From a virus, in the IMG/VR virus record IMGVR_UViG_3300004806_000019, positions 20,224-84,223 of that record: 64,000 nucleotides of DNA, one strand, 5' to 3'. A model generated the notes under the pieces. It saw nothing but the letters and a program-made list of their open reading frames with translations. It had not been told where the DNA came from and made no database searches. Below are positions 1-64,000 of this stretch, in pieces. The translations under genes and the position numbers were made by a program. Numbering within the stretch: the stretch's first letter is position 1; each line of letters starts with the position of its first letter.

Positions 1-2
1 TT

Positions 3-1439
3 CCTGGTGGTGATTGGACGATACTTTTGGTTAGGGCGGGAAGAGGGTTTGGCAAGACGGAGATGTTAGTACAGGCGGGGTGGTGGGACTGTTACGAGTT
101 TCCGGGTTTGATTGTACATGCTTTGGCACCGACGCAGAGTGACGTTCGTGGGACATTGTTTGAGGGTCCGGTTGGTTTCTGCAATGTTGTACCGAAGGAG
201 TTATTGCTTGGGTGTAGTTTAGACAAGGCATACAACAAGAGCACCCATGAGTTGAGGTTTAAGAACGGGAGTTTGATTAGGGGGTTTAGCACGACGGAGC
301 AGGCCAATCGGTTGCGTGGTCCTCAGTGTAATTTGATGTTGGGTGATGAGTTAGCGGCTTGGGATGTACCTGCGGGAAATTTGGAGACGGCATTTAACGT
401 TAGTATGTTTGGTGTTCGGTTGCCTTATCCGAAGGGTTTGAACGGTGAGTTTTTGCCTGCGAGGGCTGTTTTGGGTACGACGCCTAGACCTATTGGCTTC
501 CTGAAGAGGTTAGAGAGGCGTGACGATGTTAAGGTTATTACGGGGAGTAGTTTTGAGAACATCAATAATTTGAGTGGTGCGTATCGCGCTCAGATTATGA
601 ATTTGGCTGGGACGAAAATTGGGAAGCAGGAGATTGAGGGGTTATACGTTGATGAGGAGAATGACCAGAGTATTTTCAAGCGGGGTTGGTTTCGGTTATG
701 GCCGTGTGAGAAGAAGTTGCCTGAGTTTAGTTTTGTGATGGAGGTTTATGACACGGCTTTTACGGAGGAGACGTTTGACAGGAAGCGTCAGGAGAGTGAC
801 CCGACTGCTTGTTTGATATTGGGGGTATTTAACATTAATGCGGCGTTTACGGAGAGTGAGCGTCGTCAGATGAATGTTCGTGCGAAGTACGGTGTTGTTA
901 TTTGCGATGCTTGGGCGGAGCGGTTGGGTTTTCCTGAGTTGATGGACAGGGCGAGGAAGCAGCATCGTCTGAAGTGGGGGGCGCAGGGAAAGCGGAGTGA
1001 CATAGTCCTCATTGAAGAGAAGGGTTCGGGGATTTCGTTACGTCAGAGCTTGGGGAAGCACGGTGTACCGACATGGCCTTATAATCCGGGGCGGCAGAGT
1101 AAGTTAATACGGGCTAACGCGATTAGTCCGATTGTGGCGCAGGGAATGGTGTTTGTTCCTGAATCGATGCGCCCGGAGAGGAAGGGTTTGCCTAGAGATT
1201 GGGTTGAGCCTTTTTTGGAACAGGTCTGTGCATATTACGGTCCTGGCACTACCGAGCATGATGACTATGTGGACGTTCTGAGTTCTGGTCTTTTATACCT
1301 TCGGAACAGAAGTATGCTCGAGTCTACCACTGAGAATAAGTATTTAGATATGGATGAAAAAAGGGAACAAGATGAACGCAAAGCTCAACAAATCTATTAC
1401 AACCAAAAGTCCTCTAGCAGAGGTAATCCCTACGGCTGA
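3..1439 (+). CDS. terL: Terminase large subunit (5' end cut by window)
   Basis: ATPase-nuclease motor that packages DNA into the prohead through the portal. The reading frame is open to the first base of the window, and the Walker A segment RAGRGFGKTE lies only about ten residues in, so the N-terminus is missing; the apparent TTG start at 27 is internal. Walker B is LMLGDE near base 335. TTPRP near 477 fits the coupling motif. The C-terminal RNase H-like nuclease shows an acidic residue in VYDTAF near 745 and HDDYVD near 1257, as in terminase nuclease domains. 478 residues are visible. The coding strand is strikingly G- and T-rich compared with the portal gene. The end overlaps the next gene. 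Identity is firm; the exact terminase subfamily is not assigned. Confidence 0.95.
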   Translation, partial: PGGDWTILLVRAGRGFGKTEMLVQAGWWDCYEFPGLIVHALAPTQSDVRGTLFEGPVGFCNVVPKELLLGCSLDKAYNKSTHELRFKNGSLIRGFSTTEQANRLRGPQCNLMLGDELAAWDVPAGNLETAFNVSMFGVRLPYPKGLNGEFLPARAVLGTTPRPIGFLKRLERRDDVKVITGSSFENINNLSGAYRAQIMNLAGTKIGKQEIEGLYVDEENDQSIFKRGWFRLWPCEKKLPEFSFVMEVYDTAFTEETFDRKRQESDPTACLILGVFNINAAFTESERRQMNVRAKYGVVICDAWAERLGFPELMDRARKQHRLKWGAQGKRSDIVLIEEKGSGISLRQSLGKHGVPTWPYNPGRQSKLIRANAISPIVAQGMVFVPESMRPERKGLPRDWVEPFLEQVCAYYGPGTTEHDDYVDVLSSGLLYLRNRSMLESTTENKYLDMDEKREQDERKAQQIYYNQKSSSRGNPYG

Positions 1440-1974
1440 CCAAAACCAGATTGAGTTTGCCCAAGAGATTTTTGATAACATCGATGGTCGGTATGACAGC
1501 AAGATTATCACCAAGGTAGAGCCGGGTGATGACATCGAGTGGACATCGATATCATCTGCATGGACAGATGACCCACGAGAGGCGGCAAATGAAGTCATGG
1601 AGAAGTTCAACGCTTATGCCTCGGGGAAAGGAGGCGTATTGCTGTGGAGACTTCTCCCCGCCATGTATGCACGGGAAGGTAAGATCCAGATTAGAACGGT
1701 GCTTTCGATTTCTAATTTAGGGAAGGCAATCGAGGTCAAGGAAGAGGCCGATGAGAAGCTGGCTTCCTTGAAGGATATGTCCGTTGGACCTCTTACGCGC
1801 CGAAGCAAGGAAAGGAAATGCCCGACCTGCACTTTTTGGGATCGCAAAAGCGCAGAGCATAATGTCGGACTATGCCGCAAGAACCCCCCCGCATTCTGGC
1901 CAGAGACACCCTTGCAGAGGTGGGCCTATACAGCAGAAACCGATTGGTGCGGTGCCTATGAGGTGAAACCATGA
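1372..1974 (+). CDS. Small Cys-rich protein, putative zinc-binding
   Basis: 200 residues, function unknown. The N-terminal two thirds are mixed helix and strand without a recognisable family. The last 55 residues hold CPTC, then CRKNPP, then DWCG, four cysteines spaced like a small zinc knuckle. The following gene repeats this pattern, so the two are probably related. I chose ATG 1372 because AAGGGA lies about five bases upstream; the ATG at 1354 has no Shine-Dalgarno. It overlaps the end of terL by 68 bases, so it is probably translated from the same message. Its place between terminase and portal suggests a packaging or head role, but that is inference. Confidence 0.75.
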   Translation: MNAKLNKSITTKSPLAEVIPTADQNQIEFAQEIFDNIDGRYDSKIITKVEPGDDIEWTSISSAWTDDPREAANEVMEKFNAYASGKGGVLLWRLLPAMYAREGKIQIRTVLSISNLGKAIEVKEEADEKLASLKDMSVGPLTRRSKERKCPTCTFWDRKSAEHNVGLCRKNPPAFWPETPLQRWAYTAETDWCGAYEVKP

Positions 1975-2189
1975 ACTTCGGAAAGATCATTAGCTGCACA
2001 GATTGCGCCTATGCCGTCCCGGTTAAACTCCAAAGCGGAGCTAACCAGTGCAGAAAGAACCCGCCAATAGCCGTTCCCGTGCAAGGCCACGGAGGGTTGG
2101 GGTCCGTGTCAATGTACCCTATAGTCGGAAAAGGAGACGGGTGCGGCGAAGGGTGGAGCATTCCCGATGTCGGCGGTCTGGGAAAATGA
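1971..2189 (+). CDS. Small Cys-rich protein related to its upstream neighbour
   Basis: 72 residues, function unknown. CTDC, CRKNPP and GDGCGEGW occur in the same order as CPTC, CRKNPP and DWCG in the preceding protein, so this looks like a stand-alone copy of that Cys-rich module. It probably binds zinc (inference from four cysteines). The start overlaps the upstream stop as ATGA, implying coupled translation. About 60 bases separate it from the portal start. Confidence 0.7.
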   Translation: MNFGKIISCTDCAYAVPVKLQSGANQCRKNPPIAVPVQGHGGLGSVSMYPIVGKGDGCGEGWSIPDVGGLGK

Positions 2190-2247
2190 TTCCAACAATA
2201 AAGAGTTTGAGGTAAAAGTATAAATTCTCTTGCGAAGGACACCCGTC

Positions 2248-4830
2248 TTGGCTGATGACAAGAACCCCATTCCACCTGATCGCCGCGCTCCTACCGGAAG
2301 TCCAGATGACCCCGTCTACCAAAAGACAGGAATGGATTCCGGCGTAGATGTCGGAGAGTATATGTCCGTCGATACAAGCGAAGACGGGCCGGAAATCATC
2401 GATAGCCCTGACGGGGGCGCCTTCGTCGTAATCGGAGAGGCAAAGGAATCAAACCCACCAGACCTGGAGTTCTACGCAAACCTCGCGGAAACACTCCCTG
2501 AAGACATCATGTCTAAACTCGCTTCCGACCTCCTGAAGAAGATTGAGAATGACAAAGAGTCCAGAAAGAAACGCGACGAACTCTATGAAGAGGGACTGCG
2601 GAGAACAGGTCTAGGAAAAGACGCCCCCGGAGGCGCCGAGTTCGACGGAGCCTCTAAAGTCGTCCACCCAATGATGACTGAAGCCTGCATAGACTATTGC
2701 GCCCGTATTATGAAGGAAATCTACCCCGTCGCAGGGCCTGTAAGAGAACGCCTCATTGGCGCCCCTACACAGGAAAAAGCCGATAGAGCCAAGCGCAAAG
2801 TCGAGCATATGAACTATCAGTTCACAACACAGATCAAAGAAGCTCGGGGTGTGCTGGAACAAACCTTTACTCAAACCCCGCTCTCAGGATCCGAATATAT
2901 CCTCCTCTATCAGGATCACAGACTGAAACGCCCAAGAATGGAATGTATGCCCTCCGATAAGGTCTACATCCCAATCGCAGCAGCAGACTTCTATTCAGCA
3001 AATAGAAAGACGTGGGAAGAAAACCTGACCGACGTGGACTTCAAACAACGCGTCAACTCAGGTATGTACCGTGATCTGGAGTTGGGGAAATCAGACACAA
3101 CACCAGAACCAAGTAAGGCCGAAGCCGCCAATATGAAAATCGAAGGTATGGAGGATACCGGAGAGAATATCGATGGAGAAAGAACCCTCTATACCTCTAT
3201 GACCTATGTCGATGTCACAGAGGATATGGCTGACGAACTCGACGTGGAAGAAGCAGGGGAACTCTACCCGTACCTGATCACAATTGATAAGACGACAAAG
3301 AAAGTCTTGGCCATCTATCGTGATTGGGAGAAAAACGATGAGGCAAGAGAACCAATCGAACACCTATTCGAGTTCGGATTCATCCCATGGAGAGGAGCAT
3401 ACTCAATCGGGTTTGCACAAATTATTGGAGGACTTTCTGCTGCGGCTACTGGTGCTCTTCGTGCTCTACTCGATTCTGCTCATGCTAATAACGCTGTCAC
3501 AGCCTTCGTCCTCAAAGGGTCTGGAATTTCGGGACAGTCTTCTCGTCCTCAAATCGGTGAACTCATCGAGATCGACGCAGGACTAGAAACAGACGATATC
3601 CGTAAACGGGTAATGCCCCCACCATTCAATCAGCCGTCACCCGTTCTGTTCCAGCTTCTAGGACTCCTCGTCTCCGCCGCTCAAGGCGTCGTCCGTACAA
3701 CCATGGACGAAAACGCAACCAATATGAACTCACAGGTTCCCGTTGGAACCCAACTGTCCAGAGTGGAAGAAGGGCTGGTCGTCTTCTCACATATCCACGG
3801 ACGCGCTCATGCCGCCTTCAATAGACTGATAAACGGACTCCATAGACTGAACCGACTCTACCTCCCCGAAACTCTCAGGGTGGACAGAGAAGGAAAGGAA
3901 CTCATGGTCCGTAGATCTGACTATGATGGCCCCATCGACGCACAGCCCGTATCAGACCCGACACTCTATTCCGATCAGCAACGCTTCATGCAGATCACGG
4001 CTATCGAACAAGCCGCCGCTATGTTCCCGCAACTCTATAATATTCGGGAGATACAAAAGCGAAAGCTGAAGCTGTGGAAAGTTCCTGACCCCGATGCTCT
4101 CTTGAAGGATGAGCCTAAAGCAACCGAGATGAATGCCATTGCAGAAAACCTCGCAATGTCACTTGGAAAACCCGTGGTCGCCTTTCCAGAACAGGATCAC
4201 CTCGCTCATCTGAAGTGCATCCTAGACTTCATTCAAAACCCCGTGCTGGGCGCAAACCCACTCATTGCACCCAAATATCTCCCAATGGCATTGCAACATG
4301 CAGTCGAGCATATCGTGTTCTTCTATGTTAAACATGCCGTCGATACCGTGGAAAGCGCAGCAGGGGTTAAATCAATAACCGAACTGATGAGCAATGATAC
4401 CGGAGTAAAAGCGGAGTTCGATAAACTCCTGGCTAACGCCTCAACTGATGTCATGGGCGATATCACGCAAATCCTCCAACAGTACATGCCCGTCCTGCAA
4501 CAGGCGCAGCAGATGATGCAGTCCTTTATGCCCAAACCCCCCATGGATCCGGCAGAGGCTGCACTCCAGGCACAACAGATGGAGACACAAAGACGTTCCG
4601 CCGCCGATCAGGCAGAGAACCAGATCGAACAACAACGCGTGGCTATCGAACAGCAAAACGCGCAAATCAATGCTCTCAAAGTGCAAAATGCAGAAAAATC
4701 AGCTACAATTACCGCTTTGACAAAGCTAAAAACTACGCAGATGGATAACGCTACCGCCAGACAATCTATTGTAGATAAAGCGATGGCAGGACAACAAAAC
4801 CATATGGTCAATGGTGAAGGCTTGAAATAG
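2248..4830 (+). CDS. Portal protein, large podovirus type
   Basis: 860 residues; forms the dodecameric vertex through which DNA enters and leaves the head. Identification rests on position after the terminase and on portal-like features: an acidic N-terminus, a helical crown/stem region and a long Gln/Ala-rich helical C-terminus (about residues 740-855) likely to form a barrel or coiled coil. The length is well above lambda or T7 portals and resembles the large portals of SU10-like podoviruses; I could not confirm that by search. I chose TTG 2248 because GAAGGA lies eight bases upstream; the TTG at 2230 lacks such a site. Codon choice is A/C-rich, unlike the adjacent terminase. The next gene follows within ten bases. 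Confidence 0.85.
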   Translation: MADDKNPIPPDRRAPTGSPDDPVYQKTGMDSGVDVGEYMSVDTSEDGPEIIDSPDGGAFVVIGEAKESNPPDLEFYANLAETLPEDIMSKLASDLLKKIENDKESRKKRDELYEEGLRRTGLGKDAPGGAEFDGASKVVHPMMTEACIDYCARIMKEIYPVAGPVRERLIGAPTQEKADRAKRKVEHMNYQFTTQIKEARGVLEQTFTQTPLSGSEYILLYQDHRLKRPRMECMPSDKVYIPIAAADFYSANRKTWEENLTDVDFKQRVNSGMYRDLELGKSDTTPEPSKAEAANMKIEGMEDTGENIDGERTLYTSMTYVDVTEDMADELDVEEAGELYPYLITIDKTTKKVLAIYRDWEKNDEAREPIEHLFEFGFIPWRGAYSIGFAQIIGGLSAAATGALRALLDSAHANNAVTAFVLKGSGISGQSSRPQIGELIEIDAGLETDDIRKRVMPPPFNQPSPVLFQLLGLLVSAAQGVVRTTMDENATNMNSQVPVGTQLSRVEEGLVVFSHIHGRAHAAFNRLINGLHRLNRLYLPETLRVDREGKELMVRRSDYDGPIDAQPVSDPTLYSDQQRFMQITAIEQAAAMFPQLYNIREIQKRKLKLWKVPDPDALLKDEPKATEMNAIAENLAMSLGKPVVAFPEQDHLAHLKCILDFIQNPVLGANPLIAPKYLPMALQHAVEHIVFFYVKHAVDTVESAAGVKSITELMSNDTGVKAEFDKLLANASTDVMGDITQILQQYMPVLQQAQQMMQSFMPKPPMDPAEAALQAQQMETQRRSAADQAENQIEQQRVAIEQQNAQINALKVQNAEKSATITALTKLKTTQMDNATARQSIVDKAMAGQQNHMVNGEGLK

Positions 4831-4839
4831 GAGTGTGTG

Positions 4840-5061
4840 ATGGTAAAGAAAGCCAAAATGGAAAATGGTGGTCACTTGGACGTTGGCGCTTCTAAGCGTT
4901 TTGAAACTATGCGTGACTACAGTAAAGACGCTCCCATCCCCCAACATCGCCGTTTGGCAATGGGAGAGAAGGTAGATGGGACAACCTACCCTGCTGAAGA
5001 TAATATCTCCCTTAAACCGACGACAGGGGGAAATGGTCGTCATATTAAGGGAGCTTGGTAG
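4840..5061 (+). CDS. Small basic protein of unknown function
   Basis: 73 residues, no recognised family. It is rich in Lys, Arg and Gly, contains NGGHLDVG and ends KGAW. The start ATG 4840 has TAGGAG six bases upstream, better than GTG 4837. It sits immediately after the portal and is the last plus-strand gene before the minus-strand cassette. A head-associated role is plausible from position only. Confidence 0.65.
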   Translation: MVKKAKMENGGHLDVGASKRFETMRDYSKDAPIPQHRRLAMGEKVDGTTYPAEDNISLKPTTGGNGRHIKGAW

Positions 5062-5239
5062 AACTTCTGGTGGCTGTCGCACTTTCAGTTTCTGGAACAG
5101 CCCACCAGAACGAAGCCGGGGATGTCACTCAACCTTAACCACCGTCTTTAGTCATTTGTGGTTGAAGTGATCAAGTGTCGCGGCAGCAGGGGTTTGGTCA
5201 TTGGCCCCCTGGATTTGGACATCAATCCCCGGAACGGGC
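5062..5239. terminator. Convergent intergenic region with three hairpins
   Basis: This is the only gap between the plus-strand head genes and the converging minus-strand operon. Three inverted repeats are visible. TTCTGGTGGCTGT (5065-5077) pairs with ACAGCCCACCAGAA (5097-5110) with one bulge. CTTAACCAC (5134-5142) pairs with GTGGTTGAAG (5158-5167) with one bulge. CAGGGG (5187-5192) pairs with CCCCTG (5206-5211). None has a clear U-tract on either strand, so intrinsic termination is not assured. The placement between converging genes makes a bidirectional terminator the simplest reading. Confidence 0.4.
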
Positions 5240-6481
5240 TTATCCTTTACGGATTGAGTCAACCCATAGATATGCCTTAGCGATACAATCACCCCATTCG
5301 TAAAGCCTCTCCTGACGAATAATCTTCATACGAGGATACCAAGGTGACTTATCGCCAGTAGTAACAAGCCAACGCCAATCAGGAACGGCAGGAATAAGAA
5401 GGCAAACTGGAATATCCAATGCACCGGCAAGATGAGCAACTCCCGTATCACAAGTGACAAGAGCATCCATGGATTTTAAAAATGTCGCAGCAGCACTCCA
5501 CTTGGCTTCAATCAACCCAGATAAATCTGTCACCAAAGCTTGCGCTCCAGCATTCGCTATAGCAGCGGAATGCTTGCCAACCTGAAAGCTGAACAAATCC
5601 CAATCAGGGGAATTAGCTAAAGGAAGAAACTCCTCAAAGAGGATGGACCTCCAGCTATCACGCAAATGACCCGTGCTTCCCGCCCAACAGATTCCAACAT
5701 TGAACCCTGTGCGACTCTGAGGCTTGTCCATTTCAGCATAGGTAAGAAGACCAGGATCCGAAGGAAGCGTATCCGGCATAATGTCAAAAAGCTTCGGAAC
5801 ACTATGAAGAAGGATCTCTTCATCAACTCCATCAACCGCATATCCCTTTAAGGAAATGTCTCCATATTCTTTATATCCCTGGAATAAGGAGTACATCGAA
5901 GCTGGGACGGAAAATGTAACCTTGCTTGCATGTTCAGCAATCAAAGGAACAAACCGGGCAAACTGAATAGCGTCACCCGCACCCTGTTCACTGGAAATAA
6001 GAATATGCTTTCCCTTCAGATCGTCCGGATATCCGCCAAAAGGTTGAGCAACAAACCTATGATCAATTATATTGATCCTATGTTCGTACTCATTCCACCC
6101 CTCATCCCACTCCCCTAGAAGCATCAGAGAGGCCGAATAATCAATATGAAAGGCCGTATTCTCAGGATTATATAAAACAGAGGTTGCAAAAGAATCCCTC
6201 GATTCCTCAAACAACCCGATTGCACTCTGCGCTAAACCAAGGATGCTCCAAGCACCCCCAATATTCTGGTTCTTATCGAGAACCTCAGAAACCATAGAAA
6301 TGGATTCTTCTGGCTTTCCAACGCGCAAAAGAGTGCTGGCCAAATTTAATTGATAGCTAATCTGACTAGGGTCAATCGATACAGCACGACGCAGACAAGC
6401 CTCTGCCGCATGATGATTGCCTGCATTAATCCGGATAATACCTAGGCTTGCAAGCTCACGGGCATAAATCAAAGGGTCCAT
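5240..6481 (-). CDS. TPR protein with GT9-like glycosyltransferase C-terminal domain
   Basis: 413 residues. Residues about 1-140 are tetratricopeptide repeats (for example the AEACLRRAVSIDPS helix pair). From about 155 on, the protein resembles the ADP-heptose/GT9-like domain often fused to TPRs in Proteobacteria: an SSEQGAGDAIQFARF segment, GICWAGS, then CDTGVAHLAGALDIPV and PDWRW with SPWYP near the end. It probably transfers a sugar to a protein or surface glycan; donor and acceptor are unknown. The start lies one base after the stop of the GT41 gene (TAACATG), so it is the last gene of the minus-strand operon. The C-terminal domain recurs in the sulfotransferase fusion at 34414-36189. Confidence 0.85.
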   Translation of the reverse strand: MDPLIYARELASLGIIRINAGNHHAAEACLRRAVSIDPSQISYQLNLASTLLRVGKPEESISMVSEVLDKNQNIGGAWSILGLAQSAIGLFEESRDSFATSVLYNPENTAFHIDYSASLMLLGEWDEGWNEYEHRINIIDHRFVAQPFGGYPDDLKGKHILISSEQGAGDAIQFARFVPLIAEHASKVTFSVPASMYSLFQGYKEYGDISLKGYAVDGVDEEILLHSVPKLFDIMPDTLPSDPGLLTYAEMDKPQSRTGFNVGICWAGSTGHLRDSWRSILFEEFLPLANSPDWDLFSFQVGKHSAAIANAGAQALVTDLSGLIEAKWSAAATFLKSMDALVTCDTGVAHLAGALDIPVCLLIPAVPDWRWLVTTGDKSPWYPRMKIIRQERLYEWGDCIAKAYLWVDSIRKG

Positions 6482-6482
6482 G

Positions 6483-8246
6483 TTATTCCTTCACAGTAAA
6501 AGAGATGGGAGATTTCCCACTGATGTAGGAGAACCATGCAGAGGAAAAAACATTCTCCATGAGTTCTCCAAACTTTTTGATGTTGCAAAGCGGTGAGCTA
6601 AGAAGACGATCTCTCATTCCAAACCTTATCGCTCGTAAATAATTTGGATTCTCCGCAAGGGATATAGCCTTTTTGCGATATTCAGCAGGAGAGGAAGCAA
6701 TGAACTCATCAAGCCATATAGACTTTAAATAGGCTGATGAATGGCGGGAGGGGTAAGTGAACTTAGGAAGAGTGATAACCGGCAACCCCATCCATAAGCA
6801 TTCAGTCGTTGTAACCCCTCCTGCATAGGGAAAGCTATCAAGCGCAATGTCAACCTGACCCATTGCCTCTTGATGCTCCTCTGAAGAGGAATAGCCAAGA
6901 AAGGAAATCCTCTCAGGATTAATCCCCCGATCACTGAACATCTGGCGATAACGAGATACAGTGTCAGGACAGTCCAAAGCAGGAGACTTCATTAGAAGCT
7001 TAGACTTCGGAACAGAGGAAAGAATGTCAGACCACAACGTTATGACGTTAGAGCCAATCTTTTTCAGAACATTGAAGGATCCAAAGGTGATGTACCCATT
7101 CCTGTCAAAGGGTAAGGAAGGAAGAGGATCATAATAAGAAGGCTCAAAACATACCGTTGTATGAGGAAGCTTGATCAGCTTCTCAGTAAAATACTCGTCC
7201 AGGCCATCAAGCTCAGTCTTACTGGCAATCAGGTAATCCATTTGAGGGGAACCCGTAGTGCCAGGATACCCAAACCAAGTCATTTGAATCGGGGCAGGCT
7301 TTCTTGCAAAGACCTCGAGTCTATTCCCAGCCGTATACCCGGCGAGATCAACCAGAATATCAATTTCATCCAACATGATACGTTTGTGAAGCTCATCGTC
7401 ATCTAATCCATAAGCAGGAACAAAGGCCCCAACGTTCCTGAATCTCCTTGAGATATGATCCTCAAGTGGTGTTGTTGAATAGAAAAACAGGCTATAATTC
7501 ATGTCAGAAAGGTACTCAGCAACCGGAGCAACCGCTAATCCAACAGGGTGCTTTCTAAGGTCGCCAGAGACAAATCCGATTGTTGGTCTTGTATGCTCCC
7601 GTTTCTGATGGAGCGTAATCGGGTAATTCAGATGACGACGGGCGACAAACTCAGACTGAGCAAGGACAAGAACAGGATCATCCTGCCGATAAAGTTCTGA
7701 GAAGGCGATATTGAAAGAAGGGTTCTTAGCCATAGGGTCATGGCGCCCCGCTTCCGTAAAACACTGAATCGCTTCATCAACCCGTCCCTGATCGAGATAA
7801 ATATTGCCAAGATTGTTCCAGGCACTCGTAAAAAATGGGTTGAGTTCAAGTGCCTTCTTTAGGGAAACTTCCGCATCTCCAAGCTTGCGAAGGCTCTGAA
7901 GCGTAAGCCCAAGGTTGCTGTAAGACTCACTGCTGTTGGCATTCAAATGTATAGCCTCTCTGAAATGACGTTCAGCCTCCTCATACCTCATAAGAAGATG
8001 ACAAAGCAGACCGCAATTAATGTTGGAAGGAAGGTTATCTTTGTTGATAAGGATAGAGCGGCGATAGTCCTCAATCGCCTTCTTGATGATACCCGTCTGA
8101 TGCTCAATCATGGCAACATGGGCGTAAAGGTCAGACCGTTCAGGAGAGAGGCAGACGGCAGATCTGAATGTATCTGCCGCTGCTAAATATTCTCTCTTCA
8201 TAAAATGACGGGTTGCCTTGGCGAAAAGAGTTACAGCATTCACCAT
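6483..8246 (-). CDS. TPR-GT41 glycosyltransferase (SPINDLY / O-GlcNAc transferase-like)
   Basis: 587 residues: about six TPRs (residues 1-185) followed by the two-lobed GT41 catalytic region. Visible family marks are GFVSGDLRKHPVG with the conserved His, VDLAGYTAGNR, PIQMTWFGYPGTTG, FGSFNVLKKI, and DSFPYAGGVTTTECLWMGLP followed by PSRHSSAYL. Enzymes of this family move a sugar from a nucleotide donor to Ser/Thr of protein; bacterial examples include TPR-GT41 proteins acting on flagellin. The start ATG overlaps the upstream stop (ATGGTGA), and upstream there is no Shine-Dalgarno, so translation is likely coupled. GT41 is unexpected in a phage head module; with its neighbours it looks like a moron for host surface or flagellin modification (inference). 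Confidence 0.93.
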   Translation of the reverse strand: MVNAVTLFAKATRHFMKREYLAAADTFRSAVCLSPERSDLYAHVAMIEHQTGIIKKAIEDYRRSILINKDNLPSNINCGLLCHLLMRYEEAERHFREAIHLNANSSESYSNLGLTLQSLRKLGDAEVSLKKALELNPFFTSAWNNLGNIYLDQGRVDEAIQCFTEAGRHDPMAKNPSFNIAFSELYRQDDPVLVLAQSEFVARRHLNYPITLHQKREHTRPTIGFVSGDLRKHPVGLAVAPVAEYLSDMNYSLFFYSTTPLEDHISRRFRNVGAFVPAYGLDDDELHKRIMLDEIDILVDLAGYTAGNRLEVFARKPAPIQMTWFGYPGTTGSPQMDYLIASKTELDGLDEYFTEKLIKLPHTTVCFEPSYYDPLPSLPFDRNGYITFGSFNVLKKIGSNVITLWSDILSSVPKSKLLMKSPALDCPDTVSRYRQMFSDRGINPERISFLGYSSSEEHQEAMGQVDIALDSFPYAGGVTTTECLWMGLPVITLPKFTYPSRHSSAYLKSIWLDEFIASSPAEYRKKAISLAENPNYLRAIRFGMRDRLLSSPLCNIKKFGELMENVFSSAWFSYISGKSPISFTVKE

Positions 8247-8860
8247 AGGAGGTACGAGCCTCCGCTAATGAGGAACTGAACTTCGTGATTGCCGTATAAG
8301 AGATCTGTCTCCAGGCTCATCTTCCTTATGCCCGTTGGTGGTCCCATATAAGCAATCACTTCGTCATAAGTCATGCCGTTCCGAAGGTGCTTGAATTTCT
8401 CATCAATCGTTTCAAGCCGCGAGAATGAAGCTTGTTGGACAACTGGCTTCCTGTCCTCCTCTGCCATTTTGTAGATGAGATCCCTGATCTGGCCAGGATC
8501 AAAGGAAACCTGTGCAATGCAGGAAACCCGAAGATGATCCTCCTCCATAGAGGGAACTACAGAAATCGGGGTTATCTTAACCACAGAGCCAACCCACGAC
8601 TTCACTCTCTGAAGAAGCTTCTCATCAACCTTGCCGCTGGATTCATTCGTGGTAATCGTCGTAGAAGCCGTAACGATTGTCCCTGACGCCTCAAGTGCTT
8701 TTCTCGCTGCTTTGGCGAAGCAAGCCGATCTTGCAGCGGAATTGGTGTCAGAATCAGAGGCAATATAGGATGCACTTTGCATGACTGTTGCCGCCTCAAC
8801 TGGGACAAATGAGGCAATAAGAGGGGTAATTATCGTAAGAAGTGGAATTAATTTCCTCAT
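8240..8860 (-). CDS. Exported protein: FlgT-like N-terminal region plus SmpA/BamE-like C-terminal domain
   Basis: 206 residues. A signal peptide runs to about VEA (residue 24), so the protein should be periplasmic. Residues 25-125 (SAARSACFAKAARKALE, then a beta-rich stretch) resemble the N-terminal domain of FlgT-type flagellar H-ring proteins. The last 55 residues, with FKHLRNGMTYDEVIAYMGPP, resemble the SmpA/BamE lipoprotein fold. The start is ATG 8860, eight bases after AAGGAG; the GTG at 8869 is too close to that site. The FlgT resemblance is by eye and moderate; the BamE-like part is clearer. It follows a lipoprotein of the LPP20 family, which includes FlgP, in the same operon. Confidence 0.7.
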   Translation of the reverse strand: MRKLIPLLTIITPLIASFVPVEAATVMQSASYIASDSDTNSAARSACFAKAARKALEASGTIVTASTTITTNESSGKVDEKLLQRVKSWVGSVVKITPISVVPSMEEDHLRVSCIAQVSFDPGQIRDLIYKMAEEDRKPVVQQASFSRLETIDEKFKHLRNGMTYDEVIAYMGPPTGIRKMSLETDLLYGNHEVQFLISGGSYLLW

Positions 8861-8865
8861 AATGG

Positions 8866-9447
8866 TCACTCCTTAATGACTTCTGGACGAGGCGCAGAAG
8901 CCGGTTGAGGAGGCTCAGAAGCCTTCTTTATGTCGTTATCAAGCTCCTGATAGGCTTTTGAGGCGCGAAAATCATCCCGTGCAGTGTGATCAGACTGAGC
9001 AATTGCTTGCACCAGAGGGGCATTAAGTAAAACCCAAACCCGATAACCACCATTCTCAATGACGATCTTCTGATCCTTAACGATGTATCCGGAAATCGGC
9101 GCATTGATGGCCGTCTCTTTAACTGTCCTCTCAAAGTGAGAAGCAATGACTCTGGCGTCCTCAAGATGATCGGTTGTTTTTAGAGAGAGCTTTCCGGAAA
9201 TCTTTTCGGCAATCTGTCGTCTGGCCTGAAGGGAAGCCTTATCGATGGCCAACTGAAGATCCGAACTGGTAGCCGTTGCCACACCGATCAGCTTCCCGTC
9301 ATCATCAGGTGGGCTTGTGTACCAGCCAGGACTTTCGTCAGCAACCCGGCTGACTTGTTGCTCTATATAAGCAGGAGTCCCCGGCTTCGGGGATGAACAG
9401 GCCGTTAAAGCTATCGCAGAGACTGCGACATAAAGAACGTGTTTCAT
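8866..9447 (-). CDS. LPP20 / FlgP-like lipoprotein
   Basis: 193 residues. The N-terminus is a lipoprotein signal ending in the lipobox LTAC, so Cys17 should be lipidated and the protein anchored in the outer membrane. The body has SPGWYTSPPDDDGKLIGVA, then a long helix with ASLQARRQIAEKISGK, then GYRVWVLLNAPL: the layout of the LPP20 family, to which the flagellar protein FlgP belongs. The C-terminal tail is Pro- and Ala-rich. The start is ATG 9447 because GGAGGG lies four bases upstream; the ATG at 9462 overlaps the previous stop. A role in the envelope or flagellar basal region is inferred from family and neighbours. Confidence 0.82.
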   Translation of the reverse strand: MKHVLYVAVSAIALTACSSPKPGTPAYIEQQVSRVADESPGWYTSPPDDDGKLIGVATATSSDLQLAIDKASLQARRQIAEKISGKLSLKTTDHLEDARVIASHFERTVKETAINAPISGYIVKDQKIVIENGGYRVWVLLNAPLVQAIAQSDHTARDDFRASKAYQELDNDIKKASEPPQPASAPRPEVIKE

Positions 9448-9458
9448 AAAACCCTCCG

Positions 9459-9743
9459 TCATTTAATCCATTCAGTTTGCTGTCTTGCCCACTCAAGAAG
9501 ATCACTTTTGCGGTAACTCACATAGTTCCATCTGAACCGGATGTAAGGTGGGCCTCCCCCCGCATTGTTATTGATGGCCATGTTTGCCAAACGCTTTGTG
9601 GAAATTGGACACCCAATTGATTTCAGAAAGACGGTTGCCGCTTTCCGATTGAGCCATTCATCCCCATCCTCAAGAAGGAGTTTTGACTTCTTCATGTTCT
9701 CCCTAAACTCTTCCTTGAGCTTATCGGTTAAAACGCCAGCCAT
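9459..9743 (-). CDS. Small helix-turn-helix DNA-binding protein, likely operon regulator
   Basis: 94 residues. From about residue 29 the sequence WLNRKAATVFLKSIGCPI, then a glycine loop AGGGPPYIRF and YRKSDLLEWARQQ, follows the small excisionase/AlpA-type HTH pattern (recognition helix, wing, YxxxDLxxW end). It is the first gene of the minus-strand operon, directly downstream of a promoter overlapped by two CCCATTGGAT repeats, so autoregulation is likely but unproven. Its stop overlaps the following reading frame as ATGA. An excisionase role is possible, but no integrase lies in the window. Confidence 0.75.
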   Translation of the reverse strand: MAGVLTDKLKEEFRENMKKSKLLLEDGDEWLNRKAATVFLKSIGCPISTKRLANMAINNNAGGGPPYIRFRWNYVSYRKSDLLEWARQQTEWIK

Positions 9744-9763
9744 CTTGTAACCTCACTAAGAAA

Positions 9764-9792
9764 CCCATTGGATCAATCTTATCCCATTGGAT
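9764..9792. promoter_or_regulatory. Direct repeat CCCATTGGAT x2, operator candidate
   Basis: Two perfect copies of CCCATTGGAT at 9764-9773 and 9783-9792 have starts 19 bases apart, close to two helical turns. One copy lies in the promoter spacer and the other near the expected transcription start of the minus-strand operon. That geometry suits a repressor or activator binding cooperatively on one face of the DNA. The adjacent HTH protein is the natural candidate. Confidence 0.5.
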
Positions 9793-9804
9793 TTAGATTA
9801 TCAA
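9776..9804 (-). promoter_or_regulatory. Sigma70-like promoter for the minus-strand operon
   Basis: Read on the minus strand, TTGATA (9799-9804) and TAAGAT (9776-9781) are separated by 17 bases, giving a -35 with five of six and a -10 with four of six consensus bases. It lies about 33 bases upstream of the HTH gene and faces it. It is the only obvious promoter for the five tightly packed minus-strand genes. Confidence 0.55.
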
Positions 9805-9847
9805 AAGGTTCTTGAACGTTCCCAACAAATCAAGACAATCTCTCCTA

Positions 9848-10021
9848 ATGACGCACTTTGAAAAACTGATACAGCAGGCACAGGCAGACTGTGTCGCGGC
9901 GATGATGAAGGCGGAATTAGGAAATTCCCACCTTCATGCGTTTCTCAAGGGGCAGCATGGAGGTTTAACCGTCGCCTTGCAGATTTTTAAAAAAGCAATG
10001 CGGCTTGATGCGGAGGAATGA
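9848..10021 (+). CDS. Small helical protein of unknown function
   Basis: 57 residues from ATG 9848, predicted mostly alpha-helical (HFEKLIQQAQADCVAAMMKA), no recognised family. The frame extends upstream to TTG 9812, which has only a weak AAGG nearby, so the start is uncertain. The stop overlaps the start of the GroES-like gene (TGATG), suggesting co-translation. It is the first plus-strand gene after the minus-strand cassette. Confidence 0.55.
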   Translation: MTHFEKLIQQAQADCVAAMMKAELGNSHLHAFLKGQHGGLTVALQIFKKAMRLDAEE

Positions 10022-10479
10022 TGAGCTTACCGAAGAAAGAAGAAACAGTAGAGGATGTCTTTCCAGAGATCCCTTGTGGACATATACCCTTCGGAATGTT
10101 TGTCATTGTCCAGATTAAGTTATCCAAGCGCGTAACGTCTGGGGGCATCATCATCATTGATGATACCAAGCAGACAGAACAGGACAATACGCAGGTTGCC
10201 AAGGTCGTCGCTATCGGGCCAGCAGCATTTAAAGATCGTCGTACCTTTGAGCCATGGCCGGAAGGGGCTTGGTACAAGGTCGGTGATTATGTTCGTTGCC
10301 CGAAATATGGCGGTGATCGCTGGCGGGTAGATTATGAATATCAAGAGGAAGAGCGTAAGGTGGGGAACCTCGTTCTTGCTCCATCAGTTGTGCAGGGGAA
10401 AGTGGAGTTTGCCATGTTCAAGGACATGGACATCCGGTCCTCTGTAGAAGACCCCCTTAAAATCAAGGCGTATATCTAA
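10021..10479 (+). CDS. GroES-like co-chaperonin (Cpn10 fold)
   Basis: 152 residues. The pattern of the GroES barrel is readable: PFGMFVIVQIK, the mobile-loop region SKRVTSGGIIIIDDT, VAKVVAIGPAAF, VGDYVRCPKYGGDRW and a C-terminal strand LVLAPSVV. Phage co-chaperonins such as T4 gp31 replace host GroES so that host GroEL can fold the capsid protein. It is longer than GroES (about 97), the extra length lying in the loop after AIGP and in the C-terminus. GGAGG lies four bases before ATG 10021. It sits directly upstream of the scaffold and capsid genes, which fits capsid folding. No GroEL gene is seen. Confidence 0.85.
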   Translation: MSLPKKEETVEDVFPEIPCGHIPFGMFVIVQIKLSKRVTSGGIIIIDDTKQTEQDNTQVAKVVAIGPAAFKDRRTFEPWPEGAWYKVGDYVRCPKYGGDRWRVDYEYQEEERKVGNLVLAPSVVQGKVEFAMFKDMDIRSSVEDPLKIKAYI

Positions 10480-11666
10480 TGGCTGGTAGAGAAGCACAGA
10501 TCCTGACTGACGACGATGACGATAGTGGCGTAGGCATCGCTGAAGCGGTATCCAGCAATGCACCGGCAGGGCTTGCCAACAATAATGTTGGATTAGGCTC
10601 CCGTATCGATAATCGTCCCCCGGAAGCCCCTCAGACTGAATTTGAGATCATCGAGACGGATGATAACTTCAATCCTCTCGATCAAGTCCATGTAGAGCCT
10701 GAGAATCGCAATGAAGGACAAGAGGAAACTCTTGTTCAGGAAACGCAGCAGGAACGTGAGGAACGCGCTCATCGTGGTAAGCGTCCTCCGAAAGCTGTTC
10801 GGCAGAGGGAAGCAAAGGACCGGACGGTAAGTGAGCTTAATTTCCTTCGTAGCCGGGTTCAGGAACTTGAGACAAAGGTAACGCAAAGCGTTGAGCCTCG
10901 TCTTTCTGAGTTCGATGAAAACCGTCGCCGGATGGAATTGACAGCGGTTGAAAATGCTCTTGCGGAAGCAGAGAGCCGCTCAATCCATGCTTATAAGAAA
11001 ATGTCAGAGGCAATGGTCAATGCTGATGGAGATGCTTTTGCAAAAGCTCTCCAAGAGCGGGATGAAGCCATTCTTCATGGGCAGCGGTTGCAACTCCGTA
11101 AGAACCAGATGACGACTGAAGCGCAGAGCATTCAGCAACGTCAGCAGCAACCCGCTCAACAAACGCAACCGACACAGCGTCAGTCTCCGCCGATCCCTTC
11201 GATGGTGCAAGAATACATCGATGACTTCACTGAAGAGTTCCCATGGTACAATCCAAAGTCTGGCGATGTAGATTCACAGATTGTCCTTATGCTCGACAAT
11301 GAAGTCGCCTCTGAAGGTTTTGATTCAAAGACTCCAGAGTATTGGGAAGAATTGCGCTATCGCATGGAGCGCAGGCTTCCTGATCGTTTTGAAAGCCAGA
11401 AAGCTCCAAAACAGGCACAAAGAGCAAGACCTCAGACCCAGCAGATTGCGCCTCAAAAACGTGGGCCGCAAATTGGAGGAGGGTCTGAGAGAAGTGCAGG
11501 AACACCTTCTAATCAAGTCTATATTAATCCCGACAGAAAGAGGGCGCTTATAGCTGCCGGGGCGCTAGACAGTGATGGAAGAACTGTGGTAAACAGAGAT
11601 AAGTTTAATGGGTACTTGAAACAGTACCGTGACTTTGATCGCGCAAACGGCGTGGTTCGGCAATGA
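10479..11666 (+). CDS. Putative scaffolding protein
   Basis: 395 residues. The N-terminus is Asp/Glu-rich (DDDDDSG). A charged helical segment follows at about 110-215 (likely coiled coil), then a Gln/Pro-rich stretch near 215-240 and a basic C-terminal region. Composition, length and position before the capsid gene match podovirus scaffolding proteins, which guide capsid assembly inside the prohead and leave or are cleaved. No enzymatic motif was found. The start overlaps the previous stop (TAATG). Function is from context, not from a motif. Confidence 0.65.
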   Translation: MAGREAQILTDDDDDSGVGIAEAVSSNAPAGLANNNVGLGSRIDNRPPEAPQTEFEIIETDDNFNPLDQVHVEPENRNEGQEETLVQETQQEREERAHRGKRPPKAVRQREAKDRTVSELNFLRSRVQELETKVTQSVEPRLSEFDENRRRMELTAVENALAEAESRSIHAYKKMSEAMVNADGDAFAKALQERDEAILHGQRLQLRKNQMTTEAQSIQQRQQQPAQQTQPTQRQSPPIPSMVQEYIDDFTEEFPWYNPKSGDVDSQIVLMLDNEVASEGFDSKTPEYWEELRYRMERRLPDRFESQKAPKQAQRARPQTQQIAPQKRGPQIGGGSERSAGTPSNQVYINPDRKRALIAAGALDSDGRTVVNRDKFNGYLKQYRDFDRANGVVRQ

Positions 11667-12274
11667 GCGGAGATCTATACATGGAATCGTATGAAGAGCA
11701 GGATATGTCGGAGTCGCCCTCGGTTCGGCGTCAGGGACGTAAGCCTCGTTCAACGATTGCCCATGCAGTGGATGAGCGCCTGGAGACTGAACGGGGCTTT
11801 GATGAGCGTGATGTGCAGGAACGTGAGATCACTGAAGACGACCGTCTTGAGATGTTCCGCGACTCCTTGCAACAGTCGGTCTTACCGGACCTTCCTCCAA
11901 TGCCCGGTTTCCACGTCTGTTGGCTTAGTACATCAAACCCGCGAGATTCTATTCAGTGGCGCATCCGTATCGGATATGAATTGATCCGAACCGATGATCT
12001 CCCTGGATGGGATGGTGTGTCTCTTAAAACAGGGGATTACGCTGGTGTGATTGGCGTCAACGAAATGGTGGCGGCGAAAATCCCATTGGGCCTCTACAAT
12101 AAGTATATGCGAGAGGTTCATCACAACATGCCTTTGCATGAAGAAGAGAAGCTTCGGACTCGTACCGAACTCCTCAAAGATCAGGCAAAGGCAATGGGTA
12201 GCATTATTGAAGAAGGTGACGGTATGGCCGAGATCGTACAACGAGCTAGGCCAATGGCGGAGTTTGACGCCTAA
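11663..12274 (+). CDS. Uncharacterised head-module protein
   Basis: 203 residues. The first 85 are charged and probably disordered or helical (SVRRQGRKPRSTI). Residues about 88-150 form a compact, hydrophobic, strand-rich domain (GFHVCWLSTSNPRDSIQWRI, then GYELIR). The end is helical (RTRTELLKDQAKAMGSII). I know no family name. It lies between scaffold and capsid genes with an ATGA overlap to the former, so a head assembly or minor head role is likely. Confidence 0.7.
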   Translation: MSGDLYMESYEEQDMSESPSVRRQGRKPRSTIAHAVDERLETERGFDERDVQEREITEDDRLEMFRDSLQQSVLPDLPPMPGFHVCWLSTSNPRDSIQWRIRIGYELIRTDDLPGWDGVSLKTGDYAGVIGVNEMVAAKIPLGLYNKYMREVHHNMPLHEEEKLRTRTELLKDQAKAMGSIIEEGDGMAEIVQRARPMAEFDA

Positions 12275-12298
12275 AACGTCGTTACTTGCGTTCATGGA

Positions 12299-12333
12299 CT
12301 AGCTCTTTTGGGTTAAAAACCTTTTGGAGCTAG
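12299..12333 (+). promoter_or_regulatory. Hairpin covering the ribosome-binding site of the next gene
   Basis: CTAGCTC (12299-12305) and GAGCTAG (12327-12333) form a perfect 7 bp stem, with an inner GGGTT/AACCT pairing (12310-12314 with 12318-12322). The 3' arm contains the GGAG that would serve as Shine-Dalgarno for ATG 12340. It could act as an mRNA processing site, attenuator or translational brake on the downstream gene. No U-tract follows, so a terminator is less likely. Confidence 0.4.
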
Positions 12334-12339
12334 ACAAAG

Positions 12340-12963
12340 ATGGCATCAATTTCCTCGCCTTATGGCTTGGACCCCATCTCCAATCAGGAGGGGTTCAGCA
12401 ACCGTTCTCTGCGTATTCAGAACGGTATTGCAAACGGATACGCTACCAGCATCTTCAAAAATTCGCCTGTGACGATTAACCCGGTAACGGGTACAATCCA
12501 GGCTGTCACCACTGCTGGCACGACGGCAACGGCAACTGGCCCGACTCAGATCTTCGGTGTCTTCCAGGGTTGTGAATACACTCCGCTTGGTGGTCGCCCG
12601 GTTGTGTCGAACTTCTGGCCTGCTGGTACATCAATCGATCCGAACTATGACTTCATGGTGTATGTAACACCGCAGTTCGATTCGACCCTTCGTTTCAAAG
12701 TTCAGGCCAACGGCCCGATCACACAGGCGATGCTTGGCGCTCAATTCCAGCTTACAAACTTTGTGGGCAATACCGTAACTGGCCTGTCTCAGGTTCAGTT
12801 GGCGGCTTCCCCAATTGCGGCTGGTCAGTATGGCCAAGTCACTCTTGTAGAGTTCTTTGACAATACAGGCGTGTACGGGTCCATCGGTGATGCTTTCACG
12901 GATTGCATCGTCATTGTTAATGCCACCCAGCTTGGTGGTGCATCAGCGGCTTCCATCGGCTAA
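12340..12963 (+). CDS. Putative head decoration (cement) protein
   Basis: 207 residues, beta-rich and Gly/Thr/Asn-rich, with no membrane or enzymatic motif. It opens with ISSPYGLDPISNQEGFSN and contains several VTPQF- and VTLVEFF-like strands. Proteins of this look, encoded just before the major capsid gene, are usually abundant decoration or capsid-stabilising proteins. The GGAG at 12326-12329 is ten bases upstream and buried in a hairpin. Assignment rests on composition and position. Confidence 0.6.
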   Translation: MASISSPYGLDPISNQEGFSNRSLRIQNGIANGYATSIFKNSPVTINPVTGTIQAVTTAGTTATATGPTQIFGVFQGCEYTPLGGRPVVSNFWPAGTSIDPNYDFMVYVTPQFDSTLRFKVQANGPITQAMLGAQFQLTNFVGNTVTGLSQVQLAASPIAAGQYGQVTLVEFFDNTGVYGSIGDAFTDCIVIVNATQLGGASAASIG

Positions 12964-12993
12964 TGGCCGTATAGCTAGAGAAGGAGATTAGTT

Positions 12994-13908
12994 ATGGCCA
13001 CTCCGATGAGGTCAACAGACTTTCGGGCCATCGTTGAGCCTATTCTTAATGAAGAGTTTGACGGTGTATATGAACAGCGCGTCGATGAATGGCGCGGCCC
13101 TTTCCGTGAACAGACCGGCATTCCGCGTAACTACCATGAAGAGCCTGTGCTGTACGGATTCGGCGCAGCCCCTGAACTTCCGGACGGTTCTCCGGTAACG
13201 TATCAGGCTGGTGGCGTTCTGTTTATGAAGCGTTACCAGTATCGTGTATGGGGTCTGGCTTTCGCCTTGACGCAAGTCCTGGTGGAAGACGGCGATCATA
13301 TCCGTATCGGTCAGATCTATGCGCGTCATCTTGGTCAGTCTTTGATTGAAACCAAGGAAACCCTTTGCGCCAACATTCTGAACCGCGCTTTCAATTCATC
13401 CTATCCGGGTGGTGATGGCGTGTCGTTAGTGAACTCGGCCCATCCTATTCAGGCTGGTACGTTCTCCAATCAGTTGTCTACAGCGGCTGCTTTGTCGCAG
13501 ACTTCTCTGGAGCAGATTCTGGTTCAGGTTCGTCAGGCAGTTGACAACAACGGCAAGCGCATTCGCTTGCAGCCTCGCGCTATCGTTGCTGCACCGTCTA
13601 ACGTGTTCCAGGCTGAAACCATCCTGAAGTCGGCTCTCCGCACTGGTACTGCCAATAATGACGTGAACCCGATCAAGACGATGGGTTTGCTGAATGAAGG
13701 CCAGTACAACATGAGCCGTCTGACCAGCAACACCGCTTGGTGGGTTGTCACTGACGCCCCCGAAGGTCTGAAGCTGATGATGCGCCGTGGTCTGAAGCGC
13801 AGCATGGAAGGTGACTTTGAGACTGACACCATGCGGTTCAAAGCTACGGAACGATATATTCCGGGTTGGACTGATCCCCGTGCCGCTTTTGGCACCCCCG
13901 GCCTGTAA
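12994..13908 (+). CDS. Major capsid protein, Mu gpT-like (HK97 fold)
   Basis: 304 residues forming the icosahedral shell. The sequence follows the Mu-type major head subunit pattern: an N-terminal helix with EPILNEEFDGVYEQR, the segment VLYGFGAAPELPDG, MKRYQYRVWGLAFALTQ, a helix LGQSLIETKETLCANILNRAF, PRAIVAAPS and a C-terminal GDFETDTMRFKATERY. The length is typical for the family. A strong Shine-Dalgarno AAGGAG lies eight bases upstream. No N-terminal delta domain is fused, consistent with a separate scaffold gene upstream. Confidence 0.88.
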   Translation: MATPMRSTDFRAIVEPILNEEFDGVYEQRVDEWRGPFREQTGIPRNYHEEPVLYGFGAAPELPDGSPVTYQAGGVLFMKRYQYRVWGLAFALTQVLVEDGDHIRIGQIYARHLGQSLIETKETLCANILNRAFNSSYPGGDGVSLVNSAHPIQAGTFSNQLSTAAALSQTSLEQILVQVRQAVDNNGKRIRLQPRAIVAAPSNVFQAETILKSALRTGTANNDVNPIKTMGLLNEGQYNMSRLTSNTAWWVVTDAPEGLKLMMRRGLKRSMEGDFETDTMRFKATERYIPGWTDPRAAFGTPGL

Positions 13909-13919
13909 GGAGTATTGAG

Positions 13920-14294
13920 ATGTCGGCACAAAGACTTTCTCTTGCTGCTGGTTCAACTGCGTCGAACGTCGTTCGTTTACCGACTTCGTTCCAAACGTGG
14001 AATGGCACTGGCATCGCTTGCCTGTTGAACTTTTCCGGTCAGGGCGCCGCTGGCGGTACTGCTGCTGCCGGTAACGTAACGCTTCAGGTTTCTCTCGATC
14101 CGAACGCTAACCCGTCAAACACCCCGGCTGTCCTGGCGACGGCGCGTTGGAACAACCATGATACGCTTGCCAGCATCACTGCTGATAAGAACTCATCGAT
14201 TGTTTACCAATGTGCTTATGTCCGGTTGGTTGGGACTGTTACTGCCGGTGTAGTCACTTGTGATCTTGGGTATCCTGATAGTGGCAACCCGTAA
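13920..14294 (+). CDS. Small virion-type protein
   Basis: 124 residues, beta-rich with Gly/Ala/Thr bias and no known motif. A segment VTLQVSLDPNANPSNTPAVL suggests a jelly-roll or Ig-like head protein. AAGGAG lies upstream of ATG 13920. It starts eleven bases after the capsid stop and is likely expressed at high level with it. A head decoration or head-fibre role is inferred from position. Confidence 0.65.
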   Translation: MSAQRLSLAAGSTASNVVRLPTSFQTWNGTGIACLLNFSGQGAAGGTAAAGNVTLQVSLDPNANPSNTPAVLATARWNNHDTLASITADKNSSIVYQCAYVRLVGTVTAGVVTCDLGYPDSGNP

Positions 14295-14305
14295 GGAGAT
14301 GTGAC

Positions 14306-14506
14306 ATGGCAAACGGTATTGCTGGTGATACCGCCGTCGTAGCTGCAAGCGGCTATCCCGCTGAAGATCTGATGGCGATTGAGCTTCGTGTTATTTCCAA
14401 CATTTTGCAGTTGCAGCAAGGCAACTTCTCGTTGGACGAACTGAAGCAGCTTCGTAATGATCAAGCTCTTGAATTGAGCTTGGCTGTACCCGTACCGGGT
14501 AACTAA
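14306..14506 (+). CDS. Small helical protein in capsid operon
   Basis: 66 residues. It has an alpha-helical core, MAIELRVISNILQLQQGNF, and no family I recognise. AAGGAG precedes ATG 14306, and the gene lies eleven bases behind its neighbour, so it belongs to the same transcript. Its place between two virion-type proteins suggests a structural accessory. Confidence 0.6.
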   Translation: MANGIAGDTAVVAASGYPAEDLMAIELRVISNILQLQQGNFSLDELKQLRNDQALELSLAVPVPGN

Positions 14507-14550
14507 CCGATCCGGCGCTTCTCGGATCTTGACTAGGAAGGAAGAGTATT

Positions 14551-15204
14551 ATGCCTGTTATTTATGGTCAGGTGGCGGCTCCGTCCACCAGTTCTTTGGG
14601 TGACTCCACCAACGCTCCCCTGCTGCAAGGCAAGGCTGGCGAAGCCGTCGTCACTGAGTTGCATGGCAAGTGGTATACTGAAGCCTATCGTGGCCACGTT
14701 TTCACTGCCGCGACTGCGATTGCCGGTACTGCCGTTGGTACGGCCACCAGCACCAACCTCACCAGCTTGACGCTGTGGAACCCGCTGGGTTCGGGCGTTA
14801 ACTTTGAGTTGATCTCTGTTGACGTTAACATCCTGGCGACCATCGGTGTCGGCGGTCTGGGCCTGTCCTATGCGACCGGTTTGGGCGCCAACATTGGTAC
14901 TGGCGCTCCGGTGATTTCCGGTACGTTCATTACCCCGATCAACACCTTCATTGGTGCTTCGGCCACGGTTGCTGGTACTTCGGCTGCTAAAGCCGGAACC
15001 ACCGTGTCGTTGACGACTGCTCCGGTGTTGTTCACCAACTTGGGCATCAGCACTCAGTCTTCGACGGCTGGTACTGGCGCGTATATGACCCGTGTTGACG
15101 TTGATGGCAAGATCATCGTTGCTCCTGGCTCGTTGATCACTCTGGTCGCGGCTGCTGCTACGACTGCTTCTGCCAGCTTCTTCTGGGCGGAAATACCCGC
15201 CTGA
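14551..15204 (+). CDS. Gly/Ala/Thr-rich structural protein
   Basis: 217 residues. The first 60 are mixed; the remainder is repetitive beta-type sequence (ATAIAGTAVGTATSTN, GLGLSYATGLGANIGTG) of the kind found in capsid fibres or decoration proteins. The ending SASFFWAEIPA is hydrophobic. GGAAGGAAGAG lies upstream of the ATG. It is the last gene before a strong hairpin terminator, so it closes the capsid operon. No enzymatic signature. Confidence 0.68.
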   Translation: MPVIYGQVAAPSTSSLGDSTNAPLLQGKAGEAVVTELHGKWYTEAYRGHVFTAATAIAGTAVGTATSTNLTSLTLWNPLGSGVNFELISVDVNILATIGVGGLGLSYATGLGANIGTGAPVISGTFITPINTFIGASATVAGTSAAKAGTTVSLTTAPVLFTNLGISTQSSTAGTGAYMTRVDVDGKIIVAPGSLITLVAAAATTASASFFWAEIPA

Positions 15205-15219
15205 GGAATCGGAATGGTT

Positions 15220-15245
15220 GGGAGGCACTCTTCGGGGTGCCTCCT
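15220..15245 (+). terminator. Hairpin terminator with UUCG loop after capsid operon
   Basis: GGAGGCACTC (15221-15230), loop TTCG, GGGTGCCTCC (15235-15244): ten paired positions including one wobble, capped by the very stable UUCG tetraloop. The sequence after it is T/A-rich (TATTTATTTG) rather than a clean U-tract. It lies 16 bases after the stop of the previous gene, which fits a transcription end or at least attenuation of the capsid operon. Confidence 0.7.
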
Positions 15246-15294
15246 ACTCCATATGATGATATATTTATTTGTTTCTAAATTTATCAGGTGAGCC

Positions 15295-15744
15295 ATGCGT
15301 CCGATTATTTATGCAGCAACGGCAACAGACGTAGCCAATGGCTTCACCGTAGCATTTCCGCTTGATTTTAACCGTGTGGCTGGAAGTTATTCCATTCAGT
15401 ATCTTACCTATGCTGGACAAGGAACGGTCTTGTTAAGCACAGGTTTATACTCTGGCCCTCCATTGGCGGCAGGGGCTACCTCAACGGCTCCTACTTCATC
15501 GATCACGGCAGGGACAGGTGCAGCAGGGGCTGGCACTGTTCAGCAAACCTATGATGATGTTTTTGCTGCTAATGCTTTAGCTCAAGCAATTGGGAGTGGA
15601 ACTCCTAACATTATTTGGACTAGCGTGACGCTTACATCTGGACGAGCGATTGTCTCTCCTCCAGTGAAAGCATTCAGAATTTTGTCTCCTACGCTTGGTG
15701 ATGTTATTACTATCATCGCGCAGGGCAGCAGTGTCGGCGGGTAA
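15295..15744 (+). CDS. Small virion-type protein
   Basis: 149 residues, beta-rich, Gly/Ala/Thr-biased, with no recognised family. It opens with RPIIYAATATDVANGFTVAFPLDF. A mid-section TSSITAGTGAAGAGTVQQ is low in complexity and probably flexible. AGGTGA lies upstream of ATG 15295. The 90 bases before it hold the hairpin terminator and an AT-rich stretch in which I see no convincing promoter. A structural role is inferred from its surroundings. Confidence 0.6.
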   Translation: MRPIIYAATATDVANGFTVAFPLDFNRVAGSYSIQYLTYAGQGTVLLSTGLYSGPPLAAGATSTAPTSSITAGTGAAGAGTVQQTYDDVFAANALAQAIGSGTPNIIWTSVTLTSGRAIVSPPVKAFRILSPTLGDVITIIAQGSSVGG

Positions 15745-15755
15745 GGAGCCATAGT

Positions 15756-16913
15756 ATGACCGCTAAATATTTGAAAGATGGCGAAGGCTTCAAGTTTCCA
15801 ACTGAGTTCGGATTTCGCGGCTCGGCGGAAGGTCGGCATGACGCCAAGCGTCAGCCTGTTATTGATGACCAGGAATATGGAGATGGGTCTTATATTTCTC
15901 GTCAGAAGAGGGCTAAGGGTGGCGACGTTGGTGCGGAGATTCATCCGAAAGAAGATATGAAGGTTCATGGTAGAAACGCTAAGAGTGAGCGATATGCCAA
16001 ACCTGAAGATCGTGATGAGAATGTGTTAGGGACTGAGAAAGAGAACTTCAAATCAGATCCTGATTCTTATAATGAGTATCGTGCTGCTGCTGAAGGTGGT
16101 CGTGCTCATTATGATGTTGGTGGGAATGTTGTTCCGCCTCCTGGTGCTCCTGGTGCTGGATGGCAGGGGCGTTTCCAGGGAGCGCCAATGCAGCGGCCAC
16201 CAATGCCAATGCCGCAACAAGGTGCAATGCCACAGGGCGCAATGCCGCAACGGCCTATGCCTCCCATGGGGCGTCCTATGCCGCAAGGAATGTCACCGCA
16301 GGCTATGCCACAAGGAATGTCACAGCAGGGAATGATGCAGCGTCCAGGCGGAATGCCTCCTGGTATGCCACAGCGTCCTGGTATGCCTCCAATGGGGGCG
16401 CCACAAGGTGGAATGCCGCAAGGTATGCCTTTAGCTAGGGCAAAAGGTGGCCGGATGTGTCGTGCCGATGGTGGGGCCTCTGAGCCTGAAAAGAAAGATG
16501 ATCCAATTTACGATGAGATGATGAGGCAGGATCAGGGTAGCCGGGATCATCAGATTCCTAATCCTGAGAAAAGTTCTCCTGCTGATGGACGGTTGCATCG
16601 TGCAGATGGTGGTCCTGCGGGACAAGAGCCAACTATTTCCATGCCATTATCTACGGCTCAGACAATGGCGCAGAATTTAGTTCAGGCAGGTAAGGCGGCT
16701 GGGCAACGTGCTCAATATGGTATGACAGGTGGTTTGGCTAATACCGCTAGGTTTGGCGCTCAAGGGAATCAAATCCCTCCATCTCACATTGCATTACCTC
16801 CGCAACCGAATGATATTAGCCGCCTAGGCCAGCAAAACACTGGATTAGGCTCCGGAGCACCGGGTAAGCCGGTTGCTATGGCCAAGGGTGGTCACGCAAA
16901 GAAGCGGTATTAA
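15756..16913 (+). CDS. Met/Pro/Gln-rich low-complexity protein with AKGG motifs
   Basis: 385 residues. The N-terminus reads YLKDGEGFKFPTEFGFRG. Residues about 140-225 are built of variations of MPQGM/PMPQ with Met near every third position. The C-terminus ends MAKGGHAKKRY. Motifs of the type AKGG or ADGG occur near residues 54, 228, 283 and at the end. The next gene has nearly the same beginning and end but a His-rich middle, so the two are paralogues with swapped centres. Function is unknown; a virion component is likely. TAAGGAG precedes the start. The repeat region is prone to expansion or contraction. Confidence 0.75.
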   Translation: MTAKYLKDGEGFKFPTEFGFRGSAEGRHDAKRQPVIDDQEYGDGSYISRQKRAKGGDVGAEIHPKEDMKVHGRNAKSERYAKPEDRDENVLGTEKENFKSDPDSYNEYRAAAEGGRAHYDVGGNVVPPPGAPGAGWQGRFQGAPMQRPPMPMPQQGAMPQGAMPQRPMPPMGRPMPQGMSPQAMPQGMSQQGMMQRPGGMPPGMPQRPGMPPMGAPQGGMPQGMPLARAKGGRMCRADGGASEPEKKDDPIYDEMMRQDQGSRDHQIPNPEKSSPADGRLHRADGGPAGQEPTISMPLSTAQTMAQNLVQAGKAAGQRAQYGMTGGLANTARFGAQGNQIPPSHIALPPQPNDISRLGQQNTGLGSGAPGKPVAMAKGGHAKKRY

Positions 16914-16932
16914 GAGAAGAAAGGTTAAGGAT

Positions 16933-18036
16933 ATGGTTCATCATCTTAAAGACGGCGAGGACTTTGGCCCTAGCCATTTTTCCAAAGACTTCGGTTTCCA
17001 CGGAAGCTCATCTGGTGTCGGTCCTGGCAAGCATCATTCCAAGGCGACACATCTGCCAGAGCGTCAGAGTCCTTCGGATCTGAGCGCAAAGCATGTTTCC
17101 CCTGGAGACAATACCTACCGCAAAGGTGGTGAAGTCGGTCACGCTCATCCCCATGGCCATCATGTGGTTGAAGTCGAACACCATGAAGATGGTAGTGTTA
17201 CACATCACCATGCTCATGGTGGCATGACCCATCACCATGCAGATGGACACATCTCTCATCACCATGCTCATGGTGGGGAGATCAGCGCCCATGAAGGTCA
17301 TCAAGGACATCATGGCGGTCATTCATCCGTTCATGCTCATCCTCATGGTCATCATGTGACCCATGTAGAGTCTCTGCATGATGGCAGTGAAGTCCATCAT
17401 CATTCTCATGGTGGTTATACGATCCATCATGCTCATGGTGGCGTGTCTCATCACGGCGCTCATGGTGAGACTGCTGGCAATGGTCAGGCTGGCCATGCTC
17501 GTCATACAGAAGCTGAGTATATGCCGAAGGGTAAAAACGGCGGATTTGAGGATGAAGACCAGTATACTGAGTATGAAGCCCATGAGGCCAAGCTCCGTAA
17601 AGGGGGTCAACCGAAGCACGGTAAACACCCTTTTCAGACTGAGGAAGCATACGATGATGGAGAAGAGCATGAAGCGATGAGCGGGAAAGGTTCTTATGCT
17701 CGTGGCGGTCATGCTGGTCATCCTGACTATGCTGAAGATAAGGCGATGATTGAGAAGGGTTTCCGTCAGCATGACGAGCATATGCACGGCGGAAAGCATG
17801 AGCAAATTCATCTGGCTCGTGGTGGTCTTCCTCCTGCGTTACGCGCTGGTAAGCCTCCGATTGGTCAGGCTCCTCGCCCGTCTCGTCAGGTAACTCCTCG
17901 TCAGGCGGTTCCATTAGGTGGGGCGCCGATGGGTGTTGAGCCGAGTGCTGAACCGAATGCTGCCGGGTCCGAACAGGGTATTCCGCAGCTTCGCAAAGGT
18001 GGTCAGGCTCATCATAAGAAGCATCATCGGTATTAA
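16933..18036 (+). CDS. Histidine-rich low-complexity protein
   Basis: 367 residues. The start at ATG 16933 gives HHLKDGEDFGPSHFSKDF and FGFHG, matching the preceding paralogue; the reading frame upstream of that ATG overlaps the previous gene and is dismissed. Residues about 70-195 are packed with HAHGG, HHHAHGG and HPHGHH units, dozens of histidines that would bind Zn, Ni or Cu ions. The end reads LRKGGQAHHKKHHRY, again like the neighbour. KGG/RGG motifs recur near residues 63, 222, 256, 295 and the C-terminus. A metal-binding or metal-stabilised virion protein is a reasonable guess; nothing shows it directly. Confidence 0.75.
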   Translation: MVHHLKDGEDFGPSHFSKDFGFHGSSSGVGPGKHHSKATHLPERQSPSDLSAKHVSPGDNTYRKGGEVGHAHPHGHHVVEVEHHEDGSVTHHHAHGGMTHHHADGHISHHHAHGGEISAHEGHQGHHGGHSSVHAHPHGHHVTHVESLHDGSEVHHHSHGGYTIHHAHGGVSHHGAHGETAGNGQAGHARHTEAEYMPKGKNGGFEDEDQYTEYEAHEAKLRKGGQPKHGKHPFQTEEAYDDGEEHEAMSGKGSYARGGHAGHPDYAEDKAMIEKGFRQHDEHMHGGKHEQIHLARGGLPPALRAGKPPIGQAPRPSRQVTPRQAVPLGGAPMGVEPSAEPNAAGSEQGIPQLRKGGQAHHKKHHRY

Positions 18037-18037
18037 T

Positions 18038-18304
18038 ATGAATGGTCCTGTCTCTCAAGCTCAGATCCAGACACTTCTTGAATGGGCTGACTTCTGGGAC
18101 AGGGCCGTTGATATTGAAGGGAAAGATGAAATTTCCTTTCTTCTTCGCCGGGTAGCAATGAAGATTGCTGGAATTATGGGAGTTGAAAATGCCATACCGG
18201 AGCGAGTCTCAGAAGAGGTTGATGCTTGCATCAGCACACAACAAGAGTTTTGCTCAGAAGGTGGGGATCCCCCAGAAGACAGCAAAGAAGTTCGTGAAAG
18301 ATAG
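18038..18304 (+). CDS. Small helical protein overlapping the next gene
   Basis: 88 residues, helical: SQAQIQTLLEWADFWDRAVD and SFLLRRVAMKIAGIMG. The start ATG 18038 lies one base after the previous stop. The last 38 codons share DNA with the gene starting at 18189 in another frame, and the protein becomes polar there. No family is recognised. I consider it real because the first 60 residues look like folded protein and fill an otherwise empty gap. Confidence 0.55.
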   Translation: MNGPVSQAQIQTLLEWADFWDRAVDIEGKDEISFLLRRVAMKIAGIMGVENAIPERVSEEVDACISTQQEFCSEGGDPPEDSKEVRER

Positions 18305-18386
18305 TTCGGGACAAGACACTTCAAATCTTCCTGAACGTGTGGAAAAATGCTCTGGCGGGACTGCTTCCCGTCCTTTCAGGTGGTGA
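18189..18386 (+). CDS. Small conserved phage-type protein (SESQKRLM motif)
   Basis: 65 residues beginning MPYRSESQKRLMLASAHN, followed by FAQKVGIPQKTAKKFVKDS. This pattern (Ser-x-x-Gln-x-x-Leu-Met, then K-VGI and AKxFV) is common in short phage proteins of unknown role near virion genes. GGGAG lies six bases upstream of ATG 18189. It overlaps the previous gene by 116 bases in a different frame. The tail after residue 45 looks disordered. Confidence 0.65.
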   Translation: MPYRSESQKRLMLASAHNKSFAQKVGIPQKTAKKFVKDSSGQDTSNLPERVEKCSGGTASRPFRW

Positions 18387-18389
18387 GAT

Positions 18390-18692
18390 ATGGCGACTCT
18401 TTATATTACTGAGGTATCTGCCCTTGGATATGACATGACTCTTGGAACAGTCCCGGCTCCGAGAGTTCCTGCACTTGCTGAACAAGCTGTTCCCATTACA
18501 GGGGCATCTGTTCAAAGTAATCCATTTAATGTCTCCACCAGTATAATTCTTGTGAATACAGACTCTGCCTGTTCGTTGGCGTTTGGCCCAAATCCATTGG
18601 CTCAAATAACAGCGCATCGTTTGGGGGCAAACGAGACTCGGTTTTATTCGGTCATTCCTGGCCAATGCCTTGCTGTTATTGCAAATATGTAA
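18390..18692 (+). CDS. Small beta-rich virion-type protein
   Basis: 100 residues, hydrophobic strands alternating with Gly/Pro/Asn turns (STSIILVNTDSACSLAFG, ARETRFYS-like end), resembling small head or tail decoration proteins. AGGTGGTGAG precedes ATG 18390. No cysteine pair, membrane segment or enzymatic motif. Function is unknown; structural by context. Confidence 0.6.
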   Translation: MATLYITEVSALGYDMTLGTVPAPRVPALAEQAVPITGASVQSNPFNVSTSIILVNTDSACSLAFGPNPLAQITAHRLGANETRFYSVIPGQCLAVIANM

Positions 18693-18706
18693 TCGGAGTA
18701 AAAGAT

Positions 18707-19372
18707 ATGATGGGTGGTTCCTCTCCTCCGAATGCACAAGCGATTGACGGGTTTATCTCTCTCGTAAATGTTCTTAGCGATCCTGACGGTGTTAAGAAGA
18801 CAGTGGCCCAATTAGCTGAAGCTAAGAAGGCGCATGATACTTCTGCAAAGGTTGCTAAAGACGCTCATGCAAAGGCGATTGCAAAGGCGCGTGAGGTTGA
18901 TGCAAAGGTTTCCGATCTTGAAAAGCGGGAGAAGGCTCTTCAGGAATCATTGGCACGACACCTTGAAGATAAAGCTTCTTTGGAAGCTGCCCGTAAGACG
19001 CATGATGCGTTGATGGCTGCACATAACCAGCATGTTCAGAATCTTCATTCTCAGATCTCAGGGCAGAATCAGAATATGGTTCTGGCTCTGGAGGAAGAGA
19101 AGCGGAAGGTTGCTGAACTTACGGCGGCTTTAGAGCAAGAGCGTATGGAAGTTGCGCGTCAGGCTTCTGAGCTTGCTCGTCGCAGTAACGATATGCTGGC
19201 TCAACATACTCTTATGCAGAGTTCGGTAGATCAGCAGCTTAAAGAAGCTGCTAATAAAATGGATGAAGTAAATTCAAGATTGTCTGCATTGGAAAAGCGG
19301 GAGTCTCTGGTTTCTGCAAAGGAAGCAGATCTTCAGCTTAAACATAGCAAATTGCGCGACATTCTTAGTTAG
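18707..19372 (+). CDS. Coiled-coil protein
   Basis: 221 residues. After a short N-terminus (NAQAIDGFISLVNVL) nearly the whole protein is charged heptad-like helix from about residue 35 to the end, with Lys/Glu/Ala/Leu repeats such as KVSDLEKREKALQESLARH. ATG 18707 has CGGAG eight bases upstream; the longer frame from 18665 overlaps the previous gene without need. Long coiled coils in this position may be fibre stalks, scaffold-like or internal proteins; I cannot choose between them. Confidence 0.7.
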   Translation: MMGGSSPPNAQAIDGFISLVNVLSDPDGVKKTVAQLAEAKKAHDTSAKVAKDAHAKAIAKAREVDAKVSDLEKREKALQESLARHLEDKASLEAARKTHDALMAAHNQHVQNLHSQISGQNQNMVLALEEEKRKVAELTAALEQERMEVARQASELARRSNDMLAQHTLMQSSVDQQLKEAANKMDEVNSRLSALEKRESLVSAKEADLQLKHSKLRDILS

Positions 19373-19382
19373 GAGATGGTTA

Positions 19383-19823
19383 ATGCCAAAATCTACAAAC
19401 ACTTGTAACGCTATTTTGGCGTTGATCTTTAATGCGACGACATGGACATCGATGGCACAAAATGCTACGGCATCGCCATATACAAGTCTGTATCTATCTC
19501 TGCATAACTCCACAGGGCCGGGACTCACGGACTCTCAGACTGTGAACGAAACAGCTTATACAAACTATGCTCGGGTTGGCGTAACCCGTGCCTCTGGTGC
19601 TGGTGGCTGGACAGTTAGCACGAATACCTCAACCAATGCTTCTTTGACGCAGTTTGCTCAGTGCGGTGCTTCTGGCGACACATTGACATATGTGGCGATT
19701 GGAACGGCATCGAGTGGTACAGGGCATGTGCTGTATGAGGGGGCTTTGAATAGTAATCTTGTTGTGTCCAACGGGATTCAGCCTCAATTCGCCGCTACAA
19801 GCTTGACGATCACAGAGTCATAG
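19383..19823 (+). CDS. Phage structural protein of unknown role
   Basis: 146 residues. The sequence has the look of a widespread phage virion family: NATTWTSMAQNATASPYTSL, YLSLHNS, then NETAYTNYARVGVTR with SGAGGWTV. It is predicted all-beta. AGGAGATGG precedes ATG 19383. It closes this stretch of structural genes; a promoter for the following HNH gene lies across its last bases. Probably a decoration or fibre-associated protein. Confidence 0.65.
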   Translation: MPKSTNTCNAILALIFNATTWTSMAQNATASPYTSLYLSLHNSTGPGLTDSQTVNETAYTNYARVGVTRASGAGGWTVSTNTSTNASLTQFAQCGASGDTLTYVAIGTASSGTGHVLYEGALNSNLVVSNGIQPQFAATSLTITES

Positions 19824-19832
19824 TGATATGAT
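19803..19832 (+). promoter_or_regulatory. Sigma70-like promoter before the HNH gene
   Basis: TTGACG (19803-19808) and TATGAT (19827-19832) are spaced by 18 bases, each five of six to consensus. The promoter lies over the end of the previous gene and 36 bases before GTG 19868. CTCATTGGAT at 19837-19846, just downstream of the -10, differs by one base from the operator-like repeats at 9764-9792. Confidence 0.5.
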
Positions 19833-19867
19833 ATTCCTCATTGGATTAAATTACCTGTGAGGAAAAA

Positions 19868-20668
19868 GTGATCAAGAAACGCAGTCAAGCTGAAATAGAT
19901 TTTGCACTTGAGCTTTATAATGAGCTTGGTAGCGCATACAAAGTTGCCACTCGTATGGGCCTATCAAACAAAGCGGTCTATCGTATGCTTCACGATGCTG
20001 GTGCAGATATTCCTGGTTGGACAGATCCTAAACCGCGAAAACTAAAGTTTGATGGGGATAGCGCGAAAGCAGTAATAGAAGACTATTTATCTGGCATGTC
20101 TTGGGCTGATATGCGGGTAAAATACGGGGCCGCTGACTATGCCATGCGTGAGTGTGTTCGGAGAGCAGGGATAAAACTTCGGGATCATGGCGGTCAGCGC
20201 CGCAGAATTACAGATCAGGAAGAACAAGAAATTGTTGGCTTGCTGAAATCTGGATTAAAGCAGGTTGCGGTATCTGCAAAGTTTGGTTGTCACCAAGGTA
20301 TCGTAAGCAAAATCGCCATTAAGCATGGAGTATCTGACGGTCGAAAAGCGTCTGGTGAAAGACATGGAAGCTGGAAGGGTGGGGTTGTCAAAAATGGCGA
20401 GGGATATGTTTTGGAGAGGATTTATCCAGACGATCCTAATTTCGGCATGGCGGGGCGCAGCGGGTACGTCCCACAGCATCGTTTGGTTATGGCTAGAAGT
20501 TTGAGGCGCAATATTTCGCCATATGAATCTGTCCACCATATCAATGGTGATAGAACAGATAATCGCCTTGAAAACCTTCAGCTTAGATATGGCAAGCATG
20601 GCAAAGGTGTTGTTCTTACCTGTCGCTGTTGCGGCTCTCATGACATAGAGGCATCTAATCTTGACTGA
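19868..20668 (+). CDS. HNH homing-type endonuclease with N-terminal DNA-binding region
   Basis: 266 residues. Residues 1-160 contain repeated helix-turn-helix-like segments (AYKVATRMGLSNKAVYRML; GLKQVAVSAKFGCHQGIVSK). The HNH part follows: GYVPQHRLVMARSL, then VHHINGDRTDNRLENLQL with the His-His and Asn of the ββα-metal fold. The end holds CRCCG. Free-standing HNH enzymes of this type cut DNA at or near their insertion site and spread among phages. GAGGA sits before GTG 19868, and it has its own promoter. Located amid structural genes, it is probably a selfish insertion; a regulatory role cannot be excluded. Confidence 0.87.
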   Translation: MIKKRSQAEIDFALELYNELGSAYKVATRMGLSNKAVYRMLHDAGADIPGWTDPKPRKLKFDGDSAKAVIEDYLSGMSWADMRVKYGAADYAMRECVRRAGIKLRDHGGQRRRITDQEEQEIVGLLKSGLKQVAVSAKFGCHQGIVSKIAIKHGVSDGRKASGERHGSWKGGVVKNGEGYVLERIYPDDPNFGMAGRSGYVPQHRLVMARSLRRNISPYESVHHINGDRTDNRLENLQLRYGKHGKGVVLTCRCCGSHDIEASNLD

Positions 20669-20915
20669 TTGTCGCACTAAATTAGAGCGGTGGCTTGATA
20701 ATCATATCGGGCTACCGCTTTATTATTGTTCTGGTTGCCAACGGCCTGTGAAGGTCGTTAAGACAAAAATTCATCGCAAGTGTGATTGCACTGATATCGT
20801 AAATGCTCCTCGTAAGGTGTTTCTGCATGGAGCGCATGACAAGCCTAGCCTGGAATATCGCTTGATGGTAAAATTTCATCAAATTGCATCGTCTATTACA
20901 GGGAGGAATGTATGA
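20661..20915 (+). CDS. Small Cys-containing protein
   Basis: 84 residues from TTG 20661, which overlaps the HNH stop. CSGC and CDC (residues about 23-44) form a possible zinc-binding pair; the rest is basic and helical. No family is recognised. The start is uncertain because no clear Shine-Dalgarno precedes it. It is co-transcribed with the HNH gene by position. Confidence 0.5.
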   Translation: MTDCRTKLERWLDNHIGLPLYYCSGCQRPVKVVKTKIHRKCDCTDIVNAPRKVFLHGAHDKPSLEYRLMVKFHQIASSITGRNV

Positions 20916-21115
20916 GTGTTTTTTATTGTGGTGAGTGTGATGCTCCTGCTGAGTGCAAAGACAATCCAGAGGGTGGAGTTGTTTTTGTTCGATCTTGTGA
21001 TCATGGCGAGGATAAGCCTGTTTTCTCTAGGGATAAGCCTCCAAATGTTCTTAAAGTGATTACTACTGACCCGAATATGGAAGCAAACCTGACGGGAACG
21101 AGTTCTCTGACGTGA
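20912..21115 (+). CDS. Small CxxC protein
   Basis: 67 residues: FYCGECDAP, then AECKD and RSCDHGE, which could bind one zinc ion. GGGAGGAAT precedes ATG 20912, and the start overlaps the previous stop. Function is unknown. Confidence 0.55.
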   Translation: MSVFYCGECDAPAECKDNPEGGVVFVRSCDHGEDKPVFSRDKPPNVLKVITTDPNMEANLTGTSSLT

Positions 21116-21261
21116 CACACGCGGAAGAATTTGCTTTGATGAAGTCTGATCCGCAGGCTTTGTTCAATTATTATCTTGATCTCTTGCAGAGTGGAACTGT
21201 GCTGGACGATGCTCAAGTGGTAAAGCTTGAGTATTGCAAGTCTATGCTGGGGCTATTATGA
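21112..21261 (+). CDS. Tiny helical protein (49 residues)
   Basis: GTG 21112 overlaps the previous stop as GTGA, and the stop at 21259-21261 overlaps the next ATG as ATGA. The product begins VTHAEEFALMKSDPQALFNY and is helical throughout. Such exact stop-start overlaps on both sides support a real gene despite its size. Function is unknown. Confidence 0.55.
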   Translation: MTHAEEFALMKSDPQALFNYYLDLLQSGTVLDDAQVVKLEYCKSMLGLL

Positions 21262-22592
21262 GCCTTTATAGCGTCAGTCAGTTAGCCTCGGCTGAGAACA
21301 ATGGGCAATCGTACTTTGCCTGTTGGAAGAAGGCTCCAACGCAAACGACGGGGGCGAATTACTGGTTTGATCTGAACATGTCACCAGGAAGCCCCCCTCC
21401 TAATTATTATATTGGCACACCCAGCAATTACGTCCCCAATGGGTATGTTGAGAATCTGGGGATTCCTCATGGACAGAACGTTAATGCTGTCGGTTATCAG
21501 AAGTATCTGAAGACGTTTATGCTGCTGAATGGAACGGCCTCGGCGGTTCCGTTGCCTTGCATTTTATATGATAACGTTGGGTTCTACCCGTTTCTTGACG
21601 AGTCAACTCCTGGTGTCCAGCCGACAGTACAAGGGAGCTTGCCTCAAAGATGGATACCCACACAGACGGCTTATCTTGGATCTGAAGTGGCGACACAGGT
21701 TCCTGTGAGTGGGACAACTGGGTTCACAGCATCAGCAAACTGCACTTTGTCTAATCCTGGGTCTGTGATCCAGATGAATGTGACTGCCGCATCTCCGTAT
21801 GCACAGACGACGATGACGGTTGTTCCTGAGCAGACATATCGATGTGAGTTTCAGTTTAGTGGATTTAGCTCTTCTGCTGGGGCTGTTACGGTGTATGGGG
21901 GAACGACATCGACCAATGGTGTTGGTGATAACTTCTCATTTGCGTTTGGGGCGAATGGAACGATTAACACCAACTTTTTTAACGTAACGAGGTCATTTAC
22001 GTTTGTTGCGAAGGGGACGACGTTTAACTTTAACTGGGGCATGGGGGCTTCAGCGCTTAATGGTGACACGTCAACATTAAACTATCTTTCTGTGAAGCCC
22101 GTTATGAACATGCTTCCTGCTTCTCAGAATCAATGTCTGCAAATGATGCCCACGGTTGTGGCCGGTCATTCGGGTATCCCTGTTTATTTTGTGCAGTATA
22201 CAAATCAGGATGGTTTGCCTAATCGCTGGGCTGGCCCGATTTATGGGACAACGCAAGCAGTTAATGGAACCATTCTTTCTGCGTCACCGAACTCTAGCGC
22301 CATGGCGAATACCCCATTTCTGACGCTTCAATATGGAGATATTGGCGTTAGGACGGTTGATTCGATTATGTTTACAACGCTTGATGTCGGGTTGATTTCG
22401 ATGGGTTTGGTTCGTCCGATAGTCAATTTTGCGTTACGAACTATTGATGCTCCGGTAGAAATGGATTTTTTTAAAGATTGGTCTAAACTGCCAACGATAC
22501 CGGATGATGCTGGTCTTGCTATAGTTTGCAATCCTCAAGGAACGTTAGCAGCAACGATATTTTGGGGATCGATCCAAACAATTTGGGGTTAA
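21258..22592 (+). CDS. Fibre-like virion protein, paralogue of the next gene
   Basis: 444 residues from ATG 21258 (overlap with the previous stop). The N-terminal 120 residues (SLYSVSQLASAENNGQSYFA, YWFDLNMSPGSPPPNYYIG) align by eye with the start of the next protein (MDQLVAAMSNGQRWRADWNK, LWYDLYQGGGNP), so they are tandem paralogues. The middle is beta-rich, resembling carbohydrate-binding jelly-roll segments. The end FWGSIQTIWG also matches the neighbour's NLDFVWG. Probably a capsid or tail fibre component. Confidence 0.7.
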   Translation: MSLYSVSQLASAENNGQSYFACWKKAPTQTTGANYWFDLNMSPGSPPPNYYIGTPSNYVPNGYVENLGIPHGQNVNAVGYQKYLKTFMLLNGTASAVPLPCILYDNVGFYPFLDESTPGVQPTVQGSLPQRWIPTQTAYLGSEVATQVPVSGTTGFTASANCTLSNPGSVIQMNVTAASPYAQTTMTVVPEQTYRCEFQFSGFSSSAGAVTVYGGTTSTNGVGDNFSFAFGANGTINTNFFNVTRSFTFVAKGTTFNFNWGMGASALNGDTSTLNYLSVKPVMNMLPASQNQCLQMMPTVVAGHSGIPVYFVQYTNQDGLPNRWAGPIYGTTQAVNGTILSASPNSSAMANTPFLTLQYGDIGVRTVDSIMFTTLDVGLISMGLVRPIVNFALRTIDAPVEMDFFKDWSKLPTIPDDAGLAIVCNPQGTLAATIFWGSIQTIWG

Positions 22593-22595
22593 AAA

Positions 22596-23807
22596 ATGAC
22601 TATTCTCAGTATGGATCAGCTAGTTGCCGCGATGTCGAATGGGCAGAGGTGGAGGGCTGACTGGAACAAGAACTGGTTGGGAACTTCTGCTCAGACGGCT
22701 GGTCTTTGGTATGACCTGTATCAGGGAGGCGGGAACCCAGCGGCTGGATCTCTGAACCCCGGTGGTCCTGCTTTGGCATTTCAGCCGATGTGGGATACAC
22801 AGCCGACAAACGCCTCTGGCATTCTGCACGGTGGTAATGTGGGGTTGGGTTATTCTGGATATACCAAAAGCATCCTTAACGCCTCAGTGTTCAGTGCGGC
22901 GGCAACGACGGCCCCTACTGTTCTGATGCTGGTTGATATCCAGGGCTTGTTTACGCTCGGTGGAACGACAACGGGTGCTCAGACGGTTGTGACCTCGGCA
23001 ACGGTCACAGCGACTAACTCTACAAACTTGTTGCTGACTTACTCCTCAACGTTTGATCCATATACCTCGATCTTCTGTTTTAGCATTTCCAACTCTGGTG
23101 GATCGCTACCGGGCAACCTTAATGCCAGTCAGGTTTACTATGGGGTGCGGCAGTCATCGACGACTTGCTGGGTATCGACCAGCTACTATAATGCGTTGAA
23201 TGCTGTTTATGTTGCTTACAGTTCGGCTGGTTCCGGCACGAACACAATTGTCCAGCAGATGCCGCGCTATAGTCAGAACTGGTCAACTGCCACGACCTCG
23301 ACAATCGGCCTGTCCTCGACGGCTGGCGCTGGTGTCCAGTGCTTTGCAGTTGCCGCTGGTGGCGCGATGGGTACAACTACTGGCACATTGACACTGACTT
23401 ATACGAACTCGGCTGGCACGGCTTCTCGTGCGACTCCGTCTTCCCCGGCTTTGCCGACATGTACGGCAACGGCTATTCAAGGTAACGTGGTTTATAGTGG
23501 TACGGCCTCTGGTAAGTACGGGCCATTCATGCCATTGCAGGCTGGTGACGCGGGTATTCGTGTTCCGACTGCTATTAACCTGTCGTCAACATATACGTCT
23601 GGAACTTTGGCGTTTGTTTTGGCGCGACCATTGTTGACCGTCCCCGTCACAACCGTTGGGGTCGCGGGTGAGAGAGATCTGGTTAATCAGCTTCCCAGCA
23701 TGCCAGTAGTACAGGATGGGGCCTGTTTAGCATGGATACAGTATGCAGGATCAGCAACGCCGACAAATAGTAGTTACTTTGGAAATCTGGACTTTGTTTG
23801 GGGATGA
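22596..23807 (+). CDS. Fibre-like virion protein, paralogue of the previous gene
   Basis: 403 residues, starting three bases after the previous stop. The N-terminal domain and the short C-terminal hydrophobic end are shared with the upstream paralogue, while the middle (about 130-310) is an unrelated Ser/Thr-rich beta region. Keeping both ends and changing the middle suggests conserved particle-attachment ends and a variable exposed part. No enzymatic motif was found. Confidence 0.7.
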   Translation: MTILSMDQLVAAMSNGQRWRADWNKNWLGTSAQTAGLWYDLYQGGGNPAAGSLNPGGPALAFQPMWDTQPTNASGILHGGNVGLGYSGYTKSILNASVFSAAATTAPTVLMLVDIQGLFTLGGTTTGAQTVVTSATVTATNSTNLLLTYSSTFDPYTSIFCFSISNSGGSLPGNLNASQVYYGVRQSSTTCWVSTSYYNALNAVYVAYSSAGSGTNTIVQQMPRYSQNWSTATTSTIGLSSTAGAGVQCFAVAAGGAMGTTTGTLTLTYTNSAGTASRATPSSPALPTCTATAIQGNVVYSGTASGKYGPFMPLQAGDAGIRVPTAINLSSTYTSGTLAFVLARPLLTVPVTTVGVAGERDLVNQLPSMPVVQDGACLAWIQYAGSATPTNSSYFGNLDFVWG

Positions 23808-23813
23808 TTTATT

Positions 23814-24881
23814 ATGGCGTTGTTAGGTAATTTCAGCGTCTATAATAAAGGCCCAGGTTTGTTTCTTGCTGGTGTTGGCAGTGGCGCAACCAATCCCGTA
23901 ACTGTTGAGGCTCAAGTAAGATCAACTTTCAACAAGGCTGGGGCTATTAGGAACTTTATCCTGATGGATGGAGCTTCTGGTGCGGCGGATACGTTAGCAA
24001 TTCCTACGGGGAACTATCCTCCTAATACCTGGATGATTCCAAAGACTGCTGGTGAGATGTCAACAGGGCCTAACGTTTCAGGGTCTGGCTCTACAGGCAC
24101 ACCTAATCTAGCTGGTGGCGTTAACATATCGGCAGGATTGACCGGGACAGGGTCAACGAATGTTGGCCTGAACGCTATTGCTATCTGCGCGGCAAGTTTG
24201 AGTGGCGCAGGAGACATTACGTCTTCAGTTATGAATGCGCTTGGTGTGATGCAGGCGGCACTGACGGGATCTGGGAATGTTGCCTCAACATTAAATGCGC
24301 TTGGAGCTTTAATCGCATCCGTCTCTGGATCTGGTGACGTTACCAATGCAGCATTAATTGGTGTGCAGTCTGCGTTTATGGTGGCTGCGTTGTCTGGGTC
24401 AGGAAGTGTATCGGCGCTTGTGAATGCGCTTGGGACGCTTCAGGCTTCAGTGAGCGGCAGTGGGAATATCACGAATGCAGCCGGGGTTGCTGCTCTACCT
24501 TTGGGCGCGTCTCTTTCTGGGTCTGGTGATATCACGGGCAATGCCAATTTGAATGCGCTCGGGAATTTGCTTGCTGGTCTTGCTGGCTCATCGTCTTTGT
24601 CTTCGACTTTAAATGCCATTGGTATTATGGGCGCGACGATCAGGTCTTACTCTGATCTTACGGCGCAGGGTGCTGCTGATGCTGTCTGGGCGCAGCTTCT
24701 TGAGGGCGGATATTCGGCAGAGCAATTGATGAGGCTTCTGTCTGCCGCACTTGCTGGGAAGGTATCAGGAGCAAGCGGAACAACGGTTACAATCCGTGAT
24801 ATTAACGACCTTGTAGACAGGATCGTTGCTACTGTTGACACATCAGGGGATCGCACCTCGATAACTTACGATGTGAACTGA
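23814..24881 (+). CDS. Repeat-rich phage surface protein
   Basis: 355 residues. Residues about 90-270 consist of imperfect repeats around LSGSGDITSSVxNALG, an alternating Gly-Ser/Asn-Ala-Leu-Gly pattern likely to form a beta-solenoid. The last 75 residues (AADAVWAQLLEGG, LAGKVSGASGTTVTIRD, DRIVATVD) match a C-terminal module common in phage tail and neck proteins. TTATT and GGGGATG precede ATG 23814. Probably a virion surface protein; binding partner unknown. Confidence 0.7.
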   Translation: MALLGNFSVYNKGPGLFLAGVGSGATNPVTVEAQVRSTFNKAGAIRNFILMDGASGAADTLAIPTGNYPPNTWMIPKTAGEMSTGPNVSGSGSTGTPNLAGGVNISAGLTGTGSTNVGLNAIAICAASLSGAGDITSSVMNALGVMQAALTGSGNVASTLNALGALIASVSGSGDVTNAALIGVQSAFMVAALSGSGSVSALVNALGTLQASVSGSGNITNAAGVAALPLGASLSGSGDITGNANLNALGNLLAGLAGSSSLSSTLNAIGIMGATIRSYSDLTAQGAADAVWAQLLEGGYSAEQLMRLLSAALAGKVSGASGTTVTIRDINDLVDRIVATVDTSGDRTSITYDVN

Positions 24882-24882
24882 T

Positions 24883-25287
24883 ATGGCTTATAACGCCGGT
24901 TCATATTTCTCCCCGAAATACTTTGCTAATAATTATTTTGCGACAGGAGTGGGGGTTGCTCCTTCAGGATATATGATTGCCTTTTTGTCAGGTTCTGGGG
25001 GTATATCAACATCAATAACTGGTATTGCAAACTTAGTATCTAATCTAACAGGGTCATCTTCATTAAATGGAGATATTACCGGCACTCTTAATTTATCTGC
25101 ATATCTTAGCGGAGAAGGTGATGTAAGCGGAGTTGTTATTGGTATTGGTTCAATGTCAGCAGCAATTAACGGTACGTCTAATGTAAAAGCTATCTTAACG
25201 TCTGGGGGTGGTGAAACTTCTCCTTCTTATCATGGTGGGTTCATAAAAAACACAGGTACGATGATGGGCCATGCCAGAATGAGTTAG
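24883..25287 (+). CDS. Short relative of the preceding repeat protein
   Basis: 134 residues. It carries the same kind of repeat (LVSNLTGSSSLNGDITGTLN, YLSGEGDVSG) but lacks the C-terminal module. It begins one base after the previous stop. Codons are more AT-rich than in the neighbour. It could be a partial duplicate now on its own; the frame is intact, so it is probably expressed. Confidence 0.6.
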   Translation: MAYNAGSYFSPKYFANNYFATGVGVAPSGYMIAFLSGSGGISTSITGIANLVSNLTGSSSLNGDITGTLNLSAYLSGEGDVSGVVIGIGSMSAAINGTSNVKAILTSGGGETSPSYHGGFIKNTGTMMGHARMS

Positions 25288-25347
25288 TGAAGTTTCCATC
25301 ATTTAATTCTTTGTGGTAATGTTCATTGTTTTGACAGAGGCGACAGC

Positions 25348-26475
25348 ATGACCCTTCCAACAACATCTGGGACTGTATCCCAATATGGATTCACTCAAGG
25401 TCAGATAATCGATCATGCTTTTCGACGTGCAGGACTCCAACCTGAACAAGCGTCATCCGAGAATATCCAAATTGCCCAAGACTTGCTGTTCTCCATCCTT
25501 AGTGAGTGGAGCAATGCAGGCTTTCCTCTTTGGACAAAGCAATATCTGACCCTTGGTCCTGTTTTAGGATCTCCTGACGTTGCCTGCCCTCTTGGGACGG
25601 TTGATGTCATTCATGCCTATTGGCGAAACCTTAATCCATATAGGGGGCCTGCCGTTACAAGTGATGGTCAGGATGCAACGGTTTTATTCGGTGGGACAGT
25701 AAACTCTGACATTACAATAACCGGAACAACACCGCATGTTCAGGTAAGCTTTGGAAGCTCGACGGGTTTATACACGGTTGGAGTTTTGTTAGGTGGGACT
25801 TCTTCGATAACCACTTCCTTGCAGATCCTTGGATCTAATAACAACGTGACCTATACGGTTGTTCAAACGCTTCCGAGCACGACATTCACTCCGGGGGTTT
25901 GGCAATATTTTGACCTTAACCCTGTTCCCTCATATCCATATTTCCAGGTTCAATATGCTTCGGGAACGCCATGGGTTTTGAACCAATTGAATTTTGGGTT
26001 GGCCAATGCCTCTGACATTATGATTGGTCCCTTAAACATTGATGACTACTACAATCTTCCTAGCAAATTCCAGCAAGGGGATCGTGCTGTATCGGCTTGG
26101 GTTGATCGTCAGTTAAATTACCCGGTCATCAAGCTTTGGAATGTTCCGAACCAATTAGCTTTCTACAATGGATTAGTGTCTGTTCTGACGCGACGGTATA
26201 TCCAAGATCCCGGTCAGATGAGCAATGCGGTTGAGATTCCACAGCGATGCAATGAAGCTCTTATGTGGCGTCTTGCTTGTTCTTTGATCTATGAGATTAA
26301 AGATCGTGAGGATGCAAGTGCCGCCCAAGCGGGGTATATGGCTTTGATGCAAAGGCAGCAACGTATTCAGCAGATTGAAACAAAAGCAACAAAGGCTGAA
26401 TCTTTAATGTGGGCGGAAGAGAGATCAAAAGGGCCGATTAAGATTATGCCAAGAACCAGATGCTACACCAGATGA
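25348..26475 (+). CDS. P22 gp4-like head-to-tail adaptor with inserted beta domain
   Basis: 375 residues. The N-terminus, FTQGQIIDHAFRRAGLQPEQ followed by SILSEWSNAGFPLW, is the helical start typical of podovirus gp4-like adaptor proteins, which bind under the portal and hold packaged DNA. Residues about 110-225 are a Gly/Thr-rich beta insertion (VQVSFGSSTGLYTVGVLLGG). The helical part resumes with NEALMWRLACSLIYE and AGYMALMQRQQRIQQI. The insertion is larger than in P22 gp4 and might be surface-exposed. A connector role fits the downstream tail genes. Confidence 0.75.
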   Translation: MTLPTTSGTVSQYGFTQGQIIDHAFRRAGLQPEQASSENIQIAQDLLFSILSEWSNAGFPLWTKQYLTLGPVLGSPDVACPLGTVDVIHAYWRNLNPYRGPAVTSDGQDATVLFGGTVNSDITITGTTPHVQVSFGSSTGLYTVGVLLGGTSSITTSLQILGSNNNVTYTVVQTLPSTTFTPGVWQYFDLNPVPSYPYFQVQYASGTPWVLNQLNFGLANASDIMIGPLNIDDYYNLPSKFQQGDRAVSAWVDRQLNYPVIKLWNVPNQLAFYNGLVSVLTRRYIQDPGQMSNAVEIPQRCNEALMWRLACSLIYEIKDREDASAAQAGYMALMQRQQRIQQIETKATKAESLMWAEERSKGPIKIMPRTRCYTR

Positions 26476-26493
26476 CCGGATAGAGACTGAGTA

Positions 26494-27066
26494 ATGCCAA
26501 GGTACATCTCCACACAAGGTCTTTCCCCTATAGCCATTGGCATATGTGGGAGGTGTTCGAGAAAATTCCCGCTTGCGGATCTGACGGAAGATGGAAACAT
26601 TCCTGGGTTGTTAGTATGTCTTGAAGATTGGGATCGTATAGATCCGTGGAGATTGCCAGCTAGAGAGACAGAGGATATCTCTCTTCAGAATCCCAGACCT
26701 GACGTATCACTTAGTGTCGGACCTATGAATGTCGCTATTAACCCAATGCAGCTTGTGTTAGAGGCTGACAATATGGGTAATACGGTTGAGACGAATGATA
26801 CTCTTCAAGAGATCGGTTTTGGCAATTCAGTTTCTACAATTTATCCATCAACTCCATGGTTGGCAAACACGGTATATTCAGAAGGTCAGCAAGTTACGCC
26901 AACCATAGCTACGGGGCTAACTGCTGCTGGTCAAAACATCTATATTTATGTATGTTTGTATGCCGGAACATCGGGGGTATCTGCGCCTAATTGGCCACCG
27001 AATGATGGCGCGTTGATCATTGATAATACCGTTCTTTGGAAAAATGCGGGGCTATATTTGCCATGA
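26494..27066 (+). CDS. Tail-module protein with CxxC N-terminus and sugar-binding-like C-terminus
   Basis: 190 residues. The N-terminus has CGRCSRKFPLADL, then LLVCLEDWDRIDP, a pattern seen in small phage proteins encoded between connector and tail genes. The C-terminal half, WLANTVYSEGQQVTP, then YVCLYAGTSGVSAPNWP, resembles the chitin-binding-like/carbohydrate-binding modules of phage tails. It overlaps the tail fibre start by ATGA. A receptor-related or fibre-attachment role is inferred. Confidence 0.65.
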   Translation: MPRYISTQGLSPIAIGICGRCSRKFPLADLTEDGNIPGLLVCLEDWDRIDPWRLPARETEDISLQNPRPDVSLSVGPMNVAINPMQLVLEADNMGNTVETNDTLQEIGFGNSVSTIYPSTPWLANTVYSEGQQVTPTIATGLTAAGQNIYIYVCLYAGTSGVSAPNWPPNDGALIIDNTVLWKNAGLYLP

Positions 27067-28802
27067 CATCGCCTGTTTTTATAAGCGCATTGCCAGCAGC
27101 GACTTCATGGGGGAGCGGTGATTATACGTTAGTTTCACAACAGGGCGGGATAACTAAGAAGATTGGCATAAGTGCCATATTCACCGTTGGTACACCTGGA
27201 TATACGCCAAGCGGATCTAATGCCGCACAATTCACCGGAAACTCTAATAGCTATTATCAGATATCAATTCAGAACACGAACACAGGAACTTCTGCATCCT
27301 CAGACTTCGTGGCCACTTCTGACACTGGTAACGATGTAACTCATTATGCTGATTTTGGGATTAACAATAGTATCGGTGGCACGACGCCATTTCCCAATCC
27401 ATATTCCGGATATCTCTATGTCACAGACTCTGAATTGGATTTCGGTGTTTTAGGTAATGCCGGGGTTATTAATTTCTACGCAACCGGGGGAATGACTGCT
27501 CCTTATTATGTCGGGTCGATTAATTCTACCGGGCTTAATAATATGGCGATTGGTAATGCAACGCCATCCACAGGGAAATTCACGACTCTTTCTGCATCTG
27601 GGAATGTTACGGGTAGCCAGCTTGTTTCAACGATCTCTGGTCAGCCGCCGCTGGTTGTTGGTTCTACCTCACAAGTTGCAAACTTAAATGCTCAATATCT
27701 TGGCGGATATCTTCCGTCGTCATTTGCCAACGTCACGCTTCCAAACACATGGATGCAAACGCAGACCTTTGCAGATGGCGGGGCTTGGAGTTCGACGGGG
27801 ATACTTACGACCTATGCAGATATAGGTAACATGGGGACAGAAGGATCAAGCATCCTTCTAAATGGCGCGACTTATACTGCCGTCCTTAAAGCCTCTGATA
27901 TTGGGGCGATGAATCCTGTTCAAGAGATTCTGCATCGTCATTCGACTTCGTTAGAACCTATTTTCATGGGTGCTCGGAGTAACTCAGATACATCGGCTCA
28001 TGCGAATGTAACGAATGGACAGAATGTTCTGACGTTTATGGGATCTGGGTATGCTGGAACTAACGGATATGAGCAATTTGCCAGCATAAACTTTGCTGTA
28101 TCCAGTACGGGATCTATCAGCAATTCGTCATCTCCTGGCGCGATTAAGTTCAATACGACGCCAAATGGCAATAACTTCCCTGTGACGGCGGTAACGATAG
28201 ACCAAGATCAAAGCGTGACATTATCAGGGGCATTCAAACTTCCTGGTGGCACATTTTCTATTGGCGGCAACACGACCTTCTCTGGGGCATATACCTTTAC
28301 TGGGACGGTGACGAATAATACGACGGTGACGTTCCCAACAACGGGGACATTGTTAACGACCACAGGCTCTGGTTCGTCTCTGACCTTCGGGACAGGTTCT
28401 CTGTCGCTTGCTGGAAACCTGACAACCTCTGGCGCTTACAACATCGGCTTTACGATGCCGGGGGCTTATACCTACACGTTCCCATCATCGACAAGCACTC
28501 TTGCTATTCTTGGTGCTAACACGTTTACAGGGAAGCAAACGACGGTTGCCAGCGCCAGTGGTGCTGCTGGCCTTAATCTTCCTCCTGGTGCGGCCCCATC
28601 GGCGCCAGTTAATGGCGACATTTGGACAACGACAGCGGGTATTTACGTACAGATAAATGGTGGTACAGTTGGCCCACTTTCTGCGGGTGGAAGTGCTATC
28701 ACTGCCCTTACCGGCGATGTGACAGCTTCTGGAAGTGGTAGTGTTGCGGCTGCATTGGCATTGACGCCACAGACAGAGTTAATATCGTTATGGTTGAGGT
28801 GA
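27063..28802 (+). CDS. Tail fibre protein
   Basis: 579 residues from ATG 27063 overlapping the previous stop. It includes the phage-fibre motif NATPSTGKFTTLSASGNV near residue 170. Long Gly/Thr/Ser-rich strands around residues 390-490 (GSSLTFGTGSLSLAGNLTTS) and a C-terminal VNGDIWTTTAGIYVQINGG module are common in trimeric tail fibres. It should form an elongated, trimeric receptor-binding or stalk structure. No peptidase or chaperone domain is seen at the C-terminus. The longer frame from 27036 overlaps the previous gene without a better ribosome site. Confidence 0.8.
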   Translation: MTSPVFISALPAATSWGSGDYTLVSQQGGITKKIGISAIFTVGTPGYTPSGSNAAQFTGNSNSYYQISIQNTNTGTSASSDFVATSDTGNDVTHYADFGINNSIGGTTPFPNPYSGYLYVTDSELDFGVLGNAGVINFYATGGMTAPYYVGSINSTGLNNMAIGNATPSTGKFTTLSASGNVTGSQLVSTISGQPPLVVGSTSQVANLNAQYLGGYLPSSFANVTLPNTWMQTQTFADGGAWSSTGILTTYADIGNMGTEGSSILLNGATYTAVLKASDIGAMNPVQEILHRHSTSLEPIFMGARSNSDTSAHANVTNGQNVLTFMGSGYAGTNGYEQFASINFAVSSTGSISNSSSPGAIKFNTTPNGNNFPVTAVTIDQDQSVTLSGAFKLPGGTFSIGGNTTFSGAYTFTGTVTNNTTVTFPTTGTLLTTTGSGSSLTFGTGSLSLAGNLTTSGAYNIGFTMPGAYTYTFPSSTSTLAILGANTFTGKQTTVASASGAAGLNLPPGAAPSAPVNGDIWTTTAGIYVQINGGTVGPLSAGGSAITALTGDVTASGSGSVAAALALTPQTELISLWLR

Positions 28803-28806
28803 TAGC

Positions 28807-29160
28807 ATGGCTTCTTTAACTAAGATTGTTTTAAGTGGCGCGACTTACGGGGCGCCGATTCCTGTTGCGGGAACAACGATAACATCGCCTACGACGATCC
28901 ACACTTCGATTAATACGACAACTGCGGGGTTGGGTGATGAGGTCGTTCTCTACTGTGCAAACGTCGATACCGTTTCGCATACGTTGACGCTTGGAATCGG
29001 TGGGACGGTGACGGCTAACTTGGCTTATTTCATCGTTGCAGCGAATACAACGGCCCAAGTTCTTCCGGGGCATCTGCTTCTAAATGCACAGATTTTATAT
29101 GCCGTGTGTGACGTGACAAATAAAATGAATGTGTTTGGCTACTGCATTAGGTCTTCGTGA
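28807..29160 (+). CDS. Small beta-rich tail-module protein
   Basis: 117 residues with Thr/Ala-rich strands (PTTIHTSINTTTAGLGDEVV, HTLTLGIGGTVTANLAYF). It looks like a small fibre-tip or decoration protein. GAGGTGAT lies over the previous stop and serves as ribosome site. No family name is known to me. Confidence 0.6.
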   Translation: MASLTKIVLSGATYGAPIPVAGTTITSPTTIHTSINTTTAGLGDEVVLYCANVDTVSHTLTLGIGGTVTANLAYFIVAANTTAQVLPGHLLLNAQILYAVCDVTNKMNVFGYCIRSS

Positions 29161-29207
29161 GTCATTATGGACGAACTCTCTCTACAATATGCGGCATCAC
29201 GCCTTTA

Positions 29208-29232
29208 TAGCAAACAATATGGGGGTTTGCTA
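29208..29232 (+). promoter_or_regulatory. Hairpin around ribosome site and start codon
   Basis: TAGCAAAC (29208-29215) and GTTTGCTA (29225-29232) form a perfect 8 bp stem around a loop holding GGGG, the Shine-Dalgarno of the next gene. The last base of the stem is the A of ATG 29232, so folding could hide the start. It may time or dampen translation of the adaptor gene. The rest of the gap 29161-29207 shows nothing else. Confidence 0.4.
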
Positions 29233-29891
29233 TGGCTACTAGCGTAACCTACAATACTCTGGTTCAGGACGTTCAGGCATATCTGGAGCGTGGCGCATCC
29301 TCTACGACTGATGCAACGGTTACGGCGCAGATCCCAAGGCTTATCAACGCAGCAGAGCGCAAGCTGGCTCAAATCCTCAAGCTTCTAGGTCAGATTGAGG
29401 TTTTATCTGACGTAACAGGACTCACTCCGGGGAATCCCGTTATTCCAAAGCCTGACAGGTGGCGCCAGACTGTATCTATGAATTATGGGGCAAGCTCGGA
29501 TTCTAACTTTAGAACGCCCTTGTTTCCTAGAAGCTATGAATATTGCAGAACATATTGGCCGGATGACTCCCTGACTTCTCCGCCAAAGTTTTACGCTGAC
29601 TATGGGTATACATCGTGGCTTATCGTCCCGACGCCTGATGTCACCTACCCCTTGGAGATCACTTGCTATATGCAGCCTCCTTTGTTGGATGCGAATAACC
29701 AATCTAACTTTTGGACGATATATTGCCCGAATGCTCTCCTTTATGGGACACTGGTTGAGGCAATGCCCTTCCTGAAGAATGATGAACGTATTCCTGTTTG
29801 GGAAAATATGTATAAGGCGGAGATCGCCACATTAAGCGGTCAGGATCTGCAACGGCAAATGGACCGGGCATCAGAGCGGAGGACCGTCTAA
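29232..29891 (+). CDS. Tail tubular protein A / adaptor-like protein
   Basis: 219 residues. It shows the helical start of T7 gp11-type adaptors: YNTLVQDVQAYLERGASSTT, IPRLINAAERKLAQIL. A beta section with LFPRSYEYCRTYWP and YADYGYTSWLIVPTPD follows, then helices NALLYGTLVEAMPFLK and a basic end. Such proteins form a ring between portal/gp4 adaptor and tail nozzle. Together with the gp4-like and nozzle proteins it supports a short-tailed particle. The end overlaps nothing; the next gene starts at 29892. Confidence 0.72.
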   Translation: MATSVTYNTLVQDVQAYLERGASSTTDATVTAQIPRLINAAERKLAQILKLLGQIEVLSDVTGLTPGNPVIPKPDRWRQTVSMNYGASSDSNFRTPLFPRSYEYCRTYWPDDSLTSPPKFYADYGYTSWLIVPTPDVTYPLEITCYMQPPLLDANNQSNFWTIYCPNALLYGTLVEAMPFLKNDERIPVWENMYKAEIATLSGQDLQRQMDRASERRTV

Positions 29892-30761
29892 ATGGCTGGG
29901 GGAAATTTTACAAATGTCTTCGGCGGTCAGGTAGTCCGACCTTCTCAATTGAGTTATCAGTCTATAACGATGTCGAGCAATACGACCTTGTTATGGCCTA
30001 CAGAGAGTTTGGAAGGCGCGGTTTATGTTGCCTCTGAAATCGATGTGACTGCAACGGCAACGCATTTGGCTTTGCTAATGCCGAGTGCTTTGATTGCAGC
30101 AACGGGACCGGCGACGACGATAACGAATGTCGGAACGAATACCTTCTCTGTTGCAGATAATACGGGGAACACAATCGTTAACATCGCTAGTGGTCAGGCT
30201 TGGATTATCACTCTCACGTCTAATACGACACAAGCGGGGACGTGGAGAACTTTACAGTTAGGATCAACGACGACTTCGGCGGTGGCTTCTCAGTTGGCCG
30301 ATGGGATTACGACTCAAGCCACAACACTGAACACGCTTCAGGTAGCTGAGTTTGTAAATACGTATTCCAATAGTGCCTTGCTGACGGCGGCAGTAAGGGG
30401 TGGTTGTTCGGTATTGGCTTCTGGTTCTGCTGCATCGACTTTTCAGATGGATTTGATTTTTAACCTTGGGGCTGGCTGGTATCAGGACATCGTAAATTTG
30501 AGTGGCAATACGTTGACTTTGTCGGGGTCATCGGGGCAGTTATTAAACTCGGCGCCGACCTTTGCGATGAGTGCTGGATCTTCAGCTAGGGTAATTGCGG
30601 GGGCATCATCGTTTACGGTTATCAACAATGTGAATGTGTCTGCGTTTGGTGTGGTAAATTCTGTTTTAGGGGGCAGCGGTATTCTTGCTTCAGGATCTAC
30701 CGTGATAACTGTAAGTGTGATTGATAACTACATGGAGTTGGCGCCGATATGGTGGCGCTAG
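29892..30761 (+). CDS. Virion surface-type protein
   Basis: 289 residues, almost wholly Ser/Thr/Ala/Gly-rich beta sequence (TTITNVGTNTFSVADNTGNT, NLSGNTLTLSGSSGQLL). GGAGGA lies nine bases before ATG 29892. Comparable stretches occur in phage head and tail fibres. The C-terminus is more hydrophobic (DNYMELAPIWWR). Function is not known beyond a probable structural role. Confidence 0.65.
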   Translation: MAGGNFTNVFGGQVVRPSQLSYQSITMSSNTTLLWPTESLEGAVYVASEIDVTATATHLALLMPSALIAATGPATTITNVGTNTFSVADNTGNTIVNIASGQAWIITLTSNTTQAGTWRTLQLGSTTTSAVASQLADGITTQATTLNTLQVAEFVNTYSNSALLTAAVRGGCSVLASGSAASTFQMDLIFNLGAGWYQDIVNLSGNTLTLSGSSGQLLNSAPTFAMSAGSSARVIAGASSFTVINNVNVSAFGVVNSVLGGSGILASGSTVITVSVIDNYMELAPIWWR

Positions 30762-30785
30762 GATAGATAGATAAAGGTAACGGTT

Positions 30786-31172
30786 ATGAGTGATCGTCAG
30801 ATAGGTCTGAATGTAGTCTTAGGACAACCGATAGCCAGCGTTGGCGTCAACGGTGTCGGCTACCTGAGCATTCCCCAGAACTCTCAGAACGCCGGTTATA
30901 CCTGTGTCCTTGGTGACGCGGGGTATCACATCTATATGGCGACGGCGGGGACATTCACGATCCCGTCAAACGCGAGTGTGGCCTATCCGATTGGAACGGT
31001 GATTGCCTTCGTTAACCTGTCAGCATCCTCCAGCATCGCCATCACATCCGATACGATGTACCTGATGGGGTCTGGGTCTACCGGTACACGTACTCTAGCC
31101 CAATACGGCTGTGCGACGGCGCTAAAGACCGGCACAACCACATGGATCATCTCTGGTACAGGGTTAACTTGA
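30786..31172 (+). CDS. Small beta-type virion protein
   Basis: 128 residues. It contains NAGYTCVLGDAGYHIYMATA and AYPIGTVIAFVNLSASSSIA, a pattern frequent in small phage decoration or baseplate-associated proteins. AAAGGTAA precedes ATG 30786. It ends directly before the RCC1-repeat gene, with which it is probably co-expressed and perhaps assembled. Confidence 0.6.
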   Translation: MSDRQIGLNVVLGQPIASVGVNGVGYLSIPQNSQNAGYTCVLGDAGYHIYMATAGTFTIPSNASVAYPIGTVIAFVNLSASSSIAITSDTMYLMGSGSTGTRTLAQYGCATALKTGTTTWIISGTGLT

Positions 31173-31173
31173 T

Positions 31174-34100
31174 ATGTCAGGGGTAACTTCCGCATTACTC
31201 TGGGGCGGCAAAGCACCGGCAGCAGTGGGTCTGTTGGCGTGGGGGAATAATTCTTATGGTCAGCTAGGTCTTGGGAATACGACTTATTATTCAAGTCCTA
31301 AACAAGTTGGAGCGTTAACAAACTGGTCTAGCATTGTTGGTGGCGCCTATCATGGTGTTTCTATAAAGTCTGATGGCACTCTATGGGCGTGGGGATTAAA
31401 TCAATATGGTCAATTAGGTTTAGGAAATAGAACTTATTATTCCTCTCCAAAGCAAATCGGCGCTTTAACGAATTGGTCAAAAGTTGCTTGTGGCGGAAGG
31501 TTTACGACGGCCATTAAAACTGACGGAACCCTATGGACTTGGGGGTTTAATAATAATGGTCAACTTGGTTTAGGAAATAGAACTTATTATTCTTCTCCAA
31601 AGCAAATCGGAGCTTTAACTAATTGGTTAAAAGTCGCTTGTGGGTACTATCACACAATAGCGATAAAAACAGACGGAACACTATGGACTTGGGGACTAAA
31701 TCAATATGGTCAGTTAGGTTTAGGAAATATCACGAATTATTCTTCTCCGAAACAAGTTGGATTATTAACAAACTGGTCCAGTTGCGCTGGAGGGCAATCT
31801 CATACAATTGCCATTAAAACAGATGGGACTCTATGGACTTGGGGGTGGAACATTTTTGGTCAATTAGGGCTTGGAAACATTACGAATTATTCTTCTCCGA
31901 AACAAGTCGGCTTATTAACAAACTGGTCCAGTTGCGCTGGAGGGCATTATCATATAGTGGCAATTAAAACAGACGGCACCTTGTGGTCCTGGGGAAGAAA
32001 CAATTTTGGTCAATTAGGGCTTGGAAACATTACGAATTATTCTTCTCCGAAACAAGTCGGCTTATTAACAAACTGGTCTAGTTGCTCTGGAGGGCAATAT
32101 CATACAGTTGCCATTAAAACAGATGGGACTCTATGGACTTGGGGGTGGAACATTTTTGGTCAGCTTGGTTTAGGAAATATAACTTATTATTCCTCTCCAA
32201 AACAAGTTGGATCTCTTACTTCATGGGTAAAAGTCGCTTGTGGTTTTAACCAAACCCTCGCCATAGGCCGCCCCGTCCCCGTTGGCCTGATGTCGTGGGG
32301 GTATAATGGTTCTGGGCAGTTAGGTTTAGGAAATACGACTTATTATTCCAGTCCTAAAGCTGTGGGACAGTTGACGAACTGGTCAAAAATAGCAACAGGT
32401 AATACTTTTGTAGCTATAAAAACTGATGGGACACTTTGGGTTGGGGGATGGAATAATAATGGTCAATTAGGGCTTGGAAACATCACTTATTATTCTTCGC
32501 CTAAACAGGTTGGGGCATTGACTAACTGGTCTAGTGTGGCTTGCGGTCAATCCTCTACGGCAGCAATTAAAACTGACGGCACCTTGTGGTCCTGGGGAGG
32601 GAATCAATACGGTCAACTTGGTCTTGGAAATACCACAAGCTATTCAAGCCCCAAACAGGTAGGTGGTCTAACTAACTGGTTGGCTCTCGCTTGTGGTGAA
32701 TACTTTGCTATTGCCACCAAGACTGATGGCACATTATGGGCGTGGGGGCAGAATAATAGCGGTCAGTTAGGTCTTGGGAACAGAACCCATTATTCTTCTC
32801 CTAAACAAATAGGCGCTTTAACAAATTGGTTAAGTGTTGCCTGTGGGAACTATTACGTTTTATCAATTAAGACTGATGGATCTCTATGGGCTTGGGGTCA
32901 AAATAACTATGGTCAATTAGGGCTTGGAAATCAGACTTATTATTCTAGTCCCAAGCAAGTCGGTGGCCTGACGAATTGGTTAAAAGCTGTCCCTGGTGGT
33001 GGATACTTTGCTATTGCCACCAAGACTGATGGAACTTTATGGGCTTGGGGAAACAACCGATACGGCTCGTTAGGTCTTGGGAACATTACGAATTATTCTT
33101 CTCCAAAGCAAATCGGAGCTTTAACTAATTGGTTAAAAGTCGCTTGTGGGAGCTATCACGTTTTATCAATTAAGACTGATGGATCTCTATGGGCTTGGGG
33201 ATTAAATAATTATGGTCAATTAGGGCTTGGAAACATTACGAATTACTCCTCCCCCAAGCAAGTCGGCTCCCTCACCACATGGCAGAACGTCGCCTGCGGG
33301 CATTTTTCTGTCCTCGCCACGATAGTCCCCGTATCGCCGGGGCTGGCGGCTTGGGGGCAGAATAATTATGGTCAGCTAGGTCTTGGGAATCGGACTTATT
33401 ACTCTTCGCCTAAACAGGTTGGAGCGTTAACTAACTGGTCTAGCATTGCTGGCGGCATCTCTCATGTTGTTTCTATAAAGTCTGATGGAACCTTGTGGGC
33501 GTGGGGGGCTAATAACAATGGTCAGCTAGGTCTTGGGAATCGGACTTATTATTCAAGTCCTAAACAAGTTGGCGTTTTAACGAATTGGTCAAAAGTCGCT
33601 TGTGGGTACCTTAGCACAATGGCGATAAAAACTGACGGAACCTTGTGGGCATGGGGTCAAAATGCCCTTGGACAATTAGGGCTTGGGACCATTACGAATT
33701 ATTCTTCTCCAAAGCAAATCGGAGCTTTAACTAATTGGTTAAAAGTCGCTTGTGGGTACTATCACACAATAGCGATAAAAACAGACGGCACTTTATGGAC
33801 TTGGGGGTATAACTACTATGGTCAGTTAGGTTTAGGAAATATAACTTATTATTCCTCTCCGAAACAAGTCGGCTTATTAACAAACTGGTCCAGTTGCGCT
33901 GGATGGCAGTATTTTACAGTTGCCACCAAAACAGATGGCACTTTATGGACTTGGGGTCAAAATGCCTATGGTCAATTAGGGCTCGGAAACATTACGAATT
34001 ATTCTTCTCCAAAGCAGGTTGGAGCGTTAACTAACTGGTCTAGCATTGCTGGCGGCATCTCTCATGTTGTTTCTATAAAGTCTGATGGAACCTTGTGGTC

Positions 34101-34395
34101 CTGGGGGTATAATAACTTAGGTCAGTTAGGTTTAGGGAATCGGACTTATTATTCAAGTCCTAAACAAGTTGGCGTTTTAACGAATTGGTCAAGCGTTGCT
34201 TGTGGCGGAAGGTTTACGACGACCATTAAAACTGACGGAACCTTGTGGGCATGGGGTCAAAATGCCTATGGTCAATTAGGGCTCGGAAACATTACGAATT
34301 ATTCTTCTCCAAAGCAAATCGGAGCTTTAACTAATTGGTTAAAAGTCGCTTGTGGTGGATATACTACCATCGCCACCTTTGGGGTAATGACGTAA
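31174..34395 (+). CDS. RCC1-repeat protein: three tandem seven-bladed propellers
   Basis: 1,073 residues made of 21 repeats of about 50 residues, each with GQLGLGN, YYSSPKQVG and IKTDGTLWxWG. Breaks with different sequence (GRPVPVGLMSWG near residue 364; VPVSPGLAAWGQNN near 716) divide them into three groups of exactly seven, the blade number of the RCC1 beta-propeller. RCC1 folds bind proteins, DNA or sugars; here a receptor-binding or tail surface role is likely from its place in the tail module. Repeats are 150 bp long and nearly identical at DNA level. The start has no strong Shine-Dalgarno. No signal peptide. Confidence 0.88.
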   Translation: MSGVTSALLWGGKAPAAVGLLAWGNNSYGQLGLGNTTYYSSPKQVGALTNWSSIVGGAYHGVSIKSDGTLWAWGLNQYGQLGLGNRTYYSSPKQIGALTNWSKVACGGRFTTAIKTDGTLWTWGFNNNGQLGLGNRTYYSSPKQIGALTNWLKVACGYYHTIAIKTDGTLWTWGLNQYGQLGLGNITNYSSPKQVGLLTNWSSCAGGQSHTIAIKTDGTLWTWGWNIFGQLGLGNITNYSSPKQVGLLTNWSSCAGGHYHIVAIKTDGTLWSWGRNNFGQLGLGNITNYSSPKQVGLLTNWSSCSGGQYHTVAIKTDGTLWTWGWNIFGQLGLGNITYYSSPKQVGSLTSWVKVACGFNQTLAIGRPVPVGLMSWGYNGSGQLGLGNTTYYSSPKAVGQLTNWSKIATGNTFVAIKTDGTLWVGGWNNNGQLGLGNITYYSSPKQVGALTNWSSVACGQSSTAAIKTDGTLWSWGGNQYGQLGLGNTTSYSSPKQVGGLTNWLALACGEYFAIATKTDGTLWAWGQNNSGQLGLGNRTHYSSPKQIGALTNWLSVACGNYYVLSIKTDGSLWAWGQNNYGQLGLGNQTYYSSPKQVGGLTNWLKAVPGGGYFAIATKTDGTLWAWGNNRYGSLGLGNITNYSSPKQIGALTNWLKVACGSYHVLSIKTDGSLWAWGLNNYGQLGLGNITNYSSPKQVGSLTTWQNVACGHFSVLATIVPVSPGLAAWGQNNYGQLGLGNRTYYSSPKQVGALTNWSSIAGGISHVVSIKSDGTLWAWGANNNGQLGLGNRTYYSSPKQVGVLTNWSKVACGYLSTMAIKTDGTLWAWGQNALGQLGLGTITNYSSPKQIGALTNWLKVACGYYHTIAIKTDGTLWTWGYNYYGQLGLGNITYYSSPKQVGLLTNWSSCAGWQYFTVATKTDGTLWTWGQNAYGQLGLGNITNYSSPKQVGALTNWSSIAGGISHVVSIKSDGTLWSWGYNNLGQLGLGNRTYYSSPKQVGVLTNWSSVACGGRFTTTIKTDGTLWAWGQNAYGQLGLGNITNYSSPKQIGALTNWLKVACGGYTTIATFGVMT
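31216..34380 (+). repeat. Tandem 150 bp repeats in three blocks of seven
   Basis: DNA repeats coding the RCC1 blades; successive GGTCAR(T/C)TAGG blocks begin 150 bases apart (for example 31258, 31408, 31558). Blocks are 31216-32262, 32281-33321 and 33340-34392 approximately. Identity between distant units can be perfect: 33415-33498 equals 34015-34098, exactly four units apart. Linkers between blocks are G/C-rich in third positions, unlike the AT-leaning repeats. The pattern points to ongoing gene conversion or unequal exchange. Confidence 0.85.
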
Positions 34396-34413
34396 TTCAA
34401 CGAAGGAGTTTTT

Positions 34414-36189
34414 ATGAACAAGACACTGCATTTCCTTAGTGGTATCCCCAGAAGTGGGAGCACTGTGTTAGCCGCCATTCTTAATCAAAACCCGCTAACC
34501 CATGTCTCTACCACCTCTGGCCTAGTACACGCCTTGGATGGGCTTGCGAATACGTGGCACTCAGGTCCACTTCTTGTAGACAAAGACCCGGATCATAAGC
34601 AGCTTTGCGCGGCTATGCGGGGCGTGATTGACAATTTCTACACCGATACCGACAAGCCCGTCATTATCGACAAGTCAAGAGGGTGGCCGATACCGATTAT
34701 TATGGGGGCGATGACGCAAGTGCTTGGGAGAAAGCCTCGTATCATTGCAACGGTCAGGTCGATCCCAGATTGCGCGGCGTCTTTCATTCGGGTTGCTAAA
34801 CCCCAAGATCTGGACAAGTTCATCGCTGACGGTCAGTTGATGGAGCATCTGAAGGCGGCTTACATCTCTCTGCAAGAGGGCTGGCAGGCTGCACCAGAGA
34901 ACTTCCTGATTGTTGAATATGAAGACCTGTTGGCTGATCCGAAAGAGGTCTTGAACAGGGTCCATGCTTTCCTTGGGCTTCCTGACTTCACCTATGACTT
35001 TGAGAATATCGACGGGGAGCCTGTTAAGGAAGACGACGAGAACCTTCACGGCTATGCTGGGATGCACGACATTAAGCCGAAGCTGGAACACCAGCATAAG
35101 CAGCATCCGAGAGATGTCCTGAAGGAGCATTATGGGAGCTTCTGCCAGCCTGAGTTCTGGTTGGATAAGCCCAGGACGATCCCTGACATCTCTGATCTTG
35201 ACCTCCAGCTTGTGGCGTCACGGACAGGGGACTTTGAAGAGGGTTGGCGTCTGGCGCAGAAGATGGAACGGGAGATCCCGAATAACCATCGTGCGGCTTT
35301 CAACCGTGGCTGGTATGCGCTTCGACAGGGCAAGATCCAAGAGGGCTATAAGCTGATGGAGCGCGGCAGATATGTACAAGTCTTTGGAGATCCGCCACCG
35401 GATGCGCCAACGAAGCCTTGGGACGGTCTGGCGAAGGGCATTGTGCTATTGAACCTTGAGCATGGGCTAGGTGATCAGATCCACCAGATCCGCTTTGCCA
35501 AGCATATTGCCAAACGGGCTGGTCGGTGCGTTGTGTCTTGCGCGGGTCAATTGGCGTCCTTGTTTGTGGATGTTGAGGGGGTTTCTGCTGTCGTCCAGAA
35601 AGAGGCCAACTTCGGTATCTACCATGACTTCTACGTCCAGGGGATGAGTGCAATCCTGCCGCTTGGGTTTGAACTGCCTGACATTACGGGTGAGGCTTAT
35701 ATCAGGAAGCCGAATGTCATTCGTGGCAAGAAGTTCCGCATTGGCCTGCGCTGGCTTGGTTCCACTCGCTTTGAGCCGGATCATGTGAAGAGGTTCCCCC
35801 ATGAACTGCTGTTCAATGCGGTCAAGGACATTCCTGACGTTGAGTTCGTAAGCCTCCAGAGGGATGAGGGTGCCGAGCATCGCCCCTATTGGTGCCGTGA
35901 GGTTCCGCTTCAGTCTTGGGAGGATACGCGCAATGCTGTCGCCTCCTGTGACTTGGTGATTTCGTCCTGCACCTCTATCTCTCACTTGTCAGCAGCGATG
36001 GGCGTTGAGACTTGGGTTATCACGCCAATCATGCCATACCACTTATATGCGCTTGATGGCGAGAAGACTCCTTACTATGACCATATGCGCCTGTTCAGGC
36101 AGGAAGTGTTTGGGGAGTGGGAGCATCCCTTCATCAACATAAACAAACGACTGATGGAACGGTTCAGTTCCAAGATGGCAGCGGAATAG
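34414..36189 (+). CDS. Sulfotransferase-TPR-GT9-like fusion protein
   Basis: 591 residues. N-terminal sulfotransferase: P-loop-like 5'-phosphosulfate motif SGIPRSGSTVLAAIL (residues 9-23) and the 3'-phosphate motif TVRSIPDCAASFIR (about 112-125), then FLIVEYEDLLADP. Residues about 265-310 are TPR-like (AAFNRGWYALRQGKIQEGY). The last 240 resemble the GT9-like domain of the 413-residue protein in the minus-strand operon: LEHGLGDQIHQIRFAKHI, GLRWLGSTRF, SCDLVISSCTSISHLSAAMG. It could sulfate, and perhaps glycosylate, a virion protein or host surface glycan. A strong AAGGAG precedes the ATG. Placed between the RCC1 and fibre genes. Confidence 0.85.
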   Translation: MNKTLHFLSGIPRSGSTVLAAILNQNPLTHVSTTSGLVHALDGLANTWHSGPLLVDKDPDHKQLCAAMRGVIDNFYTDTDKPVIIDKSRGWPIPIIMGAMTQVLGRKPRIIATVRSIPDCAASFIRVAKPQDLDKFIADGQLMEHLKAAYISLQEGWQAAPENFLIVEYEDLLADPKEVLNRVHAFLGLPDFTYDFENIDGEPVKEDDENLHGYAGMHDIKPKLEHQHKQHPRDVLKEHYGSFCQPEFWLDKPRTIPDISDLDLQLVASRTGDFEEGWRLAQKMEREIPNNHRAAFNRGWYALRQGKIQEGYKLMERGRYVQVFGDPPPDAPTKPWDGLAKGIVLLNLEHGLGDQIHQIRFAKHIAKRAGRCVVSCAGQLASLFVDVEGVSAVVQKEANFGIYHDFYVQGMSAILPLGFELPDITGEAYIRKPNVIRGKKFRIGLRWLGSTRFEPDHVKRFPHELLFNAVKDIPDVEFVSLQRDEGAEHRPYWCREVPLQSWEDTRNAVASCDLVISSCTSISHLSAAMGVETWVITPIMPYHLYALDGEKTPYYDHMRLFRQEVFGEWEHPFININKRLMERFSSKMAAE

Positions 36190-36198
36190 GAGAAGAAA

Positions 36199-36768
36199 AT
36201 GGGTTTGTGGGTTCAGGTTCAAAACAACCAAGTGACGGCTTGCATCGACACGCCTCCGGTCACGACGAACGATCCGAATTGGAAACCGGCTATTGAGATC
36301 AAGCCAGCTTTGAAGCCCTATGTTGAGTATTACGGGCAGGCTGTTTTTGATACGACGCAGAACCCGGTTACGATCACCTATCCGGTTCTTGAGTGGGATT
36401 CAACGACGGCTGCAAGGAATGAGGCTGACGCGAAAGCACAGGAAGCGAAGCAGGCTTATGCGTCTGCTATTGCGAATGGTCTGATTATTACGTCTGCTTC
36501 GACGCCTGCGATCAATGGGACTTACGCTCTTGAAGATAGCGATATTGCTAACCTCAATGCAGAGGCAAGCTTCATCAGCAATTTCCAAGAGTTCACGACG
36601 ATGAACACGAACGCCCTGCCGTGGATCACCATGACGGGCGTTGTGACCTTCCCGTCCCTGCCGTCGTTCATGTCGGTTGCTAAGGCTGTGGCTCAGTACG
36701 TCTCTGCCTGCAAGCTGGCGGCGAATGGCATTGGGACGTTCCCGGCTAACACGGTACAAGTGCCGTGA
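36199..36768 (+). CDS. Fibre-associated protein with DUF4376-like C-terminus
   Basis: 189 residues. The N-terminal 60 (WVQVQNNQVTACIDTPP) resemble phage fibre accessory proteins, and the rest carries a helix ADAKAQEAKQAYASAIANG followed by LIITSASTPAINGTYALEDS, the layout of DUF4376-like domains found in phage tail fibre/assembly genes. AGGAGAAG precedes the start. Likely a small fibre part or fibre chaperone. Confidence 0.65.
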   Translation: MGLWVQVQNNQVTACIDTPPVTTNDPNWKPAIEIKPALKPYVEYYGQAVFDTTQNPVTITYPVLEWDSTTAARNEADAKAQEAKQAYASAIANGLIITSASTPAINGTYALEDSDIANLNAEASFISNFQEFTTMNTNALPWITMTGVVTFPSLPSFMSVAKAVAQYVSACKLAANGIGTFPANTVQVP

Positions 36769-36776
36769 TAGAAAGG

Positions 36777-36917
36777 ATGCGAAAGAGGCTTGGCCTTCTG
36801 TTTGAGGAGCATAAGAAGCTGGAGGAAGAAATCCAGCTTCTCCTTGAACAGATAAAAGCTCTGGAGCATGAAGAGTATTCCCGTCGTCATCAGCTTGATG
36901 AACTCTGCCCGGACTGA
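36777..36917 (+). CDS. Tiny coiled-coil protein (46 residues)
   Basis: ATG 36777 begins MRKRLGLLFEEHKKLEEE and the product is a charged helix of heptad character. The frame extends to GTG 36765, overlapping the previous stop. It fills the gap before the peptidase gene. Short helical proteins of this sort can be assembly chaperones; nothing specific supports that here. Confidence 0.5.
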   Translation: MRKRLGLLFEEHKKLEEEIQLLLEQIKALEHEEYSRRHQLDELCPD

Positions 36918-36922
36918 AGATT

Positions 36923-38515
36923 ATGAAGCTTGGAAAACTGCCTGCCGTTGTTGATCCGAAAGTCCCGGTATTTTCCAGAGCTTGCACTCCTCCTGTCCCT
37001 CCGGTAACGGCTGATTGGTGTTCAAAGGTCGCAGACTGGCCTTTGGATAAGAATGACACGGTGGGGGACTGCACGATTGCGGCGGCTCAACACTTGATCC
37101 AGGCATGGACGACTTATGCCGGGAACCCGGTGATAGTGTCTGAGGCTGACGTGTTAGCAGCGTATTCTGCGATCTCTGGATATAACGGGACGCCTGCGAC
37201 GGACGTTGGGTGTGTTGAGTTATCGGTTCTGAAATATTGGCAGGCGACGGGGATTGGGGGCCATAAGATTAACTCGTTTGCGGCTCTTAACATTGCCAAC
37301 CTGAATGAGATCAAGGCTGCGATTAATTGGTTCGGGGGAATTTATATCGGGGTGAGGTTGCCGATTTCGGCACAGACGCAACCGGCTGTCTGGGATGTCG
37401 TTCCGGGTTCAACGGGGATACCTGGATCGTGGGGAGGACATGCTGTTTGTGTCCAGTCTTATGATGCGACAGGCATAACCGTCATCTCGTGGGGCAAGAC
37501 GATCAAGATGACGTGGGCTTTCTGGCTGGCCTATGTTGACGAGGCGTATGCGGTTGTTTCGACGGATTTCTTGAATGCACAGGGTGTTGATCCGCAAGGG
37601 TTGACGCTGGCTAACCTCATCGCTGACGAGGCTCTCCTTGCTGCTAACGTGTCAGGACCGAGTGATGCCCTGGTGACGTTTATCAATGCGGCGACTGCGC
37701 CTTCAAGTGGCGTGGGTGCTTTATTGGCTCCTAACCTTCTTCTGACTGCCGCGCCTGAGATGGCTCTTGGCGGGATTAACTTCCCTATCTTGGCGGGTGG
37801 GACTCAGGTTGATGGCGTGACGGCGGTTCAGGCTGGGACGAGGTATGCGCTTGGGTTGCTGTCCACTCCCTATATGTGCAGCGGATATCTTGGGTACATG
37901 TCAGGATGGAGCGGCGGTCAGGCGACGATAGCTTATGGGAACAACCAGTTTGCGAGTCAGGTGTTTGCGCCTGACTTTACGACGACGGTTCTTGCTAATA
38001 GCGCGGGTGGTCTGGTGATCGTTGGTACGTCTATAGTTGGCGTGATGATCACGACAAGTTCGGCTTATATCTTTAGCTCTGCCGACATTGACCAGATAGA
38101 GAGTTTCATCACGACCCTGACGGGGGCGGCTCCTGCGATAGTCAGGTTATATGGCGGGATCTTAGGGCGTTACCCGACGATAGCTGAGAACCAGTGGTAC
38201 ACGAAGAACCTGTATCTTCCTGCCTATAACGCGTCACCAGGATCTGCGTTGCATGTGCTGGGAAACAATCTTGGTATTCTTTACTGCTTTACGCACTCGC
38301 CAGAGTTCATGGGTGGGAGTAGTGGTTATGGCAAAGACCCAGTAGCCTATGTGACATATTTGTACCAGAATGCCTTGGGGCGCTCTCCTTCTACTAGTGA
38401 GCTTACTTGGTATGTGGCACAATTAAAAAGCCGTGATCTCTGGGATGTTGTCGCACTGAACATCACTCAGAGCGATGAGGCCAGAGCTTACAACGGTGTT
38501 TGGAATCAGCAATAA
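36923..38515 (+). CDS. Papain-like cysteine peptidase with two C-terminal DUF4214-like domains
   Basis: 530 residues. The N-terminal 210 show a papain-like layout: DTVGDCTIAAAQHL with catalytic Cys50, WGGHAVCVQSYD with His near 173, then ISWGKTIKMTW. A middle region of unclear fold (about 225-400) includes GLVIVGTSIVGVM. Two DUF4214-like units end the protein: VRLYGGILGRYPTIAENQWY, and YVTYLYQNALGRSPSTSELT. DUF4214 is known from secreted and surface-layer proteins. Possible roles are virion protein processing, cutting host surface peptides, or cell-wall attack. No signal peptide. Confidence 0.78.
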   Translation: MKLGKLPAVVDPKVPVFSRACTPPVPPVTADWCSKVADWPLDKNDTVGDCTIAAAQHLIQAWTTYAGNPVIVSEADVLAAYSAISGYNGTPATDVGCVELSVLKYWQATGIGGHKINSFAALNIANLNEIKAAINWFGGIYIGVRLPISAQTQPAVWDVVPGSTGIPGSWGGHAVCVQSYDATGITVISWGKTIKMTWAFWLAYVDEAYAVVSTDFLNAQGVDPQGLTLANLIADEALLAANVSGPSDALVTFINAATAPSSGVGALLAPNLLLTAAPEMALGGINFPILAGGTQVDGVTAVQAGTRYALGLLSTPYMCSGYLGYMSGWSGGQATIAYGNNQFASQVFAPDFTTTVLANSAGGLVIVGTSIVGVMITTSSAYIFSSADIDQIESFITTLTGAAPAIVRLYGGILGRYPTIAENQWYTKNLYLPAYNASPGSALHVLGNNLGILYCFTHSPEFMGGSSGYGKDPVAYVTYLYQNALGRSPSTSELTWYVAQLKSRDLWDVVALNITQSDEARAYNGVWNQQ

Positions 38516-38519
38516 TGCC

Positions 38520-39002
38520 ATGGCAGATCCCGTATCCATTGATGTTGATCTCTTAGCCAAACAGATTGGTGGTTGGGCTGGGGCGATATTGGCGATGAGT
38601 GGTGCCTTGTATGGCATCCTCCGTATGCGGAATAATGACAAGCGGTCTGATGAGAAGAACTTTGAGATTGATCTGTTTTATCGGGGGATAACAGATCGGA
38701 TTAAGGAGTTAGAGCGTCGGATTGATGAGGGGAACACCAAATACGCGGAGCTATTGAAGAGTGCGGCTGAAGAGAGGATTCTGGCTCTTCAGGATAAAGT
38801 GAACCTAAGTAACAAGCTTCAAGTTATGACGGATGAGATTGATGAGCTTCGCATGAGCAATGCGATGCTGAGAAGTGAGGTTGAAGAGCTAAAAAAACAG
38901 GAGGTCGCCTTATTAGCTGAGAACGCTACATTGAAGGGGAAGACTCCAGGACGCAGGGCTGCTGATCCTCCTGCTGAAGAATGGTATATAACAGGGGGAT
39001 GA
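38520..39002 (+). CDS. Single-membrane-segment coiled-coil protein
   Basis: 160 residues from ATG 38520. One transmembrane segment near residues 15-35 (GGWAGAILAMSGALYGILRM) is followed by a long charged coiled coil (about 60-140) and a Pro-rich end. This is the topology of inner-membrane spanins, but also of other phage membrane proteins. The longer frame from 38475 overlaps the peptidase gene and lacks a ribosome site. Confidence 0.65.
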   Translation: MADPVSIDVDLLAKQIGGWAGAILAMSGALYGILRMRNNDKRSDEKNFEIDLFYRGITDRIKELERRIDEGNTKYAELLKSAAEERILALQDKVNLSNKLQVMTDEIDELRMSNAMLRSEVEELKKQEVALLAENATLKGKTPGRRAADPPAEEWYITGG

Positions 39003-39003
39003 C

Positions 39004-39366
39004 ATGAGCATGATCAATTTAATCCCCTGGCAGCATGGAGTTCTATGGACATTAACGTTGTTCTGCCTCTTTGTTCATTCACAGGTTGTAATTGTTGGGG
39101 CGATTATTGCGTATAAGGCAATAGAGAATAAGGCCGCACGAGCAGCCAGAGATACAATTTATATATCTTGTCTCTCTTTGTTATTTGTTGCATTGCAAGC
39201 AGACTGGATTATCGAGGGGTATACTGTTACAAAGATAAAGGCTATTTCCGATATCGGGTGGCGTCTTTTCGATTGTGGTGTCGGTGTTGCTTTATTGAGG
39301 CATATGAATGTCAGACGATGCTTCGCATGTGCATACTGGGGGAAAGGACGCTCGAATGACTGTTAA
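39004..39366 (+). CDS. Small membrane protein, about three transmembrane segments
   Basis: 120 residues with hydrophobic segments near 8-35 (VLWTLTLFCLFVHSQVVIVG), 52-68 (ISCLSLLFVALQADWII) and weakly near 85-98. GGGGGATG precedes ATG 39004. Could be a holin or a membrane anchor for the next, periplasmic-facing protein; not decidable from sequence. Confidence 0.6.
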   Translation: MSMINLIPWQHGVLWTLTLFCLFVHSQVVIVGAIIAYKAIENKAARAARDTIYISCLSLLFVALQADWIIEGYTVTKIKAISDIGWRLFDCGVGVALLRHMNVRRCFACAYWGKGRSNDC

Positions 39367-40063
39367 AGCTGTCGTTGCTGCTGTCTTTGTCTCGATTGGT
39401 CTTGGTTCTTTTATTGTCTGGCTTGATGTCATACGACCTATGAGACTAGTTACACAGATTCACCCTCCTTATCAGACGCTGAGTGGAAACCGTGTTGGAG
39501 GCTCTCTTACTGAGATTGTGCTTTGTGCCGCAACGAAGGTCGGCCATCCATTCACATTAGAATGGGGTCCGTGGGCTGAGATGCAGGATAGAGTTTATAA
39601 CAGTAAAGCAGACGCTTTCTTTGGGGCATTCAGGACAACGTGGCGGGACAGTTTTGCGACGGCCTCAAACCCTATTCTTCCTGCGCGGATCGTGAAGATC
39701 GTTGCTAATCACCTCCCTCATTACCCTCCTATCATTGGCGTCAAGATGGGTGCGGGAGTAAGTTCTCAAGCGATAACATCTGGGGCTGTTGCGATACGCC
39801 ACGAGTTCATGGACAATTATGAGATCGTTGATGCTTTGCTTGATGATACGATTGATTTTGCATTCTTGGATATCGTGATCTTAAATGAGATCCTGATGGA
39901 GAAGAGGCTTCCCCTGGACACCTTTAAGACAAGCTACATATACGATGAAAGCTATTCGGTGTATTTTTCCAATAAGTTTCTGGAAACCCATCCAGGGTTT
40001 TTGAGTTCATTTAATAAATCTTTGATAGAATGTAATCCTGCGTCTCAGGAGAGAGTTAAATGA
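39356..40063 (+). CDS. Membrane-anchored solute-binding-protein (family 3)-like protein
   Basis: 235 residues from ATG 39356, preceded by AAAGGA; the longer frame from 39308 overlaps the previous gene. An N-terminal hydrophobic segment (AVVAAVFVSIGLGSFIVWL) acts as signal or anchor. The rest follows the periplasmic binding protein family 3 outline: HPPYQTLSGNRVGGSLTEIV, VYNSKADAFFGAFRTTWR, then DDTIDFAFLDIVILNEIL. Transport genes are absent, so it may sense or sequester a ligand, or act on envelope. Truncation of the family's usual C-terminal lobe is slight. An unusual phage gene. Confidence 0.7.
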   Translation: MTVKAVVAAVFVSIGLGSFIVWLDVIRPMRLVTQIHPPYQTLSGNRVGGSLTEIVLCAATKVGHPFTLEWGPWAEMQDRVYNSKADAFFGAFRTTWRDSFATASNPILPARIVKIVANHLPHYPPIIGVKMGAGVSSQAITSGAVAIRHEFMDNYEIVDALLDDTIDFAFLDIVILNEILMEKRLPLDTFKTSYIYDESYSVYFSNKFLETHPGFLSSFNKSLIECNPASQERVK

Positions 40064-40076
40064 ATGGTATTGTGAA

Positions 40077-41651
40077 GTGACAGCCATACCTATCGATATA
40101 AGCTTTGCTCCTGGTGTATCCAGAGACACCACATTATTTGATACGCAAACTGCGCTTGATGTGTTGTGGTGCAGATTCCGTAATGGTCGCCCTCGTAAGA
40201 TGGGTGGATATCAACGTATTACGGATAATCTTTCAGGCGTCCCTAGGCGCATCCATATTTTCTATCAAGGTTCTCAGGCAATCATTCACATCGGAACGAC
40301 AGCGGGGTTGCAGCAGGTCGTTATCGATTACAATGGTAACTTCATAAGTTCTGCGGATAGAACCCCTGTATCAGGGTTTACGCCTAGCGCGAATATCGGG
40401 TGGACCTTAGACTCGATCTTCGATACCAATACTGGCGTCGTGAACCTTATAGCTCACGCTACCGCTGATTCAAACGCTCCGTATAATCTGACCCAGACCG
40501 TTCCATTTATCGGGCAGATTACGCTGACTACTGTTCTGGTGAAGTTTTCAGATCCGGGGTCTTACGGTGGTGGGGCGTGGACTCAGCCTGATGTTGCTGG
40601 GGGTATCGTTTGTGTTCAGCCTTATGTCTTTGATTATGATGCTGCGGGATTGGTTGGGTGGAGCGCCCCAAACATCCCTCTCTATTTAGGGATAACCGGG
40701 GGAAGTTCTGGTGCTGGTCAAGCAAGGATTTCTTCTCAGAAGATTATGGCTGGCGCTCCTTTGCGAGGGGGTGGTGTTCAACAGCCATCGGTATTGTTCT
40801 GGAGTTTGTCCGAAGTTATAACCGGGACATTCGTTGGAAGTAATGCGGGTTATTTCGCTTTCTCCACGATTTCAAACTCATCATCGATCATCTCGACAAA
40901 GGCCAATATTGAATATGACGGACTGCATTACTGGTGCGGGATCGACAGGTTTCTGGTTTACAACGGAACCGCTCAAGAAGTGGCAAATCCTCATAACCAG
41001 GATTGGTTTTTCAATAATCTCAATTGGACTTATGCGGGTAAAGTCCAGGCTTTTAAAGTTCCTCGTTATGGAGAGATCTGGTGGTTAGCTCCGTTATTCG
41101 GGGCGACTGAATGCTCTCATGCGATTATCTACAATGTAAGAGAGGGAACTTGGTATGACACCGAGCTTCCCGATGGGGGGCGTTCCTGTGGTGCTTTTGC
41201 CCAAGGATTAAGATATCCGATTATGGGTGGCACGGCTCAGAACGCAAATGGATATAAGTTATGGCTGCATGAATCCGGTACGGATGAGGTCGATGGTAAT
41301 GTGACTAATCCTGTACGGTCTTACTTTGAAACGCCATATATGGGTGGACCTAGGCAGCAACAACCAAACGATAAGGGGTTGTCTTATCAGCAGTTAGAGC
41401 CTGATTTCATCCAAACTGGAGATATGACGGTTTCTATTGTTGGTACGGCGAATGCCAGAAGCCCTGTGTCGAATGGAACGGCTGTTCCTTTGAAGGCTGT
41501 CCCCGGAGTACCACAAGAGCAATTGGTTTCGTTTAAAGAAGGACATCGGTTAGGAAGCCTTCATATTGAATCAAATGTGTTAGGTGGGAGCTACATCTGT
41601 GGGAAAAACCTCCTTCATGTAGAGCCAGCGGAAGCAAGGATTGTATCGTGA
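40077..41651 (+). CDS. Tail nozzle / P22 gp10-like DNA stabilisation protein
   Basis: 524 residues. The start, PIDISFAPGVSRDTTLFD followed by WCRFRNGRPRKMGGY, is typical of gp10-like nozzle proteins of podoviruses, which close the head after packaging. The remainder is a beta-propeller-like repetition with YDGLHYWCGIDRFLVYNG and YNVREGTWYDTELPDGG. The start is GTG 40077; no strong ribosome site is seen, so it may be coupled. A gp4-like adaptor upstream and the small gene after it complete the usual set. Confidence 0.8.
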   Translation: MTAIPIDISFAPGVSRDTTLFDTQTALDVLWCRFRNGRPRKMGGYQRITDNLSGVPRRIHIFYQGSQAIIHIGTTAGLQQVVIDYNGNFISSADRTPVSGFTPSANIGWTLDSIFDTNTGVVNLIAHATADSNAPYNLTQTVPFIGQITLTTVLVKFSDPGSYGGGAWTQPDVAGGIVCVQPYVFDYDAAGLVGWSAPNIPLYLGITGGSSGAGQARISSQKIMAGAPLRGGGVQQPSVLFWSLSEVITGTFVGSNAGYFAFSTISNSSSIISTKANIEYDGLHYWCGIDRFLVYNGTAQEVANPHNQDWFFNNLNWTYAGKVQAFKVPRYGEIWWLAPLFGATECSHAIIYNVREGTWYDTELPDGGRSCGAFAQGLRYPIMGGTAQNANGYKLWLHESGTDEVDGNVTNPVRSYFETPYMGGPRQQQPNDKGLSYQQLEPDFIQTGDMTVSIVGTANARSPVSNGTAVPLKAVPGVPQEQLVSFKEGHRLGSLHIESNVLGGSYICGKNLLHVEPAEARIVS

Positions 41652-41884
41652 TTGATCCTAGAGGAATGACGTTTCAATCATGGGCTTGTCAGACAGTTCC
41701 TAGGTTTATGCAATATGGTTTCATCCCCACTCCACAAGGGGAAAAAAACTGGAAGCAATGGGCGAGTTACATTGTTGGGTTGTCTCAACTTTCTGCGATA
41801 AATCCTCCTCGACCAGAAAGTTATAAAGAGTGGAGAGATTGGGCTGTGAGATTTAACGGGTCAGTCGTAGCTCTTGGACTTTAA
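41648..41884 (+). CDS. Small tail-module protein after the nozzle gene
   Basis: 78 residues beginning at GTG 41648, overlapping the nozzle stop. DPRGMTFQSWACQTVPRF and KEWRDWAVRFNGSV give a Trp-rich helical protein of a kind regularly found behind gp10-like genes in podoviruses. Function is unknown. The 48 bases after it contain nothing I can name. Confidence 0.65.
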   Translation: MIDPRGMTFQSWACQTVPRFMQYGFIPTPQGEKNWKQWASYIVGLSQLSAINPPRPESYKEWRDWAVRFNGSVVALGL

Positions 41885-41932
41885 GAGAGTTTTTGGGTAT
41901 TATCCGAAAGTTATGCTTGGAAGGCGCGGCAT

Positions 41933-44395
41933 ATGCAGTCCACCGATTTTCAGAACTTGACACAACCATCCATGGATATGGTGGATTTGGTTCGTCATGC
42001 TTATGAGAAAGGTGGGAAAGCAGAGAGGGAATCGCAGAAGGAAAAAGGCAAGAAGAGTGGCGTGACGATTGCGATTGTCCTTCCTCAGATGCCTCATCCT
42101 GCTGTGCTTGGTGCGTTATCCCAGCCGTTGCTAGAGCAACATATGGCGGAGCAACAAGGCCAGGAACAACCGAAGCAGATGGCCAAGGGCGGAGGGGTCC
42201 GTAAGCACTTTGCCAGCGGTGGTGCAAACGATCCGACATCTGCCACTAACCTTGCCGGGGATGCCATAACAGGTGGGATGGCTGTATATAGTGGATCAAC
42301 AGGTGCCGGTGCTGGTTTAGGTAATTGGATTGATACAAGCCAACTTGGTCAATCCGTTGGTTTAGGGACATCAACCGCTCCATCTGCTGATGCCATTGCT
42401 TCTGCCGCAGCAGCCCCAAATGCTGATATTGGTCCTTCATTAGCAGATGCAACATTGCCATCGGTTCCAACGGAAACTGGAGCGGCTCTATCTTCAGCCA
42501 TGGCTGATGCCGGTTGGGGTGGGATTGGAACTGTCATTGGAAATGTTGCCGGTCTTCCTTCTAATCAAAACCCTCTTGTAAATGCAGGAATGAATATTGC
42601 CGGGTCATTGGGTGGCGCGGCATTAGGTTCGGCTGCTGGTGGGGCTTTGGGAGGAACAATTGCGGGGATGGAGGCAGGGAGTGTTCTTGGCCCCATCGGA
42701 GCTATTGGCGGGGCTTTAATTGGAACACTTGCAGGGTCATTGTTCGGCCCTAATCCCTCTGTAGGTCCAGATGCCAATACAACCATATCTGGTTGGGATT
42801 CAACCAATAACCAACCTACCTATGCTCAGGGCGCCGGAAATGGCGGAAGCTCTGCAATCTCAAATGCTTTGATGCAGCAAGCATATCAAAACGCAAACAA
42901 TTATATCAGTAAATTAGGTGGGCAGATTACAAACACGGCTCCATTGTCTACGGGGTATTTCAAGGGGAAATACTTTGTATCAGACACAAATGCCGGTGGT
43001 AATGCTACATATACTGGAAATCAGTTTTCCGATCCAAATGCTGCTATTCAAGATCTTACTCAAAGGATCGTTGAGGCAAGCGTTATTAATGGTCTGACGC
43101 CAACTCAATTGGCTGGCATCGGAAATTATGCAACTCCGACATCGCCAAATTATTCAGGGGATTATACGTCAGGTCCATTAAAGGGAGGCACAATAGATGC
43201 GTATAATCCAGCAACATATGCCAATGGAGTTCCGTCTATTGCGTCTTTAACGAATGGGGCAAATACCAGTGGTGGGAACGGAAGTTCTGGTGGAACTGGG
43301 GGAACTGGGGCTGGTGCGACGGCTGCAAATCCAACGTTAGATCAGCAGATAACAAATGACTATTTAAGCACTCTAGGACGCGCTCCATCATCGTCAGAGT
43401 TGTCTTATTATGAGTCTGATCCCAATTATGCGGCTCATATCGCTGCCTCACCGGAAGCATCTAGTTTAACGTCTAATATTCAAAAGACGTTTACAGCCGA
43501 TACAGGGCGTCCAGCAGATGCTGCAACGTTGGCATATTACGCAGCGGATCCGAACTATGCCGCTCATATCGCCGCCGCTCCTGAATCTCAAAATTATACA
43601 GCGAATGCGACAACGATTAATAATGCAGCAAATACTGTCCTTGGACAGCCTGCCGATCCGGCAACAGTAGCGGCATTAAATACAGCCCTTAATAATGGTA
43701 CATTAACGACTGCCGGTATTCCTGCTGCGTTAAAGGCAACCTCTCAATATACTAATAATGTCAATGCTGGAACGGTCGGTCCTCAAGGGAACTTTGCTCC
43801 TAGTTATACGGTTCCTTCTCAGGGCAGGGACGCCTATACGGTAGCTACGGCTAATTCAGCGGCTAATTCGCTGGTCCCAACATGGGGTCAGAATGCAGCA
43901 ATTGGTGCGGCAGATGCTCTTGGCGTTAATCATTCTCAGATTGGTGCCTTGAATGGGTACATGCCCTACACGCCTCCGCCTGGAACGGGTGCTGGAGCTT
44001 TTGCGCCATCGAGTCCTTTAAACGGAGGCGTTGCTGCTCCGCCTACTCCGTCAGCATCTAATCCATTAGGTGCTTTGAATAGCGCGAATCCTTCAGGGAC
44101 ATATTCAGGCCCTGCCTTACCTAGCACAGGAACTCCTGTAGATCTTGGTGCTGGAGTGACGGGTAGTAGTGGCTCCTATAGCCCTCCTAGCACAGAAAAT
44201 CCTGTGGCTCTTAATAGGACGGTAACGGGAGGCGTTCCTGCTAGTCCTGCATATTTACGGGCTGTATCTGGTCAGAGCACCCCTGTTGGATATGGAACTC
44301 CGATGGTGTTGCCTGATTCGACATTGATTGACCCGATTACCGGATTGCCGATCACGGCTGCATCTGGTGCGTTAAACCAAGCGGCTGGAGCGTAG
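41933..44395 (+). CDS. Ejection-type virion protein with glycine zipper and DUF4214-like repeats
   Basis: 820 residues. An N-terminal charged part holds MAKGGGVRKHFASGG near residue 84. A glycine zipper at about 215-275 (SLGGAALGSAAGGALGGTIA) could enter membranes, as DNA-ejection proteins do. Residues about 465-600 carry two or three DUF4214-like units (DYLSTLGRAPSSSELSYYES). The C-terminal third is Pro/Ser/Gly-rich and likely flexible. GGAAGG lies upstream of ATG 41933. Position after the nozzle and before Gln-rich and giant proteins matches an internal/ejected protein set. Confidence 0.7.
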   Translation: MQSTDFQNLTQPSMDMVDLVRHAYEKGGKAERESQKEKGKKSGVTIAIVLPQMPHPAVLGALSQPLLEQHMAEQQGQEQPKQMAKGGGVRKHFASGGANDPTSATNLAGDAITGGMAVYSGSTGAGAGLGNWIDTSQLGQSVGLGTSTAPSADAIASAAAAPNADIGPSLADATLPSVPTETGAALSSAMADAGWGGIGTVIGNVAGLPSNQNPLVNAGMNIAGSLGGAALGSAAGGALGGTIAGMEAGSVLGPIGAIGGALIGTLAGSLFGPNPSVGPDANTTISGWDSTNNQPTYAQGAGNGGSSAISNALMQQAYQNANNYISKLGGQITNTAPLSTGYFKGKYFVSDTNAGGNATYTGNQFSDPNAAIQDLTQRIVEASVINGLTPTQLAGIGNYATPTSPNYSGDYTSGPLKGGTIDAYNPATYANGVPSIASLTNGANTSGGNGSSGGTGGTGAGATAANPTLDQQITNDYLSTLGRAPSSSELSYYESDPNYAAHIAASPEASSLTSNIQKTFTADTGRPADAATLAYYAADPNYAAHIAAAPESQNYTANATTINNAANTVLGQPADPATVAALNTALNNGTLTTAGIPAALKATSQYTNNVNAGTVGPQGNFAPSYTVPSQGRDAYTVATANSAANSLVPTWGQNAAIGAADALGVNHSQIGALNGYMPYTPPPGTGAGAFAPSSPLNGGVAAPPTPSASNPLGALNSANPSGTYSGPALPSTGTPVDLGAGVTGSSGSYSPPSTENPVALNRTVTGGVPASPAYLRAVSGQSTPVGYGTPMVLPDSTLIDPITGLPITAASGALNQAAGA

Positions 44396-44399
44396 AAAG

Positions 44400-45689
44400 A
44401 TGGCTGAAGATCTTTTATCAGGTTGGCTATCCCCGGATATCACGTCATCTTTTGACGGTAGCTCTCTTGATACATCAAGTCTTTTTACTGGTTCTCCAGG
44501 CTTGGCGAGTTTTGACTCATCATCTCTTCCAGGGGCTTCTGGTATAGATTATTCAGTTGGTGGCGTTGGATCGTCGGGAACGATAGGTCTTGGAAGTGGT
44601 TTGCCTGTTGGGGCAGGGTCTTCAGTTGGGGCTGGAGCAATACCAGGAGATGTGTTTTTACCTGCTGGACAAACGATTAATGACCAAAATCTTAGCATTA
44701 TTAATTCGTTTTCTGAGGGCAATTACACACTTGATAAGAATGGTTTGCTGTCCGGAAAAGGCGCTTTAAATGGAATGTCCCCTGAAGAGGGGATGGCGCA
44801 GCTAGGTCTTGCTCCGCAGGCTCCAAGTGGCGGTATTCTTAGTGGAGTTCTAGGAACCAGTACTCCCTATGCTAATGACACTTCTGGGTTTTCTATCGGA
44901 AAATCAGGAACAGTGACAGGCGCTCCAGATGCTGCATTAGGGGCGGCAGCAACGAAAGGTCTTGTTTCAGCTTCTTCTTCCGGGGCTTCCGCAGATAATT
45001 CAGGAAATCCATCAAACAGTTCAACTGATAGCAATAGCGGCAAAGGGGCCTTGAACAGCATATTTGGTGGTGGGAATGGAATTAATGTTGGAACGGGTGC
45101 TTTAGCCCTTGGGGCTTTGGCTGGACTTGCTGCCGCCCTTGGAGGGTCGCCTAAACAAAACTCCGTATCTCAAACTGCAAACTCCGTCGCTAATGCAAAC
45201 GCTGCTACACAGACTCCTCAGTGGAATGCTCAATTGAGTAATAAGCTTTACACTCCTCCCGTTCCTAATCCTAACTATGTCGCAGGAACGGCGGCGAATA
45301 ATTATAAGAGTGTTGGTCTTCCCACTATGGGGGGTGGCTTTAATTTTGCTCATGGTGGAGCTTTAAGCAACCCAAGGATATATACGACTGACCCTGACCA
45401 TAATGAAGCTGTTCATGGTGGTCCGATGTTTGATAGTCGGAAAGGTGATCGTTATGTCCAAGGCCCCGGAGACGGTCAAGAGGATGCAATTCCTGCTGCA
45501 TTGAGTGATGGAGAGTACGTTGTCGATGCCCAGACCACTTCAATCCTAGGAGGGGGGTCGAATAAGAAGGGTGCCGAGCTACTCGATAAGTTTAGGGATG
45601 AAGTCCTGAAGAAAGCTCATAGCCAGAAGTTTTTACCAAAGGGACTTGGTAAAGGTGCATTGAGCAAATTAGCAAGTGGAGCGGCATAA
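44400..45689 (+). CDS. Ejection-type virion protein with phage C-terminal LSDGEYV module
   Basis: 429 residues. Ser/Gly-rich N-terminal part, a hydrophobic stretch near 231-250 (GALALGALAGLAAALGG) and a C-terminal domain YVQGPGDGQEDAIPAALSDG followed by EYVVDAQTTSILGGGSNKKG, a module seen in many phage virion proteins. It also has the HGG element (AHGGALSNPR). It starts four bases after the previous stop and overlaps the next start as TAATG. Likely an internal protein delivered with DNA. Confidence 0.68.
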   Translation: MAEDLLSGWLSPDITSSFDGSSLDTSSLFTGSPGLASFDSSSLPGASGIDYSVGGVGSSGTIGLGSGLPVGAGSSVGAGAIPGDVFLPAGQTINDQNLSIINSFSEGNYTLDKNGLLSGKGALNGMSPEEGMAQLGLAPQAPSGGILSGVLGTSTPYANDTSGFSIGKSGTVTGAPDAALGAAATKGLVSASSSGASADNSGNPSNSSTDSNSGKGALNSIFGGGNGINVGTGALALGALAGLAAALGGSPKQNSVSQTANSVANANAATQTPQWNAQLSNKLYTPPVPNPNYVAGTAANNYKSVGLPTMGGGFNFAHGGALSNPRIYTTDPDHNEAVHGGPMFDSRKGDRYVQGPGDGQEDAIPAALSDGEYVVDAQTTSILGGGSNKKGAELLDKFRDEVLKKAHSQKFLPKGLGKGALSKLASGAA

Positions 45690-46960
45690 TGTCAGGCATA
45701 GGTAGCTTATTAACTGGCTCTCCCACTCCTCCGCAGCCAACAAGTGCTGATGCAACGTCATCATTTCCTGTATGGCTACAAGATTATTTGTCCAATATGG
45801 TCAGTGGGGCGAATAGCCTCATCGATACCACCCCTATGTCTGTTTATGGAGATGCAGCGAGTGGCTCTCCGTCTTTGGTGGCAACTCCTTCAGCCAACAC
45901 ACAGGCTGCATGGCAAAGTGCTGTAAACAATCAAGGTAGTTGGAAACCAGCTTTAGCAGATGCTGGTGGTCTAACAATGTCAGCAGCTTCCCCGATATCT
46001 GCTGACACAATGGGTTCTAATACTAACGCATATAACACAGATGCTTTAGGAAGTGTTGGTCAGTACGGAAGTGCAATGCAGGGCCAGACTTTGGGGAATC
46101 AATCTGCATATTCTGGAAATACCACAGGAAATCTTATCAATTCAGGAAATCAAATTACCGGGGCACTGAACAATGCTGTTCAGAGTAACGTTGGTGGGTA
46201 TTTAAACCCTTATACAGAGAACGTTATAGGTGGCATTGAGAGTTCAATGAACACCAATCTGATGCAGAATGTTCTACCTCAGATTCAAGATCGGATGGTT
46301 CAATCTGGTCAGGTTGCTTCTCCACAGCAGATGCAAGCTGAAAACAATGCTGTTTATCAAAACCAACAAGCTATTGGTCAAGCGATTGCCCAACCGTTGC
46401 AGTCTGGATATACAACGGCTCTTGGTGCCGCTCAGAACTCTGCAAACAATGCGTTTGGATATGGGAACCAAGGCGCTTTGTCATCTTTGACCACAGGTGC
46501 GGGTCAAGCTGGTCAGGCAGTGTCAAGCGCCCAAACGGGAGCAAGCGCCGGGAACCAGATGTCTCAGGCAGAACAGGCTGCTGCCCTTCAGGGTGGTTCT
46601 CAGATGGGGCAGATTGCAAGCCTCAATTCCAATCTAAATGCTTCAGATGTTGGACAGCTTGCAGCAGCAGGTGCAGCGCAGGATTCAGTAAACCAAGCGA
46701 ATATCAATGCGACGGCAAATCTGTACAACACAAGCCAACAGATGCCATATCAGCAGCTTGGATTTATGTCCAACTTGATCCGTGGTCAGAATATGCCAAC
46801 GAACGTACAAACGACTGCCTTGAGTTATCAACCTCAGTCTATGTACTCACCGTCTCCTTTATCCACGGCCGTTGGAACAACGGCTTTGGCCAGTGGGTTA
46901 GGGTTAGCTAAAGGTGGTAAGGTTAAGCCTAGGGGGGCTTTGTCCCTCTATGCAGCGTGA
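45689..46960 (+). CDS. Gln/Ala-rich internal virion-type protein
   Basis: 423 residues, Gln/Asn/Ser/Ala-rich helical sequence (QMQAENNAVYQNQQAIGQAI; AGNQMSQAEQAAALQGGSQM) of the kind seen in podovirus ejection proteins. The C-terminus is LAKGGKVKPRGALSLYAA, another instance of the AKGG element found in several proteins here. No catalytic motif. Codes immediately after its neighbour with an overlapping stop-start. Confidence 0.65.
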   Translation: MSGIGSLLTGSPTPPQPTSADATSSFPVWLQDYLSNMVSGANSLIDTTPMSVYGDAASGSPSLVATPSANTQAAWQSAVNNQGSWKPALADAGGLTMSAASPISADTMGSNTNAYNTDALGSVGQYGSAMQGQTLGNQSAYSGNTTGNLINSGNQITGALNNAVQSNVGGYLNPYTENVIGGIESSMNTNLMQNVLPQIQDRMVQSGQVASPQQMQAENNAVYQNQQAIGQAIAQPLQSGYTTALGAAQNSANNAFGYGNQGALSSLTTGAGQAGQAVSSAQTGASAGNQMSQAEQAAALQGGSQMGQIASLNSNLNASDVGQLAAAGAAQDSVNQANINATANLYNTSQQMPYQQLGFMSNLIRGQNMPTNVQTTALSYQPQSMYSPSPLSTAVGTTALASGLGLAKGGKVKPRGALSLYAA

Positions 46961-46970
46961 GGGACGGAAA

Positions 46971-48098
46971 ATGGTTGGGATGTTAAACGCAATTGCTGGC
47001 AGATATCATTATGATGAAGGCGGCTCTACTGGAGATGACGACCAGCAGAGAGGTCCACTCTCCACTTATGACCCGTCTGTTCTTGGCAATATGCAGAATG
47101 CAGTCCTAGGGGGAACACCTGAATCTGCCTTGCAGAAATATAAGGATGCCCAATCAGCACAGGAAGCAGCGGCCCAAGCAAAGAAGGATCGTATCCAACA
47201 GGCAATGGATACACTGAGTGCAAATCGCTCCAATCTCCCGATGATGGCTTTTGGCGCAGGGATGATGAAGCCAACCCACACTGGCACGTTTGGCGAAACA
47301 CTTAGTAATGCAATGAGCGATACAATCCCCGCCATTGATAAGCAGCGTCAATATGAGGCGCAGCTTCAGCAGATGGGGGTTTCAGCGGCTGACGTTGATC
47401 TGGCCCAGAAGACTAAAGCGGCCCAAGATTGGACAGACCGGATGAAGCTTGGGTTGACTACGGCAGAAACAAACCAGAGATTGCAGCAAAGTGATCAGCA
47501 ACATCAGGATTCGCTTAATCTTCAGAGGCAGCAGCTTCAAGGACAAAAAGGATATTATGATTATTTGAAGCAAGAAGACCCTGACGAAGTTTCCTCATGG
47601 GTGCCATTGTATGAAAAACCGGGCGTTCAAAAGATGGACCCTGTAAGTGGCTTGCCGTTATATCAAGGCATGAGCAAAACAGAGAAGCCCGTCGGTCAGC
47701 CTCGGATTGTTAGAAGTGATGATTTGGATAGCAGCAATACAAGTTCCCGTGCAGATCCGATTATTTCGCAGTATAATTCGGCTCAGAAGGCGCTTGATGC
47801 TGCTATTAGCAAAAGGTACGTTATATTAGGATCAAATCCTAAAGCCGATACGAAAATGTTAGATGAGCAAATCGCTCGTCAAAGAGAGCTTGTTGAACAA
47901 TTGAGAGTTGCGGCTACGACAAGGTTGGGAGGCTCAACCACAACGCAGCCTGTATCGCCGGATCCCTTAGCGGCAGGATTAGGGGGAAACGGAAGTGTTC
48001 CTTCTAAGAAGCCAAACATTGATCCTGGCATATATTCTCCTTCTCAAGAAGCAGCTAGGTCTGGAGCATTTCCCGCCCCACAGCCAGGAATTGATTGA
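46971..48098 (+). CDS. Helical internal virion-type protein
   Basis: 375 residues from ATG 46971, six bases after GAGGGA; the longer frame from 46914 overlaps the previous gene. It contains YHYDEGGSTGDDDQ near the start, a segment GAGMMKPTHTGTFGETLSNA typical of phage internal proteins, and a long Gln-rich coiled coil (about 140-200). The end is Pro/Gly-rich. It stops on the start codon of the giant protein (TGATG), so the two are made together. Confidence 0.65.
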   Translation: MVGMLNAIAGRYHYDEGGSTGDDDQQRGPLSTYDPSVLGNMQNAVLGGTPESALQKYKDAQSAQEAAAQAKKDRIQQAMDTLSANRSNLPMMAFGAGMMKPTHTGTFGETLSNAMSDTIPAIDKQRQYEAQLQQMGVSAADVDLAQKTKAAQDWTDRMKLGLTTAETNQRLQQSDQQHQDSLNLQRQQLQGQKGYYDYLKQEDPDEVSSWVPLYEKPGVQKMDPVSGLPLYQGMSKTEKPVGQPRIVRSDDLDSSNTSSRADPIISQYNSAQKALDAAISKRYVILGSNPKADTKMLDEQIARQRELVEQLRVAATTRLGGSTTTQPVSPDPLAAGLGGNGSVPSKKPNIDPGIYSPSQEAARSGAFPAPQPGID

Positions 48099-51000
48099 TG
48101 CCTGAAGATCGCGCAGATGCTCCCCTACCGGAATCAGTGGACATTTCGGAGGCTACTCCTGCACCTGTTATAAACTATGTTAATTACACTCCCGCCCCGA
48201 CTCAGGCGCCAATAAAATCATCATTGCCTCCTTTGACACCGCGTCCAACAGAAAAGCCAGCACAAGGTCTTCCGTTAGACGTTGTTAAGCAGAAAGTGGC
48301 AAAGTTAAAAGATGCCGGTTATTCGCAGGATGAGATTGCTGAATCTCTTATGAAGAATCCTTTTTTCGGCCCTCGTATATCTGAGGCGGCTGATAAAGGA
48401 TGGGAATATCCAGAAATTTTTTCGAGATTTGGCCTCGATGGATATGATCCAACGGAAGGTGGTCCGTTAAAGACTCCATGGCGATATGTCAAAGCAGGCG
48501 TTGAATCTGCTGGGGAAATGATTGGAAACACTCTCCAGGGCGGAGCTATCGCTTCAGACCGAAGATCTTTATATGCTCCATATTATGAGGACTACACCTC
48601 GTTTAAGAGCAAGTCTCCTGAAGAGCAGCAGCAGATTCTTAGTAAGATCGCTAATAGTGATATGGACTTGGAGGCCAGACAGAATCTTACAAAAGAGTTC
48701 CGCAGGCTTCAAGAGGGGGCAAATCCTAGACAATTTGACATGCTGGCAAATCAGCCAGTTGAACAATTGCCTGGATACAAAGTTGGACAATGGTTCAAAG
48801 ACACCACACAGGGACTGCTTAATCCTGAAGAGGAAAAGCTAACTGGCGTTAGGATTGCTAAAGCTGCTGCCCCTATCGTTCCTGCTATGGCTGCAACAGC
48901 ACTTGCCGGTCCTGCTGGCCCAATGGCTCTGTTTGGCGGGTCTTCTTATCAAGAGGGTTATGAGAAGGCAAAAAAGGTTGGCGCCTCAGAAGAAGCTGCC
49001 CGTGACGCTGCTATGAAAGAAGCCGGTATTGGTGCTGCCGCTGGTGTTCTGGATGTTGGAGCCATATTAGGCCCAATAGCAAAATACTCTCCTGAACTCC
49101 TTAATAGGGCGCAAGCAATCCTTTATAAAGGTATTCAAAGCGGTGTCATTGGAAGTTCAGTCGGAGAAGCTCAAAAGTGGCTGAATGCTCAGATTGAACG
49201 CACAACTTATGATCCAAATGCACAATATAAATTTGATCCGACAGAAGCTGCGATTGGATTTGCAGGGATGGCAATTCCAGGTGCAGTTCATGGGGCATTC
49301 CATGAGCAAGCCCCAAAAGAAACCGCTCCGACAGGAACAGATATTCCTCATCCATCATTGATTGCCCATGCTTATTGGAGGATTGATGAGCTTGAGTCTA
49401 TCTACAATGGAACAGAGGGAAACCCTCCAAGGGATCTAACTCCTGCTGAAGCTGCCGAATACGCATTTCTTCAGAAGAACAAAAATAAGCCCGAAGAGCT
49501 TTCTAAAGTGATTCGTGGGACTGAGCCTTCTGAGCAACCGGAGCCGACTCAAGCGCCAACAGTTACGCCAGCCCCAACTGTTTCTAAATCTAATAAGCCT
49601 CCGAAAGCGACAAAGGCTCCTGTGCAGGCTGAGATACAAGCTCAACCTGAAGCGCAAGTTCAACCGGAAACACAGGATAAGGTTCAAGAGGCTGCTAACG
49701 CCCTTGTCGAAGAGGCAAAGCAGAATCCTACGGTTACAACACCTGAAAAAGATAGTGATATCTCCGCTCAAATTAAGGAGATGATCAACCCAAACAACCC
49801 GAGAGATTCTGTCTACATTGCTCCAGGGAATGAGCATGAAATCCCTGTCAGTGCTTTAGATCATCCAGGTGTTGAGCTTGCTGAAAATCCCGTTAGTAAG
49901 GCTTTGTTGCTAACGACCAATATGGACAAAGCCATAGATTTTCAGAAGAACAGAGATCTCACAGAAGAAGAGAAAGCCAATTTGCTGGGTCTTTCTCAAC
50001 CCAAAACTGAGGCGTTAAAAGATCCTAATGCTGTCGTCGTTCAAGGGAAGAATGAGGATGGCGCTATTGTTCATCAGGAGCTTACCTCACAGGATAACCT
50101 GCCTAACTCTGTAGAGAACACAGCGAATAGGACTCCTGAAACTGGTCAAGTTGAAGTCGCCAGCACAACAGGAGCGCAAGCCCATAGAGTTGGTGGTGAT
50201 GATCAAGCTGTTCCTGTGGCAAAAGGAAAGGTTCCGACTCCCGATCCTGAGATACAGATTGCTGAGATCCGTAAGCAGATTGAATCATTTGAAGAACATC
50301 GGGATCAAGCTCTTGAAGTTGGGGATACTCCTACGGCTCAGAATTGGCATAACCGTATAAGGGAGGCTAATGAACAAATAGCCGAGCTTCAAAGAGGTCA
50401 ACCGTTAGAAAAAGAGCCAGCAGTTCAAGAGAGTGAACCCGCTTCTCCGCAGGCTCCGTCAACCGATATTCCTTGGGAAAATCATTATCAACGAGCAGTT
50501 GATGTCGTTGGGAGCGAGAGTTTCCCGCTTAAAAGCAAACCACTTGCAGATAAGCTTGGGGTTGATGAGGCTATGGCAACAAGGCTTTTACAAGCCATGG
50601 CGTCCAGGGGAGCTATTAGGCAAACAAAGAATGGTGGGTTTTCACGAAATCCAGATAGAGGCCCGTTAGACTTTCTTACATTCTTGGCAGCAAAGGGAGG
50701 TCTTCGGGATGATGAAGGCCATCTTCTTGCTCAAAGTATGGACGCTCAGAGGATGGTTCCGAATTACGGACCTTTAATCCGTAAGAATGGAATGGGGATT
50801 GATCAGGCAGGGGAAGCTTTGTGGCAGGCCGGATATTTTGGCCCGACTGATTCTACGCCAAGGCCAACAGAGACAGAAGTATTAAACAAGCTAAGTGAAG
50901 CCCTGAATGGGAGACTTCCTCTTGAAGAGCGGTATTCTGAATATGACCGAGATCGGGTGCAAAAGATTCAGGACACCAAGACCGCTAAAGATCGGGAGAA

Positions 51001-54000
51001 GCTTGAAAAAACAGCTAGGGCTGACATTGAGAAGCTTAATGAAGAAAAGACATATGGATTAACCCCAGAAGAAAAAGCTAGAGCGATTGAGCTTTTGGTT
51101 GAGCATCCAGAGGATTTCTCTCCAGAGGAGGCTGTTGTTCACGTTCTCGATACGTCAATGATTGAGGATCTTCATGGGGCTATTGACGTAGCAAGGGATG
51201 CACATGATGACGAGTTTTCCGATATACCGTTTGAGTGGCCAGCAGAGGTTGAACCTCCTCAACGAGGCGAAGAGGAGGGTAAAGGGACAGAAGTCTCTAT
51301 CCCCACTTCAGAGGAGGAATCTGGCACGGTTGGCAAAGAACCTGGAGAAGGTGAACGCCAAGATCTCCGTGACAAAGAAATAGGTGATGTCATTGGTGCA
51401 GGGGAACGGACAGCCCCACCAATGGACAGAGAGCGTCAGCAGGCGGAAATAAGGGCGCGACAGGCAGGTAAGAAAAGAAGCGGAAAAGAACAAGAAGAAC
51501 CGGGCGGGATGTTTGCCACGGAAGAAAAGGGGTTATTTTCCGAACCGAAGAAAACCGCTGATTATGGAACTCAGAATAAGGTCATTACAGCAGACGCGGC
51601 GGAGAAAGCTAGAGAGCTTCTTCGCAAGAAATCAAATCAGATTAATGCTGGTATTGACCCTGAAACCATGTTGGCTGGTGTTACGCTTGCTGCCTATCAC
51701 ATAGAGGCAGGAACAAGAAAGTTCGTAGATTTTGCAAGGGCTATGGTTTCTGATGTCGGCGCATGGATTAAGCCGTACCTGAAGTCATGGTATAATGCGA
51801 TCCGCGATTATCCGGGGTTGGAGGAAGCTGCCAAGGACATGACGCCGCATGAAGAAATGAATGCGGCCATGGATCAATTGGAAAGGGAAGGCTATGTATC
51901 AAGCGAATCCAGAGGTCTGGAACAAACTGGCGAGGGACCAAAAACTGAAAACGCCATGGGCAAAGAGGCTCTTCCCACTGAAGAGAGAGGAGCTTCACAA
52001 GGCGTTAGAGAAAGAAACGGAGAAGCTGAAGCAAGAGGGAATAACAAGCCCTCAAGTGAGGAGCAGCTTCCTTCAGATGGCGCCTCTTCTGTGGGAGAGA
52101 GAGGCAATAGCGAAAGAGACGCAGGAGAACCCGGCTTTGGGGCAGTGCCTGCCGAACGTGGAGGACGCCCAGGAGGCTACGATGTTAGCCAGCATGGACC
52201 GGCCATTGAGCATATCGAACCAGAAGAAGTTAATAAAACTGCTGGAGACTCCAAGACAGTAGCTCAGAGGTTTGCAGAGCAGAAGATTGCAAACTCTCGT
52301 CCAGTTGTCTGGAACGATATTAATAACATCAGAGAGACATTACCCGCTCTATTCCCTGATCAACAAGATGATGTTCATAAGTCTGAAAAACGTCTGAGTG
52401 TTGCTCATGGGATTATGATTACCAACGGAACTGGCACCGGCAAGACATGGAGTGCTGGTGGTGTAATCGCTAGATTTGTCCGTCAGGGAAAAGAAGACAT
52501 TCTTGTTGTTGCCCCCTCTCAGGACATCCTCACTGATTGGAAAGCTGCCCTTAAACATCTTGGTGTCGATGCCTCCGTTTTAGAAGGGACGCAGAAGTCT
52601 GGTAAGGGCGTAACACTTACTACCTATGCTAATCTTGGGGAAAATCGCCATATAGCGGATCGGAACTGGCATTTAGTTGTCGCAGACGAAAGCGATAATC
52701 TTATGTCAGATCAAAAAGGGAATACCACAAAAGCTCTAAATAGCTTCAGGGCGATCACGAACCATCCCGACGCATTGTATATTAGAGCGGATATGGCTTT
52801 GAGGGATCTTAATGATCGTGTTGCAGATCTCTCAGAGCGTGTTCATAAAAATTATAACAACAAAGAACTGACCTCTCAGTGGATAAACGCCCAGAGAGAG
52901 CTTGAGCAAAAACGCAAAGAGTTGGTTGATGTATACAAAGATCAACCGCGATCAAAGGCTATATTCCTTTCGGCCACTCCATTTTCATATGACAAAACAA
53001 CTGACTATGGAAATGGCTATCTGTTCGATTATCAAAAAGAAGGTAATAGAAGTGGGTATAACGTAGCTGAAGGTCGTAACCTTTTTATGGTTCAGAACTT
53101 TGGCTATCGGATGAGAAATGGGAAACTCACGGCTCCAGAAGCAAATGTTAATAGTGAGGTTCTTGAAAGAGATTTTCATGAACGCCTGAAGAAAGAAGGG
53201 GCTTTGATCGGGAGACGGTTGGAGGTTGATTCTGACTATGATCGTAAGTTCATATTAGTTAATGACGCTATTGGGAATAACATTGACCGGCTTCTTGAGT
53301 TTTTGCGTGAATCTGATGACGGGAAATTCCGTCCGATCTATTCATTCGTTAATGATAGATTTGATTATCTTTCAAGGCAGAGGTTGCTTGAGGCAATCAA
53401 GGCCAATCACGCAATCCCTATTATTCGGGAACACCTTGCTCTTGGCAGAAAGGTTGTTGTCTTCCATGACTTCAATGAAGGTGGTGGATTCCATCCTTTT
53501 GATACGAGTGAAATTCCAAATAACCCTGTCTTTGTTACCGTCAATGGAAAGTCACATGAGTTCAATTTAAAAGACCTCGCAAACGAATTTCACGACAGGA
53601 ACCCTGACGCAATAAAAATGGACTTCTCATCTATGAAAAGTCCGATTGAAACGATGACCAAGGCTTTTCCAGAAGCTCTTGTCTACAATGGAACGGTAAG
53701 TTCCAAGAACAGGGCCACCATCAAGCAACTCTTTAATCAAGATGGTTCTGGCAGAGATGTCATTGTTATTCAATCGGCTGCTGGTAGAGCGGGAATAAGC
53801 CTGCACGACACAACGGGAGTCCATCAAAGGGTTTTAATTAATCTTGGTATGCCCACTCGGCCAACAACCTCAATTCAACAAGAGGGGCGCATTTATCGTA
53901 CAGGGCAAAAGTCCGATGCAATGTTCCGGTATATGAATACTGGCACAGCATGGGAGCGGGAAGCATTTGCCAGTAGGATTGCTGAACGGGCAAGCTCAGT

Positions 54001-57000
54001 TGAAAACCTTGGAATGGGGAACCAAGCACGTCAATTGAAGCAATCATTCATTGATGCCTTCAATGACACATCTGAGTACCCTCCTTCTCCTGAAGAGGGA
54101 AAAGGTGGGAAATCATTAGACCGTCAGACATTCAGTGATATGTCTGATTTTGAAAGAGCTAAAACTTATTACTTTGCAGAGCAGAAGAAGACGGGTCGCA
54201 GAGATCAGCGTGAGGGTGTTGACTATTTTCCAACACCAGAACCGTTGGCACAGAAGATGGTTGAATGGGCAAATGTTAAGCCCGGAGAGAAAATCCTTGA
54301 ACCATCTGCTGGTCATGGCGCGATATCTCGTTATTTCCCAGAATCTACAGAACGCACTATCGTTGAGCCGTCTAAGGATCTTGCAACCAGAGCCAGCCTA
54401 ATGACTCCTGGCGCTAGAGTGGTGAACGATAAGTTTGAGAATCTGCATATCTCAAATAAGTACGATGGGATTGTTATGAATCCACCTTTTGGCATTGGTG
54501 GAAAAATGGCAATTGAACATCTGGCTAAAGCTGCTTCCCATGTTCGGGAAGGAGGGAGGATCGTTGCCCTTCTCCCAGAAGGACCGGCAACCGATAAACG
54601 TCTTGCTGCATTTAGAGATAGTGATGCGGCAAAAGACCTTCATCTAGTTGGAACGGTATCCTTGCCGACTCATATGTTTGATCGGGCAGGAACAAACGTT
54701 AAGTCTCATGTTCTTATATTTGAAAAGCATACCGTTCCAAAACAGGCAAATCAGTATGGCTCTGATGTCGGAGATAAGATCCGATCTGTTGTACACCATG
54801 CAGATCTGTCTAACTCTCCAAGCATTAACGATACGTTCAATCGACTTGAGCATTTGTCGATGCCTGATCGTATTGAGCCGGTGACTAAAGAGGTTGAGGC
54901 TCCAGAAGTTCCATCAAATGGAAAGGTTGTCGTTAGTGGGCTGGCCCTGAGTTCAATAACCAATAAAGACGGGTCTATCATGGTCAGCCCGACCAAGCGT
55001 CTTGGCGCCAATGATTATGCTCGGTTTATGCGGGTTGGTGAGAGATATGGGGGGGTCGAAAATGATTATTATAGTGGATTATCATTTAAATCTCCCGATG
55101 AGCGCAGTGCGTTTTTTAATGCTTTAGAGCGTGGTGAAACAGGGAATGAGCCTTCCGCTGAAGCTCAAAGGCAAATTGATAATGGTGGATTAGGCGTTAC
55201 CTTTGATCGTAAGCAAGGGTTGCGTGAAGATGGTGCTGTTTATGAGAAACTTCATACTCAGACCAGAAAAAAGCTTTTTTATGCAAAGCCTGATAACAGA
55301 GTATCCCCTGAGACTTATCAAAAGCTAAAACAGATTGCTGGAGAAAATGGCGGAGGATTCTGGGACCGCTATGAGAAAGCATTCAGGTTTAATGACGAAG
55401 ATAGCCGTCAAGCATTTATGAATAAAGTTACAGGGTCACTCCCCCTGAAGAGTGGAGACTTGCGGGTTGGCAAGAAAATGGACGCATTATATGTCCATAA
55501 GTCTGCCATCGATACGCTTCCAAAGGATGCTCAAAATCGTATTGAAAGAGCAAAGCCTCCGTTTGATTGGGATGTTGCCAAGATAAAAAGAGACAAAGAT
55601 GGCGCTCTTGAGAATGTCTCTCTTATTGAGGCAAAAGATTTTGATGAAGCTGATGAGCCGAGTGTCGGAAGATCCTTTGTCATAGATAGAGACGGAGAGA
55701 CTCGTATCATCCCAGCTTCTGGGAAAATTTATCATGGTAAATGGCAAATGGTTAAGTCCGACTATCAGGGCTTTGATGTTGATGCCAGCAAGGAAAGAAC
55801 ACGGCTTCTTGACAGCGTAACGTCAACTGAGGACAAGAGACGGTACGGTCAAAAAGATTACATGGATAATGTTGTCGCGCCTAAGCTGTCTAACAATGCA
55901 AAATTAGCAGATCGGTTCTTAACTGATCGGGACAAAGTTCCTGAGACAGTAACAACTCTCGACTACAACCCAAAAGATGGGATTGTTCAAAAAATTAGCT
56001 CGGCTAACACGGTGCGTCGTCAAGCTGCACAAGTTTTCGGCAATGATAAGTTTTATCCTAGATCCGAAACGCCGTCTTTTAATCTTGATCTTGGTGGCGG
56101 AAAATTCCCTGAAGGAACAGAACGACTTGCTGAAAAGGGAATAACCAATCTCATCCATGATAAATATAATCAGAGTGAGCAGCATAACAGGGATGTTGTT
56201 GAGAAGGTAAAGGCTGAGAAGGGAACCGGAATCGTTTCTGCCACTAATGTTCTAAATGTCATCAAGGAACCAATGGCAAGGCTTGACCTTATTCGCCAAG
56301 CTGCAAAAGGTTTGAAGGATGATGGGGTCGCTTATTTCCAAATCCATGAAGGTGATAAGAGTGGAGAAGGGAAAGAGACAAGTGATGGGTGGCAAGCCAA
56401 TAAGCTGACATCAACCTATCTTCCTATGGTCAGGCAGTATTTTGGCAAGGTTAAGCAGGTTGGCAGGCCAGATGCTCCTAAAGGCAATCTAATTATTGCC
56501 GCAGAGCCTAAGAGAATACCGGGACAAACTATTTGGGAAGGCACTGAGCCTTGGGATACCAAAGGCAATACCGTGCCTATGTTCTCGGGGGACGTGCGTA
56601 ATGAGCATTACTTCCCTGAAGATGGTGAGGGCCTGATTGCTCATAATGAATCTTTAAGCCCAGGAGATGCTGAGTTAGTTCATAACGATGCACGGGCATA
56701 TGTTTTGGATCGAGGAAACGAAACCGGCCATGAGCATGGGATTGCTGTTCATTCTGATGGGCGAGTTGAACATTTTACGGAAGGAAAAGAGGATACTCTT
56801 TCTATAAAGAAAGTTGCTCCAGAGCTATATCGTGAGATGGAGCAAGCTGGTAACAACATTGACGTTCATCATAATCACCCAGAGGGAACGAGCGCCCCAC
56901 TATCTGAAAGTGATTTGCAGCTATCGACTCTTGATGGTGTCAATCGTGTAATTGCCCATGCTGGAGACGGTGTATTTTCCGTTGCAAAATGTTCGGACGC

Positions 57001-59863
57001 CTTAAACCAATTCGGCAATGCTGGAGATCGGCAAAAGCTTATCCGAAATTCATACAGAGATGCTCTTCGGGCCATACAAGAAAGGATATTCACTGGTATC
57101 CGAGATGGAGAGATTTCTGAAGAGGGGATCCATAACATTGGTGATTATGAGCATATTATAAACATGGCCCTGGATCGGGTTGGGTTGATTGATTATGTTT
57201 CAAACCATCAGATTGAAGACACTCCTCTCAATCGGGAACTTGCTCAGAAGGCAATTCTTGCTGCATGGGATAGCGCAAATGAAAATGGATTTAGAGTAAG
57301 GAGTAGCCAGGATGCTGTCAGGCTTGATGCTAAATTATTCCATGATGGAACCTTTGCCGAAGTTGCGAAAAATTTTGGTGAACCTTCAGGAACTCTCCAA
57401 GGAGGATCCAGAGGCGAAGGAAGAATTGGAGAAACTGCGAGAGACTATCCGCTGGAGAGAGAAAATAAATCTTCTTCCCAAGAAGGAGCAGCGGAATCGT
57501 TAGGTCTTAAATCTGGCGACCTAAGAACAGAAGATGAGAAACGTGGGGCTGTAACAATCTCTCATGTCATCGATAAGTGGAGCGCGGAAGGACCGGGGAA
57601 GGGTCCACTTCGGCGCCCTGTTCAAGTCCTTGAGGGAGCGGCTGATTATGTTAAGGAAACACTTCCTATAACGAGTCAAATTTGGAAATGGGCAAGTCGT
57701 CGCATTTTCCCTGGTTCAGCAGATGCTTTCGCTAAATCAGCAGCAAGAACAATCCGTCATATGTATGGGCAGTCCTATCTCTGGGAGATCCAGATGGGAC
57801 ATAAGCTCGATGAAATATCCAATCGCCTCGATGCTCTTCCTGTCGATGAATGGAACAAGATCGGGATTGCTTGGGCCAAAGGGGACTATGAATCAATTCC
57901 GGAAGAATACCGCGAGGCGTTTAAACAAGCAGATGACTTTACAAAGAAAGCCACAGAGAGGCTTCAGTCTCTTGGGGTTCTGAAAGATGCAATGGGGCAT
58001 TATGTAGGAAGAATTTGGAAGAAGCGTGGAGAGAATGCCCCGTCAACTGATGAGGAAGGAAAGAAGATATTCAATCAGTTGATGAGCAAGTTCCCCCTTC
58101 TTGGAAGGAAATCCTTCCTGAAGAAAAGATATTTTGATGAGTATGAGGATGCTATCGCGGCAGGAATGGAGCCTGTCTACAACCCTCTGAAGACACAGAT
58201 GGTTAAGATTGCTGAGATGAACAGATATTATACAGGGACAACTCTTGTCCGTGCGGCGAAAGAAAGCGGTATAGCAAAGTTCTTTGCAAGAGGATCTCAG
58301 GTACCGGACGGTATGTTAGAGTTGGCTGGTCCTGAATTTCAACGCCCATTTATGAAGGTCATTGAGGGAGAAAAGACTACGTCTGTTCTTCCTGGCGCTT
58401 GGTATGCCCCAGAGGGATTTGCTCGGGTCTACAACAATCATGTTTCAAGAGGGTTCTCTGGAACACCAGAAGGTGAACCTGTGCAGATGCTTAGGAGCAT
58501 TGGTGGGTTTATGAACCAAGCACAGTTGGGTTTGTCTATGTTCCACCCTGTCTTTACAACGTTTGACGCCATGAGTAGCACCATGGCTATTGCCGTTGAT
58601 CAGGCTGTTCGTAAAGATTTTGGTCTTGCTGCTCAGACATTTGCAAAATCTATGAACCCATTCGGTGTTTATAAGGACGGGGATAATTTCCTAAAGGCAG
58701 TCCTTGATCCTGACAAGGCAACTCCAGATCAGAAGTTACTGATTAATGCTCTTGGAGAGGGTGGCGGAAGAGTTTGGATGGAGAGAGTTCTGCGCCCGAC
58801 TGATGAAGGGGCAATGGTTGCTAAAAGGATTTCGGATATACCCGCAACATTAGGAACGGCATGGAAGCTTGCGTCTCATAAGTATGACGGAAGTGGGATG
58901 ACTAATCAAATGAGGCGAGTGTTTAATGTCGCCGGTCGGGTTATGGAGACGATGTCGTCTCCGATTATGAACCATTTGGTTCCTCGTCAGAAGTTAGGTG
59001 TGTTCTCTCGTATGGCGGCTGATTGGCTTGCTGCAAATCCAAATGCAGGAAGTTTAGAGCGTATCACTAAAATGCAAGATATCTGGGAAAGCGTAGATAA
59101 CCGTTTGGGTCAAATGGTTTATGACAACCTTTTCTGGGACAAGACTCTTAAAGAAGCAAGCTTCCTTGCTGTCCGGTCTGTTGGTTGGAACATGGGGTCG
59201 ATCCGAGAGATTGGTGGAGGACTGACTGATTTCACAGGAGCCATAAAGGATAAGATTGCTGGTAGAGAGGCCGAGTGGACAAACAGAATGTCATATCTCA
59301 TCGCTATGACAGCTAGTACGGCCATCACCGGGGCAATAATGAATCGTCTCTTTACGGGAGAAGGTCCAAAAGAATTAAAGGATTATTTCTTCCCTCGTAC
59401 TGGAGAAACGAGGTTGGTTAAACTTCCAGGTCGCAATCACCCTGTGATGGAAGTTCCTGAGAGGTTGTCGATCCCCTCTTACTTCAAAGACATTATGGCT
59501 TGGACAACCCAACCGGGTCAGACTGCGAAGAATAAGATTCATCCCTTATTTAGTGCAATGGCTCAAGCTTGGGATAACCATGATTACTACGGTGATATCA
59601 TCTGGAATAGAGATGACCCTGCTTATAAACAGGCATTGGATATGGCAAAGTTTGCTGGCTCAACATTGATTCCGTTCTCAATCACCGGAACAATGAAAAT
59701 GTGGAAAGAGCGTCCAGGTCCAGTTGCCACTATGGGTATGCTTGGGTTCCAGCCTGCACCTGGATATATAGCCGCCCCAGAAGCAAGACAAGCATGGGAT
59801 GATTACATCCATGCTCAAGAGGTTAGAAAGAAAGCAGCGCGTGAGCTTAAAAATAGTAACTAG
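48098..59863 (+). CDS. Giant polyvalent protein: SF2 helicase, DNA methyltransferase, JAMM-like and LPD-type domains
   Basis: 3,921 residues. In order: hydrophobic Gly/Ala segments (about 255-390); Pro/Gln linker (475-525); FtsK-gamma-like winged helix (YQRAVDVVGSESFPLKSKPL, about 796-845); a FLAAKGGLRDDEGH module; an ITADAAEKARELL/AGVTLAAYHIEAG module (about 1165-1230); SF2 helicase with GTGTGKT (1445), ADESD (1528), SATPF (1624) and QQEGRIYRTG (1927); N6-adenine-type methyltransferase with LEPSAGHG (2067) and NPPFG (2127); a second, degenerate methyltransferase-like LDLGGGKFP (2661); a JAMM-like HNHPEGTSAPLSESD (2924); and a large C-terminal domain of phage polyvalent proteins. Such proteins are thought to enter the cell with DNA and counter host defence. 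Which parts are active is unknown. Confidence 0.9.
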   Translation: MPEDRADAPLPESVDISEATPAPVINYVNYTPAPTQAPIKSSLPPLTPRPTEKPAQGLPLDVVKQKVAKLKDAGYSQDEIAESLMKNPFFGPRISEAADKGWEYPEIFSRFGLDGYDPTEGGPLKTPWRYVKAGVESAGEMIGNTLQGGAIASDRRSLYAPYYEDYTSFKSKSPEEQQQILSKIANSDMDLEARQNLTKEFRRLQEGANPRQFDMLANQPVEQLPGYKVGQWFKDTTQGLLNPEEEKLTGVRIAKAAAPIVPAMAATALAGPAGPMALFGGSSYQEGYEKAKKVGASEEAARDAAMKEAGIGAAAGVLDVGAILGPIAKYSPELLNRAQAILYKGIQSGVIGSSVGEAQKWLNAQIERTTYDPNAQYKFDPTEAAIGFAGMAIPGAVHGAFHEQAPKETAPTGTDIPHPSLIAHAYWRIDELESIYNGTEGNPPRDLTPAEAAEYAFLQKNKNKPEELSKVIRGTEPSEQPEPTQAPTVTPAPTVSKSNKPPKATKAPVQAEIQAQPEAQVQPETQDKVQEAANALVEEAKQNPTVTTPEKDSDISAQIKEMINPNNPRDSVYIAPGNEHEIPVSALDHPGVELAENPVSKALLLTTNMDKAIDFQKNRDLTEEEKANLLGLSQPKTEALKDPNAVVVQGKNEDGAIVHQELTSQDNLPNSVENTANRTPETGQVEVASTTGAQAHRVGGDDQAVPVAKGKVPTPDPEIQIAEIRKQIESFEEHRDQALEVGDTPTAQNWHNRIREANEQIAELQRGQPLEKEPAVQESEPASPQAPSTDIPWENHYQRAVDVVGSESFPLKSKPLADKLGVDEAMATRLLQAMASRGAIRQTKNGGFSRNPDRGPLDFLTFLAAKGGLRDDEGHLLAQSMDAQRMVPNYGPLIRKNGMGIDQAGEALWQAGYFGPTDSTPRPTETEVLNKLSEALNGRLPLEERYSEYDRDRVQKIQDTKTAKDREKLEKTARADIEKLNEEKTYGLTPEEKARAIELLVEHPEDFSPEEAVVHVLDTSMIEDLHGAIDVARDAHDDEFSDIPFEWPAEVEPPQRGEEEGKGTEVSIPTSEEESGTVGKEPGEGERQDLRDKEIGDVIGAGERTAPPMDRERQQAEIRARQAGKKRSGKEQEEPGGMFATEEKGLFSEPKKTADYGTQNKVITADAAEKARELLRKKSNQINAGIDPETMLAGVTLAAYHIEAGTRKFVDFARAMVSDVGAWIKPYLKSWYNAIRDYPGLEEAAKDMTPHEEMNAAMDQLEREGYVSSESRGLEQTGEGPKTENAMGKEALPTEERGASQGVRERNGEAEARGNNKPSSEEQLPSDGASSVGERGNSERDAGEPGFGAVPAERGGRPGGYDVSQHGPAIEHIEPEEVNKTAGDSKTVAQRFAEQKIANSRPVVWNDINNIRETLPALFPDQQDDVHKSEKRLSVAHGIMITNGTGTGKTWSAGGVIARFVRQGKEDILVVAPSQDILTDWKAALKHLGVDASVLEGTQKSGKGVTLTTYANLGENRHIADRNWHLVVADESDNLMSDQKGNTTKALNSFRAITNHPDALYIRADMALRDLNDRVADLSERVHKNYNNKELTSQWINAQRELEQKRKELVDVYKDQPRSKAIFLSATPFSYDKTTDYGNGYLFDYQKEGNRSGYNVAEGRNLFMVQNFGYRMRNGKLTAPEANVNSEVLERDFHERLKKEGALIGRRLEVDSDYDRKFILVNDAIGNNIDRLLEFLRESDDGKFRPIYSFVNDRFDYLSRQRLLEAIKANHAIPIIREHLALGRKVVVFHDFNEGGGFHPFDTSEIPNNPVFVTVNGKSHEFNLKDLANEFHDRNPDAIKMDFSSMKSPIETMTKAFPEALVYNGTVSSKNRATIKQLFNQDGSGRDVIVIQSAAGRAGISLHDTTGVHQRVLINLGMPTRPTTSIQQEGRIYRTGQKSDAMFRYMNTGTAWEREAFASRIAERASSVENLGMGNQARQLKQSFIDAFNDTSEYPPSPEEGKGGKSLDRQTFSDMSDFERAKTYYFAEQKKTGRRDQREGVDYFPTPEPLAQKMVEWANVKPGEKILEPSAGHGAISRYFPESTERTIVEPSKDLATRASLMTPGARVVNDKFENLHISNKYDGIVMNPPFGIGGKMAIEHLAKAASHVREGGRIVALLPEGPATDKRLAAFRDSDAAKDLHLVGTVSLPTHMFDRAGTNVKSHVLIFEKHTVPKQANQYGSDVGDKIRSVVHHADLSNSPSINDTFNRLEHLSMPDRIEPVTKEVEAPEVPSNGKVVVSGLALSSITNKDGSIMVSPTKRLGANDYARFMRVGERYGGVENDYYSGLSFKSPDERSAFFNALERGETGNEPSAEAQRQIDNGGLGVTFDRKQGLREDGAVYEKLHTQTRKKLFYAKPDNRVSPETYQKLKQIAGENGGGFWDRYEKAFRFNDEDSRQAFMNKVTGSLPLKSGDLRVGKKMDALYVHKSAIDTLPKDAQNRIERAKPPFDWDVAKIKRDKDGALENVSLIEAKDFDEADEPSVGRSFVIDRDGETRIIPASGKIYHGKWQMVKSDYQGFDVDASKERTRLLDSVTSTEDKRRYGQKDYMDNVVAPKLSNNAKLADRFLTDRDKVPETVTTLDYNPKDGIVQKISSANTVRRQAAQVFGNDKFYPRSETPSFNLDLGGGKFPEGTERLAEKGITNLIHDKYNQSEQHNRDVVEKVKAEKGTGIVSATNVLNVIKEPMARLDLIRQAAKGLKDDGVAYFQIHEGDKSGEGKETSDGWQANKLTSTYLPMVRQYFGKVKQVGRPDAPKGNLIIAAEPKRIPGQTIWEGTEPWDTKGNTVPMFSGDVRNEHYFPEDGEGLIAHNESLSPGDAELVHNDARAYVLDRGNETGHEHGIAVHSDGRVEHFTEGKEDTLSIKKVAPELYREMEQAGNNIDVHHNHPEGTSAPLSESDLQLSTLDGVNRVIAHAGDGVFSVAKCSDALNQFGNAGDRQKLIRNSYRDALRAIQERIFTGIRDGEISEEGIHNIGDYEHIINMALDRVGLIDYVSNHQIEDTPLNRELAQKAILAAWDSANENGFRVRSSQDAVRLDAKLFHDGTFAEVAKNFGEPSGTLQGGSRGEGRIGETARDYPLERENKSSSQEGAAESLGLKSGDLRTEDEKRGAVTISHVIDKWSAEGPGKGPLRRPVQVLEGAADYVKETLPITSQIWKWASRRIFPGSADAFAKSAARTIRHMYGQSYLWEIQMGHKLDEISNRLDALPVDEWNKIGIAWAKGDYESIPEEYREAFKQADDFTKKATERLQSLGVLKDAMGHYVGRIWKKRGENAPSTDEEGKKIFNQLMSKFPLLGRKSFLKKRYFDEYEDAIAAGMEPVYNPLKTQMVKIAEMNRYYTGTTLVRAAKESGIAKFFARGSQVPDGMLELAGPEFQRPFMKVIEGEKTTSVLPGAWYAPEGFARVYNNHVSRGFSGTPEGEPVQMLRSIGGFMNQAQLGLSMFHPVFTTFDAMSSTMAIAVDQAVRKDFGLAAQTFAKSMNPFGVYKDGDNFLKAVLDPDKATPDQKLLINALGEGGGRVWMERVLRPTDEGAMVAKRISDIPATLGTAWKLASHKYDGSGMTNQMRRVFNVAGRVMETMSSPIMNHLVPRQKLGVFSRMAADWLAANPNAGSLERITKMQDIWESVDNRLGQMVYDNLFWDKTLKEASFLAVRSVGWNMGSIREIGGGLTDFTGAIKDKIAGREAEWTNRMSYLIAMTASTAITGAIMNRLFTGEGPKELKDYFFPRTGETRLVKLPGRNHPVMEVPERLSIPSYFKDIMAWTTQPGQTAKNKIHPLFSAMAQAWDNHDYYGDIIWNRDDPAYKQALDMAKFAGSTLIPFSITGTMKMWKERPGPVATMGMLGFQPAPGYIAAPEARQAWDDYIHAQEVRKKAARELKNSN

Positions 59864-59907
59864 ACAAGTTCTTTTATGTGGTGATAAGATTTTTTATGGA
59901 GGCAATT

Positions 59908-60222
59908 GTGCCTGAGATTGATGTTGGTCTTTACCAAGATGTCGGCGCTCTGAAGGCCATGTCTGAAGAACGTGGCAAGCAGATCGAGGCTCTCTTTGCC
60001 CTGACAAGAGAGATCTCTTCAAAGATGCTGACCAAGGATGACCTCTCTAAATATTCCGCAGACTGCGCGACAACCTGTGCTGATAATGATGCTCTTGTTG
60101 AGCGGGTTCTTAGCCTTGAGACTGACCGTAAAATGGTCAAACGGGCTTTTGCTGCGAGTGTAGGCGTCCCAGCCTTTCTAGCGTCGGTTATTGAAACCGC
60201 ACGTTATATCGTAGGGAAATAA
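59908..60222 (+). CDS. Small coiled-coil protein with C-terminal membrane segment
   Basis: 104 residues from GTG 59908, five bases after GGAGG; ATG 59896 and GTG 59878 lack a suitable site. A charged helical region (KAMSEERGKQIEALFALTRE) is followed by a C-terminal hydrophobic segment (AFAASVGVPAFLASVIETAR). It lies directly before the lysozyme, so a lysis accessory or spanin-like role is plausible. No homologous family is claimed. Confidence 0.6.
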   Translation: MPEIDVGLYQDVGALKAMSEERGKQIEALFALTREISSKMLTKDDLSKYSADCATTCADNDALVERVLSLETDRKMVKRAFAASVGVPAFLASVIETARYIVGK

Positions 60223-60226
60223 TCAT

Positions 60227-60661
60227 ATGAATGGACAGGATCTAACAAAATCCTACGAGGGATGTACTCTCGTAGCGATTAAGGATTCCCGTGGGGTGGA
60301 GATTGGTTGGGGGCATAATTCTCCTGATATCCAGCTTGGGATGACATGGACTCAGTCACAGGCTGATCAGGCTTTTGATTATGATTATGGCAAGGCTATG
60401 GATAATGCCAGAAGGATCCTTGGTATTGCAGTTTGGTCAATGCTTAATGAACCTCGCAAAGCCGTTGTTGCCGACATGATCTATGAGCTTGGTCCGAGTG
60501 GGTTTTCTGCTTTTAAGCAATTGATAGCTGCAATTGATGCCGGGAATTATTCAGCGGCTGAATCTGCAATGCTCGATAGCTTATGGGCGAAACAAGTTCC
60601 GAACAGAGCTAACCAGAATGCCAAAATTATGCTAACCGGAGAATGGCCAAATGGACAATAA
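60227..60661 (+). CDS. GH24 lysozyme (endolysin), T4-like, with Thr-to-Glu change in the active site
   Basis: 144 residues, cuts the peptidoglycan glycan strand at lysis. The family pattern is YEG (Glu11), DSRG (Asp20), IGWGH (from residue 26), matching T4 lysozyme spacing. The third catalytic position, Thr26 in T4 lysozyme, is Glu25 here (GVEIGWGH). The helical rest is ordinary (KAVVADMIYELGPSGFSAFK). It has no signal peptide, so it depends on a holin; the next gene, overlapping by 11 bases, is holin-like. Confidence 0.88.
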   Translation: MNGQDLTKSYEGCTLVAIKDSRGVEIGWGHNSPDIQLGMTWTQSQADQAFDYDYGKAMDNARRILGIAVWSMLNEPRKAVVADMIYELGPSGFSAFKQLIAAIDAGNYSAAESAMLDSLWAKQVPNRANQNAKIMLTGEWPNGQ

Positions 60662-60878
60662 CACGACTGCTATTACGACAACGATGTCGGCAGGGCTTGG
60701 GACGGCACAGGTTGCCGATCTCGTCCTGTGGGCGCTTGATGGTTTTCCGAAAGAGGGAAATCAGACTGCTGCATTTGCGATTGCAGCGGCTTTGATCATT
60801 GCGGCTCATGGTGTTCAGAAAGGCGTATCTGCCCTTCTTGCGAAGAAAGCCACTCCTGAAGTTACTCCTACTCCATAA
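60651..60878 (+). CDS. Holin-like small membrane protein
   Basis: 75 residues, one clear transmembrane segment (TAAFAIAAALIIAAHGVQKG, about 41-60), a possible weaker one near 20-35, and a Lys/Pro-rich C-terminal tail. Size, topology and the overlap with the lysozyme gene support a holin. Its stop is followed after two bases by the ribosome site that would have served the lipoprotein gene before a mobile element inserted at 60887. Confidence 0.65.
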   Translation: MDNNTTAITTTMSAGLGTAQVADLVLWALDGFPKEGNQTAAFAIAAALIIAAHGVQKGVSALLAKKATPEVTPTP

Positions 60879-60901
60879 GGAATCTTATGTTTTAACACCT
60901 T

Positions 60902-60921
60902 CCCCGCCCTAAAGGACGGGG
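60902..60921 (-). ncRNA. Right-end hairpin and presumed 3' part of the TnpB guide RNA
   Basis: CCCCGCCC (60902-60909), loop TAAA, GGACGGGG (60914-60921) form a stem with one mismatch; the tnpB stop codon lies inside it. In TnpB systems the right end and adjacent coding sequence give a guide (omega or re-) RNA whose 3' spacer is flanking DNA. Here the spacer would be the minus strand from base 60886 downwards, AAGATTCCTTATGGAGTAGG. The RNA boundaries are not determined. Confidence 0.5.
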
Positions 60922-61988
60922 ATTTCCGCAACCGGAGGCGCATGCTCGCGCCCGAGAATATTACAAGCAGCATTAACGTCACGGTCATGGATGGTTCCGC
61001 AATGCTCACAAGTCCATTCTCTTACTCCAAGGTCTGCGATACCTCTCGGCCTCCCATTGGGCAACGCGCCACAACAGGAGCAGACTTGGGAACTGTATGC
61101 TTCGTTGACAATGCTGAACTTCCGGCCAAGCGCAATCGCTTTATAAGCAAGCTGGTTTCTAAACATCGTCCATCCGGCATCGCTGACGGATTTCGCCATT
61201 TTGGTTTTCATCAATCGGGATGGGCTGACGTTACCAACCACGATATGTCCGTATTGACGGACAATTCTTGTGCTTTCGACATGCAGGAAATGCCTGCGCT
61301 GTCTGGCAATCTTGGCCTGAATATCTCTGGCGCGACGTTTTTGTTTGCGCCGTTGATACAGAGCCAACTTTTCCTGAGAGGATCGGAAAAACTTTGGAGA
61401 CTCGATCTTGGTTCCGTCGCTCATAGTGGCGAAAGTTTTCAAGCCAAGATCAATCCCAACGGCGAGGCCATCCTGTTTTTCCCCATCTGGCAACTCGATC
61501 TGGATGTTGACAAACCAATGTCCTTGGCTATCGCAGGACAAGTTCCACGATTTAGGATTTCCGTTCTCTGGAATGGGGCGAGACAACCAAAGCCGGTAGT
61601 CACGACCAAGAAAACGCAGAGTATCCCCGTCCAATTTAGCAGGACGTTTGAAATTGCTGAATGGAATCCAGTCGAGGTTGCGCTTGGCCGACCGGAAGCG
61701 CGGCGTCTTTGGAAAACATGCGCTCCGAGAATCGGCAAACTTGGCACAAACCGCATCAACCGTGTCGGAGTGAATACCAAGTTCTTTGGTCACACCTCGG
61801 CACAAATTGGCAAGATCGAACGCAGAAGGACGCTTGATAGTCATCCCGGCGCGGTATCTGGATGCGGCAACGCGGTCAGTTTCGCAACAATAATTCCAGA
61901 CGAAATTAACCGCTCTAGCCTGCGTCCTAAGCGCACGACGAACGGCTTTATTTCCATCCTTGATTCGGTATTGGTGCGTCAATATCAT
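60909..61988 (-). CDS. tnpB: TnpB RNA-guided nuclease (IS605 OrfB family)
   Basis: 359 residues if started at ATG 61988 (MILTHQYRIKDGN, the usual N-terminus); the frame continues to TTG 62048. RuvC-I is AVGIDLGLKTFAT with the catalytic Asp. A four-cysteine zinc finger is CSCCG and CEHCG. RuvC-III is DRDVNAACNIL with Asp. In RuvC-II the usual Glu is replaced (HIVVGNVSPSRL), and a Glu stands instead in VNEAYSSQ, as in a part of the family with a shifted acidic residue. These proteins cut DNA guided by RNA from the element's right end and keep the element in place. Activity of this copy is plausible; the reading frame is intact. Confidence 0.88.
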   Translation of the reverse strand: MILTHQYRIKDGNKAVRRALRTQARAVNFVWNYCCETDRVAASRYRAGMTIKRPSAFDLANLCRGVTKELGIHSDTVDAVCAKFADSRSACFPKTPRFRSAKRNLDWIPFSNFKRPAKLDGDTLRFLGRDYRLWLSRPIPENGNPKSWNLSCDSQGHWFVNIQIELPDGEKQDGLAVGIDLGLKTFATMSDGTKIESPKFFRSSQEKLALYQRRKQKRRARDIQAKIARQRRHFLHVESTRIVRQYGHIVVGNVSPSRLMKTKMAKSVSDAGWTMFRNQLAYKAIALGRKFSIVNEAYSSQVCSCCGALPNGRPRGIADLGVREWTCEHCGTIHDRDVNAACNILGREHAPPVAEIPVL

Positions 61989-62113
61989 CGAAAAGGGCGT
62001 CTTTCTGGTAATGACAGAAGCTCGTCTAGGGACTGTGCGACGTTGCAAGCGTCCACAGTCCCGATCAATTTACCCCACTTTTGTCTCAACATCAACAAGG
62101 GAGCGGCTTTCCT

Positions 62114-62133
62114 CCCCGGCCTAAACGCCGGGG
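62114..62133 (-). repeat. Left-end hairpin of the tnpB element
   Basis: CCCCGGC (62114-62120), loop CTAAAC, GCCGGGG (62127-62133): a perfect 7 bp stem. It closely resembles the hairpin at the other end (both read CCCCG, CCTAAA, CGGGG, TTTCC) and points the same way, as left and right ends do in the IS200/IS605 family. Confidence 0.7.
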
Positions 62134-62152
62134 TTTCCAGCCGAAACATCGG

Positions 62153-62500
62153 ATGAGAAAATTATTTATCGTCCCTCTGCTTCTCTTAGCTGGGTGCAAC
62201 AGTGACGGAACCCTGAAGCCGGGTGTCCTGACATTCGTCAACAACGTCGTCACTGCTTCTTGTCAGATTGATCAGGCAATTCCTGGTCTTGTGTCACAGG
62301 GGGCGCTTATTACAGCTTTGGTTGCTCCTGAATATGCCCCAGAGGTTGCTTTGGCAACGAAGGTTGATCAGTTGGCGCATCCTGCTGTTGTCGCTGCGTG
62401 TAATGCGGCAGCGGCGGCTCAAGCGAATGCTGCTGCAAATCATCCTGTGGCTGTAGCTGTAACCCCGATCTCAACAACGGTAACGGTTCCTGCGCGATGA
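62153..62500 (+). CDS. Phage lipoprotein, expression site split by the tnpB element
   Basis: 115 residues. MRKLFIVPLLLLAGC is a lipoprotein signal with lipobox LAGC, so Cys15 should be lipidated. The mature part has FVNNVVTASCQIDQAIPG and an Ala-rich helix, without a Pro-rich spanin look. The insertion element separates the ATG from its original AAGGA. The present upstream bases (CATCGG) give a poor ribosome site, so expression may be reduced. Place in the lysis cluster suggests an outer-membrane spanin or envelope role; unproven. Confidence 0.72.
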   Translation: MRKLFIVPLLLLAGCNSDGTLKPGVLTFVNNVVTASCQIDQAIPGLVSQGALITALVAPEYAPEVALATKVDQLAHPAVVAACNAAAAAQANAAANHPVAVAVTPISTTVTVPAR

Positions 62501-63222
62501 CGACACCAGATTTTCAGAGGCTTCACCAGCTTGCTCAGTTGGCAAGCCTCGTCTATCAGACAGATGCAAATGTCCTGGCTAAGGGCGCCGAGAACTTAGG
62601 GTTTGAGTTTGTCGGTCTGGTTGGGAATAAAGAATGCCAAGCAATGGTTCTCACTGAGTTTGGTGGGCAACTTATTGTAATCCGGGGAACTCAAGTGGAA
62701 GAGAATTTCTCTCCATGGGAGTTATGGGATGACGCCAACCCAAATCATACTGAGGTTGGTGGTGGTGCAAAGGTTCGGTCAGGGGCGTTTGATCCTCTGA
62801 AGGATCTATGGAAAGACATCTGGGATCTTGTAGATCCGAGTGAACCGCTTACCATCACAGGACACTCTCTTGGTGGTCAGAGGGCGGCGATATCAGCCTT
62901 CCTCGTTCCTAGGGGGGTTAAGTTATCGGTTGTTGCATTTGCCCCTCCGAAGGGAGGAAATAAGGAGTTCTGGACAGCGGCTTATTCTGGTCGGACTCTT
63001 CCTGTTATCGTTGGTAGAAGCAATGACTTTGCCCTTAGTTGGGCCTCTCTTGATACCGTGACCTGTCAACCATGCCCGGTTCTTCACCTTAAAGAAGACG
63101 GTGGGTGGGAGATGTTATCCTCCTGGCCGTTCCTCACTGCTTCGATTCCGGATCACGATGTTGATAAGTATGTTTCGGATCTTGAGTCCCTCCTCCCTAA
63201 GAAGGAAGCTCCCAAAGAATGA
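62497..63222 (+). CDS. Class 3 lipase-like alpha/beta hydrolase
   Basis: 241 residues. The nucleophile elbow is ITGHSLGGQRAA (Ser near 126) after a beta strand; LIVIRGTQ near residue 67 is the class 3 lipase oxyanion region; a likely Asp is in GRSNDFALSW and a His in PDHDVDKYV. Class 3 lipases hydrolyse acylglycerols or phospholipids. No signal peptide is seen. In the lysis cluster it may attack membrane lipids, alongside the lysozyme and lipoprotein. The start overlaps the previous stop as ATGA. Confidence 0.83.
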   Translation: MTTPDFQRLHQLAQLASLVYQTDANVLAKGAENLGFEFVGLVGNKECQAMVLTEFGGQLIVIRGTQVEENFSPWELWDDANPNHTEVGGGAKVRSGAFDPLKDLWKDIWDLVDPSEPLTITGHSLGGQRAAISAFLVPRGVKLSVVAFAPPKGGNKEFWTAAYSGRTLPVIVGRSNDFALSWASLDTVTCQPCPVLHLKEDGGWEMLSSWPFLTASIPDHDVDKYVSDLESLLPKKEAPKE

Positions 63223-63380
63223 GTGATTGGCAGAAGCAATGGGAAGCCGCTGTCGTCGCAAGTTGGGTTGCGGCTCAGATGGGAATTGCTCTCTGGACTA
63301 AGACTTTGATTGGCTCTCTTGAACAGGAGAAGCCAAAATTAAAACTCGTAACGATGAATGGGAGACGGATTGATGACTGA
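63219..63380 (+). CDS. Small helical protein (53 residues)
   Basis: Starts on the previous stop (ATGA) and stops eight bases into the next gene. SDWQKQWEAAVVASWVAAQM followed by GIALWTKTLIGSL is a Trp-rich, moderately hydrophobic helix, perhaps membrane-associated. No family is recognised. Exact overlaps at both ends support a real gene. Confidence 0.55.
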   Translation: MSDWQKQWEAAVVASWVAAQMGIALWTKTLIGSLEQEKPKLKLVTMNGRRIDD

Positions 63381-63864
63381 CCCTGCTAATGAACACCTAC
63401 AGAAGCAAACCCTGACTATTCAGGTCTATGCTCCTGACCACCCAGATCGTACCACGACGCCGATTTTCAATCATACCAGGGACAAACTGATTGCTAATAA
63501 CCCGAACGCAAAGTGCTGGATCGACAATGAGCATTGTGACAAAGACAACCCGCTTGAATTGCACCATAGCGTCGTCGAGTGGTGTGACAGTACGGCTGTT
63601 GATTGGGCCAAAGTGGCTGTCCTTGTCCCTGAGTTCGACTGGAAATCTTTTGACCCGTCAAAACCAGAAACATTTATCGATTCCGAATGGAACGCTAACC
63701 TCGTCTTATGCAAGAAGCATCATGTCGGGGCTGACCACGGCATCCATATGATGCCATATCCGTTGTGGCGTTTGCAGAAGCTGAAGCTGGCGTCGTTTGT
63801 CTATTCGCCCGACGAAGAAGCCTTGGCAAACGCTGCCATTGGCGCTTTAAGCGCAGGATCATAA
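63373..63864 (+). CDS. HNH-type nuclease-like protein
   Basis: 163 residues from ATG 63373, eight bases after GGGAG. Residues about 48-125 hold AKCWIDNEHCDKDNP, ELHHSVVEW, then NANLVLCKKHHVGADHGIH: Cys pairs plus the His-His and Asn/His of an HNH fold. A following PYPLWRLQKLKLASF is helical. Phage HNH proteins of this type are often involved in DNA packaging with the terminase, or act as free nucleases. The window begins with terL, but whether the two ends of the genome meet here is not visible. Confidence 0.7.
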   Translation: MTDPANEHLQKQTLTIQVYAPDHPDRTTTPIFNHTRDKLIANNPNAKCWIDNEHCDKDNPLELHHSVVEWCDSTAVDWAKVAVLVPEFDWKSFDPSKPETFIDSEWNANLVLCKKHHVGADHGIHMMPYPLWRLQKLKLASFVYSPDEEALANAAIGALSAGS

Positions 63865-64000
63865 CCCACCGTTTGTATCTCAGGAATTGCCACCCATGGG
63901 CGCGAAAGAGTTGTTTCTTCAGACCAATCGGCCGGCACAACCATCATTTCTTCGCCATAACGCTGGTGGCAAATGGCTTTGATGATGTTCGGCAAATCGT
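63801..64000 (-). CDS. Partial gene, converging on the HNH gene (cut by window end)
   Basis: Minus-strand frame open to the window edge; about 66 C-terminal residues are visible, including MMVVPADWSEETTLSRPWVA and IPEIQTVGYDPALKAP. The sequence looks like ordinary protein, and the C-terminal 21 codons overlap the end of the HNH gene antisense. The start and function lie outside the window. Some risk remains that only the part beyond 63864 is coding. Confidence 0.5.
   Translation of the reverse strand, partial: DLPNIIKAICHQRYGEEMMVVPADWSEETTLSRPWVAIPEIQTVGYDPALKAPMAAFAKASSSGE

What the first reader, a model, noticed from the sequence alone, without database searches (positions are those of the whole stretch)
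5240..9743. Minus-strand operon pairing FlgP/FlgT-like envelope proteins with TPR-GT41 and TPR-GT9-like glycosyltransferases inside a phage head module
Five tightly packed genes run against the structural genes, with their own promoter and regulator: HTH, LPP20 (FlgP family) lipoprotein, exported FlgT/BamE-like protein, GT41 enzyme, GT9-like enzyme. Known bacterial TPR-GT41 proteins include flagellin glycosyltransferases, and FlgP and FlgT are flagellar outer-ring components. The set suggests a phage system that modifies the host flagellum or surface, for instance to block competing phages. The sequence shows the domains; the flagellar role is inference.
Basis: partly seen in the sequence, partly recalled or inferred. 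Interest (0 to 1): 0.86.

Follow-up and report, generated by a model that had tools for sequence, protein, structure and literature searches.

The report
Phage cassette: sugar-transfer enzymes plus lipoprotein
A phage that probably infects an alphaproteobacterium carries, inserted backwards between two of its capsid genes, a five-gene cassette of two protein-sugar-attaching enzymes and two envelope proteins; it most likely alters the infected cell's surface, but a link to the flagellum is only partly supported and the true target is unknown.

Summary
In detail: five tightly packed minus-strand genes (HTH_17-like protein, LPP20 lipoprotein, exported protein with a BamE-like tail, TPR-GT41, TPR-GT9-like) interrupt a phage head module. 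They are an insertion: in 63 of 64 related phages the portal-to-GroES-like gap is 332-939 nt (5,188 here). The HTH gene belongs to the site, not the cargo: the three closest relatives have it at the same place and orientation with other cargo (a cold-shock protein, short ORFs) or none.

The flagellar reading is only partly supported. For: in bacteria, TPR-GT9 lies in the same cluster as TPR-GT41 in 4 sampled loci, 3 of them among flagellar genes. Against: 48 of 62 sampled bacterial GT41 loci show no flagellar gene nearby and the label is scattered on the GT41 tree; none of 35 other viral GT41 loci has one; several phage GT41/GT9 genes sit beside capsid or tail genes. The LPP20 protein has the Lpp20 fold, but its closest relatives (six bacterial loci; phages of Pelagibacter and OM43) sit in non-flagellar settings, several beside an exported SHS2/DUF4384-type partner. 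The exported window protein is not FlgT by architecture.

Best reading: a moron-type surface-remodelling module, target undetermined. The combination was found nowhere else.

The parts
9459..9743 (-). HTH protein (94 aa), HTH_17/AlpA-like by homology to its relatives; resident of the insertion site
   Evidence: homologues at the same place and strand in L055, L067, L056; HTH_17 E 1.8e-4 and 1.3e-3 (both below cut-off) in L056 and L067
8866..9462 (-). LPP20-family lipoprotein (198 aa; likely start 9447; lipobox ...AIALTAC)
   Evidence: Pfam LPP20 1.1e-6; AlphaFold model pLDDT 68; Foldseek top hit H. pylori Lpp20 5ok8, E 5e-4; relatives
8240..8869 (-). exported protein (209 aa; likely start 8860): SHS2/FlgT_N-like N-domain (inferred) plus BamE/SmpA-like C-terminal motif GMTYDEV..G.P
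   Evidence: BamE 0.11; bacterial homologue L039 of the same layout, E 3e-4; single-sequence model pLDDT 38, not usable
6483..8246 (-). TPR-GT41 protein glycosyltransferase (587 aa); conserved GT41 positions incl. HPVG (233-236), K396 and the FPY.GG..T stretch kept
   Evidence: Pfam GT41 3e-53; best PDB match SPINDLY 1e-95, TPR/OGT-like 5djs 4e-63; alignment with bacterial homologues
5240..6481 (-). TPR plus GT9-like glycosyltransferase (413 aa)
   Evidence: bacterial TPR-GT9 homologue in L180, E 1e-44
9744..9825 (-). divergent gap with two promoter-like sites (9825-9797, 9804-9776); not above chance
5065..5110 (.). 9-nt perfect inverted repeat downstream of the cassette, between convergent genes; terminator-like but weak
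   Evidence: (z -1.78)
2230..4830 (+). portal, left flank of the insertion site
10018..10479 (+). GroES-like gene, right flank of the insertion site
   Evidence: Pfam Cpn10 1.6e-6; synteny
34414..36189 (+). second TPR-GT9-type enzyme of the same phage, fused to a sulfotransferase, directly after an RCC1-repeat protein (31174-34395)

Best explanation
The cassette is a moron-like insertion at a variable cargo site in the head module of a tailed phage that probably infects an alphaproteobacterium. During infection the lipoprotein and the exported SHS2/BamE-like protein go to the periplasm and outer membrane as a two-protein unit, while the two TPR glycosyltransferases attach sugars in the cytoplasm to a protein that they recognise through their TPRs. 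Together they remodel the surface of the infected cell, most likely masking or changing a phage receptor (superinfection exclusion). The target is not identified; flagellin is one candidate. Shown: gene content, insertion, variable cargo, enzyme families with conserved GT41 positions intact, and that such lipoprotein/exported-protein pairs exist elsewhere in phages and bacteria. Inferred: timing, joint action, target and benefit.
For: Insertion: 63 of 64 related phages lack it at the syntenic site, including Caulobacter phage RW and ctpbd312. Variable cargo led by the same HTH gene in the three closest relatives. Opposite strand to the late genes and lower GC (44-48% against 49-54%; GC3 0.40-0.45 in the GT genes). 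Four-base overlaps suggest joint translation. LPP20 with an exported partner is a recurring pair: bacterial loci, viral contigs L006 and L007 (DUF4384-type partner, 35% identity to the bacterial one, E 6e-56 for L006) and Melnitz (partner E 1e-9). Conserved GT41 positions kept.
Against: No transcription data, no host, no acceptor. Phage GT41/GT9 genes elsewhere often sit beside virion genes, which favours virion glycosylation. Homology of the exported protein to the DUF4384-type partners is weak (hhalign E 0.011, probability 4%). GTs and lipoprotein pair were never found together elsewhere, so they may not act in one process.
Confidence: 0.42

Rival explanations
1. Virion glycosylation: GT41 and GT9 glycosylate the phage's own capsid or tail proteins; the lipoprotein pair is an unrelated passenger.
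For: TPR-GT41 genes lie beside major-head-protein genes in L216, L221 and L242. TPR-GT9-type genes lie directly after RCC1-repeat proteins next to tail-fibre genes in S-SRM01 and BUCT-ZZ01, and the window phage has the same RCC1 then sulfotransferase-TPR-GT9 order at 31174-36189. ctDrO704 has a TPR-GT9 downstream of its capsid gene.
Against: The cassette runs against the structural genes, sits at a site whose other cargo is not structural (CspA in L056), and carries two envelope proteins.
Confidence: 0.28
2. Flagellin or flagellum modification: the GT pair glycosylates host flagellin, changing motility or flagellotropic phage adsorption.
For: TPR-GT9 with TPR-GT41 in flagellar clusters L147 (three flagellins, FlbT, FlgL/K/J/I), L180 (FlgE/K/L) and L197 (FlbT). 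By path length the nearest row to the phage GT41 on the tree is L147_7966, in a flagellar cluster. Caulobacter FlmG, a TPR plus GT-B enzyme, glycosylates flagellins (PMC7591256).
Against: 48 of 62 sampled bacterial GT41 loci show no flagellar gene nearby, and the label is scattered on the tree (19 changes, shuffled 19.9; the phage branch is very long). No flagellar gene near 35 other viral GT41s. The lipoprotein and exported protein have non-flagellar relatives.
Confidence: 0.17
3. Counter-defence or envelope-stress decoy: the LPP20 and exported proteins mimic partners of a bacterial caspase/trypsin/DUF4384/LPP20 locus and disable it.
For: Six bacterial LPP20 loci carry a DUF4384 protein and most a TPR-trypsin gene, one also a caspase-like gene. 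The bacterial homologue of the exported protein lies near Sel1 and MORN-repeat genes. Trypsin and caspase domains match PADLOC models weakly.
Against: No evidence that those loci are defensive; domain-level PADLOC matches only; the GTs are unexplained.
Confidence: 0.06

Closest known systems
LPP20 lipoprotein family (PF02169; H. pylori Lpp20 HP1456; FlgP as a flagellar member)
   Same: Pfam match above cut-off, lipobox, SHS2-like core, top structural hit 5ok8
   Different: distinct subfamily with the motif SPDLQLAIDKA (SSDLQLAIDKA in the window) shared with phages and some Rhodospirillales; no FlgP beta-hairpin insert in the model; relatives in non-flagellar loci
Phage lipoproteins of Pelagibacter phages HTVC008M and Mosig and OM43 phage Melnitz (annotated hypothetical)
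   Same: homologous (26-28% identity); Melnitz also has an exported partner with the DUF4384-type N-domain upstream
   Different: no glycosyltransferases in the cassette; single lipoprotein next to glutaredoxin, thioredoxin or cell-wall hydrolase genes; marine myophages
Bacterial TPR-trypsin / DUF4384 / LPP20 locus (Terasakiella and relatives)
   Same: LPP20 lipoprotein next to an exported SHS2-type protein
   Different: the phage has no protease gene; its exported protein ends in a BamE-like motif instead of DUF4384
Alphaproteobacterial TPR-GT41 / TPR-GT9 clusters, including flagellar ones; FlmG of Caulobacter
   Same: same two enzyme architectures in one cluster
   Different: 30-38% identity, long phage branch; no flagellin or flagellar gene in the phage; whether FlmG is GT41 or GT9-like was not tested
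SPINDLY / OGT (GT41)
   Same: full-length match, conserved catalytic-domain positions kept
   Different: donor sugar and acceptor unknown

Membership tests
LPP20 family | Pfam PF02169 above the curated cut-off | tested here: met
   29.5 bits against cut-off 25.9
LPP20 family | Lpp20/SHS2-like fold | tested here: met
   model core confident; Foldseek top hit 5ok8, E 5e-4, prob 1.00
[quoted passage not shown]
   modelled as helix 103-120, but pLDDT there is about 50
FlgP | genomic link to flagellar genes | tested here: not met
   no flagellar gene read in the bacterial LPP20 loci or in the phage loci examined
FlgT | three-domain architecture FlgT_N, FlgT_M, FlgT_C | tested here: not met
   209 aa, no FlgT domain in Pfam even at E 1
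FlgT | FlgT_N/SHS2-like fold of the exported protein | tested here: inconclusive
   single-sequence model pLDDT 38
BamE | BamE domain above cut-off | tested here: not met
   12.7 bits against 23.2; only the GMT.DEV..G.P motif, shared with L039
GT41 | GT41 catalytic domain with conserved positions | tested here: met
   181 bits; invariant columns kept
GT41 | transfers a sugar to protein | not testable with these tools
   needs enzyme assay
GT9 | Glyco_transf_9 above cut-off | tested here: inconclusive
   21.7 bits against 22, 32 residues aligned; full-length relatives are TPR-GT9 proteins
flagellin glycosylation system | next to flagellin or flagellar genes, or flagellin as acceptor | tested here: not met
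   no flagellar gene recognised among the phage genes read; acceptor not testable
phage moron | inserted between conserved phage genes, absent from relatives, different composition | tested here: met
phage moron | own promoter and terminator | tested here: inconclusive
   promoter-like sites at chance level; weak hairpin

The most novel reading that the evidence does not exclude
A phage-borne flagellum or surface glycosylation island: the first phage cassette in which a protein-O-glycosylating TPR-GT41/TPR-GT9 pair taken from a bacterial flagellar cluster is joined to an outer-membrane SHS2 protein pair, used to recode the infected cell's flagellin or surface proteins against competing phages.
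Probability: 0.13. Interest if true: 0.8.

Novelty: new variant of a known kind. Interest (0 to 1): 0.48.

Why it matters
Phage-encoded protein glycosylation is poorly understood, and GT41 enzymes in phages have, to my knowledge, no assigned acceptor. This locus gives a bounded cassette at a defined insertion site with a clear empty allele in relatives, so target and benefit can be tested. It also ties an unannotated phage lipoprotein family, present in abundant SAR11 and OM43 phages, to a bacterial envelope locus and to an exported partner, which makes its role in infection testable.

Tried and rejected
Exported protein: no relatives in the phage, viral or genome collections by pattern scan; one bacterial homologue in 385 genomes, and that homologue found no further one; its model was unusable; profile comparison with the DUF4384-type proteins only E 0.011. 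LPP20 against DUF4384 and against the exported protein: no profile match. A GT41 tree to decide flagellar or not: label not clustered. TPR-GT9 relatives by pattern scan in viral contigs: none beyond the sister contig. Rfam and tRNA: nothing in the window. First idea that the flagellar link was empty: dropped after finding the GT9/GT41 pair in flagellar clusters. Idea that the HTH protein is the cassette's own regulator: rejected, because it is present without this cargo in relatives.

Full report
OBSERVATION. The five minus-strand ORFs at 5240-9743 exist as described. They are overlapped by 4, 4 and 7 nt, with 1 nt between the last two. Pfam gives GT41 (3e-53) with TPRs, TPRs with a borderline GT9 match, LPP20 (1.1e-6), and only a sub-threshold BamE match for the exported protein. 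The window is part of an 84,223-nt virus record. A second contig carries the same region at 100% identity.

THE PHAGE AND THE SITE. TerL, portal, GroES-like protein and capsid resemble those of Caulobacter phages (RW, KcrB, GB2A) and a spring-water phage; the major capsid protein is 77% identical. I searched for relatives by capsid and measured the portal-to-GroES-like gap in 64 of them. It is 332-939 nt in 63; only L056 is larger (3.6 kb); the window has 5,188 nt. So the cassette is an insertion. The three closest relatives carry a homologous HTH gene on the same strand at the same place: L067 without obvious cargo, L056 followed by a cold-shock protein, L055 followed by short ORFs. The HTH gene therefore belongs to the site and the cargo varies. 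GC is 44-48% in the cassette against 49-54% around it. Promoter-like sites are at chance level, and the downstream hairpin is weak.

THE LIPOPROTEIN. A 13-sequence model has a confident core, and its best solved match is H. pylori Lpp20. That SHS2-like fold is shared by FlgP and FlgT (PMC12222027), so the fold says 'LPP20 family', not 'FlgP'. FlgP's distinguishing beta-hairpin is modelled as a helix, at low confidence. Sequence relatives are in SAR11 and OM43 phages and marine viral contigs; their hosts are, to my knowledge, non-flagellated. The closest bacterial relatives lie in loci read by ORF and Pfam as TPR-trypsin, DUF4384 protein, often a CsgG-like TPR lipoprotein, LPP20 and a small exported protein, without flagellar genes. 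In L006, L007 and Melnitz a DUF4384-type or related exported protein lies just upstream of the phage LPP20 gene. So a lipoprotein plus an exported partner is a recurring unit, independent of glycosyltransferases.

THE EXPORTED PROTEIN. It has a signal peptide, an N-domain whose weak model pattern looks SHS2-like, and a GMTYDEV..G.P end like BamE/SmpA. One bacterial homologue of the same layout was found. Its link to the DUF4384-type partners is suggestive only. It is not FlgT by architecture.

THE GLYCOSYLTRANSFERASES. GT41 keeps the conserved positions and matches SPINDLY best among solved structures. Of 62 bacterial GT41 loci examined, 14 lie within about 7 kb of flagellar genes. I estimate roughly 1-3% by chance (not measured), so there is a link for the family as a whole. 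On the tree the flagellar label is scattered (19 changes, shuffled 19.9) and the phage branch is long. TPR-GT9 lies in the same cluster as TPR-GT41 in four of the sampled loci; three of these are flagellar clusters: L147, L180, L197. Against it, 35 other viral contigs with TPR-GT41 carry no flagellar gene, LPP20, exported-protein relative or separate GT9 gene within the fetched stretch, and several lie beside capsid genes. TPR-GT9-type genes in two cyanophages follow RCC1-repeat proteins beside tail fibres, and the window phage has that same order at a second place, 31174-36189.

CONCLUSION. A real moron-like cassette at a variable site. The flagellar reading is plausible for the enzyme pair and unlikely for the envelope pair. 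Surface remodelling of the infected cell is my best reading (0.42), virion glycosylation the main rival (0.28), flagellin modification 0.17. The combination of genes was not found elsewhere in the collections searched.

Noticed in passing
31174-36189: RCC1-repeat protein followed by a sulfotransferase-TPR-GT9 fusion; cyanophages S-SRM01 and BUCT-ZZ01 show RCC1 followed by a TPR-GT9-type gene beside tail-fibre genes (S-SRM01 also a sulfotransferase), suggesting modification of tail proteins.
   Followed up: partly
L032, L031, L044, L045, L051, L052: Conserved alphaproteobacterial envelope locus: TPR-trypsin, DUF4384 protein, often a CsgG-like TPR lipoprotein, LPP20, small exported protein, with a caspase-like gene in L032. 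Function apparently unknown.
   Followed up: partly
portal-to-GroES-like gap in L055, L056, L067: Variable cargo site with a resident minus-strand HTH_17-like gene; cold-shock protein as cargo in L056.
   Followed up: partly
60909-62048: TnpB (IS200/IS605 OrfB-like) ORF on the minus strand within the phage, recognised by eye only.
   Followed up: no
48095-59863: Single 3,922-aa ORF with helicase-, methyltransferase- and JAB-like stretches (by eye), probably a polyvalent injected-type phage protein.
   Followed up: no
L028:764-1348 (record position 764-1348): SAM methyltransferase-like protein whose homologue lies next to two TPR-GT41 genes in bacterial locus L047 (28% identity, E 9e-18).
   Followed up: partly

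What the first reader, a model, noticed from the sequence alone, without database searches (positions are those of the whole stretch)
31174..34395. A 1,073-residue protein of 21 RCC1 repeats grouped as exactly three times seven
RCC1 repeats fold into seven-bladed propellers. Here two non-repeat linkers near residues 364 and 716 split the repeats 7+7+7, so the protein should be three propellers in a row. Such an architecture in a phage tail module suggests a multivalent receptor- or sugar-binding fibre tip, or an effector mimicking eukaryotic RCC1.
Basis: partly seen in the sequence, partly recalled or inferred. Interest (0 to 1): 0.76.

Follow-up and report, generated by a model that had tools for sequence, protein, structure and literature searches.

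The report
Phage protein with three RCC1 propellers
A bacterial virus carries, in its tail-fibre gene region, a protein made of three ring-shaped seven-bladed domains, one of a large family of such viral proteins whose outer face changes very fast, which suggests that it helps the virus stick to its host.

Summary
ORF 31174-34395 encodes 1,073 aa with 21 RCC1 repeats, split 7+7+7 by two short linkers. Seven is the real unit. Among related viral genes, 130 of 136 single-propeller-sized ORFs have exactly seven repeats, and fused ones run 14, 21, 28, 35, 42. The AlphaFold2 model of the third unit (pLDDT about 96) is a closed seven-bladed propeller that matches UVR8, RCC1 and BLIP-II. Units 1 and 2 were modelled poorly.

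The gene sits in the tail-fibre slot of a phage whose capsid protein is 77% identical to Caulobacter phages. Relatives keep a conserved N-terminal leader. Their propellers are only 52-72% identical in most pairs where the adjacent sulfotransferase is 96-99.5% identical. Variation falls on one face, arises by mosaic recombination between repeats, and involves no reverse transcriptase in the record.

Published virion proteomes contain RCC1-like proteins (phAPEC6, GAP32). PollyC-type phages fuse an RCC1 propeller to a tail-fibre N-terminus.

Best reading: a multivalent, hypervariable host-surface-binding virion protein, in a cassette with a sulfotransferase/probable glycosyltransferase. The eukaryotic-RCC1-mimic idea is not supported. 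Presence in the particle and the ligand are untested.

The parts
31174..34395 (+). Gene of the triple RCC1-propeller protein (1,073 aa, 21 repeats)
31234..32265 (+). Propeller 1, repeats 1-7 (aa 21-364)
   Evidence: low-confidence model
32266..32289 (+). Linker 1, GRPVPVGL (aa 365-372)
32290..33321 (+). Propeller 2, repeats 8-14 (aa 373-716)
   Evidence: low-confidence model
33322..33345 (+). Linker 2, IVPVSPGL (aa 717-724)
33346..34392 (+). Propeller 3, repeats 15-21 (aa 725-1073); pLDDT about 96, 28 strands, closed seven-bladed fold
34414..36189 (+). Partner enzyme: sulfotransferase domain (aa 1-250, PAPS-loop SGIPRSGST) plus C-terminal half, probably TPR/glycosyltransferase
   Evidence: Pfam PF13469/PF00685; conserved beside RCC1 genes in dozens of viruses; alignment
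36199..36768 (+). Small DUF4376 protein at the 3' end of the cassette, kept in relatives
30786..31172 (+). 128-aa protein directly upstream; matches the C-terminus of a PHROG 'minor tail protein'
   Evidence: phrog_8780 E 6e-8; a 433-aa protein with a similar stretch precedes a 14-repeat gene in L106
29892..30761 (+). 289-aa protein whose N-terminal 144 aa match the N-terminus of the Caulobacter phage GB2A tail fibre
   Evidence: 35% identity, E 5e-24, composition-adjusted
29232..29891 (+). SU10-type adaptor protein, left border of the fibre slot
   Evidence: PF24175 E 1e-25; 51% to GB2A gp069c
40077..41651 (+). Virion structural protein, right border of the fibre slot
   Evidence: phrog_3287; 40% to Caulobacter phages

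Best explanation
The protein is three closed seven-bladed RCC1 propellers in one chain, carried in the tail-fibre slot of a tailed phage probably related to Caulobacter phages. It most likely sits on the virion as a multivalent adhesin. One face of each propeller (the A-B loops WGxNxxG and the C-D turns GxxxxxA) would form a variable binding surface for host-surface molecules, and the other face and the core are constant. Diversity comes from recombination and gene conversion among the many near-identical half-blades and between phages, not from a retroelement. The neighbouring sulfotransferase/probable glycosyltransferase is a constant part of the cassette and most likely modifies the propellers or nearby fibre proteins; this last step is inference.
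For: Seven as unit: relatives have 7, 14, 21, 28, 35, 42 repeats. Fold: unit 3 superposes on HERC2 RLD2 (Z 54, 1.5 A over 350 aa), UVR8 and RCC1, and over about 260 aa on BLIP-II. Slot: adaptor, fibre N-terminus and structural protein in the same order as Caulobacter phage GB2A and contigs L155/L156/L159, which have no RCC1 there. RBP-like evolution: neighbour enzyme 96-99.5% identical while propellers are 52-72% in most pairs; leaders 76-97% against propellers 55-77% in the diverged pairs tested. Variable positions 5, 7, 8 and 38-42 have entropy above 3 bits and fall in A-B and C-D connections, i.e. one face, by the strand order. Mosaic: exact tracts up to 91 nt between repeats. Cultured precedents: PollyC and SeaP3 proteins with fibre-type N-terminus plus RCC1; RCC1 genes near fibre genes in S-SRM01 and BUCT-ZZ01; RCC1-like proteins in virion mass spectrometry of phAPEC6 (PMC7247149) and GAP32 (PMC5259590).
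Against: No proteome of this phage. The protein lacks the leader seen in single-propeller relatives, so how it would attach is unknown. It is very basic (net +41, pI 9.5), which fits nucleic-acid binding as well as anionic glycans. Propellers 1 and 2 were not confidently modelled. No ligand evidence. A cassette with modifying enzymes could also make a decoration rather than the receptor binder.
Confidence: 0.68

Rival explanations
1. Virion decoration or carrier: the propellers coat the particle, are glycosylated or sulfated, and give loose adhesion (to slime, particles or mucus) or shielding, rather than specific receptor recognition.
For: Constant sulfotransferase/probable glycosyltransferase partner; N-x-S/T sequon in 95% of window repeats and 28% of enzyme-linked viral repeats against 4-5% elsewhere; a GT41 family protein is also in the window.
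Against: Tail-fibre slot; variation concentrated at loop positions of one face looks like selected recognition; the sequon trend may only reflect shared ancestry.
Confidence: 0.15
2. DNA-condensing inner-head protein, as suggested for the phAPEC6 RCC1-like proteins.
For: Published suggestion (PMC7247149); high positive charge of this protein; PHROGs files RCC1 families under DNA metabolism.
Against: Median net charge of 169 viral relatives is only +0.4 per repeat and many are acidic; tail-fibre neighbourhood; fusion to fibre N-termini in PollyC-type phages; DNA binding does not predict a hypervariable face.
Confidence: 0.08
3. Intracellular effector or regulator acting in the host, e.g. mimicking eukaryotic RCC1 or titrating a host protein as BLIP-II does.
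For: Same fold as RCC1 and as the inhibitor BLIP-II.
Against: Capsid relatives infect bacteria, which lack Ran; structural-gene position; conserved leaders with hypervariable propellers in relatives.
Confidence: 0.05

Closest known systems
RCC1-repeat propellers UVR8, HERC2 RLD2, RCC1 (PF00415/PF25390)
   Same: Repeat sequence and seven-bladed fold
   Different: Those are cellular proteins of other function; here three propellers in one viral chain with near-identical 50-aa repeats
Pseudomonas phages PollyC, SeaP3 (and Littlefix by structure match) tail-fibre proteins with RCC1 propeller
   Same: RCC1 propeller in a tail fibre gene of a cultured phage
   Different: One propeller covalently fused to a T7-like fibre N-terminus; here three propellers without such a domain
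phAPEC6, GAP32, PBECO4, 121Q RCC1-like 'DNA condensation' proteins
   Same: RCC1-type proteins in phages, found in virions by mass spectrometry for phAPEC6 and GAP32 (PMC7247149, PMC5259590); multi-gene clusters in most
   Different: Distant in sequence, separate genes (30-42 kDa in phAPEC6), assigned to DNA packing without a test
Cyanophages S-SRM01 and BUCT-ZZ01 RCC1 genes
   Same: Seven- and 14-repeat genes near tail fibre genes and a sulfotransferase or a relative of the partner's C-terminal half
   Different: T4-like cyanophage backbone; enzymes on separate genes
BLIP-II
   Same: Compact RCC1-like propeller that binds a protein very tightly (PDB titles)
   Different: Single bacterial propeller acting as an enzyme inhibitor
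DGR-diversified phage receptor-binding proteins
   Same: Conserved scaffold with hypervariable binding residues
   Different: No reverse transcriptase in this record; synonymous sites change too, so variation is by recombination

Membership tests
RCC1-repeat seven-bladed propellers | RCC1 repeats above the curated cut-off | tested here: met
   21 stretches, PF00415 853.7 bits against 21.7 cut-off
RCC1-repeat seven-bladed propellers | Closed seven-bladed fold, propeller 3 | tested here: met
   pLDDT about 96, 28 strands; Z 54 to HERC2 RLD2
RCC1-repeat seven-bladed propellers | Closed seven-bladed fold, propellers 1 and 2 | tested here: inconclusive
   pLDDT mostly 25-85 because alignment rows fell on propeller 3; repeat counts support it
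Eukaryotic RCC1 (Ran exchange factor) | Ran/nucleosome interaction and exchange activity | not testable with these tools
   Fold only; a bacterial host has no Ran
Phage tail fibre / receptor-binding proteins | Position in the fibre slot of the structural genes | tested here: met
   Order matches GB2A and L155/L156/L159
Phage tail fibre / receptor-binding proteins | Conserved N-terminus with variable distal part, in relatives | tested here: met
Phage tail fibre / receptor-binding proteins | Recognisable N-terminal virion-attachment domain in this protein | tested here: not met
   Only a 20-aa leader; relatives' motif absent. So it is not filed as a fibre proper
Phage tail fibre / receptor-binding proteins | Presence in the virion and receptor binding | not testable with these tools
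   Needs proteomics and adsorption assays
DGR target proteins | Reverse transcriptase in the same genome | tested here: not met
   No PF00078 match in the 84,223-base record, which may be a fragment
Sulfotransferases (partner gene) | PAPS-binding loop and 3'-phosphate R...S motif | tested here: met
   SGIPRSGST in the window protein, with R13-S14-G15-S16-T17 invariant in 24 sequences, and invariant R115 and S123; PF13469

The most novel reading that the evidence does not exclude
Phages run a retroelement-free diversification system: tandem arrays of interchangeable RCC1 half-blades, packaged in closed sevens (one to six or more propellers per chain), are shuffled by recombination to make new binding faces, which a constant sulfotransferase/glycosyltransferase of the same cassette then modifies chemically (its sulfotransferase domain is nearest in the PDB to protein-tyrosine sulfotransferases, and the faces are tyrosine-rich with N-x-T sequons).
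Probability: 0.3. Interest if true: 0.85.

Novelty: new variant of a known kind. Interest (0 to 1): 0.6.

Why it matters
Phage RCC1 proteins are filed as DNA-metabolism or chromosome-condensation proteins. The evidence here points instead to a widespread, fast-evolving class of propeller adhesins, organised mostly in multiples of seven blades and linked to a sulfotransferase cassette. If true it gives a second route, besides retroelements, by which phages vary a binding surface on a fixed scaffold, and a natural source of repeat-protein binders.

Tried and rejected
Diversity-generating retroelement: rejected, no reverse transcriptase in the record, and among relatives many synonymous codons change along with the amino-acid changes. 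Defence system: no PADLOC hit. Structure of the partner enzyme: AlphaFold2 gave mean pLDDT 57, not used. Pfam side hits of the RCC1 protein (Peptidase_C25_C, Hjc, PlyG CBD) and the NCBIfam TreF hit are partial matches inside the repeats, judged spurious. The relatives' leader found no match in annotated phages. Direct look at phAPEC6 failed: the accession tried from memory was not in the collection. RCC1 hits in papers on RcGTA and algal viruses were locus tags or culture-collection names. Whether the two halves of a repeat share ancestry: weak correlation only (r 0.13, Mantel p 0.08), so shuffling is favoured but the test alone is not decisive. PDB absence of other folds was not used as evidence.

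Full report
Observation. Translation of 31174-34395 gives an uninterrupted 1,073-aa protein. It is built from 21 repeats of 50 aa, and the only two 52-aa spacings fall after repeats 7 and 14. Pfam finds 21 RCC1 stretches, E 4e-264. At the two junctions the KTDGTL turn is replaced by GRPVPVGL and IVPVSPGL, and the protein itself begins ...PAAVGL before repeat 1. Each block of seven therefore carries the same kind of leader, as expected from duplication or fusion of whole propellers (inference). At DNA level propellers 1 and 3 are most alike in register, 75% on average.

Is seven the real unit? In 60-odd viral contigs found through the neighbouring enzyme or the repeats, nearly every RCC1 gene has exactly seven repeats. 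Typically two such genes lie before the enzyme gene and one after it. A wider scan gave 130 of 136 single-propeller-sized ORFs with seven repeats, and fused proteins with 14, 21, 28, 35 and 42. After clustering, 21 of 34 multi-propeller proteins are exact multiples of seven (p 2e-10); several others are one off, perhaps missed repeats. In some fused proteins (e.g. L091, 35 repeats) no linker is visible at most junctions and the count is still a multiple of seven. This is strong support for closure in sevens.

Fold. AlphaFold2 of the full chain gave pLDDT about 96 for residues 721-1069, with 28 strands in order, i.e. seven four-stranded blades. Propellers 1 and 2 had low to middling confidence, because the related sequences aligned to the third unit. 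The third unit matches UVR8 (1.5 A), HERC2 RLD2 (Z 54, 1.5 A over 350 aa), human RCC1 and BLIP-II.

Genome context. The window is part of an 84,223-base virus record; a twin record of 89,399 bases encodes the identical protein. The major capsid protein is 77% identical to Caulobacter phages GB2A, RW, RLK and KcrB, so a bacterial, perhaps alphaproteobacterial, host is likely. In GB2A the order is virion structural protein, tail fibre, virion structural protein. The window has the homologue of the first (51%), then a 289-aa protein matching the N-terminus of the GB2A fibre (35%, E 5e-24), then a 128-aa tail-like protein, the triple propeller, the sulfotransferase protein, a DUF4376 protein and further genes, and then the homologue of the last. 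Contigs L155, L156 and L159 have the same three anchors with a longer fibre and no RCC1 genes. The RCC1 cassette thus occupies the fibre slot. The partner enzyme is 64-73% identical among viruses whose adaptor proteins are mostly only 24-44% identical, which suggests that the cassette moves between phages.

Hypervariability. In most pairs of contigs whose enzyme is 96-99.5% identical, the flanking propeller proteins are only 52-72% identical (e.g. L016/L048 99.5% against 61% and 67%). Some pairs are closer, e.g. L016/L022, and exact duplicates also occur. In the diverged pairs examined, leaders are 76-97% identical and propellers 55-77%. About half of the unchanged amino acids in those propellers still have changed codons, so alleles are replaced rather than point-mutated, and identity jumps between neighbouring repeats (L016/L019: repeats 1-2 at 96%, repeats 3-7 at 62-79%). 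Across 448 unique repeats (mostly viral), positions 5, 7, 8 and 38-42 have more than 3 bits of entropy, while GQLG, SSP, Q, G, LT and W are nearly fixed (position 33 is also variable). By the strand order, positions 5-8 lie in the A-B loop and 38-41 at the C-D turn. In an antiparallel meander these are on the same face. The B-C (VGALTN) and D-A (TDGT) loops of the other face are much more conserved.

Source of diversity. Within the window gene, exact tracts of 91, 84, 75, 68 and 67 nt join repeats in different places (3/17, 15/19, 5/6, 13/21, 13/17), often with diverged flanks, and best partners of the first and second halves of a repeat often differ. Gene conversion or unequal recombination among repeats is the simplest cause. 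No reverse transcriptase is in the record.

The partner enzyme. Residues 1-250 are a sulfotransferase (PF13469) with the PAPS loop and an invariant R...S motif. The best solved relatives are protein-tyrosine sulfotransferases, though with modest E-values of 3e-5. The C-terminal half is related to a BUCT-ZZ01 protein that in turn resembles the window's own TPR/Glyco_transf_9-like protein (without composition correction), so a glycosyltransferase is probable but not shown. N-x-S/T sequons at repeat positions 15-17 occur in 20 of 21 window repeats and 28% of enzyme-linked viral repeats, against 4-5% in other viral and cellular repeats. This is suggestive only, since related sequences are not independent.

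Precedents. PollyC gp38 and the SeaP3 homologue carry a T7-fibre-like N-terminal domain (Pfam just under its cut-off; strong PHROG tail-fibre matches over residues 1-334 for PollyC) followed by an RCC1 propeller. Virion mass spectrometry found several 'DNA condensation' proteins in phAPEC6, which the paper's text describes as RCC1-like (PMC7247149; that each listed protein is an RCC1 protein is my reading of the table), and GAP32 gp001 (PMC5259590). Cyanophages S-SRM01 and BUCT-ZZ01 have seven- and 14-repeat genes near tail fibre genes.

Verdict. Shown: 21 repeats, three sevens, the predicted fold of unit 3, fibre-slot position, hypervariability in relatives, mosaic repeats. Inferred: closure of units 1 and 2, virion location, host binding, modification by the partner enzyme. 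RCC1 proteins in phages are known, and the paper searches made here found none tying them to a sulfotransferase cassette or to blade shuffling (open-licence papers only). I rate it a new variant of a known kind.

Noticed in passing
window 48095-59863 (+): A 3,922-aa protein with Strawberry-notch/ResIII helicase motifs and weak methyltransferase matches.
   Followed up: no
window 5240-8246 (-): Two adjacent TPR proteins with glycosyltransferase matches: GT41 (E 3e-53) and Glyco_transf_9-like; candidates for modifying virion proteins.
   Followed up: partly
window 36923-38515 (+): 530-aa protein with a C-terminal DUF4214 and an N-terminal part matching a PHROG of unknown function; by eye the N-terminal part resembles a cysteine peptidase, not tested.
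   Followed up: no
window 19868-20668 (+): HNH endonuclease among the structural genes.
   Followed up: no
window 8866-9462 (-): LPP20-type lipoprotein match, unusual in a phage.
   Followed up: no
window 39308-40063 (+): 251-aa protein that by eye looks like a periplasmic solute-binding protein; not tested against Pfam.
   Followed up: no
PHROGs phrog_4219, phrog_7220, phrog_16766: RCC1 families filed under DNA, RNA and nucleotide metabolism, although phrog_4219 matches PollyC's fibre-type protein along its whole length; likely a misleading category.
   Followed up: partly
L120, L123-L125, L131, L132, L134: Viral ORFs with 54-73 detected RCC1 repeats in one open frame cut by the locus end: possible eight- to ten-propeller proteins.
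   Followed up: no
L105, L108, L116, L126, L129, L133, L148: A set of strongly acidic viral RCC1 proteins (net -28 to -83), some with repeat counts that are not multiples of seven.
   Followed up: no

What the first reader, a model, noticed from the sequence alone, without database searches (positions are those of the whole stretch)
34414..36189. Fusion of a sulfotransferase with TPR and a GT9-like domain, next to tail fibre genes
Both phosphosulfate-binding motifs are intact, and the C-terminal half is related to the GT9-like protein of the minus-strand cassette 28 kb away. Two copies of the same rare domain in one phage suggest a shared substrate. Sulfation of phage fibres or of host glycans has little precedent.
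Basis: partly seen in the sequence, partly recalled or inferred. Interest (0 to 1): 0.75.

Follow-up and report, generated by a model that had tools for sequence, protein, structure and literature searches.

The report
Phage enzyme sulfating and glycosylating adhesins
A tailed phage carries one protein that joins a sulfate-adding enzyme, a protein-binding linker and a sugar-adding enzyme, encoded directly after the gene for a propeller-shaped tail adhesin; relatives in hundreds of aquatic phages suggest that phages decorate their own adhesins with (probably sulfated) sugar, which could explain what sulfotransferases do in phages.

Summary
ORF 34414-36189 (591 aa) is a real, strongly constrained three-domain protein: a PAPS-type sulfotransferase (1-258), a short TPR (259-324) and a GT-B/GT9 glycosyltransferase (342-586). 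AlphaFold gives pLDDT 95. The best folds are tyrosyl-protein sulfotransferases and the heptosyltransferases WaaC/TibC. The same fusion occurs in several hundred IMG/VR contigs but in no sampled cellular chromosome. In four unrelated phage groups, TPR-GT9 and sulfotransferase genes, fused or separate, lie next to or within a few genes of RCC1 genes. A neutral query shows that phages of the same kind without RCC1 lack the enzymes. RCC1-less sulfotransferases follow kelch, LamG or glycine-rich adhesin genes instead. Some close relatives also encode an APS-kinase-like protein (PAPS) and three ADP-heptose-pathway enzymes in the same cassette. Best explanation: a phage-encoded system that glycosylates, probably heptosylates, and sulfates the phage's own tail adhesins. 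Direct tyrosine sulfation and host-surface modification remain possible. No chemistry is shown. The relation to the minus-strand TPR-GT9 is real but distant (23%) and does not imply a shared substrate.

The parts
34414..36189 (+). 591-aa sulfotransferase-TPR-GT9 fusion protein
34414..35187 (+). domain 1, residues 1-258: PAPS-type sulfotransferase
   Evidence: Pfam PF13469/PF00685; phrog_27463 E 3e-46; fold TPST1 Z 19.2, 241 residues, 3.7 A
34438..34464 (+). 5'-phosphosulfate-binding loop SGIPRSGST (residues 9-17)
   Evidence: G10, R13, S16 100% and P12 97% in 45 diverse sulfotransferase domains
34756..34782 (+). 3'-phosphate-binding motif R115-S123 (RSIPDCAAS)
   Evidence: R115 and S123 100% in the same 45; aligned with TPST
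35188..35385 (+). domain 2, residues 259-324: short TPR-like helical hairpins, probable substrate-docking part
   Evidence: model helices 261-321; AspH TPR 66 residues at 1.7 A, Z 11.8
35437..36171 (+). domain 3, residues 342-586: GT-B glycosyltransferase of GT9 (heptosyltransferase) type; GD motif D354, C519-T520 and H524 motif
   Evidence: WaaC Z 16.4, WaaF Z 15.5, TibC Z 15.4; G351, G353, D354, T505, Y542, W569 invariant in 82 relatives
31174..34395 (+). 1073-aa protein of 21 RCC1 repeats, proposed tail adhesin and proposed substrate
   Evidence: Pfam RCC1 E 4e-264, 21 repeats; located in the tail/structural module
30786..31172 (+). 128-aa protein matching the C-terminus of a minor tail protein family
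   Evidence: phrog_8780 E 6e-8
36199..36768 (+). 189-aa DUF4376 protein; position and N-terminal motif like the small protein that follows RCC1 genes in relatives (tail-fibre-assembly type, inferred)
   Evidence: PF14301 E 6.5e-6; cluster 2
5240..6481 (-). 413-aa TPR-GT9 protein, distant relative of domains 2-3; member of a separate cassette
   Evidence: BLASTP E 5e-15, 23%; Pfam TPR and GT9

Best explanation
The protein is a cytoplasmic, phage-encoded modifying enzyme for the phage's own tail adhesins. It is made from the gene directly after an RCC1 beta-propeller adhesin gene. The TPR docks the newly folded adhesin (inferred, by analogy with FlmG). The GT9 domain transfers a sugar, most likely a heptose from ADP-heptose, to the adhesin. 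The sulfotransferase domain then adds sulfate from PAPS, most likely to that sugar, possibly to a side chain. The adhesin then enters the virion carrying an anionic, sulfated sugar that would tune receptor binding, protect the repeats or mask the particle. Shown: domains, folds, intact PAPS residues, purifying selection, strict genetic linkage to RCC1 (or other adhesin) genes in several phage groups, and co-encoded genes resembling the donor pathways in some close relatives. Inferred: that the adhesin is the acceptor, the identity of the sugar, the position of the sulfate and the benefit. My step-wise estimates: both enzymes active about 0.85; acts on the phage adhesin about 0.6; heptose as donor sugar about 0.5; sulfate on the sugar rather than on protein about 0.5.
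For: Linkage. In the window group RCC1 lies immediately upstream of the fusion in 104 of 110 loci and immediately downstream in 78 of 106; label shuffles give a mean of 23, maximum 33. In S-SRM01-type cyanophages the two halves are separate genes and each follows its own RCC1 gene (sulfotransferase 29/29, TPR-GT9 26/26). AG-345-E08-type viruses have R.R..G..RS: the sulfotransferase follows RCC1 in 11/11, the TPR-GT9 lies three genes after one. BUCT-ZZ01-type phages have RCC1 directly before TPR-GT9 in 65 of 87. Neutral test: with a neighbouring small tail protein as query, loci with enough downstream sequence give 17 with RCC1 and enzyme, 0 with RCC1 alone, 1 with enzyme alone, 28 with neither (Fisher p 1e-11, loci related). 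The one exception and the RCC1-less sulfotransferases of S-SKS1, AG-345-O18 and AG-345-L05 sit directly after, or one gene from, glycine-rich, kelch-like or LamG adhesin genes. Rosetta stone: reverse-order fusion TPR-GT9-sulfotransferase in L248/L254. Donors: an APS-kinase-family gene in 37 of 53 fusion loci with more than 5 kb downstream; in L094, L084, L097 and others the cassette continues with heptose-1-P adenylyltransferase (rfaE_dom_II 170 bits), heptose-7-P kinase (rfaE_dom_I 109 bits) and ADP-heptose epimerase (TIGR02197 195 bits). Folds: TPST and WaaC/TibC. Selection: dN/dS 0.05-0.07, while the RCC1 neighbours diverge faster. Precedents: FlmG (TPR binds flagellin, GT-B glycosylates it, PMC7591256), TibC (heptosylates an adhesin, PMC4358343), glycosylated mycobacteriophage capsids (cited in PMC11256854).
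Against: No biochemistry or virion mass spectrometry. Linkage can arise by co-transfer of a tail-adhesin module. RCC1 proteins have not been shown here to be in the virion of these phages. The window phage record itself (84 kb, possibly incomplete) lacks the APS-kinase and heptose genes, so it would use host PAPS and ADP-heptose. The kinase and heptose enzymes miss NCBIfam equivalog cut-offs. Full heptose sets occur in only a minority of fusion loci (9 of 116, many of them short contigs). RCC1 proteins without any such enzyme nearby exist in phages of Gram-positive hosts and Marinobacter, so RCC1 does not need the modification in general.
Confidence: 0.5

Rival explanations
1. Host-envelope modification: the enzyme heptosylates and sulfates host LPS core or another surface glycan during infection, to block superinfection or stop released virions sticking to debris. 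It lies with adhesin genes because both concern the same receptor.
For: GT9 enzymes are classically LPS heptosyltransferases (fold match WaaC/WaaF). Phage genes that alter receptors often lie near tail genes (general knowledge). A minus-strand cassette with envelope-type lipoproteins is in the same phage.
Against: The enzyme is absent where RCC1 is absent. In S-SRM01-type phages each enzyme follows its own RCC1 gene. A TPR is a protein-docking element, which LPS GT9 enzymes do not carry (general knowledge). No integrase, so no sign of lysogenic conversion.
Confidence: 0.2
2. Direct protein sulfation: the sulfotransferase domain sulfates tyrosine (or Ser/Thr) of RCC1 repeats, and the GT domain modifies other residues independently.
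For: The closest solved folds and profiles are tyrosyl-protein sulfotransferases 1 and 2 (Z 19.2; E 3e-10). RCC1 loops of the window group carry Tyr before S-S-P in 53% of repeats (NTTNYSSP), and 49% in the E08 group.
Against: In S-SRM01-type and BUCT-type RCC1 proteins, also linked to the enzymes, that position is Arg/Lys (87% Arg and 87% Arg+Lys). The TPST catalytic Glu motif (GEETR) aligns with Thr residues here. The loops lack the acidic surroundings typical of TPST sites (general knowledge of TPST).
Confidence: 0.2
3. Passenger or structural role: the gene travels with RCC1 tail modules by recombination, or the protein is a virion component whose domains bind rather than catalyse.
For: Tail-adhesin regions recombine often (general knowledge). 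One reverse-fusion sulfotransferase (L248) has a degenerate phosphosulfate loop, GLPMAGQDS.
Against: All PAPS-binding residues and the GT9 GD motif are conserved in the forward family, dN/dS is 0.05-0.07, and genes resembling donor pathways are co-encoded.
Confidence: 0.08

Closest known systems
FlmG, flagellin glycosyltransferase of Caulobacter (PMC7591256)
   Same: TPR domain plus GT-B domain in one soluble protein of similar size (596 aa); the TPR binds the substrate protein; modifies a surface-exposed structural protein in the cytoplasm
   Different: No sulfotransferase; donor is pseudaminic acid; substrate is flagellin; homology of the GT halves was not tested here
TibC/AAH bacterial autotransporter heptosyltransferases (PMC4358343)
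   Same: GT-B fold close to WaaC (Z 15.4 to TibC), glycosylates a repetitive adhesin, ADP-heptose donor; some phage relatives encode ADP-heptose-pathway enzymes
   Different: No four-Cys iron finger by inspection; TPR instead of the N-terminal beta-barrel; no sulfotransferase in TibC; dodecamer not testable
Tyrosyl-protein sulfotransferases TPST1/TPST2
   Same: Best fold and profile match for domain 1; PAPS motifs; Lys equivalent to K87
   Different: Catalytic Glu motif replaced by Thr; a short phage protein that starts directly with the catalytic domain; linked RCC1 proteins lack a consistent Tyr
Virion glycosylation of mycobacteriophages Che8/Rita (Freeman et al. 2023, cited in PMC11256854)
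   Same: Phage-encoded glycosyltransferases decorate virion proteins
   Different: Capsid proteins of Mycobacterium phages; no sulfotransferase or PAPS/ADP-heptose genes described in the passage read
Sulfotransferases of cyanophages and OM43 phages (S-SKS1, S-SRM01; PMC10580990)
   Same: Homologous sulfotransferase domain (28-33% identity)
   Different: Single-domain and described as of unclear function; the link with adhesin genes was not found in the papers searched

Membership tests
PAPS-dependent sulfotransferase (PF00685/PF13469) | profile match above the gathering score | tested here: met
   57.6 bits vs 27 and 39.9 vs 22
PAPS-dependent sulfotransferase (PF00685/PF13469) | 5'-PSB loop and 3'-PB Arg/Ser conserved | tested here: met
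   R13, S16, R115, S123 100%, P12 97% in 45 relatives
PAPS-dependent sulfotransferase (PF00685/PF13469) | sulfate transfer from PAPS | not testable with these tools
   needs an enzyme assay
Tyrosyl-protein sulfotransferase | overall fold | tested here: met
   TPST1 Z 19.2, 241 residues; the superfamily fold is shared with other sulfotransferases (Z 11-16)
Tyrosyl-protein sulfotransferase | catalytic Glu (GEETR motif) | tested here: not met
   aligned with the Thr33/Thr34 region in the profile alignment
Tyrosyl-protein sulfotransferase | tyrosine acceptor in the presumed substrate | tested here: inconclusive
   linked RCC1 loops carry Tyr in two groups but Arg/Lys in two others; the acceptor itself is not known
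GT9 / heptosyltransferase | GT-B fold of the WaaC type | tested here: met
   WaaC Z 16.4 over 230 residues; GT9 of Veillonella Z 15.4
GT9 / heptosyltransferase | Pfam PF01075 above cut-off | tested here: not met
   no hit in this protein; 3 of 99 relatives hit weakly; relation rests on fold and the window 5240-6481 homologue, so 'GT9-like'
GT9 / heptosyltransferase | N-terminal GD motif (base Asp) and C-terminal T-x-x-x-H motif | tested here: met
   D354 100%, T520 93%, H524 96% of 82 relatives
GT9 / heptosyltransferase | ADP-heptose donor | tested here: inconclusive
   genes resembling ADP-heptose synthesis co-encoded in some relatives, below equivalog cut-offs; donor not assayed; absent from the window record
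TibC/AAH (BAHT) | four-Cys iron finger (CxxC...C...C) | tested here: not met
   no CxxC pair in residues 330-591 by inspection of the sequence; definition from PMC4358343
TibC/AAH (BAHT) | dodecameric ring | not testable with these tools
   needs protein
FlmG-type TPR-GT protein glycosyltransferase | TPR fused to GT-B in one soluble protein | tested here: met
   model and fold matches; solubility inferred
FlmG-type TPR-GT protein glycosyltransferase | homology of the GT half to FlmG | not tested
   FlmG sequence was not fetched
FlmG-type TPR-GT protein glycosyltransferase | TPR binds the acceptor protein | not testable with these tools
   two-hybrid or pull-down needed
Phage virion-glycosylation system | enzyme gene linked to a virion-protein gene | tested here: met
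   that RCC1 is a virion protein is inferred from position
Phage virion-glycosylation system | glycan found on virion protein | not testable with these tools
   mass spectrometry needed

The most novel reading that the evidence does not exclude
Aquatic phages carry dedicated sulfoglycosylation cassettes for their beta-propeller tail adhesins: adhesin gene, sulfotransferase-TPR-GT9 enzyme, and in the fullest versions their own PAPS and ADP-heptose supply. This would be a sulfated-sugar modification of virion adhesins, for which I found no precedent in the papers searched.
Probability: 0.4. Interest if true: 0.88.

Novelty: new variant of a known kind. Interest (0 to 1): 0.74.

Why it matters
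Phage sulfotransferases have been listed among auxiliary metabolic genes with unclear function (PMC10580990, PMC12285232) and phage RCC1 proteins have been discussed as DNA-condensing (PMC7247149). The linkage found here gives both one testable role: adhesin and adhesin-modifying enzyme. If true, phages build sulfated adhesins using host or own PAPS and ADP-heptose, which would affect how adhesins bind cell surfaces, how phages evolve host range, and how annotators treat sulfotransferase and APS-kinase genes in viromes. Two isolated cyanophages (S-SRM01, BUCT-ZZ01) make it directly testable.

Tried and rejected
Shared substrate with the minus-strand TPR-GT9: rejected as inference (23% identity, no RCC1 there, different partner GT41). 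Relation to the adjacent GT41 protein 6483-8246: no similarity. Direct Tyr sulfation as a general mechanism: weakened. Fusion common in hosts: not found in a scan of 84,980 species (two patterns only) or 274 class members; only separate domains. First AlphaFold run with 14 close sequences was poor (pLDDT 54) and was discarded; 99 diverse sequences gave 95. Broad alignments A2/A3 could not seed a collection scan. HMMER profile of the GT half found no PDB relative, so the GT9 assignment rests on fold and homologues. VIA-align rows other than those cited were not used as evidence of absence. No megablast relative of the window in INPHARED. No tyrosine integrase in the record. Paper searches for sulfated virions or phage sulfotransferase function gave only the 'unclear' statement; RCC1 hits in the Ostreococcus virus and RcGTA papers were strain or locus codes.

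Full report
What is there. The ORF 34414-36189 encodes 591 aa and starts 18 nt after the stop of the preceding gene, behind a GAAGGAG ribosome-binding site. Pfam finds only the sulfotransferase (PF13469 57.6 bits, PF00685 39.9 bits). PHROG 27463 covers residues 1-251. The C-terminal half aligns with the minus-strand protein 5240-6481 at 23% identity, E 5e-15, and not with its neighbour, the TPR-GT41 protein. The window lies in an 84,223-base virus record.

Structure. A first AlphaFold run on 14 near-identical sequences was poor. An alignment of 99 sequences drawn from fusion, sulfotransferase-only and TPR-GT9-only loci (A5) gave pLDDT 95.3 and pTM 0.79. The structure search splits it cleanly. 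Residues 1-258 match tyrosyl-protein sulfotransferases (TPST1 Z 19.2, 241 residues, 3.7 A), ahead of heparan sulfotransferases (about 14) and cytosolic SULTs (about 11). Residues 259-324 match the AspH TPR (66 residues, 1.7 A). Residues 342-586 match WaaC (Z 16.4), WaaF (15.5), a Veillonella GT9 (15.4) and TibC (15.4) (Foldseek). No viral model in BFVD covers the whole fusion.

Active sites. In 45 diverse sulfotransferase domains R13, S16, R115 and S123 are invariant and P12 is 97%; K87, R89, W91 and H218 are nearly or fully invariant. The TPST catalytic Glu motif aligns with Thr, so the domain resembles TPST in fold but is not a TPST by that test. In 82 GT halves G351, G353, D354, T505, Y542 and W569 are invariant, and H524 is 96%. 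Synonymous changes dominate: median dN/dS is 0.054 (sulfotransferase), 0.052 (TPR) and 0.070 (GT).

Distribution. A single-protein scan of IMG/VR gave 42 loci, most carrying the full-length fusion at 64-72% identity. A profile scan gave 497 relatives. In 84,980 host species only two contigs matched (a scan limited to two short patterns): a 3.2-kb contig with tail genes and an RCC1 gene, and a 28-kb contig with RCC1 and capsid-like genes, i.e. phage DNA. Among 274 genomes of the class of the second one, 42 have a match, always to one half only, apart from that phage contig. So the fusion is a virus feature; separate sulfotransferases and TPR-GT9 proteins are common in cells.

The neighbour. The upstream gene 31174-34395 is a 21-repeat RCC1 protein. 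It stands between genes matching a minor tail protein and virion structural proteins. In several other phages RCC1 genes lie between tail-fibre, baseplate and lysis genes. Literature has guessed at DNA condensation for phage RCC1 proteins (PMC7247149). Among close window relatives RCC1 neighbours are 0.70-0.72 identical where the fusion is 0.96 identical, the pattern expected of an adhesin next to a conserved enzyme.

Linkage. Write R for RCC1, F for the fusion, G for TPR-GT9, S for sulfotransferase. The window group is RRFR or similar: R is immediately upstream of F in 104 of 110 loci with an upstream gene, and immediately downstream in 78 of 106; shuffled gene orders give 23 upstream on average and 33 at most. 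In the isolated cyanophage S-SRM01 the halves are separate: R, R, G, several small genes including a 2OG-Fe(II) oxygenase, R, S, and 31 related contigs keep R directly before S (29 of 29) and R directly before G (26 of 26). The AG-345-E08 type is R.R..G..RS; S follows R in 11 of 11. The BUCT-ZZ01 type is RG in 65 of 87. In INPHARED only 27 of 50,697 records have a related RCC1 and 5 a relative of the minus-strand TPR-GT9; three different viruses have RCC1 together with TPR-GT9. Enzyme halves of the other groups are about 20-40% identical to the window protein, so the association is old or repeated.

Neutral test and exceptions. I used a small tail protein that precedes RCC1 genes in this phage group as the query. 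Of 46 loci with at least 4 kb downstream, 17 have both RCC1 and enzyme, 28 neither, 0 RCC1 alone and 1 enzyme alone (p 1e-11, but the loci are related, so the true weight is smaller). The exception L324 has its sulfotransferase directly after a glycine-rich protein bearing the same N-terminal segment (GIWTLDQAADYAKQGIWP) as many RCC1 proteins. The RCC1-less sulfotransferases of S-SKS1, AG-345-O18 and AG-345-L05 lie directly after, or one gene away from, kelch-like or LamG proteins. So the rule seems to be 'sulfotransferase next to an adhesin gene', RCC1 being the commonest adhesin seen.

Rosetta stone and donors. L248/L254 carry the reverse order, TPR-GT9 then sulfotransferase, although its phosphosulfate loop is degenerate. 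An APS-kinase-family gene (PF01583 50.8 bits, cut-off 21.1) follows in 37 of 53 fusion loci with more than 5 kb downstream. In L094, L084, L088, L092, L093, L097 and others the cassette reads RCC1, RCC1, fusion, RCC1, RCC1, small tail protein, APS-kinase/nucleotidyltransferase, heptose-1-phosphate adenylyltransferase (TIGR02199 170 bits, cut-off 181.5), cupin, heptose-7-phosphate kinase (TIGR02198 109 bits, cut-off 345), ADP-heptose epimerase (TIGR02197 195 bits, cut-off 274.6), then genes including a phage lysozyme (bit scores from L094). AG-345-E08 and AG-345-O18 also carry the two HldE halves, and 26 of 81 BUCT-type loci carry the adenylyltransferase. None passes an equivalog cut-off, so the exact sugar is open, but the co-occurrence of a GT9 enzyme with ADP-heptose-type genes and of a sulfotransferase with a PAPS-type kinase is what the model predicts. 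The window record lacks these genes and would rely on the host.

Mechanism proposed. Docking of a freshly made adhesin by the TPR, as FlmG docks flagellin (PMC7591256); sugar transfer by the GT9 domain, as TibC heptosylates an adhesin (PMC4358343); sulfation by domain 1, probably of that sugar. The Tyr alternative is weakened because the linked RCC1 loops carry Tyr in two groups but Arg/Lys in two others. Host-surface modification is the main rival. Purpose (receptor binding, repeat stability, masking) is not addressed by the data.

Verdict on the finding. Observation confirmed; interpretation partly supported; the central partner was missed. Novelty: virion glycosylation by phages is known, so this is a new variant of a known kind: a fused sulfotransferase, adhesin-specific linkage and co-encoded donor-pathway genes. 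The closest statement found in the papers searched is that phage sulfotransferase function remains unclear.

Noticed in passing
5240-9743 (minus strand): Separate cassette with a TPR-GT9 protein, a TPR-GT41 (OGT/SPINDLY-like) protein (PF13844 E 3e-53), an LPP20-type lipoprotein and a small secreted-looking protein; perhaps a second protein-glycosylation or envelope cassette.
   Followed up: partly
L204:6706-7500 and L094:12511-13296: 261-264-aa protein joining an APS-kinase domain to a C-terminal GRWQPWHEGH nucleotidyltransferase domain (closest to NMN adenylyltransferases): a candidate miniature PAPS synthetase next to the sulfotransferase fusion.
   Followed up: partly
L248:10001-12004 and L254:1042-3045: Reverse-order fusion TPR-GT9-sulfotransferase whose 5'-phosphosulfate loop is degenerate (GLPMAGQDS) while the 3' motif is kept.
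   Followed up: partly
L324:11631-12614; L002, L003, L094 and others: N-terminal segment such as GGSAPGIWTLDQAxxYxxxGLWP shared by many RCC1 proteins and a glycine-rich protein, with looser forms in kelch/LamG proteins: a probable common tail-attachment segment for exchangeable adhesins.
   Followed up: partly
L057:13908-23136 and L051:3008-15117: The RCC1 islands of cyanophages also hold 2OG-Fe(II) oxygenases and other modifying enzymes, suggesting multi-step adhesin modification.
   Followed up: partly
L005:5474-6181, L006, L084:9776-10330: GIY-YIG-like homing endonuclease gene inserted between the fusion and the downstream RCC1 gene in some relatives (by eye).
   Followed up: no
L036:7157-8903: Fusion read as two adjacent open frames (196 and 400 aa) in this contig; sequencing error or broken copy.
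   Followed up: no
48095-59863 (+): One ORF of 3922 aa, about a fifth of the window; not examined.
   Followed up: no
39308-40063 (+): 251-aa ORF that by eye resembles a periplasmic amino-acid-binding protein; unusual in a phage.
   Followed up: no
36923-38515 (+): 530-aa protein with a C-terminal DUF4214 and phrog_19005 at its N-terminus (E 9e-33), just downstream of the fusion; role unknown.
   Followed up: no
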